DNA of 64,000 nucleotides from Ligustrum vulgare. Lineage: Eukaryota; Streptophyta; Magnoliopsida; Lamiales; Oleaceae. The stretch spans positions 57,060,096 through 57,124,095 of the forward strand of contig OY743177.1 in NCBI GenBank assembly GCA_963555705.1, in the 5' to 3' direction. Below the pieces are notes generated by a model that did no database searches, was not told the origin of the DNA, and saw only the letters and a list, made by a program, of their open reading frames with translations. This document shows, piece by piece, positions 1 through 64,000 of this stretch (the first letter of the stretch is position 1; every line of letters starts with the position of its first letter). The translations under genes and the position numbers were made by a program.

Positions 1-110
1 AAAGTCGGTTTTGGGCGTCGGTTCTAATATTAGAACCGACGCCCAACGTTTTTATTTTTTATCTTTTTTACTTTAGGCGTCGATTTTACCTTTAGAACCG
101 ACGCCCAAAC

Positions 111-166
<56 letters not shown>
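111..166. repeat. (TTA)n microsatellite inside the CACTA element
   Basis: An almost perfect run of TTA triplets, about 18 copies. On the other strand it reads as a poly-asparagine stretch, which is an artefact. Confidence 0.95.
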
Positions 167-167
<1 letters not shown>

Positions 168-425
168 GACCTGCAGTGATCTGGACGTGGCCTGCAATGA
201 TCGAGGCCACTGCAGGTCGTGGCCTGCTGTGACTTGCAATGACCCAGGCCACTGCAGGTCATGGCCTGCAATGACCTGGACGTAGCCTGCAAAGACCCAG
301 GCCACTGCATGTCGTGATCTGCAGTGACCTGCAGTCACCTAGACATGACTTGCAATGACCCAGGCCACTGCAGGTCGTGGCCTGCAGTGACCAGGATGTG
401 GTCTGCGATAACCTGAACATGCGCA
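167..425. repeat. Irregular CTGCAGTGACC minisatellite
   Basis: Variants of GGCCACTGCAGGTCGTGGCC and CCTGCAATGACC recur at irregular 40-65 bp spacing (near 201, 248, 300 and 363). The units carry internal palindromes (CTGCAG, GGCC). They are GC-rich compared with their surroundings and probably belong to the CACTA interior. Confidence 0.7.
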
Positions 426-924
426 TCACCAAATATATATATATATAATCAATATATACGTAATAAAATTAAATTAACAACAATTATACTTACAAATTGT
501 TAATTTATGATACAAATTAAATATATATGTAAGTGCAAGTTTTGATTATGCTTCGATTTACACAAACCTATGAACGAAGTATTTTGCCCATAAGTTTTGA
601 ATCTCGATTACTTCCTCCGTTGAATAATATTCTTTAAATGTCTACAAACAATCAAAATGAATTATTAGTTATTTTTTCATAAAATATAAAGTCATTATTA
701 AAATTCATAAAGAACCGACGCGAGAAACCGGTCTTTCTCGCGTCGGTTTTTCCTTAAACCGACGCGTAAAGTCGGCCGGTCTGACTTTACGGGTCGGTTT
801 AAATTGAGAACCGACGCATGTTCCTAAATTTTAATTACGAAAATGCCATCGTCCTATTTTACACGTCGGTTTTTTGAAAAACCGACGTCTGTTCCTCATT
901 TTTTTATGCCTTTTTGTACTAGTG

Positions 925-2904
925 GTTCTTTTGATTTGTTCTCATTTTTAGTCAATTTTACTTGGTTGTTAGAATTGTTTTTTGTTCTATGAAATTACGA
1001 GTGACAGTTTCTACAGTGTACTTTCTAGAAGAATAAAGGTTTGTAAGACAAAAGAGGTATAGAGACATCGTGGGTGTGTAAGTAGTACCTGAGAAATAAA
1101 TGTTGGGGGAGAGGGTGGGGGTGTAATAACTTATTAGGTACGTTCAGATTTGATACTTGGTTTAGATGATGATATTCTAGTCTCTAGAGGATTACATTTA
1201 TGATATTGCACATAGAGGATGATTGTACCCTGCAATCTTAAGAGAGACTTCGTAGCCTCATCTAAGCCTTCAAGTTTCTTTTTAGATGTCCCCTGAGCTA
1301 TAAAAGGAAAAAGTGGTCTCTGAATACTTGGAGCATGCTGGTTCTTATTTTACTTGTAAGCAAGAGTGGGAAAAATTATCCCCTACCATACCTTTGCTCT
1401 CTCTTTATAAGTAAAATAAGCAAGTACACAAACGTGCTTTTAATATTTTTTTTTATTCATTTGCCAGTAATTCTTCATGCATATAATTCCATTTTCATTC
1501 ATTTTCCAGTAATTTTTCATGTTTACTTTAGAATATGTTCTCAAAGTTAATTTGCTGCTCATTATATGTCCTTTTCTTGTAACCTTAATTATCTCCTTAA
1601 AACCTTTTAATTTCTATCTTCAATCGAAAAATACCTAGAACTCCTCTATATGTAGTGTATATATTTTCTGGTGGCATGGCTTTCAACAATTATTTTCTTC
1701 AATCTAGACTTGTTTCATATATCCAGGCTTCGAAGTGGAGATTGGAGGAATAAAGGGGGTAATTATTCCCTAGAATTCAAAGTCGAACAAGATGATTACG
1801 CTTGTTGAATTACTTGTTTATGGAGGTCCAGACTCCACTATAAGGCATTTCTTTTATTATTTTATGTTATAGTTGATCACTGATGAAATTTTCAATATGG
1901 CAAATTTGTGAAAGTAATAGTGAGTAGCGTATATCTTGTTTTATCTTTAGCATTTATTTAGCTTAAGTCGTGGTATGGAAGTGAATCACTTAACCTTGAG
2001 TCCAATAAAAGCAAAAGAGCACAAGAAAATAAATAAGTTACTCATATATGATAAGTGAATTGTATTCATCAATTTTTCTATTCCTCCTTTCTCGACTTTT
2101 AATGTATTTTTGCCTTCCAATATAGGTACATATATGTGAAATTCATAAAGAGAAAAGAACTGGATGGAGTAAAGCAAGATGGTAGCTTTTACTTTGGGAG
2201 AAAAACATGAGGTAGGAAGAAAATTGGCATTATCAAAAAATTGCATTTTTAGTCAATATCCAGAAAGCATATTTTTAGAGAAACCATTAAATTTGACTTT
2301 CACCTTTTGCTTACATTATGGACTACTCTCAAATAATGTAATTACAGATACAAAATGATAATTTTAATATTTATCATGATTTATTTCTACATTTTTGCAT
2401 TCAGTGCAGTTGAAGTCCTGATGATTAAACTTTTATATTATCTTTGTAGGTAAAAGTCAATTTTGTAGTTCTCTCACAAGATGGTTAGTCATGTGCACAG
2501 TTTAAGCTAGATTTCAGAAGCCAGGGAAGTACTCATCTTTAATGATGATTCGTGTTGAAAATGGTAATATTAGCTCCTTTTTGTATGGCTGCTGGTATGG
2601 GAGAGATACTGTTGCAATTTAGAGGGATAATAAATGTTGAACTTTAGATATATAATCAAATAGGTGAAAAACCTATATTGCAGATTTTGTTTTAATGTAA
2701 AAGAACAAAGTGCCGTAATTTTTGTTAAGTATTAAAATGTATGTGGTATAATTTTTTTTAAAATGCTATTGCATTTTATTTTGAATACTTGATTTATTTT
2801 TATAGCACGTGTGTTTCATATTTTACATATTACATATATGTTTGAGAAATTTGTTGGTTATTAGTGGAATTATTTATATTGATTTGCAAAAAATAAAAAA
2901 AATG
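925..2904. other. AT-rich intergenic stretch, no gene seen
   Basis: Only short chance reading frames occur here. No LTR, terminal inverted repeat or protein similarity was recognised. Confidence 0.6.
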
Positions 2905-3241
2905 TTAAAGATCAACGGCAACGCGCAATGAGTGTTGCCAAAAGTATCTATCGCAACATGCAAAGAACGTTGCTAAAGGTCTACCGTAACACGCAATGAA
3001 CGTTGCCGAAAGTATCAACGGAAACGTGCAATGAATGTTGCTAAAGATCTATCGCAACACGTAGTGAACGTTGCCAAAGGTCTACCGCAACGCACAATTC
3101 ATTCTTTTGCAACACGCAATGAACGTTGCCGTATCCTTTCCCTCTACGACAACATTGCGATTTGCAACATGCACATGAACGTTGCAAATGGTCTTTTGCA
3201 ACATTTTTTGCGCGTTGCCGTAGGCTGTTTTTGTTGTAGTG
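2905..3241. mobile_element. CACTA-type transposon end, second family
   Basis: The segment ends TTTTTGTTGTAGTG (reverse complement CACTACAACAAAAA), a CACTA terminus. It is preceded by about ten copies of a degenerate unit close to GCAACACGCAATGAACGTTG, many in direct orientation about 30 bp apart. The subterminal motif differs completely from that of the 1-924 element, so this is another family. No matching left terminus was found, so it is a solo end or truncated. Confidence 0.65.
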
Positions 3242-3990
3242 TTTGCACAAACATTCAACTTTTGGTGTCATAATTGGAACTTATGTCCTTTTGAAGTATC
3301 ACTGATTAATACTTCAATTTTTTTTATTGAAATTTACGTTCTTCAAAATAATTAAGTATCATAATGATACTTTTAAAGTATCACAATATGATTCTTATGA
3401 TACTTTTTAAATTTTTGTTATTACAACTTGATATCTTTCAAATTTTTATGATACTTAGGGTGGATTTTTAGTATCACACCTTGATGTTTTTCATTATATT
3501 CGGTGAGGCATTTCATCAAACACGTTATAGAAGTGGTGAAAGCTCAATTGTAATGTCTTTCAACAACACATCCATCCAAAGGAGGTCGGTGGAGCTTCAT
3601 AGAGAAAAAGGAAGGTGACGTGACATTGTTGATGCAATGTTGATGAGAATATTGTAAGGTTTGAAGATAAAAAATAAAAGGAAGTAAAATTTAAATAAAA
3701 TATTAATGTAATTAAAATTCCATTAAGGGATACAAAAGTAGTATAGAGTACAATTATATCTTATATTAATATAGGTTTTTTATTAAAAAATTTGGGTTAT
3801 CTACCAGACTAAACTGTCGAACTTCACATATTTTTGGAGCCTTAATATCTTGGGGGATCTGCGTGAGCTACATAAGATCAGAGCCGACCCTGATTTTAGA
3901 AGAACAAGTTAGAAGAGGGACGGTGAACAAAAAGTCTTTAAATAACTTGGTTTGTGCACTTATAAAAATAAACTGAACCGAACACAACCC
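3242..3990. other. AT-rich intergenic stretch, no gene seen
   Basis: Contains loose repeats of GTATCA and TGATACTT between about 3290 and 3480. No gene was recognised. Confidence 0.5.
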
Positions 3991-3995
3991 TAAAG

Positions 3996-4473
3996 TGTTA
4001 TGATTCTCTGATCATGAAAGAGGAATTTAAAAGAGGAAAAACAATTTCTATTTCTACTAGAATAGAGTTTTTACAAGAGTTGACACACTCAATTGCAAAT
4101 AAAAACAACCTCTCTTTTTCTTGGAGTATCTCTCTTAATGGACACTCTCTCTATCTCTATCTTTCCTTAGATACGAATTACAAAAGAGAAAACTTATGTT
4201 TACATAAGAGGCAAGCTCAAGTATTTATAAACTACATCCACCTCCATTGGAGAGGAGAAAATCAAGTTGTCTATGACCATGAGTTGAATAGTAGTTGGAT
4301 TGATAAGGTAATAAGATGATAAGTTTTGAATATTCAAATTCCTTCACCACCAAGTAACCTCCTTGATTTCCATGCATGCATTAGTTGTAAGTCTTCCACC
4401 ACCTTCTACTCAATTTCATATGGCGGTGGGAATTCTTTAGTTGACAGATGATAAAATACAGCTGGACTTATCA
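3996..4473 (-). repeat. 3' LTR of the decayed Copia element
   Basis: TGTTATGATT...ACTTATCA, 478 bp, same length as its partner at 8521-8998. A 101-codon open frame inside it recurs in the partner LTR and is not a gene. Confidence 0.92.
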
Positions 4474-4491
4474 ATTCTCCCCCTCCAGGTG
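4474..4491 (-). other. Polypurine tract of the decayed Copia element
   Basis: On the minus strand GGAGGGGGAGAAT abuts the 3' LTR, as expected for the plus-strand priming site. Confidence 0.75.
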
Positions 4492-4506
4492 TACTTGAGG
4501 CAATTG

Positions 4507-7500
4507 TTATCTGCCAACCATCCCAGCTATGTCTCTGTATAGCTCTAGCTTCTCATTTGAAACCACCTTTGTCAACATGTCTGCTGGATTCTCCTTTGTG
4601 TGGATCTTCACTAGTCTTAACAGTTGTTGATCCATTAATTCTCGTGTCCAATGATAACGAATATCGATGTGCTTTGTACTGGAATGATACATTGAGTTCT
4701 TACTCAAGTCCAGAGCACTCTGGCTGTCACAATATACTCTATAATCGTTCTGCTTGATTCCTAATTCTTGGAGAAATCCCTTTAGCCATAACATTTCTTT
4801 TCCAGCTTCTGCTGCTGCAATGTATTCTGCTTCTATTGTGGATAAAGCAACACACTTCTATAGTTTTGACTGCCATGACACAGCTCCCCCTGCAAAAGTG
4901 TATAAGAATCCTGATGTAGATTTCTTTCCATCAAGATCTCCAGCCATATCTGAATCTGTATAACCTTCCAAGATCGGATCAGCTCCCCCATAGCACAAAC
5001 ATGTCTTTGATGTACCTTTGAGGTACCAAAGAATCCACTTGACTGCCTCTCAATGTTCCTTTCCAGGATTAGAAAGAAAAAGACTCACCATGCCAACTGC
5101 AAGAGAAATATTGGGCCTGGTACACACAATTGCATACATTAGACTTCCTACTGCTGAAGAATAAGGTACTGATGACATTTCCTCTTTCTCTTTCTTAGAC
5201 GAGGGAGATGAACTCTTGCTCAACTTGAAGTGGTTTGCTAGTGGAATGCTGGCAGGTTTCGCGTTGTGCATGTTGAATCTCATGACTACTCGTTCAACAT
5301 ACTTTTCTTGAGATACCCACAACATGTGATTTTTCCTATCTCTAACTATATGCATTCCCAAAATTTTTTGAGCAGAACCTAAGTCCTTCATGTCAAAGGC
5401 CTTCGAGAGTTCCTTCTTTATCTTGCTAATTTCTGTTGAATCTTTTCACACGATCAACATGTCGTCTACATATAGTAGAAGAGCAACAAAATTATCATTT
5501 GTAAACCTTTGAATATAAATACACTGATCTGCAACAGTTCTTTTATATCCTTGATTCACCATGAACAAGTTAAATTTTTTGTACCATTGTCGTGGTGCTT
5601 GCTTTAGGCCATACAAGCTCTTTTTGAGCTTACAAACAAGGTTTTATTTTCTTGAAACCTCAAAACCCCTTCTGGCTGCTCCATATAGATTTCTTCATGT
5701 AAATCACCATGAAGAAATGCTGTCTTGACATCCATCTGCTCAAGCTCTAAATCCAAACTGGATACTAATCTAAGAATAACTCGAATTGAGGCTATTTTTA
5801 CAACTGGTAAAAATATTTCGTCAAAGTCTACTCCCATTTATTTCGCAGTGCCTTCTTTCCTTTTGGAAGCGTGACCAACTCATATGTCTGATTTTTCTGC
5901 AATGATTCCATCTCATCCTTCATTGCTTGCAGCCATTTATCTTTATTCACATGAGATTGTGCTTCCTGGAAACTCTCTGGTTCCCCTTCATTAGTAAGCA
6001 GAATGTACTCAGACTGTGAATACCTTGTTGATGGAATTCGAACTCGCTCAGAACTTCGTAATTGTGGATTTTCACTTTCATTATGTACACCATCTAACAC
6101 TTATGATGGTCTTGCGGCTTCTAGTGAAGAGGGTTGTGACTCCCCCTGATCAATATCTTCTTCTTCATCCTCATTTTCTGCTTCTGGCATTTCCTCATGC
6201 ACCGCATCATTATCTGTGGATAATTGTGTTGGTGTAGGGTCTGGAACAATGTCCCGGGCACTAGAATAAAGGCTAGAAGATACTGTGGGTTTTTCAATAT
6301 CTTCTAATGTCTGGTTTTCATGGAACACCACATCCCTACATCTGATAACCGTTTTTGCCTTTGGGTCCCATAATCTGTATCCTAATTCTTAATCTCCATA
6401 GCCTATAAAGATGCATGGAGTAGTCCTTGCATCGGGCTTCTTTCTGAGCTCCTTGGATACATGTACAAAGGCTAAACAACCAAATACTCTCAAGTGAGAA
6501 TAGGATGGATTCTTACCAGACTATATTTTCTATGGAATTTCAAAATTCAACGGTACTGACAGTGATTTTTTAATCAGGTAGCAGGCGACTCGAACGGCTT
6601 CTCCTCAGAATGACTTTGGCAGCTTAGCCATACTGAGCATGCTTCTGACCTTTTCCATGATTGTCCGGTTCATTCTCTCGGCTACTCCATTATGTTGTGG
6701 GGTACGTGGGACTGTCTTCTCATGTCAAATGCCATTTCTTCTACAATAGGCATCGAACTCCTTGGATATGTACTCGCCTCCATTATCTGAACGGAGACAC
6801 TTCAGCTTCTTTCCTGTTTCACGCTCCACTATGGCATGGAACAATTTGAAGTAATCCAATACTTGATCCTTTGTCCTCAAGAAATACACCCACACCTTTT
6901 GAGAAACATCATCAATGAATGTCAGGAAATACTTTTTACAGCCTAGTGATTCAACCTCCAAGGGACCACAAACATCAGAGTGCACCAGACTGAGCAACTC
7001 CGATCTTCTCGTTGAAGAGGAACTAAAAGAGACTCCGTGTTGCTTACTAAATAAACAATGATTGCAAGTATCTAACGCAGCTTTCTTCATAGCAGTGATA
7101 AGTTTTTTCTTTGTCAAAATAGACAATCCTTTCTCACCCATGTGAGCGAGTCTCTGGTGCCACAAATTTTGAGACACCTCACGTTCCATTGTGTTAAGGC
7201 TGTCTGCACACATTTTCACATGAGTCTTGTATAAAGTGCCACAAATATGTACTCGAGCGACAATCATGGAGCCTTTCATCATTTTCCATGTGCCGTTACT
7301 AAAGTGATTGTCGTAGCCATGTTTGTCAAGGGCTATCCTGGAAAGTAGATTAAGCTAAAGATTCGGCACATGTCGGATATCCTTCAAAGTTATTTTGCAT
7401 CTGATGTTCGTTTGTACCTGAACATCACCAATTCCTACAATCTCAGAGGAACTGGTGTTTTCCATCTTCACTGCACCAAAGTCACCAGCTTTGTATGTTG

Positions 7501-8368
7501 TGAAGAACTCTTTGCGAGGAGTGGCGTGGTAAGATGCTGCAGTATCTATCACCCACTCAATGTCTTCTCTTAAGACGTGAAGGCATGTCTCCTTTTGGAT
7601 AGAGAAAATAGCTACATCACCTGAGATAGTGACTAGCGTCTCTCCATCTTTATTCTTCAGCTGTGAACTGTTCTGGCCTTTCTAGCCCTGTTCTCATAAA
7701 AGTTTTCTGCAGTTCTTCTTCATGCGGCCCTCTTGACCACAATAGTAGCATGTGTAAGAAGGCTTTCTTCCATCTATGGATCTGCCTCTACTTTTTCTTC
7801 TGCCTCGACTACCTCCTTGCTGTCTCCCCCGATTTTCCGTGATGAAGGCATGTGACTGGTCTGTGCCGAAATCTTTTCTTCTGGCCTCTTCATTAAAAAT
7901 GGCATCCTTAACCATAGACATGGTAAGTTTTCCATTTGGATCCGAGTTGCTAAGAGAGACCACCAGAGCCTCCCAGCTATCAGGAAGAGAACTAAGAAGT
8001 AAGAGGGCTTGCATTTCATCCCCAAGTGGAATCTCTACAGATGACAACTGGTTCACCAGGCTCTCGAATTCACTAGTGTGCTCGGCAACTGAAGTTCCAC
8101 TTTTCAGCTTTAGATTCACCAAATGCCTCATCAATAAGGCTTTGTTTTGAGCTGTCTTGGCTTGGTACATGTCCAGAGTCTTCCAAAGGGTATATGCATC
8201 TGTCTCTTGTGCCACATAGTGAAACACACTATGATCAATCCATTGTCGGATTTGACCAATAGTTTTCATGTTCAACTTCTTCCACTCCGTCTCTTTAGCA
8301 GGATCGGGGTTTTCACCTTTGGCTTCTAGGGGTTTATACAAATCCTTACAACTGAGTAGATCTTCCAT
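4507..8368 (-). pseudogene. Copia gag-pol pseudogene
   Basis: Read on the minus strand, the pieces follow Copia order. 7694-8368 is gag (UBN2-type) ending in a zinc knuckle CYYCGQEGRMKKNC, where the usual His is replaced by Arg/Met. 7355-7552 is protease with DTAAS in place of DSGAS. 6725-7282 carries the integrase HH-CC region and catalytic Asp motifs (LVHSDVCGP, LRSDNGGEY). 5604-6331 is the integrase tail and start of RT. 5050-5391 is the RT thumb region. 4507-4794 is the end of RNase H (DSQSALDLSKN). At least seven frame breaks or stops separate them. Similarity is closest in style to TNT1-94-like polyproteins. No intact product is possible. Confidence 0.9.
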
Positions 8369-8506
8369 TCAAGGCATCCACAATGTATAGTTGGTGGCAG
8401 TAAGCTTAATCATAGCTCTCGAAGATGATTCTTCCGTTGACATCTTGGCTTTGTTATGGCTTGATCAAATTGGAGCTGAAATTCCAACCTTAATGCTCGA
8501 CCTGGC

Positions 8507-8518
8507 GCTCTGATACGA
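8507..8518 (-). other. Primer-binding site, initiator tRNA-Met type
   Basis: On the minus strand, two bases inside the 5' LTR, the sequence TCGTATCAGAGC differs by one base from TGGTATCAGAGC, the usual plant Copia primer site complementary to initiator tRNA-Met. Confidence 0.8.
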
Positions 8519-8520
8519 TT

Positions 8521-8998
8521 TGTTGTGATTCTATGATCACGAAAGAGGAATTTAAAAGAGGAAAAACAATTTCTATTTCTACTCGAATAGAATTTTTACA
8601 AGAGTTGACACACTCAATTGCAAATAAAAACAACCTCTCTTTTTCTTGGAGTATCTCTCTTAATGGACACTCTCTCTATCTCTATCTCTCGTTGGATAGG
8701 AATTACAAAAGAGAAAACTTATGTTTACATAAGAGACAAGTTCATGTATTTATAGACTACATCCACCTCCATTGGAGAGGGGAAAATCAAGTTGTCCATG
8801 ACCATGATTTGGATATTAGTTGGATTGATAAGGTGATAAGAGGATAAGTTTTGAATATTTAAATTCCTTCACCACCAAGTAACCTCCTTGATTTCCATGC
8901 ATACATTAGTTGTAAGTCTTCCACCATCTTCTACTCAATTTCATATGGCGGTGGGAATTCTTCAGTTGGCAGATGACAAAATATAGCTGGACTTATCA
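8521..8998 (-). repeat. 5' LTR of the decayed Copia element
   Basis: TGTTGTGATT...ACTTATCA, 478 bp. On the minus strand TATAAATA at 8747-8754 is a plausible TATA box for the element's transcript. Confidence 0.92.
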
Positions 8999-10953
8999 TA
9001 AAGTCATTAGGAAAAGTTTAACTCACGTTGTGAATTAATAGCAAGTTACTCCGACTGGGATACGAGTTTGACTTACATATAATGAATAGAATCTTGACTT
9101 AAATCATATACTATAATGAAATGAAGAAAAACTGAAAAAGAAGATGAGAGAAAAACCTCTCGAGCTGAATGTATATTTCTTACTTGCAATGTAAAGGGAT
9201 TGCATGTATATATACAATTACAAAGAATCTTCCTAACAGAAATCTGTTGAAGGAACGAAAATGGCAGAAAAATAATAAAAACAAAATAAAAGAAAAAGCC
9301 GACTAATGAAATAAAAGAATCTTCTAGATTATATTTCCATGCTGTTGCCTCGTTCCTCTTTCTTTGCTTTTGTAGAGCTGCCATCTTCTAATATATACTG
9401 GTTAATACACATCTTATATTAATCCCTTTAATCTCCATTTTTCATTAATCATTTCTCTCTTATTCGCTTGGAACACCCAATATTTTGAATGTCAAAACTG
9501 ATAAATAAATCCTAATCTATATTTTCAATAAATTTAGTATGATTATATAAATATTATTCGTTCAAAATTTCACTTAACGGCTTGTTTGTGAGGACTTTTA
9601 CTTGTGCTTCGTGCAGAGAAAGCTATCTAAAATCTCTTCTAAGAGGACAAAATGCAATTTCAAAAAATTGTTCAAATGTTTTCAAAAGTCAGTTTCTAGA
9701 AGCAACTTTTTGCTAACCATCAAGCTAGATTTGAGCTACTCAATTGAGCAATTCGAGCCACCATATTGTAATTCAAAATATTCAATTATTCCAGCGAAAT
9801 AAATAAATCAATTAAAATTCACATTCAAAAAATGACGAATGAAAAAAAGTCAACACTATTTTATTCTTAAAACCCATTAGAAGTTTTGTCGGAAATCTCT
9901 ATTTTCTCAATTGCTGCACTAATAATATTCTTCATCGGATTTTTCTTGGAACTCATTTTTTCTTAAAGACTGGGGGGCGTGCAATTCACGGCTGTGATAA
10001 TAATTTTGTATGTAATAGTGTTATATTGTTGTTTCATATCTTGATCTTTCCAATGAATGAATGTATGAATGATCTTATTAATTTGAACATCAACATCTTT
10101 ACTTGATGCAAGGTTCATCAATTACGAATATCTATTTTCACATTTTATCATACTTACAAACCATAATTAAGTAACTATCCAGTATTCATAAGTAAATCGT
10201 GCATGCTAATAGAAACAAATATTATAAAATGCTATATTCATCCAAATTTATCAAAGTAAGCTCATCCCTGAGTTTATAAACTCTACTGTACTGATGAACC
10301 ACCAATGAGGACCATGGTGCCAGTGTCATCGCCATGATCCATTCCTGCTCGGTGAGCGCATGGCGAAAAATGGCAGCAGTAGAGTGACGAGAACCATACG
10401 AAAAACCTTTGTAGCGAGGGTGTCTTATCACTGGACACAGCTCCTGGATTCCATATGAGAACTGGAAATTGTCACTGTAAGGACATGTACAAGTCTTGTG
10501 CAACTTTATTACACAGCTTTGTTTTGAACAAAATAGTCAAACTTCAAACTAACAAAACTAAAGTAGTTAACTTTGAGAAGTTGTTTTAATTTCCATTCCC
10601 GTGGATTCTTCCTTCTCCCTTCAAGGTTTTTAATAAATAAGCCCTTGTTTGTTACTCTTTGAATTTTTCTTTTTTTTCTACAGTATTCAATCTTAATCAT
10701 CTACTAAAAGTTAAGCCCACAAAAGAAAGTCTGAAAACTCTTGGAAAAAAAACTAGAAAATGTATGCAACTATGCATGTTTATTTCTTACAGAAAACAAA
10801 AGAAAAAGCGTTCAGAAAACCATAATACCCATTATATCATCAAATATTAATCAATTAGAAAATAAAATAAATTTTCTCATACTTTCTCAGCCCGCGAAAA
10901 AGAGATCTAAAAGTCCCAGCAGATTAACCAGATGCAAAATTGTGTAAGAACAA
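8999..10953. other. AT-rich stretch, possible old element remains, no clear gene
   Basis: 9010-9480 resembles the composition of a Copia LTR but has no identified partner. The only coding-like frame is at 10222-10503, listed separately. Confidence 0.45.
10222..10503 (-). CDS. Unrecognised 93-codon open frame, possibly a gene fragment
   Basis: I do not recognise this protein. It has a more coding-like composition than nearby frames (Tyr, His, Trp and Arg spread evenly, few homopolymers) and is less AT-rich than its flanks. A good splice acceptor (CCTTACAG on the minus strand) falls near its start, so it could be part of an exon of a captured or decayed gene. There are no membrane segments or known motifs. 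It may also be chance. Confidence 0.2.
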   Translation of the reverse strand: MHKTCTCPYSDNFQFSYGIQELCPVIRHPRYKGFSYGSRHSTAAIFRHALTEQEWIMAMTLAPWSSLVVHQYSRVYKLRDELTLINLDEYSIL

Positions 10954-10958
10954 TAAAT

Positions 10959-11424
10959 TGTTGGGAATTAGGACGCAACTAATCCCGTCCAGGATCGATG
11001 TGACACAAATAAATTGGACTGAGAAAATATAAATACGCAAAAATAAAATGCAAATACGAAACACAAAGATTTACGTGGTTCAGCAATTTGCCTACGTCCA
11101 CGGACCCACACCAATATATTTCACTAACTCGAAAATGAGGAGTACAAAATACAACACTGTATTTTTATCTGCCTATGCAAAGGCTATTCTCTCCAACTCA
11201 CTTTTCTCACTATTTTGTGAAATGCCTCTCTTGTGTTGCTCTCTACAAACACTCTTTGTTGTGGTGGTGTTTCTCTTCAACACTTGAGCTCTATTTATAG
11301 GAAGAATTAGGATGAATTGGGAATAACAAATTTCACCATCCTTACCTACTACCAAAACCTACCAACATTCACCTAATTATTTTCACCAACTAATCTTCCA
11401 CCTAATAGTCTCCATCTACCAACA
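10959..11424 (-). repeat. 3' LTR of the intact Copia element
   Basis: TGTTGGGAATTAGG...CTACCAACA, 466 bp, identical to the partner LTR except for one base. A 79-codon frame within it is present in both LTRs and is not a gene. Confidence 0.96.
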
Positions 11425-11436
11425 ATCTCCCACTTG
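11425..11436 (-). other. Polypurine tract of the intact Copia element
   Basis: On the minus strand AAGTGGGAGAT ends directly at the 3' LTR. Confidence 0.8.
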
Positions 11437-11513
11437 GAGACTAATGTGGCTTCCCTTGAGACATTTCCTCCTTGCAACTCCTTTTGAAATATGGTGTGAA
11501 TCATCTGCTGTCT

Positions 11514-14500
11514 TCACCTTAGAAAACCAATTGAAGCTGAGCACAGCTCCAATTTTTCTTTAGTTACCGTCTTAGTCATCATGTCGGCTGGGTTCTTGCT
11601 ACCCTGGATCTTCTCTAGTGTTAATACTTCATCCTCTAGAAGAGACCTGATGAAGTGATAACGGAGTCCAATGTGCTTGGTTCTAGAATGAAATGCTGAA
11701 TTCTTTGCCAGATGTATCGCACTCTGACTATCACTGTGCAAAATATTCTTCTCCTGACTGAATCCCAATTCTGCCAACAAACCCTGTAACCAGATCATTT
11801 CTTTGCTAGCCTCGGTTACTGCCACGTACTCTGCTTCTGTAGTGGATAGAGCAACAATCTTCTGTATCTGCGAAATCCAGCTAACTGCAGTAGTACCTAC
11901 TGTGAAAACATAACCAGTAGTACTTCGTCTGCGATCTACCTCGCCAGCAAAATCTGCATCTACAAAGCCTTGTAGAGTCACCTCGCCTCGTCCAAAGCAT
12001 AAGCATCTATCAGTAGTTCCCCGTAGATATCTTAATATCCACTTTACTGCTTCCCAATGCTGCTTTCCTGGATTTGCCATAAACCTACTCACAACTCCCA
12101 CTGCATGAGCAATATTTGGTCTGGTACAAACCATGGCATACATTAAACTTCCAATGGCTGAGGCATATGGTATTTTAGCCATGAAGTTTATCTCGTCCTC
12201 TGTCTTAGGACTCTGATCACTAGATAGACGGAAGTGATTAGCTAGTGGCGTGCTGACAGCCTTCGCACTGCACATGTTAAATCTCTGCAGAACTTGACTA
12301 ATGTACTTGGCCTGAGATAACTGCAAGATACCCTTCTGCTTATCTCTGAAAATCCTCATTCCGAGAATCTGCTTCGCTGTACCCAAGTCCTTCATTTCGA
12401 ATTCTGCTGACAGCTGCATCTTTAACTTCTTGATTTCGTCCATATCTGAGCCTGCTACTAACATATCATCGACATAAAGTAGCAAAATTATATAACTGGA
12501 CTCGAATCTCCTGAAGTAGCAACAATGGTCAGCATTACATTTGAAGTAGCCATTTTTCTGCATAAATCCGTCGAACTTCTTGTACCACTGTCTCGGGGCT
12601 TGCTTTAAGCCATACAGGCTCTTCTTCAATTTGCAAACGAGCTTCTCCTTTCCTTTGACTGAGAAGCCTTCTGGCTGCTGCATATATATTTCCTCCTCAA
12701 GGTCACCATGGAGGAAAGCAGTTTTTACATCTAACTGCTCCAAGTGCAAACCCTTTGCTGCAACAATACTCAAGACTGATCTGATTGTTGTCAGCTTCAC
12801 AACTGGCGAAAATATTTCCGTGTAGTCAATTCCTTCTTTCTGCTGGAAACCTTTGACCACCAACCTCGCCTTGTATCTCTTTGATCCATCATGTTCCTCC
12901 TTGATTCTGTACACCCACTTATTGTGTAGAGCTCTCTTTCCTGTAGGTAACTCGGCTAGTTCCCACGTCTGGTTAGAGATGAGAGACTTTATCTCATCTT
13001 TCATTGCAAGCTCCCACTTGCCAGAATCACCGACTTGACATGCCTCATGATAGCATTCAGGTTCACCTGCATCAGTAAGTAACATGTAACTCATGTACTT
13101 TCTATTTGGAACATGAGGTCTGGTTGACCTTCTAAGAACAGGGACTGGAGACTGTGATGCATCAGTCTCTAGAACAGGCTCCTGTAACTGCAGATCCTCC
13201 TCTGTCTGCTGCGACGTACTACTTTCTGGAGCATCATCCAACTCAACATATGTTGGATCATCATGTACTGTGTCATCGGACTGCACTGCATTTCTGTCCT
13301 TGTACATAACCTTCTCGTTGAATATGACATCCCTGCTTCTGATGACCTTTCTGTTCTGGTCATCCCATAAGCGGTAGCCGAACTCATCTCCGCCATATCC
13401 AATGAATGTGCACTTTAGTGATTTGGGGTCTAGCTTGCCCCTTGCCTGATCACTTATATGTGCATATGCGACACATCCAAAAACTTTCACGTGGGAAAGT
13501 TTTATTTCTTTTCCGCTCCATACTTCCTCCGGTATCCTGTACTCCAACGGTACCGAGGGTCCTCGATTGATCAAGTACACCGCTGTGTTGACTGCTTCTG
13601 CCCAAAACTGTTTGGGCAAGCCTGCATGTAACCTCATGCTTCTGGCTCTCTCCGTTAATGTCCGGTTCATACGTTCTGCAACTCCATTTTGCTGTGGAGT
13701 CCCTGGCAACGTCCTCTCCATTTTGATGCCATTCTGATAACAGAACTTTTTGAATGCCATATCCGTATATTCTCCTCCGTTGTCGGACCTCAGCTTCTTT
13801 ACTCGCAATCCTGTTTCATTTTCCACCATGGCTTTCCACTTCTTGAACACATCAAATACTTCGGACTTGTGTCTCAAGAAATAAACCCACACTTTTCTCG
13901 AGTGGTCATCAATGAAAGTCACAAAGTATGACTTTCCGCCAATAGATGAAACTGCGGTTGGTCCCCAGACGTCTGTATGGACTAACTCAAGTTTCTCTTG
14001 CTTCCGAGTTCTGCCACTAGTGTTGAAACTCACCCTGGTCTGCTTCCCAAAGATGCAACTCTCGCATAAGTCTATATCAGTAGACTGAAGCTCTGGTAGT
14101 TTCCCCTTTGCATGCATATACTTGAGTCCCTTCTGACTCATATGCCCAAGTCTCTGGTGCCACAAGTTTGGGCCCTCCTTGCTTTCAGCAACTGCAATTG
14201 TCACACAAGCATCCGTCGTTGTGTAAAGGGTGCCAGTATCCTTGCCTCGAGCGATAATCATGGCGCCCTTGGTGATCTTCCAGTTATCACCAGAGAAGGT
14301 GGTGACATGTCCTTCTCCCGACAATTGCTTGACGGAGATCAAGTTCTTCCTCAATTCTGGAATATGTCTCACGTCCTTCAGCTTCCACACAGATCCATTG
14401 ATCTTTATCTGTACATCACCTTTTCCGACCACGCCACACGGTTGATCATTACCGAGATATACTCTGCCAAAATCACCCCGCGTATAGTTTACAAAAAACT

Positions 14501-15413
14501 CCTTGTTTGAGGTAGCATGAAAAGATGCTCCGGAATCAATCACCCAGTATTCCGTTTTTCTCTCCAAAGAGCATATCAAAGCATCGTCCGCTTCCTCTTC
14601 CACAACATTAACCTCCGTCCTGTTCTCCTTTTCTTTTGGAGGTGTTGGACACTGGTTTTTGTAATGACCGGTCTTGCCACACTTCCAACATTCCACAACC
14701 TTTGTCTTGTTAGGATTGTTTGGATTTCTGGACCTCGATCTACCACTTCTGAATTTGCCGTTGCCCCGCCCATTTCCTCTGTTAGAACTCCTGCCTCTGC
14801 TTTCCACGTTCAACGCCGATCCTGAAGTTGAGACACCTTCTGACTGTCGTCTGATCTCCTCCGTTAAGATCATGCTTACGACATCATCGAACTTCAATTT
14901 TGACTTTCCGGCAGAGCCACTAATTGCTGTGACTGTACCATTCCAGCTGTCTGGCAACTGCCCAAGAATCAACAGAGCTCGAACTTCATCACTAAAAGTG
15001 ATTTCGACTGTGTTTAGCTGGTCCGTCACTTCATTGAATTCATTTAGGTGCTCCCCAACTCTTCCGCCTTCGGCCATCTTCATATTGAACAACTTTTTAA
15101 TTAAGTGGACTTTATTTGCTGCAGATGGCTGTTCGTACATGCTAGAGAGGGCTGCCATGAGAGACTCTGTCGTCTTCTCATTTTTTATGTTGAAGGCCAC
15201 TGACTTTGACGACGTCAGCCTGATTGTGCCGAGTGCTTTTCGATCAAGCAACTCCCAATCCCCCTGGCTTATATCTTCTGGCTTTTCTTTTAGTGGTTTG
15301 TATAGATCCTTCTGGTACAAATAGTCCTCCATTTGCATTTTCCAAAATCCAAAATTTGAACCATCAAATTTATCAATTTTGGATATTTTCTCATCTGTCG
15401 ACATTGCTCCCAC
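11514..15413 (-). CDS. Copia gag-pol polyprotein, TNT1-94-like, 1299 aa
   Basis: A single frame encodes all functions of a Ty1/Copia element. The gag (UBN2-type) region covers about residues 10-200, followed by an Arg/Gly/Asn-rich stretch and a CCHC zinc knuckle at C242, C245, H250, C255 (nucleic-acid binding). Protease has the DSGAS catalytic motif at D293. Integrase has its HHCC zinc part around H419-C453 and the catalytic triad D481, D544, E580 with the D-x35-E spacing of the family. Reverse transcriptase has D895 in LDVKTAF and YVDD at 980-983. RNase H has D1152, E1193 and D1228. Start: MGAMSTDEK, with a second Met at residue 4 equally possible. Length, motif order and catalytic residues are all as expected for a functional element. 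It acts in cytoplasmic virus-like particles, then integrates the cDNA into nuclear DNA. Confidence 0.96.
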   Translation of the reverse strand: MGAMSTDEKISKIDKFDGSNFGFWKMQMEDYLYQKDLYKPLKEKPEDISQGDWELLDRKALGTIRLTSSKSVAFNIKNEKTTESLMAALSSMYEQPSAANKVHLIKKLFNMKMAEGGRVGEHLNEFNEVTDQLNTVEITFSDEVRALLILGQLPDSWNGTVTAISGSAGKSKLKFDDVVSMILTEEIRRQSEGVSTSGSALNVESRGRSSNRGNGRGNGKFRSGRSRSRNPNNPNKTKVVECWKCGKTGHYKNQCPTPPKEKENRTEVNVVEEEADDALICSLERKTEYWVIDSGASFHATSNKEFFVNYTRGDFGRVYLGNDQPCGVVGKGDVQIKINGSVWKLKDVRHIPELRKNLISVKQLSGEGHVTTFSGDNWKITKGAMIIARGKDTGTLYTTTDACVTIAVAESKEGPNLWHQRLGHMSQKGLKYMHAKGKLPELQSTDIDLCESCIFGKQTRVSFNTSGRTRKQEKLELVHTDVWGPTAVSSIGGKSYFVTFIDDHSRKVWVYFLRHKSEVFDVFKKWKAMVENETGLRVKKLRSDNGGEYTDMAFKKFCYQNGIKMERTLPGTPQQNGVAERMNRTLTERARSMRLHAGLPKQFWAEAVNTAVYLINRGPSVPLEYRIPEEVWSGKEIKLSHVKVFGCVAYAHISDQARGKLDPKSLKCTFIGYGGDEFGYRLWDDQNRKVIRSRDVIFNEKVMYKDRNAVQSDDTVHDDPTYVELDDAPESSTSQQTEEDLQLQEPVLETDASQSPVPVLRRSTRPHVPNRKYMSYMLLTDAGEPECYHEACQVGDSGKWELAMKDEIKSLISNQTWELAELPTGKRALHNKWVYRIKEEHDGSKRYKARLVVKGFQQKEGIDYTEIFSPVVKLTTIRSVLSIVAAKGLHLEQLDVKTAFLHGDLEEEIYMQQPEGFSVKGKEKLVCKLKKSLYGLKQAPRQWYKKFDGFMQKNGYFKCNADHCCYFRRFESSYIILLLYVDDMLVAGSDMDEIKKLKMQLSAEFEMKDLGTAKQILGMRIFRDKQKGILQLSQAKYISQVLQRFNMCSAKAVSTPLANHFRLSSDQSPKTEDEINFMAKIPYASAIGSLMYAMVCTRPNIAHAVGVVSRFMANPGKQHWEAVKWILRYLRGTTDRCLCFGRGEVTLQGFVDADFAGEVDRRRSTTGYVFTVGTTAVSWISQIQKIVALSTTEAEYVAVTEASKEMIWLQGLLAELGFSQEKNILHSDSQSAIHLAKNSAFHSRTKHIGLRYHFIRSLLEDEVLTLEKIQGSKNPADMMTKTVTKEKLELCSASIGFLR

Positions 15414-15517
15414 TCGATCACAAAACAGTCTAAAGAAATCTTTTCTGATGTGGAAGATCAGTCAAAGTTGCAACCACAGAGCATACTAAGAATTTCAAAA
15501 GACTTTAATGAGCCAAG

Positions 15518-15529
15518 GCTCTGATACCA
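15518..15529 (-). other. Primer-binding site, perfect initiator tRNA-Met match
   Basis: TGGTATCAGAGC on the minus strand, two bases after the 5' LTR. Confidence 0.92.
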
Positions 15530-15531
15530 AT

Positions 15532-15997
15532 TGTTGGGAATTAGGACGCAACTAATCCCGTCCAGGATCGATGTGACACAAATAAATTGGACTGAGAAAA
15601 TATAAATACGCAAAAATAAAATGCAAATACGAAACACAAAGATTTACGTGGTTCAGCAATTTGCCTACGTCCACGGACCCACACCAATATATTTCACTAA
15701 CTCGAAAATGAGGAGTACAAAATACAACACTGTATTTTTATCTGCCTATGCAAAGGCTATTCTCTCCAACTCACTTTTCTCACTATTTTGTGAAATGTCT
15801 CTCTTGTGTTGCTCTCTACAAACACTCTTTGTTGTGGTGGTGTTTCTCTTCAACACTTGAGCTCTATTTATAGGAAGAATTAGGATGAATTGGGAATAAC
15901 AAATTTCACCATCCTTACCTACTACCAAAACCTACCAACATTCACCTAATTATTTTCACCAACTAATCTTCCACCTAATAGTCTCCATCTACCAACA
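15532..15997 (-). repeat. 5' LTR of the intact Copia element
   Basis: 466 bp LTR lying upstream of gag-pol on the minus strand. It carries the promoter region of the element. Confidence 0.96.
15865..15872 (-). promoter_or_regulatory. TATA box of the intact Copia element
   Basis: On the minus strand the LTR reads CCTATAAATAGAGCTC, a textbook plant TATA box about 330 bp upstream of the LTR/primer-site junction. The same box is in the other LTR. Confidence 0.65.
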
Positions 15998-16002
15998 TAA
16001 AT

Positions 16003-17718
16003 CTATTGTATCGTATTCATCAATAAGTTTACTAAGGAGTCCTTCAAGGAAACTATCTATTACGTAGAAATTTTGGTGTAAATATGGCCATCTACTACAA
16101 TTTGTTCAATTCGTTAAATAGATGATATCTCAAGGGAATAATATCTGCATGCCTATATACAATGTATTATGTTTCAAAAAAGTGACGGAAATGAAATATG
16201 TGTTTTTTTTCCAAGGGAGGAAAAGGAAGTTGAGAGTGGAGAATACTTAGATCTCTTCCTACCAGAGAGGCAGAGAGCATGACATCTAGAGTCATTTTGA
16301 CATTGCTTGATCAAATTTGCATTTACTATGTCATAACATTATCTCATGTAAGACATGATGCAGAAAAACCATAATCTCCCTTCAAATGGTAAAATTACAA
16401 GAGAGCAGAAGAAGAACGAAGTACGTTGAGCCCACAAGCAGTGGAAAATCCAGGAATCTTGGTTTGGGGGCCAACAATTGTTGATGGTTCTATAATAATT
16501 GACAATCAATAGTGTAGCAATAAATGAAGAGAGATGCACAATCAATAGTTATACTATTATGTTGCATGTACTCTACACCCCATGTATTTGTTCACCAGTT
16601 AGTATCTATATTCACTATACACTAGTGAAACATTGCATTCTTTGAATTGCAATGGGAAGTCGACATTATGACATTAACAAAGTACTTTCTGAAATGTCTT
16701 CCAGCAATAAACTATACACAAATGAAAATATAAATATTTTAAAAACCCACATTCTCCTATGCATATAGACAAGAAATGTACACCAATTTCAATACATGTA
16801 TTATAACCACAAATGAATTAATTCTAGAAATATAGAATAGGTATCACATATTCATGAACTGGACCCACAACAACATCATACCAAATAATTGCTAGCCACA
16901 CACCAAATAATTGCTACCATTACTACATTCATCTCAATATACAAAACTGTGTTCGAATTCGATTCTTGGCGTCCTCATGGTTTCTTATTTATCAATAATT
17001 TTAAACATTGAACATGACTGAAATCATGTGAAGCATCTAATTTATTGGTAAGCAAACAAGGAAAAAGAAGTCAGTTAATCAATATCACATTCAAAATGAA
17101 AAAAACAATAATGACTTATTGAATACCAGAAAAATGACTTATATTTATGATTAATTGCATGATTGATGTTAGTTAATATACATAGGAATGATGAGACCGA
17201 ATCTCTCACTTAAAATTATATTAAGTCCCGTGCTTTCCATTATTATAATGAAAAACCAGAGTCTGCTATTGATGTCAGTTTGTTGAGTCACTCAATGCTA
17301 TTCACTGGTGGATATGTTTATCATTATGAAGTATTAGAGACTCTAAACAATGTGTCATACTTAACTAAAACCATATCCTTTATTGAGAAAATCAAAAGTA
17401 ATATAATTTTTGGAAGCATTTATTTAATTCGTATTAATTGGTTAATAAAGTGTCTTCTATTGTTATAGTGAAAAACCATAATTCACCCTCAATGTCGGCT
17501 TGTTGAATCGCTCAAGGATGCGAGTGGGAAATGGTGTTTATCACTATGAAACATAAGATGCTTCTAAACAATTGGATAGAATTCAACTGAAATCTATCTT
17601 TTGTTATGTCATTCAAGAAGATGAGATTTTGGCGGTACATTCAAAACACATAAGATGTTTGCAATAAAGAGTTGTATACTTGTTGATCTAGGAGTCACAT
17701 AGAGATGTGATTGATAGG
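16003..17718. other. AT-rich stretch with a duplicated segment, no gene
   Basis: No gene was recognised. A segment near 17240-17340 (AATGAAAAACCAGAGTCTGC onward) recurs in diverged form at about 17465-17555. Part of it (CTTGTTGAGTCACTCAATG) recurs at about 20832-20851, just beyond the solo LTR. This looks like an old element, possibly the 5' part of the plus-strand Copia remains at 22400. Confidence 0.45.
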
Positions 17719-17723
17719 GATGT

Positions 17724-20700
17724 TGTAAGACCGCTTTTCATTTATGGACAATTCTGAAATTTCACGTGATATTTATGTTAATGTTGTTATAAATTTTAAA
17801 TTGATAATTTTTAATGTCTACAATTTTAATTATTTTGCAGTGGAAGAACTTGGACGCCGTCTCGATCAATGTACCAATTAAAAGTTTATAAATTGTTTAT
17901 TTTAATAGTTTACGTGTAAATTATGTGATTAATTGTTTTATTTCCTAAACATGCTATTTTCTACTTTATTGTGTTACATTCAAAGTTGGGGAAAAGTTTA
18001 GTGGCAATTGGGAAATAAATTAGAACTTATGGACTTAACTATGCACTTGGAGGGAAAGGAGGGACTAAATTGCAAAATTCCAAAATATAAACCTAAACCT
18101 AAACATCATTTTTCTCACCTGCGGCTCTCTCCCTCTCTCGCGACCTCTGTCCCTCAACCTCTCACTCTCTCGCTCTGCCTCCGTCTCTCCCTCTCGGTTT
18201 CTTCTCCCGGCGACTTCGACGCCCACCCACCGGTCACCAACAGTAAGACATCCTTCCCCTACCCTACGCACACATAGACTCGAACGCCCACACGAACTAC
18301 ACACTTTCACGTGCACACACATATATGCGTATTGAGGTATATATATAAGTTGAGTGTATGTATATATGTTAAGATTCTTCAAAATTCAGATTTTGGAATA
18401 GTTTAAATTCGAATTTAATTGTTAATTTCAGTTTGTGGGATATATATATGAAAATCTGCCGATTTAGAAAATTTTAATTCAGGGAATTAGTTAACTGTTT
18501 GGTAAATGCTGATTTACAATGGTTATTTTCAGATTGGAATTTTTGTGTGTGTATGTATACATGGATGTGTAAATTATACAATGAATTTTCAGATTTCGAG
18601 AATTTTAGATTAAAATTTGTTTAATTGAGATTTGTAGTTTAACTTAGAGTTATAAATGTAATTTTCAATTCTAATGAAGATGTATATATGTGTGTCATTC
18701 ACGGTAAATTTTCAGATTTCTTAGTTTATGTAGACTAATTTTCAGATTTCAAAATTTATGAATTCATTAGGGTAATTGAAATGTTTAGTTTTAGAAATGG
18801 TGATTTTAGAAATTTGAGAGAAAATTTTGTGAATGTGTATATCAACTTTAGATTTTGGAAATATGACATTAATCGTTTAATTAATTGCTTCTGTTTCAAA
18901 TTTTTGGAATTTTGATGTTTTCAAAGGTACAAAAGATTTTATGGTAAGTTTTAAATTTCGAAAATTATAAATTTGTTTAATTGAAGTTCATATTAAACTT
19001 TGGTAAGAAATATAAAATTTTTGATTTGGGTAATGCATATACATACAAGTAAAAATTCATATTTTATAATGTTTAAATTGGTAAATTGATATTGGGTAAA
19101 GTTTGAGTTAAGTTAAATATTTTAGTTTGAGTTTGAATTAAAAGACGAGAGTTTCTAACGTGGATTGAAATTTATCTCTTATTTTCGAATATGGTTTTAT
19201 GTGTTTTGGTTATTATGTTAAGTCACGCTTGGGTTAAATTGAAGTTTTAATCTCGGTTAATTTTTGATTATTATTAAAATGAATAATGAATATGTTTGTG
19301 AACTGAAAGTTATACGTTTTGTCGAATGGTTTAAATCTTTTGATTTCGAGTATTGTATGAAAGTATTTAATATATCTTAATACCTTGTTTGGAATAAATG
19401 ATCACAAGAATGAAAAGGGAAAGAAGATTTATTGTTTTAACTTGTTTAATGTAATGTTAAGAGAATGATGAATATATCAATTTGAACTGAAAGTATATTT
19501 TACTAAATGAATGGATACAACTAGGATTTTGGTACATTGACGACACGAGCAGTCGAGGCTCCTCCACTTGCAAATCCAGATAACGGTAAATGCTAAGGAC
19601 GTCAAGTAAGTAAACTTCTCCCTACTTTCATCAAAGTTGAATGTTAATGTGGAATTAATGTGCTTAATTGACATTCGTGTTAATTACGGAATTTTAATGC
19701 TTTTGGTCTACCATATGTAATTATGTGTAGTTAAGGAAATGTTCAAGCATGCACGTTACATGTCATTGCATCATCAAGCATGCATTGACATCGAAATGGG
19801 AAAGTCAAATGTTTTAATGAAAGGAATGTGTCAAAGTGCAATTTTTGTCAAAAATTATGTATCCCAAGTTTTTGAAAGAATGGGTGTACTTCTATGTCAT
19901 GAAAGATGCGAGTGGGAAATGGGGCGCGGGGGACCGGCGTACCCGAATGTAATGAGCCGCTTTGCGGTGGAATGAATGTTAAACCGTTTTGCGGTGGAAA
20001 TGTGAATGTGAATCTGGTTCCAAATAAGAATTGCCCACTGATATATGATTGACTAGAAGATACACCAAGTGAGCTCACGATGGAAATGTAAAGTGAAAGT
20101 TTTGAAATGTTAAGTGAAAGTTCGAAATGTTGAAAGTTTTGAAAGGTTAAAGCGAATGGGCATACATATTTCAAAGTTTAAAGCATTTCATGTCATAAGC
20201 ATCCATTCATGCATAAAGTTTACTTACTGAACTTTAGCTCACCCCAATCCCTCCCCCATATTTCAGGTGATGGAAGTTAGATGATTAGAGGAGAGCACGT
20301 GGCGGCAGGCTCAGACAGTACCGAATTGAATTATTTAAAATTTAATTTAATGATTTAATTTAAGTTTTTAGTTGTTATTCTTTTAAATTGATAAATCATT
20401 TTGAATAAGTTTGTCGGTTCTTAGTCAAAATAAGTTATGGTATTTCCCTGTGATTAGTTTTTATCATGTTTCATGAGTTTATAAATTTATACTTCAAGTT
20501 ATTTTGGTTGAGGAGTTTGGGGAATTGATGTTGAAGTTGAATTTTGGAATTATGGTTGGATGTTGAATGTTGGATTTGAATGGGTTGAAAATCTCATATT
20601 TATTGTAGGTCTGATGTCCCTCTACAGGTTGGTTATGTCCAAGTTATAGAGGAGACTCTGCTGAAATTTCTATAAAATTTTAGAATAGAAAATGAAAAGG

Positions 20701-20818
20701 TTGAAGTTTTTAAATGATTTGTTTCCGCATTTTAATGTTTAAACGATTTATTTCCGCATATAATGTGAATGAAAGTTAACACGCCTAGGTTTTAGACTTT
20801 TGAACTTGGGGTGTTACA
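17724..20818 (+). mobile_element. Solo LTR, long-LTR (probably Ty3/Gypsy) family
   Basis: 3095 bp starting TGTAAGACCGC and ending GGGGTGTTACA, flanked by GATGT at 17719-17723 and 20819-20823. The ends form an imperfect inverted repeat (TGTAAGACC against TGTAACACC). There is no pol, primer site or second LTR, so the simplest reading is LTR-LTR recombination. A CT-rich block (about 18115-18245) may be a 5' leader. The region about 20220-20270 (TACTGAACTTTAGCTCACCCC) and GAGGAGACTCTG near 20650 recur in the other solo LTR at 38596-41155. Orientation (+) is inferred from that comparison. The Gypsy assignment is inference from end sequence and length. Confidence 0.8.
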
Positions 20819-20823
20819 GATGT

Positions 20824-22400
20824 ATTATTAGGGCTTGTTGAGTCACTCAATGTTCTAATAGAACAAATGGATCCTAACCCACTTTGAATCTGATAGGATT
20901 CCACGAGATTAATGTCGAGGGTCATTAATTCTAGTAAAATAGTGGGAGAAATCAATTTAATAAAAGGCCTTATTAAATTGATTTATGCATGATAATACAT
21001 GATTTTACTTTCATATTTTATTATTGTTGTATGAGTTTTTCTAATTTGTGTTATCACTTAAGTTTTTATAGTGTCATTGATGCTAAACAAGTTCATTAGA
21101 CTGAAACCCTTAGATTGACATAATCATTTGAGAACTGATATCAAACACGATATGATCAAGAATGCACTTCTCGAAACATGCCAATAATAAGATAGTGAAT
21201 TAATAATTGTAAGGCTTCTTTAATCAAACTGAAGAGTGATAAATTCGGTGAATCTTCTACTTCAGTTTTTTATTTGGTAAAGTTTAATTAATATACTTTA
21301 TCTACCAATCAAGAAGTAGATATATACTGATAATATACAATGGCTAAAAGAATAAAACTTCGAAAAGGGTGAAAGACCTATATGTATGTAATAATGCAAA
21401 TGTTGCTTGAACAGCTTAAGAAGCTATCACGTATCTTTTCCTTCTCATTCATCTTGAAATTAGACAAATTGCTAATTTCAATTTTTATGAAAAACGACAC
21501 TTCCATTTCATGTTTGAACATGAAGGGATTTTCCTCTTTAGTTAAGAATAATAGTTATTCATTAACTTGGATGAGATATTATGAAAATTATCCTGAGTTA
21601 ATCGATGCTGAGCGATGAGAGAATTTTCAATTTCTTATAAAATAATGCCAAAAAAAAAAAAAAGGCTTCACTTACACGCTCCAGCACCTCCTTGGCTGAA
21701 AGTAAATAACAAGTAGTCTACATTCTTAATATTGATAAGGCATATAAGAAGTTACACTTAAATTTGGTACTTGACTTATTCACTTAATAGAAACAAGTCA
21801 CGTTTTTTTGAAAAAAGGAAAAGTGAGACGGTTGATCTACCGAGCTTATTACTTTCGGATTTAAATGGGCATATGTCATAATAGTATCTAATCATTAGAT
21901 AACCTTGATATTCATAGTTATTTATAATGAAATTTAAATCTGAGAGTTCAAAGAGTTCAAATAATATAGATATAAATTAGAAGCCAAAAAAGAAAAACAT
22001 TTTAAGCAGTTATATTTTATCAAAGTGAAGAATATACTTTTTAAGTGTTAACTTCAAGATTATATTATGTGAACATAATTTTTACACAGGTATTCCGCAA
22101 CGGTATATTTGAATGAGGGGATTGCAAATCCAATCATTAATGAAGCCACACAAAATCTCCAAAATTGTTTTTGAAACTTTGCATTGAACAATGTGTTACA
22201 TATTTGGTCGTGTTCCATAATAATCGGTCGATCAAAGTTCATATAAGTTATGGATTTGAGATGTATAGTATTCCTAGTGTTAAAATTTAAAACCTTAATA
22301 TTTTTCAGAAGTATACTAAATCTGGATGAGGCATGATCGATGCTTGGGATGTGCTCACTACTCAGGATGTAATGGCGACTAAGAATGTACAAGCTCCATT
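20824..22400. other. AT-rich decayed sequence, no gene seen
   Basis: Directly continues the 16003-17718 segment once the solo LTR is removed. It leads into the Copia RT remains. No readable integrase or gag similarity was found. Confidence 0.45.
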
Positions 22401-23674
22401 TAATATTATTAGGATCATTTGTACTCCATTGAATTAAAAATCCTTGATTGCTAATATTGTATTAGCCATCAAGGATGATGAGCCTATATATACATATAAG
22501 CTAAGTAAAATGTTTACTAAAAGAGATGGCAGGAAGCTATGAAATCTTAGATGAACACCATGTATGAAAACAAGTTTTGGAACTTGTATTGTTCCATCTA
22601 AGAGGGTAAAACCCATAGCTTTAAATAAGTTTATAAGAAAAAAGATCGACATGGATGGAAATGTTCATCATCATAGGATAAGACTAGTGATAAAGGTTTA
22701 CAAGCAAAGCCAATTACTTGACTCTAATGAAACATTCACATTAGTCCTAATATGTGAATCAATTTTGATTCTGCTTGAGGTAGCAACATAATGTGACTAT
22801 GAGATTTGAAGATGGATTAAAAAAATGCGGGAGTCTTAATGAGGATTGTATATTATACAATCCGAAGGTTTTGAATCCAAAGGGATCCAAACATAGTATG
22901 ACAGCTATTGATCTAATTATGGATTAAAGCAAGCCTCATGGAGCTAGAATCTTAATTTTGATGAGTTAATCAAAGAGTTTAACTTTATCAAGATTTAAGA
23001 TGAACATAGGATGTGTACAAAAGGTTAGTGAGAGTGTTCAACATTCCTGATACTATATGTAGATGACATTTAATTGATCATAAATTAATTTCCTTAAAAA
23101 TTAAAAGTGCAATTAATAAAAATTTCTCCACGATGAATTTGAGAAATAAGACCTTTATTTGGGAACTAGAATCTGTAGAGACAGATTTGAAATGTTGTTT
23201 GATTTCTCAATCCAAGTACATAGATATAATGCTAATATGGTTAGGATAAAAGAATCAAAGGTGTGATTCAATCTCAAGAGTCATGAAATTAATCTTCTCA
23301 AATTAGTGTTTAGAATACAGATTGAGAAAGAATGATGTGAAGAAAATACTTGATTGTTTGACAATAAGATCTTCTAAAACACAACACTATCTACGACACA
23401 TTTTGTATTCTTGCGTACTTGAGAAGTACTAAGAACACAAAAGACATGAGAAATGTAGACTTACAGTCTTTGTGTATAGAAATACCACCCTTCAGTTTGA
23501 GAAAGCATGATGGGAATTTTCAGTCTGATTGTGAATTAACTCATAGTAGTGTTGTAGTAAGTTTGAAAGGTTTCAAATAATGATGACTACTATACTTTAC
23601 AAACAATAATAGATGCATAGATGCTTGGTAAGAAATCACGATTGTTGAGTTCATTAGTGAACTATAAGTGTTCC
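22400..23674 (+). pseudogene. Decayed Copia reverse transcriptase / RNase H, left part
   Basis: Read in shifting frames, the plus strand follows Copia RT. WQEAMKS and MNTMYENK (near 22520-22570) are the start of RT. KIDMDGNVHHHRIRLVIKVYKQ and ETFTLV follow (near 22645-22745). Then come SLNED, NPKGSKH (near 22830-22900), SKPHGA in place of LKQAS (near 22930), an LYVDD-like segment near 23050, ISQSKYID near 23200, LAYLRSTKNTKDM near 23420, and the start of the last RNase H segment at about 23610-23674. Many stops and frameshifts make it non-functional. It stops abruptly at the GTTCC site where the LTR array begins and resumes at 35323. Confidence 0.75.
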
Positions 23675-24437
23675 TGATGTGATCCCGGGAGGGGAACACG
23701 ACGAACACGCGGAATAAACGCCGGGAAAGTTCCTAATTCATGTTGGAACGGATGATAACAATGCAATTCTGACCTCACGATGCAAGAACTAGGGGTATAT
23801 TAAACCCACGACCTGTTACAATGCGGAGATAAGAACTACAAATGGGTGAACGGAACAAGGAATGTCCAAATCCTTGATAAGTTCGATTTGGTGAACGCCA
23901 CAAATATCTCACGATATTTGATAAGTCCAAAAGTGTTCAATCCAGAACAATATTTGAGGGAAAACCACTCAACACAATTTTCATTAATTCAAGTCTATTT
24001 TACAATGAATGGAAAATAGAATATAAATAACCAAAATAAAACCCTAACCGCTAATGGACTCAAAAAAGAGTTCTAACTATCCTAAAATAGCTAAAACTGA
24101 AAAAGGAAATAAAAATCTAAAAATGGAAATAAAATCCACATTATTTGCGTTAAACTGGATTTACGGCAGTGACAACATAACTTACTGTCGTAACTGTATT
24201 TCTGTTTAAGGATTACGGCCGTGACCATAAACTTACGGCCGTAACTGTTAAAATCTTGGAATTCTTCAATTTTCACCCGAGGATGACTTACGGCCGTGAC
24301 AAGGTAGCTTACGACCGTAAATACGGTTTTGATCCATTTTGACCTGGTTTGATCTTTGAAGCTCTCCGAACCTCCTTGAGTTCTTGTTTTGACTTGAATA
24401 TTTGAATTTTCCATCAAGCCCACTACAATTCGTATCA
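23675..24437 (-). repeat. Array LTR 1 (outer, 3' LTR), 763 bp
   Basis: Leftmost full LTR. On the minus strand it is immediately preceded by the polypurine tract AAAGAAGGAGGGAA at 24438-24451, so it is the true 3' LTR. It carries six TTACGGCCGTAA-like palindromes between about 24169 and 24335. Confidence 0.9.
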
Positions 24438-25846
24438 TTCCCTCCTTCTTTAGAATGATTCGTCCCGAATCATATCGTTGTTCCTGTTGTGCAACTGCAC
24501 CACCTAGATCAAATGGAAGAAATTTTCCTCCATTGCACAATGTCAACCAATAATATGCTGCCATTTGGGATACTTGGATGGATTGAAGCAGAAAATCCTA
24601 TGGGAATTGATGATGGTGTTGCCCAAACTTCCAAGTTTGATTAACCTGCAAGAAAGAATTAAATAAAATGGGGAGGGAAATGTTAGTTTCATGAGGTACA
24701 AGGTATGAATCCTTGTATTGATGAATCATCATCGCCAACTCCTCTTTGGGAATCATGAGGCCCTTCTCTTTACCTCGTTCTTCCTTTGCAACTTCTTGTT
24801 CACCCCCCTCTATTTCTTTTCTCTCAAGCTAGGTTACTTTTTCTAACTCTAGATCTTCTAGCCCAACCATCTCTTCTAAATTTCTGGGCTCAACTAACTC
24901 TCCTTAGTTTTCATGCTCAACCACATCTTTTTTGAACTCCACATTTTTATCACCATGTTCATACACTACTTCGTTACTACCCAAATGTTGATCTTCCACT
25001 TCAAGGCTCAAATTTTGAACTTCCACCCCAACTTCCAACTCGCCCTCCTTCTTTTCAACATCCTTATCCTGAGGCTCTAACTGTGAATCCACTATATTCT
25101 CACCTTCATTCCCCTATTGTAATTTAGCTTCAGCCTCTCTTTTCCCCACTTTCCTTTTTAACTTTGCTTCTTTTCTAGCATTTCGCTTATACATCATCTT
25201 TTCCTCATAAATTTCTGTTCGACTTTTCAAAAGCACCCTCATATTAATCTCTTCATCCCAGTCAACTACAATCCCAACTCTAGGTTTATGGTTACGCATA
25301 TATTCCATTTCACGCCGTTTAGCAAGTTCTGCACTAAAAAATATCCACTGAGTTCTTAACTTTCCCCAACCTAGCATCTAATTTTGCTTCCATTCTAGCA
25401 GCGAACTCCTCAAACCGCATCTTCATCATGACAAGCAGAGAAGACTGATGTTTATCTATATCAGATGATGAATTTTCTCGAAGTGTAGACATTTGGAATG
25501 GAATTGAACAATTTGACACAAGGATTTCGAATGAAATTTAATTTTGACTTGTAAGGTAAGGAATATAAAGAATTTAAGGAAATTCAAAGAAAGTGGTTCG
25601 TGAATTTTCGAATATTTCCTTTTTTTTTTTTTTTGGAATTATGGATGAATTTTTGGATTAAATAAATAAACAATTTTTTTTAAATAAATCCGAAAATTCG
25701 ACATGATCGTAACAAAACAAACGAGACTAAATTTGGACGAAAAATGAAGATAATAAACACTTTTGAATTTTTGTTGGATTTTTATATGAATCAAAAACTG
25801 AAAATTTTTATTGAGGCAAAGAACAAGAAAACTTAAGAAAAGAAAG
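24438..25846 (-). other. Longest interior of the array, with polypurine tract
   Basis: This interior holds 751 bp (24438-25188) that are missing from every other unit. It includes the polypurine tract and the C-terminal part of a charged open frame. From 25189 (ATACATCATCTT) onward it aligns with all other interiors. It ends in a fused junction with a partial LTR at ACTCAACA (25847-25854). Confidence 0.85.
24450..25519 (-). pseudogene. Non-autonomous element protein, broken, charged and probably coiled-coil
   Basis: Read on the minus strand from 25519, three frames follow each other. The first starts MSNCSIPFQMSTLREN and has FEEFAARMEAKLDA (25334-25519). The second has ELAKRREMEYMRNHKP and a Lys/Arg/Glu-rich tail (25114-25377). 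The third is Glu/Asp-rich (24904-25092). A last piece reads GGKFLPFDLGG and ends KKEG in the polypurine tract, running into the LTR. Composition suggests a coiled coil and nucleic-acid or particle association, but no zinc knuckle, protease or polymerase motif is visible. I do not recognise the family. Stops and frame changes break it here. In the 33773-34559 unit the first two parts are open for 109 codons. Confidence 0.55.
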
Positions 25847-26265
25847 ACTCAACACAATATTCATTAATTCAAGTCTGTTTTACAATGAAAGGAAAATAGA
25901 ATATAAATAACCAAAATAAAACCCTAGTCGGTAATGGACTCAAAATAGAGTTCTAACTATCCTAAAATAGCTAAAACTGAAAAAGGAAATAAAAATACAA
26001 AAATGGAAATAAAATCTGCATTATTTACATTAAACCGGATTTACGGCCGTGACCATAAACTTACGGCCGTAACTGTTAAAATCTTGGAATTCTTCAATTT
26101 TTACCCCAGGATGACTTACGAACGTGACAAGGTAGCTTACGGCTGTAAATACGGTTCTGATCCATTTTGACCTGGTTTGATCTTTGAAGCTCTCCAAACC
26201 TACTTGAATTCTTGTTTTGGCTTGAATATTTGAATTTTCCGTCAAGCCCACTACGATTCGTATCA
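25847..26265 (-). repeat. Partial LTR in the array
   Basis: Only the last 419 bp of the LTR remain, fused to interior sequence at the shared octamer ACTCAACA. The primer site and the other end of the LTR are gone. The right edge (CGTATCA, then ATACATCAT) is intact. Confidence 0.85.
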
Positions 26266-27044
26266 ATACATCATCTGTTCCTCATAAATTTCTGTTCGAC
26301 TCTTCAAAAGCGCCCTCGTATTAATCTCTTCTTCCCAATCAACTCGTCTCCCAACCCTAGGTTTATGGTTACGCTTATATTCCCTTTGACGCCGTTTAGA
26401 AAGTTCTGCACTAAAAAATATTCACCGAGTTCTTAACTTTCCCCAACTTAGCATCTAATTTCGTATCAAATTTCGCTTCCATTCTCGCAAGGAACTCCTC
26501 AAACCGCTTCTTCATCATGACGAGCAGAGAAGAATGATGGTTATCTATATCAAATGATGAATTTTCTCGAAGTGTAGACATTTGTAATGGAATTGAATAA
26601 TTTGACGCAAGGATTTCTAATGAAATTTAATTTTGACTAGGAAGACAAGGAATATAAAGAATTTAAGGAAATTCAAGAAAGTGGTTCTTCAATTTTCGAA
26701 TATTTCCTTTTTTTTTTAATTATGGATGAATTTTCGGATTAAATAAATAATCAATTTTTTAAAAAAATAAATCCGAAAATTCAACACGATCGCAACAAAA
26801 CAAACGAGACTTAATTTGGACGAAAAATGAAGAAAATAAACACTTTTGAGTTTTTGTTGGATTTTTATATGGATCAAAAACTGAAAAATTTTACTGACAC
26901 GAAGAACAAGAAAACTCAAGAAAAGAAAGACTCAACAACAAGATATGGATGATTTTGTGTAGAATAGATGATAAAAACACAAAATCAAACTAGGATAGAA
27001 AAGAAAAACTAAATCTGAATTCAGACTCCAGCTCCGATACCTAC

Positions 27045-27760
27045 TGATGTGATCCCGGGAGGGGAACACGACGAACACGCGAAATAAAATCCAGGAAAGT
27101 TCTGAATTCAGGTTGCAACAGACTATAACAATGCAACCCCGACCTCACGACGCAAGAACCAGGGGTATATTTAACCGGAGACCCATTACAATGCGGAGAT
27201 AAGAACCACAAAGGGGTGAAGGCCACAAGGAATATTCAGATCCTTGATAAGTTTGAAAGTGTTCAATCCAGGACAACATTTTAAGGAAAACCACTCAACA
27301 CAATTTTCATTAATTCAAGTCCGTTTTACAATGAATGGAAAATAGAATATAAATAACCAAAATAAAACCCTAGTCTAATGGACTCAAAATAGAGTTCTAA
27401 CTATCCTAAAATAGCTAAAACTGAAAAAAGAAATAAAAATATAAAAATGGAAATAAAATTCGTATTATTTGCGTTAAACTGGATTTACGGCCGTGACAAC
27501 ATAACTTACGGCCATGACTGTATTTCTGTTTAAGGAATAGGCCGTGACCATAAACTTACGGACATAACTGTTAAAATCTCTAAATTCTTCAATTTTTACC
27601 CGAGGATGACTTACGGCCGTGACAAGATAGATTACGGCCATAAATACGGTTCTCATCCATTTTAACCTGGTTTGATCTTTGGAGCTCTCCGAACCTGTTT
27701 GAGTTCTTGTTTTGACTTTAATATTTGAATTTTCCGTCAATCCCACTACGATTCATATCA
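27045..27760 (-). repeat. Array LTR 2, 716 bp
   Basis: Carries the roughly 44 bp deletion after CCTTGATAAG that is also present in LTRs 3 and 4. The preceding primer site reads GCTCCGATACCTAC (plus strand), slightly mutated. The right end is CATATCA. Confidence 0.9.
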
Positions 27761-28527
27761 ATTCATCATATTTTCCTCATGAATTTCTGTTCGAACCTTC
27801 AAAAGCGCCCTTGCATAAATCTCTTCATCCCAATCAACTTCAATCCCAACCTTAAGTTTATGGTTACGCGTATATTCCCTTTCACGCTGTTTAGCAAGTT
27901 CTGCACTAAAAAATATCCACTGAGTTCATAACTTCCCCCAACTTAGCATCTAAATTTCTCTTCCATTCTCCCGGCGAACTCCTCAAACCGCTTCTTCATC
28001 ATGACAAGCAGAGAAGACTGATGGTTATCTATATCAAATGATGAATTTTCTCGAAGTGTAGACATTTGTAATGGAATTGAATAATTTGACGCAAGGATTT
28101 CGAATGAAATTTAATTTTGACTTGCAAGGCAAGGAATATAAAGAATTTAAGGAAATTCAAGAAATTGGTTCTTCAATTTTCGAATATTTCCTTTTTTTTG
28201 AATTATGGATTAATTTGGGATTAAATAAATAAACAATTTTTAAAAAAAAATAAATCCGAAAATTCGACACGATCGCAACAAAACAAACGAGACTTAATTT
28301 GGATGAAAAATGAACAAAATAAACACTTTTGAGTTTTTGTTGGATTTTTATATGGATCAAAAACTGAAAAATTTTACTGACACGAAGAACAAGAAAACTC
28401 AAAAAAAGAAAGACTCAACAACAAGATATGGATGATTTTGTGTAGACTAGATGATAAAAACACAAAATCAAACTAGGATAGAAAAGAAAAACTAAATCTG
28501 AATTCAGAGTCCAGCTCCGATGTCAAC

Positions 28528-29244
28528 TGATGTGATCCCGAGATGGGAACACGACGAACAGGCTGAATAAACGCCGGAAAAGTTCCGAATTCAGGTTGCA
28601 ACAGACTATAACAATGCAACCCCGACCTCACGACGCAAAAATCAGGGGTATATTTAACCGGAGATCCGTTACAATGCGGAGATAAGAACCACAAAAGGGT
28701 GAAGGCCACAAGGAATATCCAGATCCTTGATAAGTTTGAAAGTGTTCAATCCAGGACAACATTTTAAGGAAAACCACTCAACACAATTTTCATTAATTCA
28801 AGTCCGTTTTACAATGAATGGAAAATAGAATATAAATAACCAAAATAAAACCCCAGTCTAATGGACTCAAAATAGAGTTCTAACTACCCTAAAATAGCTA
28901 AAACTGAAAAAGGAAATAAAAATATAAAAATGGAAATAAAATTCGCATTATTTGCGTTAAACTGGATTTACTGCCGTGACAACATAACTTACGGCCGTGA
29001 CTGTATTTTTGTTTAAGGATTACGGCCGTGACCATAAACTTACGGACGTAACTGTTAAAATCTCTGAATTCTTCAATTTTCACACGAGGATGACTTACGG
29101 CCGTGACAAGATAGCTTACGGCCGTAAATACGGTTCTGATCCATTTTGACCTGGTTTGATCTTTGAAGCTCTCCGAACCTGCTTGAATTCTTGTTCTGAC
29201 TTTAATATTTGAATTTTCCGTCAATCCCACTACGATTCGTATCA
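28528..29244 (-). repeat. Array LTR 3, 717 bp
   Basis: Very close to LTR 2: the same deletion and the same shortened CCAGTCTAATGGACTC or CTAGTCTAATGGACTC segment. This indicates local duplication of neighbouring units. Confidence 0.9.
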
Positions 29245-30020
29245 ATTCATCATATTTTCCTCATAAATTTCAGTTCGAACCTTCAAAAGCGCCCTTGCAT
29301 AAATCTCTTCATCCCAATCAACTCCAATCACAACCCTAAGTTTATGGTTACGCGTATATTCCCTTTCACGCTGTTTAGCAAGTTCTGCACTAAAAAATAT
29401 CCACTGAGTTCATAACTTCCCCCAACTTAGCATCTAAATTTCTCTTCCATTCTCCCGGCGAACTCCTCAAACCGCTTCTTCATCATGACAAGCAGAGAAG
29501 ACTGATGGTTATCTATATCAAATGATGAATTTTCTCGAAGTGTAGACATTTGTAATGGAATTGAATAATTTGACGCAAGGATTTCGAATGAAATTTAATT
29601 TTGACTTGCAAGGCAAGGAATATAAAGAATTTAAGGAAATTCAAGAAAGTGGTTCTTCAATTTTCGAATATTTCCTTTTTTTTTTTTTTTTTTTGAATTG
29701 TGGATGAATTTTCGAATTTAATAAATAAACAATTTTTTTAAAATAAATTCGAAAATTCGATATGATCGCAGCAAAACAAACGAGACTTAATTTGGACGAA
29801 AAATGAAGAAAATAAACACTTTTGAATTTTTTTTTGATTTTTATATGGATAAAAAATTAGAAAATTTTACTGACATGAAGAACAAGATAACTCAAGAAAT
29901 GAAAGACTCAACAACGAGATATGGATTATTTGGTGTAGAGTCGATGATAAAAACAAAAAATCAAACTAGGATAGAAAAGAAAAACAAAACCTGAATTCAG
30001 AATCCAGGTCTAATATCAAC

Positions 30021-30687
30021 TAATGTGATCCGGGAGGGGAACACGATGAACCCGCGAAATAAATGTCGAAAAGTTTCAAATTCAGATTGGAACGGACGAT
30101 AACAATGCAACCCGACCTCACGACGCAAGAACCAGGGGTATATTAAACCCGAGACCCGTTACGATGCGGAGATAAGAACCACAAAGGGGTGAATGCCACA
30201 AGGAATGTCAAGATCCTTGATAATTTCGAAACTGTTCAATCCAGAATAATATTTTAGAGAAAACCACTCAACACAATTTTCATTAATTCAAGTCTGTTTT
30301 ACAAGGAATGGAAAATAGAATATAAATAACCAAAATAAAACCTTAGTCGCTAAGTTCTAACTATCCTAAAATACCTAAAACTGAAAAAGGAAATAAAAAT
30401 TCAAATCCGCATTCTTTACGTTAAACTGGATACATGGCCGTGACAACATAACTTACGGCCTTGACTGTATTTCTGTTTAAGAATTACGGCCGTAACTGTT
30501 AAAATCATGGAATTCTTCAATTTTCACCCGATGTTGACCTACGGCCGTGACAAGGTAGCTTACGGCCGTAAAAACAGTTCTGATACAATTTTACCTGGTT
30601 TGATCTTTGAAGCTCTCCGAACCTGCTTGAATTCTTGTTTTGGCTTGAATATTTGATTTTCAGTCAAGCCCACTACGATTCATATCA
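30021..30687 (-). repeat. Array LTR 4, 667 bp, degenerate
   Basis: Starts TAATGTGATCC (TG changed to TA). It shares the 44 bp deletion of LTRs 2-3 and has further deletions, including part of the palindrome block. Confidence 0.85.
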
Positions 30688-31454
30688 ATACATCATCTTT
30701 TCCTCATAAATTTCTGTTCGACTCTACAAAGGCCCCCTCGCATTAATCTCTTCATCCCAATCAACTCAAATCCCAATCCTAGGTTTATGGTTACGCCTAT
30801 ATTCCATTTCACGCCGTTTATCAAGTTCTGCATTAAAGAATATCCACCGAGTTCTTAACTTTCCCCAACTTAGCATCCAATTTCGCTTCCATTCTCGCAG
30901 CGAACTCCTCAACCCGCTTCTTCATCATGACGAGCAGAGAAGAATGATGGTTATCTATATCAAATGATGAATTTTCTCGAAGTGTAGACATTTGTAATGG
31001 AATTGAATAATTTTTCGCAAGGATTTCGAATGAAATTTAATTTTGACTAGGAAGACAAGGAATATAAAGAATTTAAGGAAATTCAAGAAAGTGGTTCTTC
31101 AATTTTCGAATATTTCCTTTTTTTTTTAATTATGGATGAATTTTCGGATTAAATAAATAATCAATTTTTTTAAAAAATAAATTCGAAAATTCAACACGAT
31201 CGCAACAAAACAAACGAGACTTAATTTGGACGAAAAATGAAGAAAATAAACACTTTTGAGTTTTCGTTGGATTTTTATATGGATCAAAAACTGAAAAATC
31301 TTACTAGCACGAAGAACAAGAAAACTCAAGAAAAGAAAGACTCAACAACAAGATATGGATGGTTTTGTGTATACTCGATGATAAAAATACAAAATCAAAC
31401 TAGGATAGAAAAGAAAAACAAAACCTGAATTCAGAGTCCAACTCTGATACCAAC

Positions 31455-32217
31455 TGATGTGATCCCGGGAGGGGAACACGACCAACATGCGGACTAAACG
31501 CCGGGAAAGTTTCGAATTCAGGTTGGAACAGACGATAACAATGCAACCCCGACCTCATGTCGCAAGAACCAGGGGTATATTAAACTCGAGACTCGTTACG
31601 ACGAGAAGATAAGAATCACAAAGAGGTGAACACCACAAGGACTGTCCAGATCCTTGATAAGCTCGATTTGGTGAACACCACAAATATCTCACAATATTTG
31701 ATAAGTTCGAAAGTGTTCAATCCAGAACAATATTTTTGGAAAAACCACTCAACACAATTTTCATTACTTCAAGTCTGTTTTACAATGAATGAAAAATAGA
31801 ATATAAATAACCAAAATAAAACCCTAGTCACTAATGGACTAAAAATAGAGTTCTAACTATCCTAAAATAGCTAAAACTGAAAAAGGAAATAAAAATACAA
31901 AAAATGGAAATAAAATCCGCATTATTTGCGTTAAACTGGATTTACGGCCGTGACAACATAACTTACGAACGTGACTGTATTTCTGTTTAAGGATTAGGCC
32001 GTGACCATAAACTTACGGCCATGACTGTTAAAATCTTGGAATTCTTCAATTTTCACCCGAGGATGACTTACAGCCGTGACAAGGTAGCTTACGGCCGTAA
32101 ATACGGTTCTGATCCATTTTGACCTGGTTTGATCTTTGAAGCTCTCTGAACCTGCTTGAATTCTTGTTTTGGCTTGAATATTTGAATTTTCCGTCAAGCC
32201 CACTACGATTCGTATCA
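31455..32217 (-). repeat. Array LTR 5, 763 bp
   Basis: Full length like LTR 1. It keeps the segment deleted in LTRs 2-4. The preceding primer site is CTCTGATACCAAC. Confidence 0.9.
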
Positions 32218-33010
32218 ATACATCATCTTTTCCTCATAAATTTCTGTTCGACTCTTCAAAAGCGCCCTCGCATTAATCTCTTCATCCCAATCAACTCAAA
32301 CCCTAAACCTAAGTTTATGGTTACGCCTATATTCCCTTTGACGCAGTTTAGCAAGTTCTGCAATAAAAAATATCCACTGAGTTCTTAACTTTCCCCAACT
32401 TAGCATCTAATTTAGCATCCAATTTCGCTTCCATTCTCGCAGCGAACTCCTCTAACCACTTCTTCATCATGACGAGCAGAGAAGACTAATGGTTATCTAT
32501 ACCAGATGATGAATTTTCTCGAAGTATAGACATTCGGAATGGAATTTAATAATTTGACACAAGGATTTCGAATGAAGTTTAATTTTGACTTGGAAGGCAA
32601 GGAATATAAAGAATTTAAGGAAATTCATTAAAGTGGTTCTTGAATTTTTCAAATATTTTATTTTTTTTATTTTTTTTTAATTGTGGATGAATTTTTGGAT
32701 TAAATAAATAAACAAAAATATTTTTTTTAAATAAATTCAAAAATTCGACACGATCGCAACAAAAAAAAACGAGACTTAATTTGGACGAAAAATCAAGAAA
32801 ATAAGCACTTTTGAATTTTTGTTGGATTTTTATATGGATCAAAAACTGAAAAATTTTACTGACAAGAAAAACAAGAAAAGAAAGAAAAGAAAGACTCATA
32901 AACAAGATATGGATGATTTTGTGTAGACTCGAAGATAAAAACACAAAATTAAAATAGGATAGAAAAGAAAAATAAATAACCTGAATTTAGAGTCCAGCTT
33001 TGATACCAAC

Positions 33011-33772
33011 TGATGTGATCCCAGGAGGGGAACACGACGAACACGCAGAATAAATGCCTGAAAATTTTCAAATTCAGGCTGGAACGGACGATAACAATGC
33101 AACCCCGACCTCACGTTGCATGAACCAGGGGTATATTAAACCCGATACTCGTTACGACGAGAAGATAAGAACCACAAAGGGGTGAACGCCACAAAGATTG
33201 TCCAGATCCTTGAGAAGTTTGATTTGGTGAACACCACAAATATCTCACAATATTTGGTAAGTTCAAAAGTGTTTAATGCAGAACAATATTTGAGGAAAAA
33301 CCACTCAACACAATTTTCATTACTTCAAGTCTGTTTTACAATGAATGGAAAATAGAATATAAATAATCAAAATAAAACCTTAGTCGCTAATGGACTCAAA
33401 ATAGAGTTCTAACTATCCTAAAATAGCTAAAACTGAAAAAGGAAATAAAAATACAAAAATGGAAATAAAATCCGCATTATTTGCGTTAAATTGGATTTAC
33501 GGTCGTGACAACATAACTTACGACCATGACTGTATTTTTGTTTAAAGATTATGGCCGCTACCATAAACTTACGGCCGTAACTGTTAAAATCTTAGAATTC
33601 TTCAATTTTCCCCCGAGGATGACTTACGGCCATGACAAGGTAGCTTACGGCCGTAAATACGGTTCTGATCCAATTTGACCAGGTTTGATCTTTGAAGCTC
33701 TTCGAACCTGCTTGAATTTTTGTTTTGGCTTGAATATTTGAATTTTCCGTCAAGCCCAAACGATTAGTATCA
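33011..33772 (-). repeat. Array LTR 6, 762 bp
   Basis: Full length. On the minus strand its first three bases (TGA) serve as the stop codon of the 109-codon frame in the adjoining interior. Confidence 0.9.
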
Positions 33773-34099
33773 ATACATCATCTTTTCCTCATAACTTTCT
33801 GTTTGACCTTTCAAAAGCACCCCCGCATTAATCTCATCATCCCAATCAACTCCAATCCCAACCCTAGGTTTATGGTTACGCCTATATTCCCTTTCACGCC
33901 ATTTAGCAAGTTCTGCACTAAAAAATATCCACTGAGTTCTTAACTTTCCCCAACATAGCATCTTCGCTTCCATTCTCGCAGCGAACTCCTCAAACCGCTT
34001 CTTCATCATGACAACCAGAGAAGACTGATGGTTATCTATATCAGATGATGAATTTTCGTGAAGTGTAGACATTTGGAATGGAATTGAATAATTTGACAC
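33770..34099 (-). CDS. 109-codon open frame in the array, N-terminal part of the element's protein
   Basis: This is the longest uninterrupted copy of the element's reading frame. It begins MSNYSIPFQMSTLHEN, continues FEEFAARMEAK and SAELAKWREREYRRNH, and ends EEKMMY. The stop is the TGA that begins the neighbouring LTR. The downstream half of the original frame was removed by the 751 bp deletion shared by six units. It is highly charged, with helix-forming segments. There is no recognised domain, and whether it is translated is unknown. Confidence 0.4.
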   Translation of the reverse strand: MSNYSIPFQMSTLHENSSSDIDNHQSSLVVMMKKRFEEFAARMEAKMLCWGKLRTQWIFFSAELAKWREREYRRNHKPRVGIGVDWDDEINAGVLLKGQTESYEEKMMY

Positions 34100-34545
34100 A
34101 AAGATTTCAAATGAAATTTAATTTTGACTTGGAAGGCTAGGAATATAAAGAATTTAAGGAAATTCATTAAAGTGGTTCTTGAATTTTCTAATATTTCCTT
34201 TTTTTTTTCTTTTTTTTTCTTTTTTGAATTATGGATGGATTTTCGGATTAAATAAATAAACAAAAATAATTTGTTTTTTAAATAAGTTCGAAATTTCGAC
34301 ACGATCGCAACAAAACAAACGAGACTTAATTTGGATGAAAAATGAAGAGAATAAACATTCTTGAATTTTTGCGGTATTTTTATATGGATAAAAAACTAGA
34401 AAATTTTACTGACACGAAGAACAAGAAAACTCAAGAAAAGAAAGACCCAACAACAAGATATGGATGATTTTGTGTAGACTCGATGATAAAAACACAAAAT
34501 CAAATTATGATAGAAATGAAAAACAAAACTTGAATTCAGAGTCCA

Positions 34546-34557
34546 GCTCTGATACCA
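34546..34557 (-). other. Primer-binding site of the outermost array unit
   Basis: TGGTATCAGAGC on the minus strand next to LTR 7, complementary to initiator tRNA-Met. Equivalent, more or less mutated sites precede LTRs 2-6. Confidence 0.85.
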
Positions 34558-34559
34558 AC

Positions 34560-35322
34560 TGATGTGATCCCGGGAAGGGAACACGACGAACACGCGGAAT
34601 AAACGCCGGAAAAGTTCCTAATTCAGGTTGGAACGGACGATAACAATGCAACTCCAACCTCATGACGCAAGAACCAGGGGTATATTAAACCCAAAATCCA
34701 TTACGACGCAGAGATAGGAACCATAAAGGGGTGAACGCCACAATGAATGTCCAGATCCTTGAGAAGTTCGATTTGGTGAACTCCTCAAATATCTCACAAT
34801 ATTTGATAAGTTCGAAAGTGTTCAATCCAGAACAATATTTGAGGGAAAACCACTCAACACAATTTTCATTAATTCAAGTATGTTTTACAATGAATGGAAA
34901 ATAGAATATAAATAACCAAAATAAAACCCTAGTCGCTAATGGACTAAAAATAGAGTTCTAATTATCCTGAAATAACTAAAACTGAAAAAGGAAATAAAAA
35001 TACAAAAATGGAAATAAAATCCGCATTATTTGCGTTAAACTGGATTTACGGCCGTGACAACATAACTTACGACCGTGACTGTATTTTTGTTTAAGGATTA
35101 TGACCATGACCATAAACTTACGGCCGTAACTGTTAAAATCTTGGAATTCTTCAATTTTCACCCGAGGATGACTTACGGCCGTGACAAGGTAGCTTACGAC
35201 CGTAAATACGGTTCTGATCCATTTTAACCTGGTTTGATCTTTGAAGCTCTCCAAACCTGCTTGAATTCTTGTTTTTGCTTGAATATTTGAATTTTCCATC
35301 AAGCCCACTACGATTCGTATCA
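34560..35322 (-). repeat. Array LTR 7 (outer, 5' LTR), 763 bp
   Basis: Rightmost LTR, ending CGTATCA directly at the GTTCC duplication. By orientation it is the 5' LTR. Its primer site (CTCTGATACCAAC on the plus strand) is at its left edge, 34547-34559. Confidence 0.9.
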
Positions 35323-35640
35323 GTTCCTGGCATTGTAGCTCCAATAATGAATAATATGACGACAATGGAGCCATTTCATAAGTGAGAGAAGCATGGTCTC
35401 ATTGATGATTTGAGTATGTATTTAGGGACTACTATTTCATTTGAAAATTGAAGAATTCATGCCTACTAACCTTGAGAATGTTGAATGTGTGACGCGTCAT
35501 ATATCAAAGATCCATATGTAAAATCACTATCCCAGCAGGAATATGATTATCATATAACCTCATTATGCATATGATACACAAGCTATAGGATCTAGTGGGA
35601 GTAAATAAATGTAATGCTTTAAATCAAATAGTTGAGATAA
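35323..35640 (+). pseudogene. Decayed Copia RNase H, right part
   Basis: Continues the frame interrupted at 23674. The left part ends in a segment like EFISEL-VFL. Here follow a segment like APIMNNMTTMEP and a mutated RSHQ-KH region. CTAGTGGGAG at about 35592-35601 looks like the polypurine tract of that element. The GTTCC bases are present on both sides of the array. Confidence 0.6.
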
Positions 35641-38116
35641 CATAAAATATATATTATCATTGTCTCAATTATTATCAAATTGAGTTTGGCATGTCATTTA
35701 AATAACAGAGTCCGTAGAGTAAGTTTAAGTCACTTGTGAGAATCAAGTAAATGTTATGTATGTCCAATATGAGGATTCGTCACTCCTAGATAGTAAAAGA
35801 TTATAATTTGTATTTCGCCCACTTAAGTTGATGTAAATTCCTTGGTCGGGTGGTGTTATGAGTTTAAAAATGTGTTTTCATTCCTAACAAGATCAATTAA
35901 GAGAAATGGTGAATAACATAATTTTTCATCACAGTCAATCCAATGGGGATGCCCTGGACTTGACATCGATATTTTCCACGTCTCTTAACCAATTAAGTTA
36001 TATTGATGAAGTGATTATAATTCCACCATAAACTCACATAAAGTAAAGCTGGTCTTGTTATAACCACATAACATTTCCTTTCACATGGATTGCCTTAATA
36101 CATTGTCAGACGTCAATCTTAGACTAGTACACCCAAGATTTTATTGCACCAAATGTTATCACATTTAGTGCATCACATTTATTAAAAATCAACCTTTATA
36201 GATTTTGATGCCAGGATCTATCAAATTCTAGAGACAGTAATGTTCTTAACCAATGCCCATTTATGCATATATATCATTTTGCATTTATGCAAATTAACGT
36301 AAACAATAGTACAACATAGGTATAGAGTTGAAAGTTCACTATGTTCCCAATCATCATCTGCAATCCTAATATTTTTACTATCATAAACTTAATTTCATGA
36401 CGCAAAATATCAAAGTTCCAGGTGAGAATTACATTAATTCTTCCAACCTTAGAACCCTCAATCAGTTAGTGGATCGAATAGTTCTAGGTAAGATTTTCTC
36501 TAAATCCTCCAATCACTGAACTATCACTCAACTAACAATCAATAGGTCAACTAAGAATTCAGCTAATTCTACAAACCTTAACATTTGTCACCAAAATTAA
36601 CAAATACATGTAATCAATAATGCAATTTCGTGTTATGCATTGAGAGCATAAATATGCACATTTATCCAATTAATAACATGTATCATAATATCACAAATTA
36701 ATCATTTTCAAAAATATTATCAAACATAATCGGAGTCCAAGGAAAATCTCAATAAAGTATCAATGAAAATAATCCTTAGTCCAATTCACAACATCGGTTC
36801 GAGATAATCCCAACAAATGAGATATTAACTTCTAAATGCCCAAACTCCACTTATATTTAAATTATGTCCCAAAAACATTGACGCTCTGCGTGTTCTATCG
36901 AGTTTTCGATCCATTTAACAATTTTGATAAGCACATAGCTTCTCAATATTTTCTACACATAGTATTTTTCTTAAAATACTAAAATGTGGATAAAAATTGC
37001 CACATCGTGCCAAGCACGAAAAATGAGAACATGTCGTAATTTATCACACGATCAAGTCAAAACCCAACCCAACACAAGAACGTGGGAATACAAGAACACT
37101 TAAAATCAGAAAAATTTTGACTTCAAATTGGATTTTTCTAACATAAAAATAATTTTTTTTCAAAACATTTTTTACAACCAGATGGGACAAAAAATACTTT
37201 CTAAGTATCTTTCAAAAACTTGGGAACACACAATAAATAAATAAATAAATAAAAAATAATTAATTACCTCCCACTAGGTAATAGAATCCCAACCAAAATT
37301 TTGAAAATCCATAATTTTCTGGGTCCAATGGAAATTTTTGAAATTTTAGGGACCAAGATGAATTTTTCAAAAAATTGTAGGAGCTTATATGGCATTTCAA
37401 ATTTTTAGGGAAATATCTGAAATATTAAGAATCTTTAGGATATGGAATTTTCAGATTCTCAAGGTCCAATACAAATTTTTTTAGAAATTCCAGGACCAAT
37501 CTAAAATTTTACACAAATTTAGTAAACAATTTGAATTTTTCGAAAATTCTGTGATTAATTTGAAATTTTCATGCATTTTGTGGTCAAACTGAATAATTTC
37601 ATAATTATAGGCTCAAAATTGGCAATTTTTAAGAATCACAGGGACCAATTTGAAGATTTCAGAAATTGCATAACAGCCTCAGTCACCAATCTTCAACAGA
37701 AACACATATTTTGCTCCAAACTTCAACAGGCCATAACTTCTTCATCTTACATCTAAATTTAATGTTATTTATATCAATGGAAAGCTCTCAAAAAGATCTT
37801 TCCAAACATAGTTTATGAGAAAACGCAATACACAACGTACAGAGAGTTATTGCATGATGAAGTTTTGAATTTTAAAACTAGGGTTACATTTTTCTCCCAA
37901 AATACAAATCCAATGAACATGAAATTTTCCAGATATGTTCTACATGTTAAAATGTACATATTATATAAATTTCATGAATTTATGTGGAGTATTTAGTGAT
38001 GTGCCATTAAATCATACTCAAGCTTTCTTTAAAAATGATTTTAATGGCATTTTTCTACATGTAATGGAAATGTATCATCATAAATACGTTTATGTGCAAG
38101 AAAACAACCCGTAAAG
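35641..38116. other. Decayed noncoding retroelement sequence
   Basis: No gene. 37300-37680 contains degenerate repeats of phrases like AGGGACCAATTTGAA and GAAATTTTCA. Such sequence is usual in plant LTR elements. The right edge abuts a primer-binding site. Confidence 0.45.
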
Positions 38117-38128
38117 GCTCTGATACCA
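38117..38128 (-). other. Orphan tRNA-Met primer-binding site and LTR edge
   Basis: Perfect TGGTATCAGAGC on the minus strand, one base from TGTGAACTTTAG (38130 on), which would be the edge of a 5' LTR. That LTR is cut after about 50 bp by the LINE insertion at 38180. Its partner LTR was not found. Confidence 0.5.
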
Positions 38129-38439
38129 ATGTGAACTTTAGTTGCATGCTTCTATTTGAAATTAAAGCATTAAAACCTACTTTTTTTTTCCAAGCCTAGA
38201 ATATAGATTTTATTAATAATAGAAAAGGAAAAAACAGTGCAAGGAGTGGGACTAATGTGCCTTACCTCCAATTATTATAACATGCACCTAACACTAAATG
38301 AGTTACAAGGCATAATCAAAAAACATGAATTCACAACTAAATACAAGCTAATCGAGGGAATAAGAAAATTACACAACTCTAATATTTGGGAGACCAATTT
38401 TGTCCACTCAAGCTACACCTTTACCTTCCTTAACGAAAT

Positions 38440-38595
38440 CATCAAAACATCAAATTTTGGTCTTTTTTACTTTATATCCAACATTTGCAACCTAATCGGC
38501 TAATGCATTACCTTCCCTCCAAGTACGGCTGAAAATCAAATGCATACGAGTCTGAAGTTTAGCGATTTCCTCCATAGTATATTGAATACACCTAG
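38440..38595 (-). pseudogene. LINE RNase H, C-terminal part beyond the solo LTR
   Basis: Reads CIQYTMEEIAKLQTRMHL then SRTWREGNALAD on the minus strand, the usual end of plant LINE RNase H. It is in line with the fragment ending at 41161 once the solo LTR and one copy of CCTAG are removed. Confidence 0.8.
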
Positions 38596-41155
38596 TGTAA
38601 TAACCCGATTTTATACTAGTCAAAAAGTCAAGAAATTTCATAGTCAGAGTCAAATATTCAAATATGGTCAAGTCAAACAAGGATTTAAGTTGAAGAAGAT
38701 ATTTTTGGGAGGACTTAAATTAACTAAATGATTTTTATGGGTTCTATTTTACAATTACAAGTATTTCAAGGACATAATTGAGACAAGTTATAATTTCAAG
38801 GGGTTAGTTTTCTATTATGGATATTTAGGACTAAACCTTATATTATATGAAGAATGGAGGACTTGACCTTTAATTACAATTATACATATTCATCAAAATG
38901 GGCTTAAGACCCATTTCCTTCATTTATCTTCGATGGCACAAATTGAGGGAAGAGAGAGATGGAAAGTTCGAGAAAACACGAGAAAGGAAGAAGAAATGGG
39001 ATAAAATGGAAGAAAGTAGTTGATTTTTGAAGCTTGATTTCTTATTTCTATATCTCCTCCTTAATTCCAAGAGGTAAGTAGAATTATACTAATTTGATTT
39101 TAGGGTTTAGTAACGATTTCTTCATATTCGAATTTTAGTAAGGATCAAAGATTATTGGTATGTTTAAAGTATATGTTTTAAGGTATTAATTAAGTATATA
39201 ATGAAAGATTGATGTTGAAGGAATTGAGACTTTGAATTGAGTTTTTGAAATAGAATCTCTCTTTTGATTTCACTTTTACTTATAGGATATTGAACACTTG
39301 AATTAAGGACTATAAGTTTTATTCTTCCATAATTTAGATAATTCTGAACTATTTTTTAGCAGAGGAAGTGCATTAACTTTAATATTGAAATTTTGTCCAG
39401 AAAAGTGCTATTTCTATTGAACATTTCTATGTCAACGTTTATATATTTGGAACGGGAATTTTAGTGTTGATTTGTGAAAGTTTTGAGTTGTCTTTGTCAA
39501 AGTTTTAATTTCCAGAATTTGGAAGGTTATATGAAGTTATATGACTAATATTGGAGTTGGATTGAAGTATTCAAAAGGGTTATATTGATGTCATATGTAT
39601 TAAAGTTTGATAAAGTCAAATGATTAGTTTAGTTGACAAGTGTGTGAAGTGAATATGAGTTGGAGTAATTAGCAAATCAAAGTAACTTTATAGTAAATAA
39701 ATTGAGTTGAATATTCTAATGAAGAGAAATGGAAAAGAATTAAGTTATTATTAGTTGATTTTTAAATGGTTAGATATGATTGGTTTTGATACAAGAGATT
39801 TATATTGTTTTTCAGGAGATGATGCAGAGATTGGATCAGGCCTATGGCCCAACTAAATTCCAATTAATAGCTCTGTGAGTGGAAAAGTTATTCTTTTAAA
39901 AACTTAAAAGAATTCACGTTATTCAAGTTTTCTATTCACATTGATTTTCTGCAAGTTATCAATGATTTTTAAATTACTTGCTTTTAGCATGATTATCAAA
40001 ACAAATGTTTTATAATTAAGTTTGTTTATCATGATGGGCTCTTTTTACCATGTTTTACGAGCATGATTAGTCAAGTTGAGTATGTATGATTCAAAACCAC
40101 CAGAAGTACCCGATGTGGTTATCTGTTCTTGTGTTAGTGCACGGAGGGGGCCTTGGGCCCGTGTACTAGCGGATATTATTTGTGATCTTAAGGCTCTGTC
40201 ACGGAGGGGGCCTATGGCCCGTGTTCAGATGATCTTAAGATCCACTCTTATGCACGGAGGGGGCCTATGGCCCGTGTGTAAGGGTGCACATATGAGGTCT
40301 TTGGGACCCACTTTTGTACCCAGAGGGGCTTTGGGCCGGGTACGGAGGTACTCAGTAGTATACGCGCGTATGACTAAATACAGATTTCAGATGATTTAGC
40401 TGGGTACCTTTGGTGTGATTTTCTTATGTATTACAGTTTATCAGTTATGCTACAGATGATTATTCCACGATCTTTATGATTATTCTTAGCATGTATGATT
40501 TGATTTAAAGTGACAAAAGCTTATGAAATAAATTTATGTTTTCAGAAATGGTTTATAAAATACTTTTATTTCAAAAATTCCACTCACTGAGTCACAAGCT
40601 CATGTTTTTCCCCATTTTTACTGTATAGGAAGAAATAAGATTTTCAGCAGCATCGAAGGAGCCTTTGCAGCTCTCAAGGAGCTTCGTAACATTGTCATTT
40701 GTATGAGTTACTTTGGTAAGCTCTTATGAGACATATTCTAGGAAGATGCATTGGAATATGCAGTTATTCTATATACGTAATATACTTTATCAGGAATGTG
40801 TCTGATGATGATGTATTTTGGATCATGTATATATAAAGAAGTGGGTTAAGAATTGTAGTTATTAAATTACGTCAATTGTCTTGGTTGGAAGATTTGAAAA
40901 GTGATATAGTTATTTATGATTGCATGTTTGAGGATTTGTTATTGTTTTACAGGTTGGTTAAGTCAATATTATGGAGGAGACTCTGTCAAGATTTTATAAA
41001 TTCTTGTGGGATCAAAATTATGAAAAAGGAAATATTGAAAGTCGAAAGAAAATTCAAGATTTTCCTTGGTGGTGGGTCCAACATCTAGTTGGCACCTGCC
41101 ATCGGCGCACGTCACGTTTCAGGTCCAGTAGGGTGATCTGGGACGGGTCGTGACA
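38596..41155 (+). mobile_element. Solo LTR inserted in the LINE
   Basis: 2560 bp starting TGTAATAACCCG and ending GACGGGTCGTGACA, flanked by CCTAG at 38591-38595 and 41156-41160. It splits the LINE RNase H reading. It shares GAGGAGACTCTG (near 40975) and the segment around 40580-40610 (CACTGAGTCACAAGCTCA) with the solo LTR at 17724-20818, so the two belong to related families. It has no internal region, primer site or coding sequence. The Ty3/Gypsy assignment is inferred from the end sequence and LTR length. Confidence 0.88.
40138..40345. repeat. GC-rich tandem hairpin repeats in the solo LTR
   Basis: Four to five copies of a unit close to CACGGAGGGGGCCTATGGCC followed by CGTG, about 60 bp apart (starting near 40140, 40200, 40254 and a variant at 40319). 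Each can fold on itself (CACGG with CCGTG, GGGCC with GGCCC). The open 107-codon frame across them is incidental. Confidence 0.75.
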
Positions 41156-41160
41156 CCTAG

Positions 41161-43880
41161 GACCTTTATTCACTTTGTTAGTAAGCTGCAAGGCAGATTT
41201 AGAGCCAATTTCAACCCATATATGATCAATTCCCTATTGCTTACACAATTTGATTCCTTGATTGATAGCATTAATCTAAGCTTCAAGTATAGAACATTCT
41301 CTATAAAATTTATAAAATCCAAATAAGATATCTCCATTATGATCTCTAAGAACACCGCATCCCGCTGCCATTTCATCACCTGTAAGACAACCATCACAGT
41401 TCAATTTAACCATACCATGCTGAGGTTTGATCCAGACAAGATGAAGACTGGGAAGTGTTGATCATTGATACACCACAAAAATTGCTAAGTTCCCTCCAAA
41501 CTTCATTATCCAACCGACCATTAATCAAAATGTAATCTAAAGTTTCTTTAGCATAGCAGCATTGACATTTGGAGGTAATTTATGTGATCCACAGGAACGA
41601 AGTTGTGCCAAATCTTCCAAGCAAATATAGATATTTTAGGAGGGATGGAACGGTGCCAAATATACTTGTATGAGCTTTGAATATTGCATTTCTTTTTGAA
41701 AAGATCAAGGCATGATTTAATAGAGAACAAACCATTTGAAGTGAGAGTCCAGTAGATGCTTCCGGGTTGTTGCTGCAAGGTATTTTTCTGATATCCAAAG
41801 TGTCCTTCCTGTTAAGGCAACTATCTAACTTATCAGTTTTCCAGGTAGAATTATCAATAAAATCAGCAACCAATTCATCATTGAATTTCAACTCAATTTT
41901 CCTTTTAGATAACGCATCAGAAGGCAACCATTTATCAAACCAAAAAGACACATTTCTAGCTCCAATTTTCCAGGCAATAAACAACTCAACAATACTACTG
42001 ACTTTCAATATTCTCTTCCAAACAAGGGGAGCCATGCTGCCTTACCTATGCATTACTAGGATGTATACCAGAACAATATTTAGATTTCATAACCAGGCTC
42101 GATAATAACTTTTGGCTTCTAAAGGTCCACTACAATTTGCAATCAAACTCCTAACTCATCTCCCTAAGATTTCTGCAATCAAGACCACTTTCAATACATG
42201 GCAGAGACATTTTACTCCAAGAAGCCCAATGTGTGTATTTAACTTTCCCCTCATCTCCCCAGAAGTAAGAGTTAAATATTCTCTCCAATCTATTAAAAAT
42301 ACTAAAATGAGGGTCCATCGCTTGGAGGAGGTGGATAGGCATAGAAGCTAATACATGTTTGATTAAAACAAGTTTTCCTCATGTGGACAGAAAGTTGTGC
42401 TCCCAGCCCTTCAGCCTATTCTTCACTTTATTAATCTGGCTGTCATAGAGATAAACTTTTTTATGCCCTTTGAACAATGGTACACCAAGATAAGTAACAT
42501 ATAAGCTTTTGAATTGAAAGCCAGTCCACTCAGCAATGCATTTTCTATGATGGTCTTTGGTAACCGTAAACGAACTCTTCTGAGGATTGAGGATCTGACC
42601 CGAAGTAGCTGAGTATTGTTCCAAAAAATTCATGATTCTTTGGATGGAAGTTTTTTGGCCATTAGTGAAAATAATGAGATCATCAGCAAAGGGAAATTGA
42701 GGGACAGAAATGTCGTCACCATTATGGAAGTTTAAGGTTTTGTATTTCTCAAAAAGGTTTTGCAAACTTCTATTCAGACTCTCAGCAAGGATGATAAAAG
42801 GGGAAGGTGAGATAGGATCACCTTGTCTTAATCCCCTTGGTGATTTGAAAAATCCATGAGATTCTCCATTGATGATGATGGAAAACCAACAGTTGGAGAT
42901 GCACCTGTAAATCATATCTCTCCATTTTTCATTGAAGCCCATAGCATTTATAACTTGCATAAGAAATTCCCACGATACTCTATCGTATGCTTTGGCCATG
43001 TCTAGTTTTAACAGGGTATTTCCTCCTCTAACCTTCCTATCCAGATTGTATACCATCTCTTGAGACAATAAGATGTTGTCACATATGGATCTTCCGGGAG
43101 TAAAACCACTCTAGGAGTAAGAAATAATTTTCGGCAGAAGATTGTTGAGTCTGGTGTTGAGTAGCTTGGTAATAACTTTGTTGAACACATTGCATAAACT
43201 GATAGGCCTATAGTCTTTCCATTCCACAACTTAATATCAATTTTAGGGATCAAAATTATAGAAGTAGCAATAACACCATTAGGTAGAACGTTCCCATGAA
43301 AAAAAAAAATCCAAAACAGCCTCAGTAAGATCTGATTTTATGATGTCCCAACAATCTTGGAAAAAGGCAACAGAAAACCATCAGGTCAGCTGCGCTATTC
43401 CTCTCCATATTAAAAATCACATCATAAATTGCTTTTTCAGAAGGATCAGAAGTCAAATTCACATTATCCTCATAGCTGATCAGATTAGGAATAGTCTGCA
43501 AAATATCATTACTCTTTGAGGTAGGTTCAAAGCAGAGTATTTTCTGGAAATACTCAATAGATGACTTAGCTATTTCCACAGGTGATTGGTATAAGGCATT
43601 GTTATCCTTCATGATATGCTTAATGCCATTCATGCACCTTTTTTCTTAACAAGGGCATGAAAATATTTAGTGTTTCTATCACCCTCAGCAGCCCATTTGG
43701 TCCCAGATTTTTGCCCCCATAACTGCTCCTCAACATACAAAGCATGATTGAGTTTAGCATAAGCTTTATAAGTAGCCTCTCTATCAGCTGGAGATTTAGA
43801 AACATCATAGATTTGTTCATTAGCAAGCGCCTCATTCTTAGCATTTAAAATTACTTGAACTTGAAAAATTCCAATATCTT
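41161..43880 (-). pseudogene. LINE reverse transcriptase, zf-RVT and part of RNase H, broken
   Basis: Minus-strand order: a pre-RT linker with EQLWGQKSGTKWAAEGD-like sequence (43640-43740, in shifted frames); MNGIKHIMKDNN and a long linker (43322-43633); the RT core at 42379-43068 with KLDMAKAYDRVSWEFL, GLRQGDPISP and the catalytic FADD box; DSQINKVKNRLKGWE; the zf-RVT region at 41548-42035 (FDKWLP, GLFSIKS, WHRSIPPKISIFAWKIWH); and the first part of RNase H at about 41170-41430 (KLNCDG-like, frameshifted). Stops and frameshifts occur throughout. This matches plant LINE ORF2 proteins in order and motifs. Confidence 0.85.
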
Positions 43881-43953
43881 CATGGTTGAGTCACTTGCAC
43901 TTTATATAATTCAATAATCTAAAATTAATTCACTCTCAATGGTCTAAAACCTA

Positions 43954-44866
43954 ATCACAATGGAAGGGGATCATTGTCCACAACCCAAGTACCAACTTTG
44001 CCTCAAAATCAAACCAATACACCCACTTTTTTATCATCTTTACTTCCAATCTGAGAATAACTATTTTTGGATCATTTTCTTTGTATTTGCATGGTGATAG
44101 ATATAGGTTGGTTGCATGGGGGAAGTTATATGGTGATTCCATATTTCAAATTCAAAATATAAACTTCTCCCTCTAAACCAATGCAAGTTGCGTCAGGTCA
44201 ACCCACATAGGCTACCCAATTTATCCAATAGTGTGGTTAAAAAAAATTATTGATTTAGGATGCATGGTCGATATTATGTCGTGCCCTCAAAATAACACAT
44301 TGAATTTTAAGCACTTTTAGATGCCTATTTGGTGTAGGATATTCAGGAGAAAATCTGAATTTTTTGGAGAATGTGGTTGAAAAGTGTGAAAGTGGTGGAT
44401 CCTATAAAAATGTGGATGAAAATGAGTTTTGAGGAGAAATGTTGTAATCTGAATGATTGAAAATTTGAGATTTCATGATTTAATTGAACAATTATAATAG
44501 ATATGCATAAATATAAATTTACTATTTCAATTTAATATCTTGCATTCAGATGGAGACCGAAAGAAAAAATAATGGATTCACTCTGAAGCTTGAAATATTT
44601 TAAAATTGAATCTGTATTATTTAAATAACAAATCTAAAATTTATATTATTAAAATAATTTGGTAAAGACATCTATCTATATATAATAATAGGATAATCAT
44701 CACCATTTTATGTACATAGTTTTCCGTCCAAATCAACTTTCTAAATTGGTAAATTTTCTTGCCAAAAAAAAAAAAAAAGACATTAAATGTTTTGAGCACC
44801 ATGCAAACAATTATTTAAAAAGAAAAAAAGGAAATGTCTTGACCACCGTGCAATTTTTATCAATTC

Positions 44867-44942
<76 letters not shown>

Positions 44943-46293
44943 GTTTTTATAAAATATATGTAATCAATATATTAAAAATTAAACTTAATAAAAATTAAAA
45001 TACATTAAAAAGAAAATTGACGATAAATACAAATAAAATTAAAAAAAATTTAATATAAAAAATTTAATTAAGCACCAAATTTTAAGACGCGACGTGGGTA
45101 TTGTTTCTTTTCCTATTTTGATTAGTTTTATCTTTTTTAAAATTTCGAATTCGATAATATTTTGTAATGAAATATTTTTTATACTATATTTTTTTATTTG
45201 ATATGATTGTATAATCAACATATTTTCACGAATTCTAAATCATTATCATGGATAGAAACTCATGCATCGTATGGAAGAAATACTAGTCTTAGTAAAGTTA
45301 CAATGACATTTCATATTTAATTAATAACTTAACTTTATTTGAAAGTGTTAAATGGTAATAAAACTTAATTTTTATTTCAATTTGGTGACTTAATTAAAAT
45401 ACGTTATATTTTCTAACCAAATATCCGATATGATTAATGACAACCTAATGTAATAACAAAAGAAAAAGAAAAATGCTACAATCACATCAAGGGTAACCGC
45501 GGTACTAATGTGACGGTCAGCACTAATGTGAGGGGTCACATCAGTGTTGCGGTCACCATTGTGGTGACTGTATCATGGCCCTAAAAAAAGTCTTTTATGT
45601 CACATATTACTCCACATGTTTTTTCAATATGAAATAAACACGTATATATTAGTCATGTATTCTCTTTCTTTTCTCTTCTTTGACGAGGCTCTATTTGATA
45701 ACGCTGTTACATTTTATAAATTAGTTTATAAATTGTAATGATTTTGTTAATGAACAAAGAAGTTATATTAAGTTCTGTTGCACAAACACTTCAGCTAAGG
45801 TAACGTGTCGGTGTTAGACACGTGTCGAACTCGTTTCGGGTTCAACACTTTTCCGATACTCGACTATTATCATTCTTATTTCTTTATAAAAGAAATTATA
45901 TATATTTTTAACACAAGATTATTATTAAATAACAAATAGATACTCATAATTCAAAATATGAAAGAATTTTAAAAATTTTAATTAACTTGTCAACAACATG
46001 TCATGTTGGTACTTTTTTGAAAAATTAAGTATCGACGGCAGATACAGGCATGGGCGCATCATAGATATTAATAGTTACCAAAAGAAATAAAAATAAGTTA
46101 CAACAAGACTCAACATAAATGAAGGTTTAATTCCATTCTAAGTCATTTTCCAAAAATTTCTAACCTATGCAGGAATAGGAAAACATGGTGGCTCAACAAG
46201 ATTGTGAACTCCAAATGCAGGCTAGACATTCTACCTAGCTAAGTAATTACCCCCTGCACCAAAAAAAAAAAAAAGGGTATATATCTAACAAAA
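43954..46293. other. Intergenic stretch between LINE and host gene
   Basis: Very AT-rich. 43954-44160 may be the rest of the LTR cut by the LINE. 45480-45590 is a GC-richer patch with repeated GGTCAC/GTGACC. Around 45800-45850 is a palindromic GTGTCGGTGTTAGACAC segment. No gene was recognised. Confidence 0.5.
44868..44938. repeat. (TTA)n then (AT)n microsatellite
   Basis: About twelve TTA triplets pass directly into about eighteen AT dinucleotides. Confidence 0.95.
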
Positions 46294-49200
46294 TTAATCA
46301 ATTCTATGAAGATTGTCTGATTGTGTCGTCGAGTTATTTTCCTCAGCCGGTGGTTGAGCTGCAGTTATATCTGCTTGTACTATATTTACTTTTGGCAGTG
46401 GACTGTACTTTCTAAGCAGCCTATCTTTGTTTTCTTTCCACCATTCTTCTGCCTGCTGCTCGGCAAACCTTCGCTTGCTGAAGAAATGTAGGAATTAGCA
46501 ATGGTAAGTATTAAAATCGTAAAGTGCAAAAAAGCTACAGTAAACTGGAATCGTAGTTTTTATGTGTACTACAAGGAGAGTACAGGTGAACGAACAAGTA
46601 TATACTGAATAACATTATTCATTTTTCAGAATGAACACAGGTCTTGCTTAAAATTTGCTAACTGGAAATATGAAAAAAGATATCATGTTAAGTACCTGAA
46701 CCTAACCCTCTTGAATATCTTGGTTCCATCTGCAAGTAGTATGAGTGTAACATAAACACCTGGTTCAAATTGTTCAATAACTTCCTTTCGTCCCTCACTT
46801 CTAGCTGCTTCGACCGTCCCAGAGACACCTTCTGTACTAAGTTGATTTACGCCTTTTGTGTCAGAAACAGACGGTCCATTGGTTTCCTGTGGAGTTCCGT
46901 CAACACTCTGTGATGTGTCCTGGACTCCTGCTGCTTCCGTTTGATCTTCCGATGTTGACTCTGGTGGCATAGCCGAATTATCTTCGTATGCTTGATTTTG
47001 AACATTGTCAAGAAAGGATTCGATTTGAGAATGCATTGCTTTAAATGATTCACTCTCACAAATCTCTGGAGGCATTTTCTCTGTAATTTCTTTTAACTGA
47101 AATGTAAACAAATGAAAATGCTTATTAGTGCAATATTGGACAAAAATTATATCTGAAACTATATTCTTTTATTCATTGAAAGATAATTAAAAGGATTACA
47201 AGCTTGAACTATAGATAGAGAGATTTCAAATTAAAAGAAGCCAGAAAGAACTAGATGAGACTAGTAGAAGAAAAAGAAAACAACCTATCAAATCTGATAT
47301 AACCACTTATATCAGCATGTATGGGGTTATATCCATAATCATGTGGATATAATCCCATATAACAACTCACGAGAACTGAAAATGGATTCTAGCACATTCT
47401 AGTACATTCCATTTCAACTAATTCAACTGACATTTCCACAAATATAAGTCCATTACAAGAGTAAAAGTCATGCAAACTTGCGTCTTGCCAATTTTCTTTA
47501 TGTAGAACAAATGACATGCAGTGTGGATTTTGGAAACATTAGAATACTGAAATAAGTGAAAATTAAGAAGTTTTCCACCTAGATCTTGTGGTATGCTTAA
47601 GGTTTAACGAGTGTTCAAAAAGTTACAGGCATTCATGTAAATCCATAAGTTGAAAAATAAGATAGAATATTTAATTTAGATGCTTGTGTCAGGGATGAAT
47701 GCATGTTATTGCAAGCCATGATGTGTTCAAGCTACAGTCAGCTTCACTATGTAAAGGCTCTTTGAAAACTTTGATATGTAATTTTAGCAGATTGGGTTTC
47801 TCAGAAATCAAATTACTACATTCAGACGCTCAATAACTATTTTCATAATGTAGTTCCTCTTTCCTTTCTGGTGTAAATGTTTTAAAAGAAAAATTGAGAG
47901 ATTTTATAGTTAAAAATTTGAAAATTGTGCAAGTCACATTTGCAAAAATGGATGAGCATATATGGAACAACTGAAGTACTTGTACTGTGATGGTCTTGAT
48001 GGCTTGCATTGCAGTTCTACACTTGGAAGACCTGTCGGCAGCCAATGAAGCAGCTTGTTGGGCAGTCTTCTTCAACTTCTGAATCTCCATGTCTTGGACC
48101 TCACTTTTTTGCTTTAGACTCTTAACCTAAAAACATAATAACAGAAATGAGTAATTTTTAGCAAAGGAAATCTTCATCCGTCTAATCTATAAATTAAATT
48201 GAATTATAAAACTTTACGAAAGGAAACTCTTACCTGGTTTTGAAGTTTGGAAACTTCTTGGTTCAAAAGATCGTTGGTCTTCTTTAAACTATCAATGACA
48301 CCCCTCGAAAATACAGGGGCAGCAGAGTGTGGAGGACTTGGTCTTCTTGAGTATGGTGAAGCAGGTCTTGATTTGGACTGAGATTGTGGCTGAGGCATCA
48401 GATGCTGTGGAGATTGTGGCTGAGGCATCAGATGCTGTGGTGCTAATGTCGCAACAGGATTTAATGCATACTGAATGGCACTAAATGAACTAGGGAAAGC
48501 AATATCTTTTAGCTGTAGAAGTGAAGGAACTTGCGAAGCACGCACAATTGAATAAGAATCATATTTGTTTCCCTGCTTTCCAGATTTAATTTCGAGGTAC
48601 TTGACAGGTTCCACACTGGGAGAGAGCAAAATTCTGGAACTCCTCCTGTCTCCCCGGTCTACCCTACTACTATAATCTATTGGATGATGAGGGGAAGTCA
48701 TTCTTCGTTTAATAGTCCCAGCATTTCCAGGCTCTGCAGCTTTTTTAAGTTTCATATAGCAAGGGTCACACACACGATGTGGTTTTCCGGGAGTAGGAGC
48801 CAGTGCTGCCCGAATTGCCTTTTTTGAACTGCAAGCATGACAATGAACTAATCCACAGTTATAGCAGTTATGTCTTTTTCGGGTAAAACCAAATGCTTGC
48901 CTGCAACCAGTGCAAACTGATTGATCTGCACCAGAAACCCACTTATGAATGCAAATACTTGCTGTGTAGCTTGATCCACATGCTATATTCTTTATATGCC
49001 TGTCTTTTAGAGCTTCAACCAATTTTGGAACATCACAATCTTCTGAATCTCCATGTCCTAATCTTCCATTCGCACCTCTTCCCCATGTAAACATTTCACT
49101 TCTTGAAGTGAGAGCAGCAACATGATGTGCCCCACAGGCTATTTGTTCGACGAACTCCCCGACCAATCTATCCTGAACCAGGACAGGTGATCTTCCATCA

Positions 49201-52200
49201 GATTGTGGATTTCCGAGCTGACCATATGTATTACTACCCATGGTAAAAACATGACCGGACGTCGTTAAGGCAACAGTTATATGGTGTCCACATGCTAGCT
49301 GATGGATGTTGTAATCAATAAGGGCAGACACGCAGGTCGGGAGTAGATAAGTTTCCTTGTTACCATGTCCCAGACGATATTTATCACCATCGCCCCAGGT
49401 GAATAACTTTCTAGACATAACATTTGAACCTGACTGGTTTGTAACTTCGATAATAGCAGCCGTATGCCACACTCCACAAGCAACAGTAATAGTCTTTAGT
49501 CCAGTCAATGATTGAACTTCCCTGGGACATGTAACACTTTTCCGATCACCATGGCCTAGAGCTCCAAACAAGCCATCGCCAAATGTAAATAATCTTCCTG
49601 TAGAAGTTACCAATGCTGAATGCCAGGTGCCACATGCAATTAATAAAACTTGCTGGCCTTCTAGAGGTCCAGAAACTCTTTTTGGTAGCCAGTGGCTAAC
49701 ATTATTGCCATGACCTAGAAGTCCAGCATTATGGATCCCATCACCCCAGGTATATAAATCGCCAGATGTAGACACTGCACACGTATGAAACTCACCGCAT
49801 GCAACAAAGTCAACATTCGTAATGGCCAAAAATTCGACGAGTCGAGGACGACTGAAGTCCTTTTCTATTCCATGACCAAGTCTGCCTCCAAATTCCTCTC
49901 CCCATGTGAAAACTTCACCTTGTCTTGTAACAAGAGCAACATGCCGAACACCACAAGAAATTTGGAGCACGTCAAGAACTACATTTGACTCCAAAGGTCT
50001 AGGAGTCAGTACATCATTTTTTATGGGAATTGTACACCCATTTCCATCTATGGCTCCTCCATCAGACCAAATCTCTCCCCAGACATACACATCTCCTAAT
50101 GATTCTATGTCATCTGGTCCAGAACCTTGACTTGAGCAACTAGGAGCACTTGATACGCTAATTCGGAAACCATCAGCACTGCTTGTTCTTATTTGCATAT
50201 TTGCACTTTCAGACCCCACATCTGAGCTTGTAATGTTCAAAGGATAATCATGAGAGTTAAAATCAGCAGAAATTCTACTACCATAAGGACTAGGGGTGAA
50301 TTCTAGTGGTGCACCAAATGGACGGCTGTCTTGAGGGAAATCACCAATACCATATAACTGCAAACATATAAGTGGAATTATAACTAATAGAGTTAATAGA
50401 TTGTAAAGAAAAGATATGAAGCCAATATTCAAAGAAAAATATGCTCAGATAAATCTTCAGAAAACATTACTCAGAAGTTCACTAAAATTACAAGACTCTT
50501 CCAGCATGTTCACATATCTGTACTTTCATTATGACTTTTTATCCTGTTCAAGACTTTTACTTCAGTAAGAAACTATTAGTTTGCACAGTACCAAGGATAT
50601 GCCACCTTGTAAAAGATCTTTGCAACATTACAGTGAACATGTGCCCAAAATCTTCAATAGAGCTAGATGGAAGTCAGAAAATTCATGTAATCCTAAAGGT
50701 AGATGTCAATCTTGCAAATTATAGAACCTTGTAACTCCTACGAAGTTCTTTAGTTTTTCCTGGACCACAAATGCCGTAAGAGACATATAAGGGATATTTT
50801 CCATGCATTCAAATTCTTTCTCCTGTTATAAAAAATAGTTGATTGTTATTTAATGAGAAAGAAGTAGCCCAAATTATAGCTTGTTTAAGCGGAAAACTAA
50901 CAATAGCACAAACCTTCCTTCCTGAAATTTTGTCTATCAAGTAGTTTGAGGTCTACATTTATCCACTAGTATACCCATTTTAGATAGTAAATGTACAAGT
51001 GCACACACAAGCTATTAAGCAGAAATAAAGTTATTTTTGGCAGACGTGAATATCTAAAAGACATGGTACGGGTCCATGTGTTAGTGCATAATAATCTTTT
51101 AATTTATTTAAGCAAACACATAAAATATATTATTAAATGCAACATTTGAACTAAAAATTGAGGTACAACTATGTTTTTCCTGATAGAAAATGCAGCTGCA
51201 CGAACAAAGGAAACACCAATATATTTCTATAAAGGTAAGGGCTAGAATGAAATTTTACGTCGGAAATGTCACTTTGAGCACGTCTGCTACGAGGTTGCCT
51301 AGTTGAAATTAAAGCTTTCAGGCCAGCAAGCCAAGCCTCTGATTCAAATTTATCCTTGCAGATCTATAAAGTTGGAAAGATGAAATTAGTAAACAAAAAG
51401 TTCAGGAAAAATGTGAAGATATATAAAATATTACTTGTTTGACTGACCAGATCAAGAGATCTTTCGCCGTTATTATAGATAAGAGAAAATGACAAGTATT
51501 CCTTCTCTGGGCGCAAAAATCTTTTAAAAACAGGCTGCCCACACATAGAAAACAGAAAATTTATTCTCAATTTTCAAAATTGAATGTAATTAATATGCCA
51601 AAGCAAGTAACATTAACTCTAATAATATAATGCACCCTAAAGAAACATGCTAACTCACAGTTCTCTGCCCAGGAATAATCCGTGAAACAGAAGATAACTT
51701 CAGATTCCTTTCTGCTCCATGGGAGAACCAAATTAACGTTGTTTCATCCTGGAAATAAAATCAAATCTTAAGAATCCGTATATTTCAGGTTATTGAATCA
51801 AACATCACGTTGCCTTACTAGATTCTTAAATGAAGAGGATTTTATGATTAATGAACATCCAACAACATGCATATACATGTCGTAAGAGTTTACTACAAGA
51901 ATTCCGAATTTTATGTCAATATAAGCAAAGATATGCTTAATTAATGGATGTACATCAATATGCAAATACTAAGGTTTTACAACCATGCTGGAGAAAGAAA
52001 ACTGACACCTACTCTTACACTGTATGGGTACACAGTACTAATGAAACTTTAAAAGGTTAAATTTTCTCAAAGGTCAAAAGATCATGGACTAAGGTCATTC
52101 CAGAAATTAGAAGAATAATAACTGTATAAATATCATAATAACATCTCAATTTTCTAGATAGGAAGAAATATCACTTACCGGAGAAAGTCTGAATGGGCAA

Positions 52201-53683
52201 AATTTAGGCTTCCCCTTTCTACTATACTTGATTAATTGTGTACCTTTCTTCAAAGCGATGAGTGCCTTTAGAGAACAAATATAATGCCAAAGATCAGATA
52301 AAGATGCTAACCTTCTTGATCAATTTTTAATTGTAATATTTTGTGTATTTAAGTCGTAAAAAAAGTGTCCAGTATATAAAAATGCCCTTGAAGGAAGAAT
52401 TTCGAAATCATTAGCCAAGAAAGAAAGAAATCGAAAGCATACACAAGTGCCATTGTAAATAAATAATTACACAGTAAGTCGTCACCCACATCAGCCAAAC
52501 AAATACTGTTTCTAGTATTGTTACCTTTTCAACAGTAATAACATTAGCAAACAAGACAGATAATATATGAATATATTGAAAATATCTGAACATATCTATT
52601 TGTTCCATTACTCCAATCATGACTGTTAAGGGAATAATAACTAGCTCTAATACAAGGGTATCCAGAATATCCAACCAAGAAACATGACCAGCTCTCCATG
52701 ACATTGAAAATGTCATTTTGTGACGGTCTGTTAAAATGCAACCATAAAAATGTAGATGGAAGCTTGTGTGCAGCCAGTAGTCAGAAAGCACAAGTAATGA
52801 AAAGCTAGTCATTTGGAGGTTCATGAGGTCATGCTTGAGAGAAATGGGGTGCTATAGTAGAAGCAAATTGGATAGAGAAATTTCAAGTGGATGAGGTCTG
52901 AATATAGAAATTAATCATAAAAACGCCATATGTTCCAGTTGTGACTTCGGTAAGGTATGTTAATAAATTGTATAATTCTTTACACATAAAATGGATAACA
53001 AAATAGATGACACACCCCTTATATGGAGGGGGACCACCTACATGTGGACGCCCTCCAGGGGTGTGTCATGATCCATTTTGTGGTCCTAATAGATTTTAAT
53101 GTCATCCGTACTTCTATTATTTTCATGCATAAGATCACTGTATAGAACACCTGAAATCACCAAAATAGTGAAACGAGGAGTTTTTGGTTTCAGTGCAATT
53201 GCTTTCATTTTGACGAAAATATTTCAGGAATCATAAATAAATTTTACAAGCACTAAGCTGAGTTCAGGATATTTGAATGCTATTTTACTCAGCCTTTATT
53301 GAATAGAAATTATTTGTTTTGCAGGAAACAAATTTACCCAGCTTAGCACAGATTTATTTGCCAACTAAATGTTTGACAATACTGTGGGGGATGGGGGTTG
53401 GTTGGAAAATGGACGTGGCCCCCACTTACAGGAGGATGGGTGGTGTTTTGATGGTTGCGGGCCCACAAGTGGGTATGTCATTATACCCACGAATTTTGCT
53501 AATATCAACTCGGGCTTACCCCCAACCCTGCCTGTCACCCTGACTGTAGTATGGTCCATAACATGAACATCAATTCTTTCAACGGTTCTCTTAAGATTAT
53601 AATCGATGGTAAAGCAGATAAATTAAGAACCGTACCTGGTCACTATCTCGGACAGGGGTTCCATAACTAGCAGGATCTGCCAT
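46294..53683 (-). CDS. PH, RCC1, FYVE and BRX domain protein (PRAF/RLD family), 9 exons, 1090 aa
   Basis: Exons on the minus strand: 53636-53683, 52179-52265, 51659-51748, 51448-51534, 51259-51363, 48234-50357, 47980-48126, 46696-47096, 46294-46477. All introns are GT..AG and the 3273 nt sum is one open frame (start [16 protein letters not shown], stop TAA). An N-terminal PH domain (about 17-130) binds phosphoinositides. Seven RCC1 repeats (about 227-609, WGxxxxGRLGHG motifs) form a propeller. The FYVE zinc finger (612-672) has eight Cys (621, 624, 637, 640, 645, 648, 669, 672) and the plant-type RKRHNC in place of RRHHC. A coiled coil is at about 822-905. A C-terminal BRX domain (about 1004-1057) has FKRVRF and EEWW. 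In Arabidopsis, family members called RLD bind LAZY1-like proteins through BRX and affect auxin-transporter placement. RCC1 domains suggest exchange-factor activity for small GTPases. The gene is intact; the exact subfamily is not decided. Confidence 0.95.
52993..53086. repeat. Imperfect hairpin in intron 1 of the PRAF gene (MITE-like)
   Basis: The arms share CAAAAT and TGACACACCCCT on the left against the reverse complement of AGGGGTGTGTCA and ATTTTG on the right, around a centre with GGACC-ACCTACATGTGG. About 94 bp. This fits a small foldback element, but no clear target duplication is visible. Confidence 0.5.
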
Positions 53684-54060
53684 TCCATCTGAAACAAATC
53701 GCGGGTAGCCACCTGAAAAACCTACTTTCCCCAATCATCCGCATAGTCTCCATAGATGAGTCAAATCCAGAGATCTTTGGCCTATCATCAACTTCGCCCC
53801 CAAATTAAAATCTTTGAACAAAAATCCAGCCAATTTTCTCACCAGATCTTTAAAAAACGCCCAAACTTCGATTTACCAATGTTTTTCGCAATGATCCAAC
53901 AAATTTTTACTGATCCACCGAAGATTTACAAAAAGTCCACCAAATTGGAATGTGAATTAGGTTTGTAGAGAGAAAGAACATAGGGAGAGAAAGAGGAAGT
54001 GACCCGAGGTTAGGAGAATGTTGTCAGTTGAACAGAAATGGATGCGAATTTGGCGCGCTT
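53684..54060 (-). promoter_or_regulatory. 5' leader and proximal promoter region of the PRAF gene
   Basis: Lies directly upstream of the MADP start. It is less AT-rich than the DNA to its right and contains purine-rich tracts (GAGAGAAAGAGGAAG, plus strand, near 53970-53999) usual in plant leaders. TTTGGCGC at 54049-54056 matches the E2F site consensus TTTSGCGC. The transcription start and any leader intron were not determined. Confidence 0.4.
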
Positions 54061-54857
54061 ATTTGGCCTCTTAACTACCTTACAAAAAATACAAAATTGT
54101 CTCTCTATATTAATAATAATAATAAACAAATTAATAAACATAGTGATTTAGATAAACATTATATTTTTAGTAGATTTGATAAAAGTTAGATGAAACGAAT
54201 GACTATCATTTTATCTTTGATTCTAACTTAGATTTTAATCATTTTTTAAACTGAAACATTCACGAGGATTTGTTTAGGAGATTCTTTTTTACAACCAAAG
54301 TCAGAGGTTAATTGCATGATTGATCAACGAACTTTGTACAATATTTATAAGAGGTCATTGAGGGTGTGTTTGGTATTGTTTAAAAAGAGTTTTTTTTTTT
54401 GAATGAATAGTTATTTTTAGGAGAATGGATGATTGAAATTTGGTTGAAAAATCAAATATAGTGAGCTTGAATTTTAATGGATGGTTAATATTGAATACTG
54501 TAAAAAAGGAAGAAATTTAATGAAAATCAAATAAAGGCTGAATTTCAAAAGTTTTACTGATAATCACTAAACTTTACAAAATGTAATCTCATCCACCACT
54601 TAGTGGTTAATGAGAAACTTCAGCAAATTTCTGGGACTATTGAGAAAACTTTTGAAGTGGGGAAACATTTGAAGTTCAGTGATTAATAGGAAACTTTTGA
54701 AATTCAATTACTACTGAAACTTATTGCAAAGTTTAGTGACCAACAATGTAATTAACTTCATTTTTTTTTATTGTTATATATCAATCTTTATATTGTTTGT
54801 CTTTTTCTTTCTATTTTTCTTATACTACTTCCCCATAATTTTATTTTCTCTAGAATT
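54061..54857. repeat. Dispersed AT-rich repeat, also present at 60860-61200
   Basis: Phrases such as CACTAAACTTTACAAAATG and TTTAGTGACCAACAATGTAA at 54560-54750 have close relatives at about 60990-61170 (ACTGGACTTTACAAGATG, CAGTGACTAACAATATTACA). No gene was recognised. Confidence 0.5.
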
Positions 54858-54862
54858 GACAA

Positions 54863-57209
54863 TGATACGATCATGCCTAATTGGACATGACATGTCATCC
54901 ATATGGACCCACCAGGGAGCTTCACAAAACATCCAGTCACCTAATTAGGATCACAAGTCGGAATATGGATTCCAAACTTGCTGAACTCTTTATATGTCGG
55001 GGTGATGCTATGTCGGGGTGAGTACCCTCAAAATGTGACAAGACAGTTTGAGATGACTTGTCTACAAAAGACAGCTTGATGTGGCAATAATAAGTGTATT
55101 TTATACACTTATTTATATGTCTAAATTAGAATAAATTAATATCTTTTTATAATATATGTTATTTAATTTGTGTATATTGGTTACTTTTCAGAAAATATAC
55201 CAAAAGATGAAAAATGAAGCAATTGATGAGAAAAATGCATAATTGGATGCTAATTGGAGCTAAATTGGACAATCAAGAGGTTAATGACATCAACGGGGAA
55301 AGATGCAATGTGTCAAAGTAAAGGAATAAGAAGTTGGAGGATCCAATTGAAGGAATTAAGAGTTGAAACAAGCAAATTGAGAAGATTCCAAAGTATGAGG
55401 CTATATTGTTGCAATTGGAAGTTGAAGGACTGAAGAGCAAATTAACATTAGGGACCAACTTGCAAATATCTAATGATTGATTTGGATCACAAGAAGATAC
55501 TTTGAGGATTTTTAGGAGTCAATTGGATGCATGTAGAAGTCAAATAATGAATGGAATATGATAAGAATATTACTATAAAATTGATTCCAACTGCACAAGA
55601 TTCTGTATAGATTTCTAGTTGGACTTTGAGACTTAATTTTGGGGTGGTAAACGTTCGAATTGGGAAAATTATATTTCATAACAAATTGTAGCCCTTTAAG
55701 TTATATTTATAACTCAATTTGAATTACCTCAATCGGATAAGGGAATAGAAAGATAAGGTCGGAAAACTGAATGTTATGCAGAGACCAAAAAAGACTAGCG
55801 CGCGGGTTTGACAATTTGCTTTCTTTTTTCGATTAGGTCTCTTCTCCAACTATAAATACAAACTCTTGGCACGAAAATCAGAACCTTTGCCTCTCCAACA
55901 AACGAGCCATAATTGAGAATTCAACATCAAATTCTTGGGGAATCAAGTATCGCAAAGGGGCTTGAATTGAAAATAATTGGATAATCAAAACTTGGTGCAT
56001 GCGTTTCTTTCTTTATATTATTTTCAACAAAAGTTTATTTTTATTTTTTTTGTTCTTTATTAATGATGTGTAACTAAACTCTATGTTGGAATGAACGATG
56101 TAGCCTAGTCATATTATTTTAATTCCAAATTCCATAGTTTTAATGTGTTGTTGTATGTATTGATTTATTATCGTTCTTAATGATTGAATTGCTTGATCAC
56201 CAATTCATGATATATTGAGTTATTTTCATAATCCGAGAGGTGGGTTAATAACTTAGAACGTAGTAATAAATTCGGTAATTGAACAAGAGATAGAGATATA
56301 CTTTTATTGTTATTGCGGTCGTGTGTGAATTCTTGTATTTATTGCATCTAGATAAGGAATATTCGGACCTTCTGTAGAGATACACAGTTGACTTATTTAG
56401 GTAGAATTGATTTAAATTTGAAAGAGGAATTTCAATATGCATTAGTGAATTCGACCGAATGCATATTTAGGAAATAAAACTGGAATTGGAGTTAATATAA
56501 TTGGTTAGGTGAAATCGTGAATCTCAACTACCTTACAATCATTTTTTAGAAAGAAAACAATTTAGCAATTTTATTTCTCTAGTTTATGTTCTTAGTTTTA
56601 ATTTAAAATCTCTAATTCTCTTGTTTGTTCAAATAAGGTCTAGAACTAACATATCTCGATACTTAATTGCAATCTCCGTGTGACGATAATTCGGACTCCT
56701 AGGTTCACTTTATTACTTCTCACGACCCGTACACTTGTGGAGATATTTCGCATTGCGAGATATCAGTGAACAGACAACATCTTTAAAGGGATTTGATGGT
56801 TGCTTTAACCCTATGACATGTAGTAATGACTATGGCCAAATAAATAGTTTACCTCATGAAGGGCTATGATCTTGCCACGTGTAAAGCATAACACATGTCA
56901 CAATCCGAGATAACTACTTCTTCTATAAATAGATCACTTGTGTCTCCAAGTAAGAGGTTGGTAATTCATTACTTGAACTTTACTTATAAATCTCACTCCA
57001 TTTTTCCTCTTTTACACACTCATATTTCTCGCATCCAAATTATATTTATTTGAAATGAGTACTGACTTAAGAATCGAAGTGCAATCGGGAGCCACCTCGA
57101 CCTCAGTTGCATACTAATTGTTCGTCCTAGTGCGCAGGAAGTTCACTTGTTCAAAAGGGAGGAGTTGAGACTTGTTGATCAAATATCCTACCAGATTTTG
57201 TGGTCAACA
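54863..57209 (+). repeat. Left (5') LTR, interrupted
   Basis: Parts 54863-55087 and 56778-57209 align in order with 59851-60499. The break falls at the solo LTR nested at 55088-56772. Confidence 0.87.
55088..56772 (+). mobile_element. Solo LTR nested in the left LTR
   Basis: About 1685 bp beginning TAATAAGTGTATTTTATACAC (probably TG mutated to TA) and ending CAGTGAACA. The near-duplicated target is GGCAA (55083-55087) and GACAA (56773-56777). Its right part (ATTCGGACTCCTAGG, CACGACCCGTACACTTGTGG) resembles the LTR end of Athila/Tat-type Gypsy elements. No coding sequence is visible. The right partner LTR at 59851 lacks this insert, which fixes both breakpoints within a few bases. Confidence 0.72.
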
Positions 57210-57230
57210 TTTTGTCGTCATCTATGGGAA
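57210..57230 (+). other. Probable primer-binding region
   Basis: The sequence directly after the 5' LTR, TTTTGTCGTCATCTATGGGA, looks like a mutated form of the conserved segment following many plant Gypsy LTRs. The tRNA type is not certain. Confidence 0.4.
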
Positions 57231-57379
57231 ATCACACTTCTAACCACGAAATCAAGTGGTAAAAACTTATCAAGAAAACCTCGAAAGAAGGAGCAAGAAA
57301 CTCTTGAAAAATATTGGAGCAATATTATATATAAAAAAACCCTTGAAAAAGAAAGGAAACCTCTTGAAAAATATTGGTA

Positions 57380-57740
57380 ACAAATGTCTTGAAGAAGGGC
57401 TTTCCTTCTTATTGCCCAAGTGACATAGCTCAAGAAGTCCTCCTTATTTCCTAAGTGGTATAGCTCAAGAAGCCCTCCTTATTGCCCAAGTGGCATGGCT
57501 CAAAAAGCCCCCTGATTGCCCAATCGGCATGGCTCAAGAAGCCCTCCTTATTGCTCAAGTGGCCCAAGAACCCTGTCCAATCGGCATGGCTCAAGAAGCC
57601 CTTCTTATTGCTCAAGTGGTTCAAGAAGCCCTCCTTATTGTCCAAGTGGCATGGCGTCAAGAAGTCCCCATATTGCTCAAGTGGCATGATTCAAGAAGCC
57701 CTCCATATTGCCTAAGTGGCATGGCTCAAGGACCTCGTCA
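57380..57740 (+). repeat. Minisatellite block A (about 35 bp unit)
   Basis: About ten copies of a unit like GCCCTCCTTATTGCCCAAGT followed by GGCATGGCTCAAGAA, with some units shortened. A 106-codon frame across it is a by-product of the repeat. Confidence 0.85.
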
Positions 57741-58136
57741 CATGATGACCCCTTCAAAAAGGACCTCGTCACATTATGACTCCTTCAAAAAGGACCTCGT
57801 CACATTATGACCCCTTCAAAAAGGACCTCGTGATATGATGGCCCCTTAAAAAAAGGACCTCGTCACATGATTACACCTTTGAAAAGGACCTCATAACATG
57901 ATGAACCTTTAAAAAAAATGACCTCATTACATGATGACCCCTTCAAAAAGGACCTTGTCACATGATAACTCCTTCAAAAAGGACCTTGTAAAATGATAAC
58001 CTTTTTACAAAAAGGACCTCGTCACATAATAACCCCTTCAAAAAGGACCTCGTCACATGATGACCCCTTAAAAGACCCCGTCACATGATGACCCTTTAAA
58101 AAATGACCTCGTCAAATGATTACCGCTTCCAAGGGA
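57728..58136 (+). repeat. Minisatellite block B (31 bp unit)
   Basis: About thirteen copies of a 31 bp unit, GGACCTCGTCACATGATGAC then CCCTTCAAAAA, well kept at the left and more diverged to the right. Confidence 0.88.
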
Positions 58137-59060
58137 TTCCTTCTAAGAGAAGGACTCCTTCAAGGAGCTCCTTCCAAGAGAATTACTACGCCAATTGACT
58201 CTTTCTGAGAGTGATCCCTTCCAAGGGACTCCTTCCAAGAGAAGGACTAGTCAATTGACTCTCTTCGACCCCTTCCAATGCACTCCTTTCAAAAGAAGGA
58301 CTCCTTCCAATGGACTCCTTTCGAGAGAAGGACTAAGTCAATTGACTCTCTCCAAGAGTGACTACTTCCAAGAGAATGACTACGTCAATTGACTCCCTCC
58401 AAGAGGGACTACTTCCAAGAGAATGACTCCTTCAACAGACTCCTTCCAAAAGAAAGATTACGTCAATTGACTCTCTCCGAGAGTGATCCCTTCCAAGGGA
58501 CTCTTTCCGAGAGAAGGACTAGTTAATTGACTATGTCCGAGAGGGACCCCTTCCAAGGGACTCCCTTTAAGAAGACTCCTTCAAGAGGGACTCTTTCCAA
58601 GAGAATGACTCCTTCAAGGGACTCCTTTCAAGAGACTAGTCAATTGACTCTTTTCGAGAGTGACCCCTTCCAAGAGACTCTTTCCAAGAGAAGGACTACG
58701 TCAATTGACTCCTTCCAAGAGAATGATTCCTTCAAGGGAATCCTTCCGCGAGAAGGACTATGTCAATTGACTCTATCTAAGAAGAACTCCTTCCAAGAGA
58801 AGGACTCCTTCCAAGGGAAGGATTACGTTAATTGACTCCCTTAAAGAGAGACCGCATCCAAATTACTCCTTTTAAGAGAAGGGACTCCTTCCAAGAGAAT
58901 GACTATGTCTATTGACTCTATCCAAGAGATACCCCTTTCAAGAGACTCTTTCCATGAGAAGGACTCATTCAAGGGATTCCTTCCAAAAGAGGGACTACTT
59001 CAATTGACCCCTTCCAAGAGAAGGACTCCTTTAATTAACTCTTTTTACAAAGGACTCCGT
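58137..59060 (+). repeat. Minisatellite block C (GACTCCTTCCAAGAGAAGGA type)
   Basis: Dozens of short units built from GACTCCTTCCAAGAGAAGGA and CTACGTCAATTGACTC in varying order, with local inverted symmetry (CCTT against AAGG, CAATTG). Several 60-100 codon frames cross it with repeated Phe-Gln and Ser-Lys-Arg words. They are not supported as genes. Confidence 0.85.
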
Positions 59061-59850
59061 CATTGGTCAATTCCACTCCAAACTAAACATCCAAAAGCTA
59101 TAAATTCTAACCCTAGCCATGAACGCCTGGGACTACCAATTTAAGGGACTAGAGAGCATATACATGCATGTCGACACAACGTATATATACATTATTTCAT
59201 ATTCTCGAAAGATACACATGTCAAAACGAGGTGTCTTACATATTATCAAGGCGATCTCTAAGCCCTCGCACAATGAGGCATGCTTGTAAGCCCACTAGTT
59301 GCTCAAATTCAACCTATTCTCTCTACTATCTAGACAGGCTATTAGCCCTTACACATCTAGGCCAGGGCATAAGATATCCAATGTCATTGAAGACAGCCTT
59401 GTAATTCCCCTCCTATTTGAGGCATGCTCGGGATATTGCTATTATTGAACATAAGCCTATAAGTCCTCGTAAATTTGAAGCATGCTCGGGTATTCTTTTT
59501 ATTGGGAGAAAACATACACTTTCAAAATTTGAATAACGTAGCCCAACTCTCTCTTAATATAACCAAGAAAATCTACATGAAAGGGTTGTCAAGTGTTCAA
59601 AGAAGGAACCAAGTGTCCAAACTATATTAAAGCATGGGGCCGAGTGCCTATATTATTCCTCTCCGACGATGTTTATCATGCAAAATATATTCTATTTTTT
59701 TCCATTCTGGTGATGTCTTGCAAGAAGGATTTTTTATATATTTCCTACTCTGGTTATTTTTAGAGTATACACACTTTCCATCATCTTCGATCCCTTATAT
59801 TTTCAAGTTCAGTTTGCACATAAATGAACCAACCAGATTTGAGGGACTAG
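59061..59850 (+). other. Non-repetitive interior of the element, no gene
   Basis: Unique sequence between block C and the right LTR. The phrase GAGGCATGCTC or AAGCATGCTCGGG recurs three times at 59270-59500. No similarity to gag or pol was seen. Confidence 0.5.
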
Positions 59851-60499
59851 TGTTACGGTCATGTCTAATTGGACATGACAGGGCATCCACATGGGCCCAC
59901 CAGAGGAATCACAAAACATCCAGTCACCTAATCAAGACAAGTCGGACTGTGGATACCAAACTTGTTGGACTCTTTATATGCTGAGGTGATGCTATGCCAA
60001 GGTGAGTACCCTGGAAAGGTGACAAGAAAGCTTGAGATGATTTGTCTGCAAATGACTACTTGATTTGACATCTTTAAAGGGATTTGTTGGTTGCTTCTAT
60101 AACATGTATTAATGATTATAGCTAAAGAAATGGTTTACCCCATGAATGGCTAGGATTTTGCCACGTGTAAAGCATAACGCTTGTCACAATCCAAGATAAC
60201 TTCATCTTCCATAAGCAGATCACATGTGTCTCCAAATATGAGGTTGGTAATTTATTACTTGAACTTTACTTATAAATATCACTCCCTTTTCTCTCTTTTA
60301 CACACTTATTATATTTTTTGCATCCAAATTATATTTACTTAAAATGAGTATTGACTTAAGTATCAGAGTGCAATCGGGGAGCCACCTCGACCCCAGTTGC
60401 ATACTGATATTTTTTTCTAGTGCGCAGAAAGTCCACTTGTTCAAGAATGAGGAGCTAAGACGTGTTGATCCAAGGTCCTACCAGATTTTGTGGTCAACA
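59851..60499 (+). repeat. Right (3') LTR
   Basis: TGTTACGGTCATGTC...GTGGTCAACA, 649 bp, uninterrupted. Confidence 0.88.
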
Positions 60500-60504
60500 G
60501 ACAA

Positions 60505-61254
60505 ATTTAGAAAAAAAAAATAATAGTCTTTTATCTAGGGGTAATGACAAGGTACTGACCTCTATAAGATCAAATAGGAAAAACGAGTGAATCCAACACA
60601 AAGATCATCACTTCAATATTTACTTGAATTCAGGGCCTCGCACATAAGTAATTGAATTTGAATTTTAGCCTAACAATTTCATATAACTCTTTTTTGGTTA
60701 ACTCTACTAAGTTTCATGAGCTGCTTCAACATCGATAGTCTTTGATGTTAAAGACGTTACTAGAAAATGTTGGCTACCTCGAGATAAAAAAATTATGCTT
60801 TTAGGAGTACAGAAAAAAGAAAGAAAATACTAAAAAAACATAAACATTTATAAAGTTGAGGTTAAATACCAGATTGATCATTGTACATCATGTGAGTTTC
60901 TAGGGGGTCACCGAACTTTGCGTAAAGTTTTCAGGTGGTCGCTAAATTTAAAAAGTTTTCCTATTAGACATGACTTTACTGATCTTATTAGTTACTGAAC
61001 TTTACAAATTTTTTCTAAGATAGTTTCCTTGTTAATAACTGGACTTTACAAGATGTAATTTCATCCATCGCTCAGTGACTAACAATATTACATTTTGTAT
61101 AGTTCAGTGAATAATTAGGAAATTTTTAAAATTTTGTAATCCATTAAAAACATTTTGAAAAGTTTAGTGATTAATAAGGTAATTATTCATAGTGGACCTT
61201 CTATTATTAGGAATTATATCTATTTGTTTACTTTACACTTCTGTTTGGTAAAAC
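60505..61254. other. AT-rich stretch with the dispersed repeat, no gene
   Basis: Contains the second copy of the repeat noted at 54061-54857 (about 60860-61200). No gene was recognised. Confidence 0.5.
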
Positions 61255-62166
61255 CAATGTTGTCAAACTCGTATCAGACTGGTCGGTTCGACTGGTAAAC
61301 CCGTGATCTGGTAAAAAAGGCCAAAAACCCAACTTTAAAAACTCGGATGGAAATCGGATGACCCTGCCGGTTTTGAAGCGAACTAGCCCGTGTCAGATTT
61401 TACCGGGTTTAACGGTTCAAATTTTGACTTTTTAATTTTTTTTAAAAATCATTTTAACTCAACATGTAGGGATGCTGATAGCAAACCCACGCATTGATTT
61501 CAAGTCTCCAAGCACAGCGCTATACAAAGCAGTTGATCCTAAAAACTTTCATGGATTTTCAATGTGGGATTGGTGTCCCCACTGTTCTTATTTTATTTTA
61601 TATAAAAAAACAAAAAATAAATACACAACCCAGCTTGTAGCACATATGGCAATGGTTCTTGATTCCCCCAATGCACTGCGCGGTTTTGAATCTCCAAAGG
61701 GGTGAATTTGCTGATTTTTTGGTATTGTTTTCCTTTTTTTTAAAACAATTCCCTTATTTTGAAAATTGTTTTTTTCTTTTGATTCTCTTTTATTTATTCA
61801 ATTCTTTAACTATTTTTATATCACTGTTAATATAATAATTTTAGATTAATGACAATTAATCTATAGTTTTCTTTAAATTAGTAATTCTAAAATTAATGAA
61901 TATTATTGCTATAATGTTTTTTTTTATAATGTACATATTTAATTTTTATGTAAAAATCTAGTTTTATATATATAAAAAATATATTTAATGTCTTAAAAAT
62001 AATACCAAAAATTGAAAATTGAAAAAATATTATTGCTCTCAATTCCTATTGTTTGATTTTTCTTTTTTCTTTTTCAATAATTTTACTTAATACACCGGGT
62101 CGATCCACTGACCCTTGACCATTTCTTTCTTCCGGGTCGACGTTTGGGCCAGGTTTAAAAACATTA
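61255..62166. mobile_element. Possible short hAT-like element
   Basis: Left end CAATGTTGTCAAACTCG; reverse complement of the right end TAATGTTTTTAAACCTGG. GC-rich arms with GGTCGGTTCGAC / GGGTCGACG lie inside both ends, and the centre is AT-rich and noncoding. GGTAAAAC precedes it and GGTA follows, a possible 8 bp duplication cut short by the next element. The TIRs are imperfect. Confidence 0.4.
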
Positions 62167-62170
62167 GGTA

Positions 62171-64000
62171 TGTAGCGCCCCGAGTTCTAAATACCCGGTT
62201 CACCACGTCATCGTCTGATCTAACCTTTAAAATAATATTTTAGCGAAAGAAATAGCTGAAATTCATTTTTAGCAACATTAAATAAACTGTAATGGTCGAT
62301 AAAATTTGAAAACAATTATGAAAATAATTCAAAATAATGAATCGAGCCATTAATAATACAAAACATTTGACAATGTCATAAATTCTCAAATAATTAAAAA
62401 TCTCAAAAATATCCAACGTTTGGAAATACGGATCATCAAAATAAGATTATCAATTATTTAATGACTATTGCCACCATCGTTCATCACTTGCCACCCTCTC
62501 CGAAATCTGCGAATATTGTTAAAAATAGGAATGAGCATTTTATAGAAATACTCAGTAAACTCATCGTCAATTAATTAATCTACATTATAATTGAACACAT
62601 AAACGCATGCTCCATAGAAATTATAGAGTGTGGGTAGTCTCTTCTCGTGCATTAAAACACATGGCTTCTCCTTGAAAAATCATAGGCTATTTAAAATCAT
62701 CGAGTGTGTGTAGTCTCATCTCGTGTACTTAAGGCACATAAGTTATGCATAACATTATAATGTATCTTACAAGATATTCTCTTCATTCTCATGCATAAAA
62801 GTATATAAGTTATGACAAACATAACAACATAAACATTTCCAAAGAAATATATTCTCATCTCATTTCATGAAATAAATTGCACCTAAGTCACATAACATAT
62901 ACATTCACATGCAATCATAATTTAAATCAATTAATAGGGGTGAGTCTACCTTAAACTTAACAGTGCAAAATCGAGCGGGAATGATTTCAATCTTTTAAAT
63001 CTCCGTACGCCTCGTCTAGCCAAATAGAAAATAAGTTAAATTAGTCTTTTGAAATTTATAGTTTAAAAATGATAAATTAAAATTTAGGGACTGAAATTGA
63101 TGATTTGAAAGTTGGGGGACTAAAATAAATACTTTTAAACTTGGGGGACTAAAATGAAGTTTTTCGAAAATTAAAGGACTCATTTAAAATGCTATTAAAA
63201 TATTCAGGCTGAAAATAACAATTTTTTTAAATTAAGGGATAGAACTTTAAAATATTTGAACTCATGGGCCGAAATGAAACATTTGGAGCATTGGGGACTA
63301 AGGTGAAATTTTCAAAAAATCAAAATATTTAAACACAATCCCTATTCTCTCTCTCGTTTGAACGCAGAGAAGAGAGAGAGAAGGAGGTGCGACTGGCACC
63401 TCGCGCAAATCCAGCCCCTTGCCGGCGATGTGCAGGCGAAACGCCGCCGCAAAGTGGCGGCGAGAGACGGGCCAAGAAGGGATTCAGATTTGTGGGGTTT
63501 AGGTGTGAGATTGGGTGCGAAAAATTGAGGCAAAACGAGGCGTGGAGATCGCGATTTTGGGATCTCGCCGGCGTGAATCCGGCCATTACTTTGGTCACGA
63601 TCGAGGTAAGGTTATGGGTTGTCTATTCTTAGTTTTTCTTGAGCTTTCTTTGGGTTTGATTTGAGTTTGGAAGTGGCTGGCCGTGGTGGTTGTTGCCTGG
63701 GTGTGGTGGTGGTGGAGCGATTTGTGGAGGTGGTGGTAGCTGTTTTGGTGGTTGGTTCGAAAATGGGTGATTGTGCAGTAGGCGGTCAAGGTGATGATGC
63801 GTTGACATGGTGGAGTTGGTGTGGGGTTAGTAGCAGTGTTGGTGGTCATTGCAGGATGTGACATGGATGAAAATGGTGGTTGGGTAATCAATCTCAGATG
63901 AGTTTGCTGTGAGTAATGTTGGCCAAGGGTTGAGGAAATTCTTACCACTGAAGCTTGCTAAGTCTCTGTTAGGATCGATACGTGATCAAGAACAAAAATA
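62171..64000 (+). mobile_element. Start of a long LTR, continues past the window
   Basis: Begins TGTAGCGCCCCGAG, the same style as the two solo LTRs (TGTAAGACC, TGTAATAACCC). It carries a GA-rich block (63345-63390) followed by GC-rich sequence (63390-63610), comparable to the CT/GA-rich leader-like block in the 17724-20818 LTR. Phrases like GGGGGACTAAAAT repeat at 63080-63310. Open frames over 63329-63948 have low-complexity products. The right end is not in the window, so this is provisional. Confidence 0.4.

What the first reader, a model, noticed from the sequence alone, without database searches (positions are those of the whole stretch)
23675..35322. A seven-LTR head-to-tail polymer of one non-autonomous retrotransposon with a single target duplication
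LTR-interior units repeat about every 1.5 kb with shared LTRs, and GTTCC lies only at the two outer edges. Normal insertions have two LTRs. Either a multimeric cDNA inserted once, or one insertion grew in place by unequal exchange, in effect a satellite array being born from a retrotransposon. No pol exists in any unit.
Basis: partly seen in the sequence, partly recalled or inferred. Interest (0 to 1): 0.8.

Follow-up and report, generated by a model that had tools for sequence, protein, structure and literature searches.

The report
Eight-LTR tandem retrotransposon array, single insertion
In this plant chromosome a single inserted retrotransposon has become a head-to-tail row of seven units; such rows are known in plants, and related arrays elsewhere in the same genome suggest how a mobile element can turn into satellite DNA.

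Summary
The array is real. Window 23675-35322 holds eight LTRs (one truncated) alternating with seven interiors on the minus strand. GTTCC flanks only the outer edges; two paralogous copies of the host repeat show the uninterrupted site. Two-LTR relatives with their own 5-bp duplications exist elsewhere. Array LTRs and interiors are each monophyletic against the copies sampled, so one founder is likely. Six of seven interiors share a 751-bp loss that fuses the LTR end exactly to the interior, a joint found nowhere else. The star-like base of the trees puts most units at or soon after insertion. Later patches of near identity (312 bp without a difference) show exchange in place. The array is old; growth looks stalled: its most similar LTR pair differs by 5.2%. 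Multi-LTR insertions with one target duplication are described (Wukong, rice), so this is a new member of a known kind. Outside the window the lineage has a six-LTR row whose units are far younger than its insertion, and a sister family forms a row of at least 126 units over 327 kb.

The parts
23670..23674 (.). target-site duplication GTTCC, left copy
   Evidence: empty sites
23675..24437 (-). LTR 1 (outer left; 763 bp; TG...CA)
24438..24452 (-). polypurine tract (reverse complement TAAAGAAGGAGGGAA); the other six interiors lack this segment
   Evidence: sequence; LTR|PPT pattern gives one hit in the array (C10:57084516) among the 100 of 134 places listed
24438..25846 (-). interior a: the only long interior; keeps the 751-bp segment 24438-25188; its PBS side is lost by a deletion across ACTCAAC
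25847..26265 (-). LTR 2, truncated, also lacking about 50 bp between short direct repeats
26266..27044 (-). interior b, short form; LTR end fused directly to ATACATC at 26265/26266
27045..27760 (-). LTR 3 (44-bp deletion)
27761..28527 (-). interior c, short form; 312 bp identical to interior d
28528..29244 (-). LTR 4 (44-bp deletion; closest to LTR 3)
29245..30020 (-). interior d, short form
30021..30687 (-). LTR 5 (44-bp deletion and further losses)
30688..31454 (-). interior e, short form; 0.8-2.1% from interior b over a long stretch
31455..32217 (-). LTR 6
32218..33010 (-). interior f, short form
33011..33772 (-). LTR 7
33773..34559 (-). interior g, short form
34546..34557 (-). primer-binding site TGGTATCAGAGC (reverse complement of GCTCTGATACCA); diverged copies precede LTRs 3-7
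   Evidence: sequence; assignment to initiator tRNA-Met is recalled
34560..35322 (-). LTR 8 (outer right; the 5' LTR in element orientation)
35323..35327 (.). target-site duplication GTTCC, right copy

Best explanation
A non-autonomous LTR retrotransposon of an ordinary two-LTR family inserted once, on the minus strand, into another dispersed repeat and duplicated GTTCC (shown). It became a tandem row by homologous exchange between its direct-repeat LTRs, giving units that share LTRs (inferred). The unit that multiplied was a shortened one in which the LTR's terminal CA is joined straight to interior sequence; six of seven interiors carry it (shown). That joint looks integrase-made, because it sits exactly at the LTR end with no microhomology: either a close sister copy inserted into the element and LTR-LTR recombination removed the rest, or an autointegration product recombined into it (inferred). 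Most units existed at or soon after insertion (inferred from trees that are star-like at the base). Later, units still exchanged sequence in patches (shown), and LTRs 3 and 4 share a younger ancestor, probably a duplication in place (inferred). Growth then stopped and the array decayed (inferred from one assembly).
For: One TSD and empty sites. Ordinary relatives: four of six two-LTR pairs seen were checked; 4 of 4 have perfect 5-bp TSDs and LTR divergence 6.5-8.1%, against 8.0% for outer LTRs 1 and 8. Single founder: array LTRs monophyletic, UFBoot 100, against 26 and again 31 genome LTRs; interiors monophyletic, UFBoot 100, against 27 genome copies. Private short joint: 5 genome-wide hits at 3 mismatches or fewer, all in the array; 0 of 30 other copies held show it (35 rows, less 2 unrelated matches and 3 repeats of the same element). 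Post-insertion exchange: interiors c/d identical for 312 bp, permutation p about 0.0005, the lowest value 2000 permutations can give, best of 21 pairs; b/e and b/c patches at 0.8-2.1% while most other pairs stay near 8-11%; LTR 3/4 UFBoot 100 on a stem of 0.030, about half the array's depth. Sister array C1:53.043-53.055 Mb: one TSD (ATAAC), left outer LTR with adjoining interior 96.0% against 99.95-100% among the other stretches sampled, which is growth, or at least homogenisation, long after insertion in a related element.
Against: The basal polytomy (supports 19-53) is equally expected if several units arrived together. 19 of 28 array LTR pairs are more diverged than outer pair 1/8, up to 11.75%, more than a strict clock from one founder pair predicts; faster decay of some units, a non-uniform founder, or conversion between the outer LTRs is possible. 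LTRs 1/8 do share a 107-bp identical run (p 0.008 uncorrected), so 8.0% may understate the age. C>T/G>A changes are 54 of 105 private changes in seven LTRs, so methylation decay may contribute. In the left part of the LTR alone, array monophyly is not supported (UFBoot 21). The 44-bp LTR deletion shared by LTRs 3-5 also occurs in 5 of 31 other LTRs in the tree, all five fetched because they match that deletion pattern, so it is not clean evidence of duplication.
Confidence: 0.6

Rival explanations
1. A multimeric cDNA, made by template switching or from a readthrough transcript of a one-LTR circle, inserted once with most units already present; later exchange only polished it.
For: Single TSD and empty sites; star-like base of both trees, with at least four interior and about six LTR lineages separated by very short, poorly supported branches. 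Template switching is proposed in PMC7215508 (Discussion), readthrough of one-LTR circles in PMC11899658 (Discussion).
Against: Needs one long and six short interiors in one cDNA, while I found the short joint nowhere else. The younger LTR 3/4 pair and exchange patches show activity in place. The units of the 6-LTR sister array are far younger than its insertion.
Confidence: 0.22
2. An integrase-made truncated one-LTR circle (autointegration: the LTR end attacks its own interior) supplied the 1.5-kb unit and entered the LTR of a resident copy by homologous recombination, perhaps already multimeric.
For: All six short interiors start exactly at the LTR terminal CA with no microhomology and no extra base. 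The unit equals what a one-sided deletion circle would hold (interior core + PBS + LTR). The lone long interior at one end fits recombination into the right LTR. Autointegration giving truncated one-LTR circles is described in PMC4751563 (passages); that study itself found little sign of it in yeast.
Against: Nested insertion plus one LTR-LTR recombination gives the same joint. A chance deletion ending at the LTR edge cannot be excluded. Interiors a and b-g form one clade, so the circle would have to come from the same or a very close copy.
Confidence: 0.13
3. Assembly artefact: a single element wrongly expanded.
For: None found; long reads were not available to me.
Against: The units are distinguishable (pairwise 5-12%, private indels), which an assembler would not invent.
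Confidence: 0.02
4. Several independent insertions of the family side by side or nested.
For: The LTR-end/interior joint could be the trace of one nested step.
Against: No inner TSD seen. All LTRs and all interiors are monophyletic against the sampled genome copies. Shared joint in six units.
Confidence: 0.03

Closest known systems
Tandem LTR-retrotransposon structures of rice and other plants (Morales-Diaz et al. 2025, PMC11899658; abstract, Results and Discussion read)
   Same: Alternating LTRs and interiors sharing inner LTRs, beginning and ending with an LTR; 10 of the 28 curated rice cases have a perfect 5-bp target duplication.
   Different: The two loci described in detail there are two-unit, three-LTR structures; the 28 rice cases encode retrotransposon domains. 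Here there are eight LTRs, no coding domains found, and six of seven interiors carry an LTR-end-to-interior joint found nowhere else.
Wukong TRIM of maize (PMC4528315; passages and one section read)
   Same: Non-autonomous, multi-LTR insertions of up to seven LTRs, the majority with a TSD; recombination invoked.
   Different: Different family; the LTR here is 763 bp and the ordinary interior about 1.5-1.8 kb, larger than a TRIM (TRIM size limits recalled).
Cassandra tandem arrays (PMC7215508; passages and Discussion read)
   Same: Arrays of LTR-interior units, up to 12 repeats, with unequal exchange or template switching proposed.
   Different: No 5S or other Rfam family in the array at gathering threshold; Cassandra units are called almost identical, units here are strongly diverged.
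CRM1TR/CRM4TR maize satellites (PMC3648361; passages read)
   Same: Satellite loci derived from single LTR-retrotransposons; nested insertion and illegitimate recombination discussed as seed.
   Different: Monomers are LTR-UTR pieces; the C1 array found here keeps whole LTR plus whole interior. The window array is far shorter.

Membership tests
LTR retrotransposon insertion | LTRs with TG...CA ends, PBS and PPT at interior ends | tested here: met
   PPT only in the leftmost interior
LTR retrotransposon insertion | 5-bp target-site duplication at outer edges only | tested here: met
   empty sites
Tandem LTR-RT (sensu PMC11899658) | alternating interiors and shared LTRs, starting and ending with an LTR | tested here: met
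Tandem LTR-RT (sensu PMC11899658) | high identity between units | tested here: inconclusive
   5-12% divergence; 80% of the rice cases have LTRs over 95% identical
Tandem LTR-RT (sensu PMC11899658) | retrotransposon protein domains (true of the 28 curated rice cases; not part of the paper's structural definition) | tested here: not met
   0 of 9 ORFs match Pfam
TRIM | miniature size (recalled: LTRs of a few hundred bp at most, whole element under about 1 kb) | tested here: not met
   LTR 763 bp; six ordinary LTR pairs spaced 2.25-2.54 kb
Autonomous LTR retrotransposon | gag-pol domains | tested here: not met
   9 ORFs of 80 aa or more, longest 157 aa; 0 of 9 match Pfam
Satellite DNA | long, homogenised tandem array | tested here: not met
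   window array: 8 LTRs, 11.6 kb, units 5-12% apart
Array grown in place | unit number varies between individuals at one site | not testable with these tools
   one assembly only

The most novel reading that the evidence does not exclude
One group of related non-autonomous LTR elements in this genome passes repeatedly from dispersed element to satellite. It has an old stalled 8-LTR row (this window), a younger six-LTR row still inside its own target duplication, and a row of at least 126 whole LTR-interior units over 327 kb. The seed of the window array was an integrase-made short unit (autointegration or self-insertion).
Probability: 0.25. Interest if true: 0.7.

Novelty: new member of a known kind. 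Interest (0 to 1): 0.45.

Why it matters
How dispersed mobile elements become satellite DNA is usually argued from end products. Here one genome holds ordinary copies, a stalled short row, a younger homogeneous short row inside one target duplication, and a satellite-scale row of related families. That makes the steps (seed joint, first exchange, homogenisation, arrest) comparable and testable by copy-number variation between individuals.

Tried and rejected
The 44-bp LTR deletion of LTRs 3-5 as a private mark of duplication: rejected, it recurs in other copies. Nested insertion of a distant family copy as source of the short units: not supported, interiors a-g form one clade. Assembly artefact: rejected on unit divergence. 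Pfam and protein searches for a coding role of the interior gave nothing usable: no Pfam family at its cut-off, and one distant unnamed protein, P0001, not followed up. An Rfam search of 23500-35500 gave no match. A literature search for long arrays of whole LTR elements with the terms returned none; this is a narrow search and shows no absence. Support labels printed after re-rooting are shifted by one node; the values quoted are. Host: matches fall on contigs C1-C23 of a 1.385-Gb assembly, contig lengths seen 38.6-100.4 Mb; about 23 chromosomes of this size suggest the olive tribe (Oleeae) by recall only; untested.
Full report
What is there. The window lies on a 62.5-Mb contig (C10) of a 1.385-Gb genome. 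It also holds a copia-type gag-pol frame and an RCC1/FYVE gene. Between 23675 and 35322 eight LTRs alternate with seven interiors in one orientation. The polypurine tract follows LTR 1 and primer-binding-site copies precede LTRs 3-8, which places the element on the minus strand. GTTCC occurs at both outer edges and at no inner LTR edge.

One insertion. The flank is itself a dispersed repeat (40 of 917 candidates scored, 40 matches including the window). The two other copies that I held (L080, L081) align without interruption across the joined flanks. So the 11.65 kb between the two GTTCC copies is a gain at one site.

Ordinary relatives. Among the listed LTR matches outside the array, six same-strand pairs lie 2.25-2.54 kb apart. 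Four of the six were checked: 4 of 4 have perfect 5-bp duplications and LTR divergences of 6.5-8.1%; the array's outer pair shows 8.0%. These and other copies hold all or parts of the 751-bp segment that only the leftmost array interior retains. The array therefore looks as old as ordinary copies. With a recalled grass rate of 1.3e-8 per site per year 8% would be about 3 million years, and more for a slow-evolving tree.

The short unit. In six of seven interiors the LTR's terminal CA is followed directly by ATACATC (ATTCATC in two), which in the long interior lies 751 bp further in. The breakpoint has no microhomology. A pattern across it had 5 hits genome-wide at 3 mismatches or fewer, all in the array; the sixth array copy was missed, so strongly decayed copies elsewhere would be missed too. 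None of 30 other copies held shows the joint. Those copies are a selection: best matches, with 20 further loci fetched. An LTR-end-exact, homology-free joint is what integrase makes (recalled). Self-insertion followed by LTR-LTR recombination, or an autointegration circle recombining into an LTR, both give one long interior at one end and short ones after it, as seen. A chance deletion is not excluded.

History. LTR trees with 26 and then 31 genome LTRs, and an interior tree with 27 genome copies, each put the array in one clade (UFBoot 100). Inside it the base is unresolved (supports 19-53, branches up to 0.004 against tips of 0.02-0.07), apart from LTR 3/4 (100), LTR 6/7 (90-91), interiors b/e (100), c/d (100), b-e (97) and f/g (90). 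So most lineages separated at or shortly after insertion, while some pairs are younger. Interiors c and d are identical over 312 bp (permutation p about 0.0005, best of 21 pairs). Interiors b/e and b/c share other stretches at 0.8-2.1%. This is exchange between units after insertion. Against a simple picture, 19 of 28 LTR pairs are more diverged than the outer pair, up to 11.75%; the outer pair itself shares a 107-bp identical run (p 0.008 uncorrected), so its 8.0% may understate the age; and the left part of the LTR does not support array monophyly (UFBoot 21).

Related arrays. The list is cut and strict: it shows one of the window array's own six junctions. The C1 row (53,043,160-53,054,816) has six LTRs by spacing, inside one ATAAC duplication. 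Its left outer LTR with adjoining interior is 96.0% identical to the other stretches sampled, which are 99.95-100% identical (two parts of the row were not fetched). It grew, or was homogenised, long after it inserted. A sister family (LTR about 73% identical over most of its length) forms a far larger row on C1. The union gives 126 PBS-LTR junctions over 327,198 bp, with 112 of 125 gaps of 2240-2330 bp. Neighbouring units in the 7.5 kb sampled in the middle are 99.5-99.7% identical and carry a 381-402-aa ORF with no Pfam family at its cut-off (one of three frames scanned). The variant junction has 87 exact hits, all in this array. I did not establish its ends or a target duplication there; probes at 54.525 and 54.540 Mb still match, the one at 54.530 Mb only over 118 bp.

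Known or new. Maize Wukong elements reach seven LTRs, the majority of the multi-LTR ones with target duplications (PMC4528315, passages and one section). Cassandra rows reach 12 repeats (PMC7215508, passages and Discussion). Rice and other plants have many tandem LTR-RTs, 10 of 28 curated rice cases with a perfect duplication, of undecided origin (PMC11899658, abstract, Results, Discussion). Maize CRM1TR/CRM4TR are pericentromeric satellites from LTR-UTR pieces (PMC3648361, passages). In Lathyrus nine satellites come from short tandem arrays inside Ogre elements (PMC7004042, passages). The window array is a new member of this kind. Its unusual features are the end-exact joint and its age; the wider interest is the series of rows among related elements of one genome.

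Noticed in passing
G000:C1:54,200,559-54,527,757 (L054, L055, L056, L077, L078, L082-L090): Satellite-scale head-to-tail row of a sister LTR element: at least 126 PBS-LTR junctions over 327 kb, units mostly 2.27-2.31 kb with whole LTR and interior, neighbours 99.5-99.7% identical in the stretch sampled; its exact PBS-LTR variant has no hit elsewhere.
   Followed up: partly
G000:C1:53,043,160-53,054,816 (L102-L106): Six-LTR, five-interior row inside one ATAAC target duplication; sampled inner units 99.95-100% identical while the left outer LTR is 96%, that is, growth or homogenisation long after insertion.
   Followed up: partly
G000:C2:27.16, C9:56.21, C10:37.95 Mb: Pairs of PBS-LTR junctions 1.9-2.4 kb apart on one strand, likely further short tandem rows of related elements.
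   Followed up: no
L054 6310-7455 (-) and equivalents: Open reading frame of 381-402 aa in the C1 array units running from the interior into the LTR, no Pfam family at its cut-off, one distant unnamed relative (P0001, 44% identity over 63%).
   Followed up: partly
window 11514-15413 (-): Uninterrupted 1299-aa copia-type gag-pol reading frame (Pfam gag, integrase, RVT_2).
   Followed up: partly
window 48204-50432 (-): Reading frame of 742 aa with RCC1 repeats and a FYVE finger, a probable host gene exon.
   Followed up: partly
window 57404-59027: Dense minisatellite block of about 30-35-bp units (AAGGACCTCGTCACATGATGACCCCTTCAAA and GACTCCTTCCAAGAG types).
   Followed up: no
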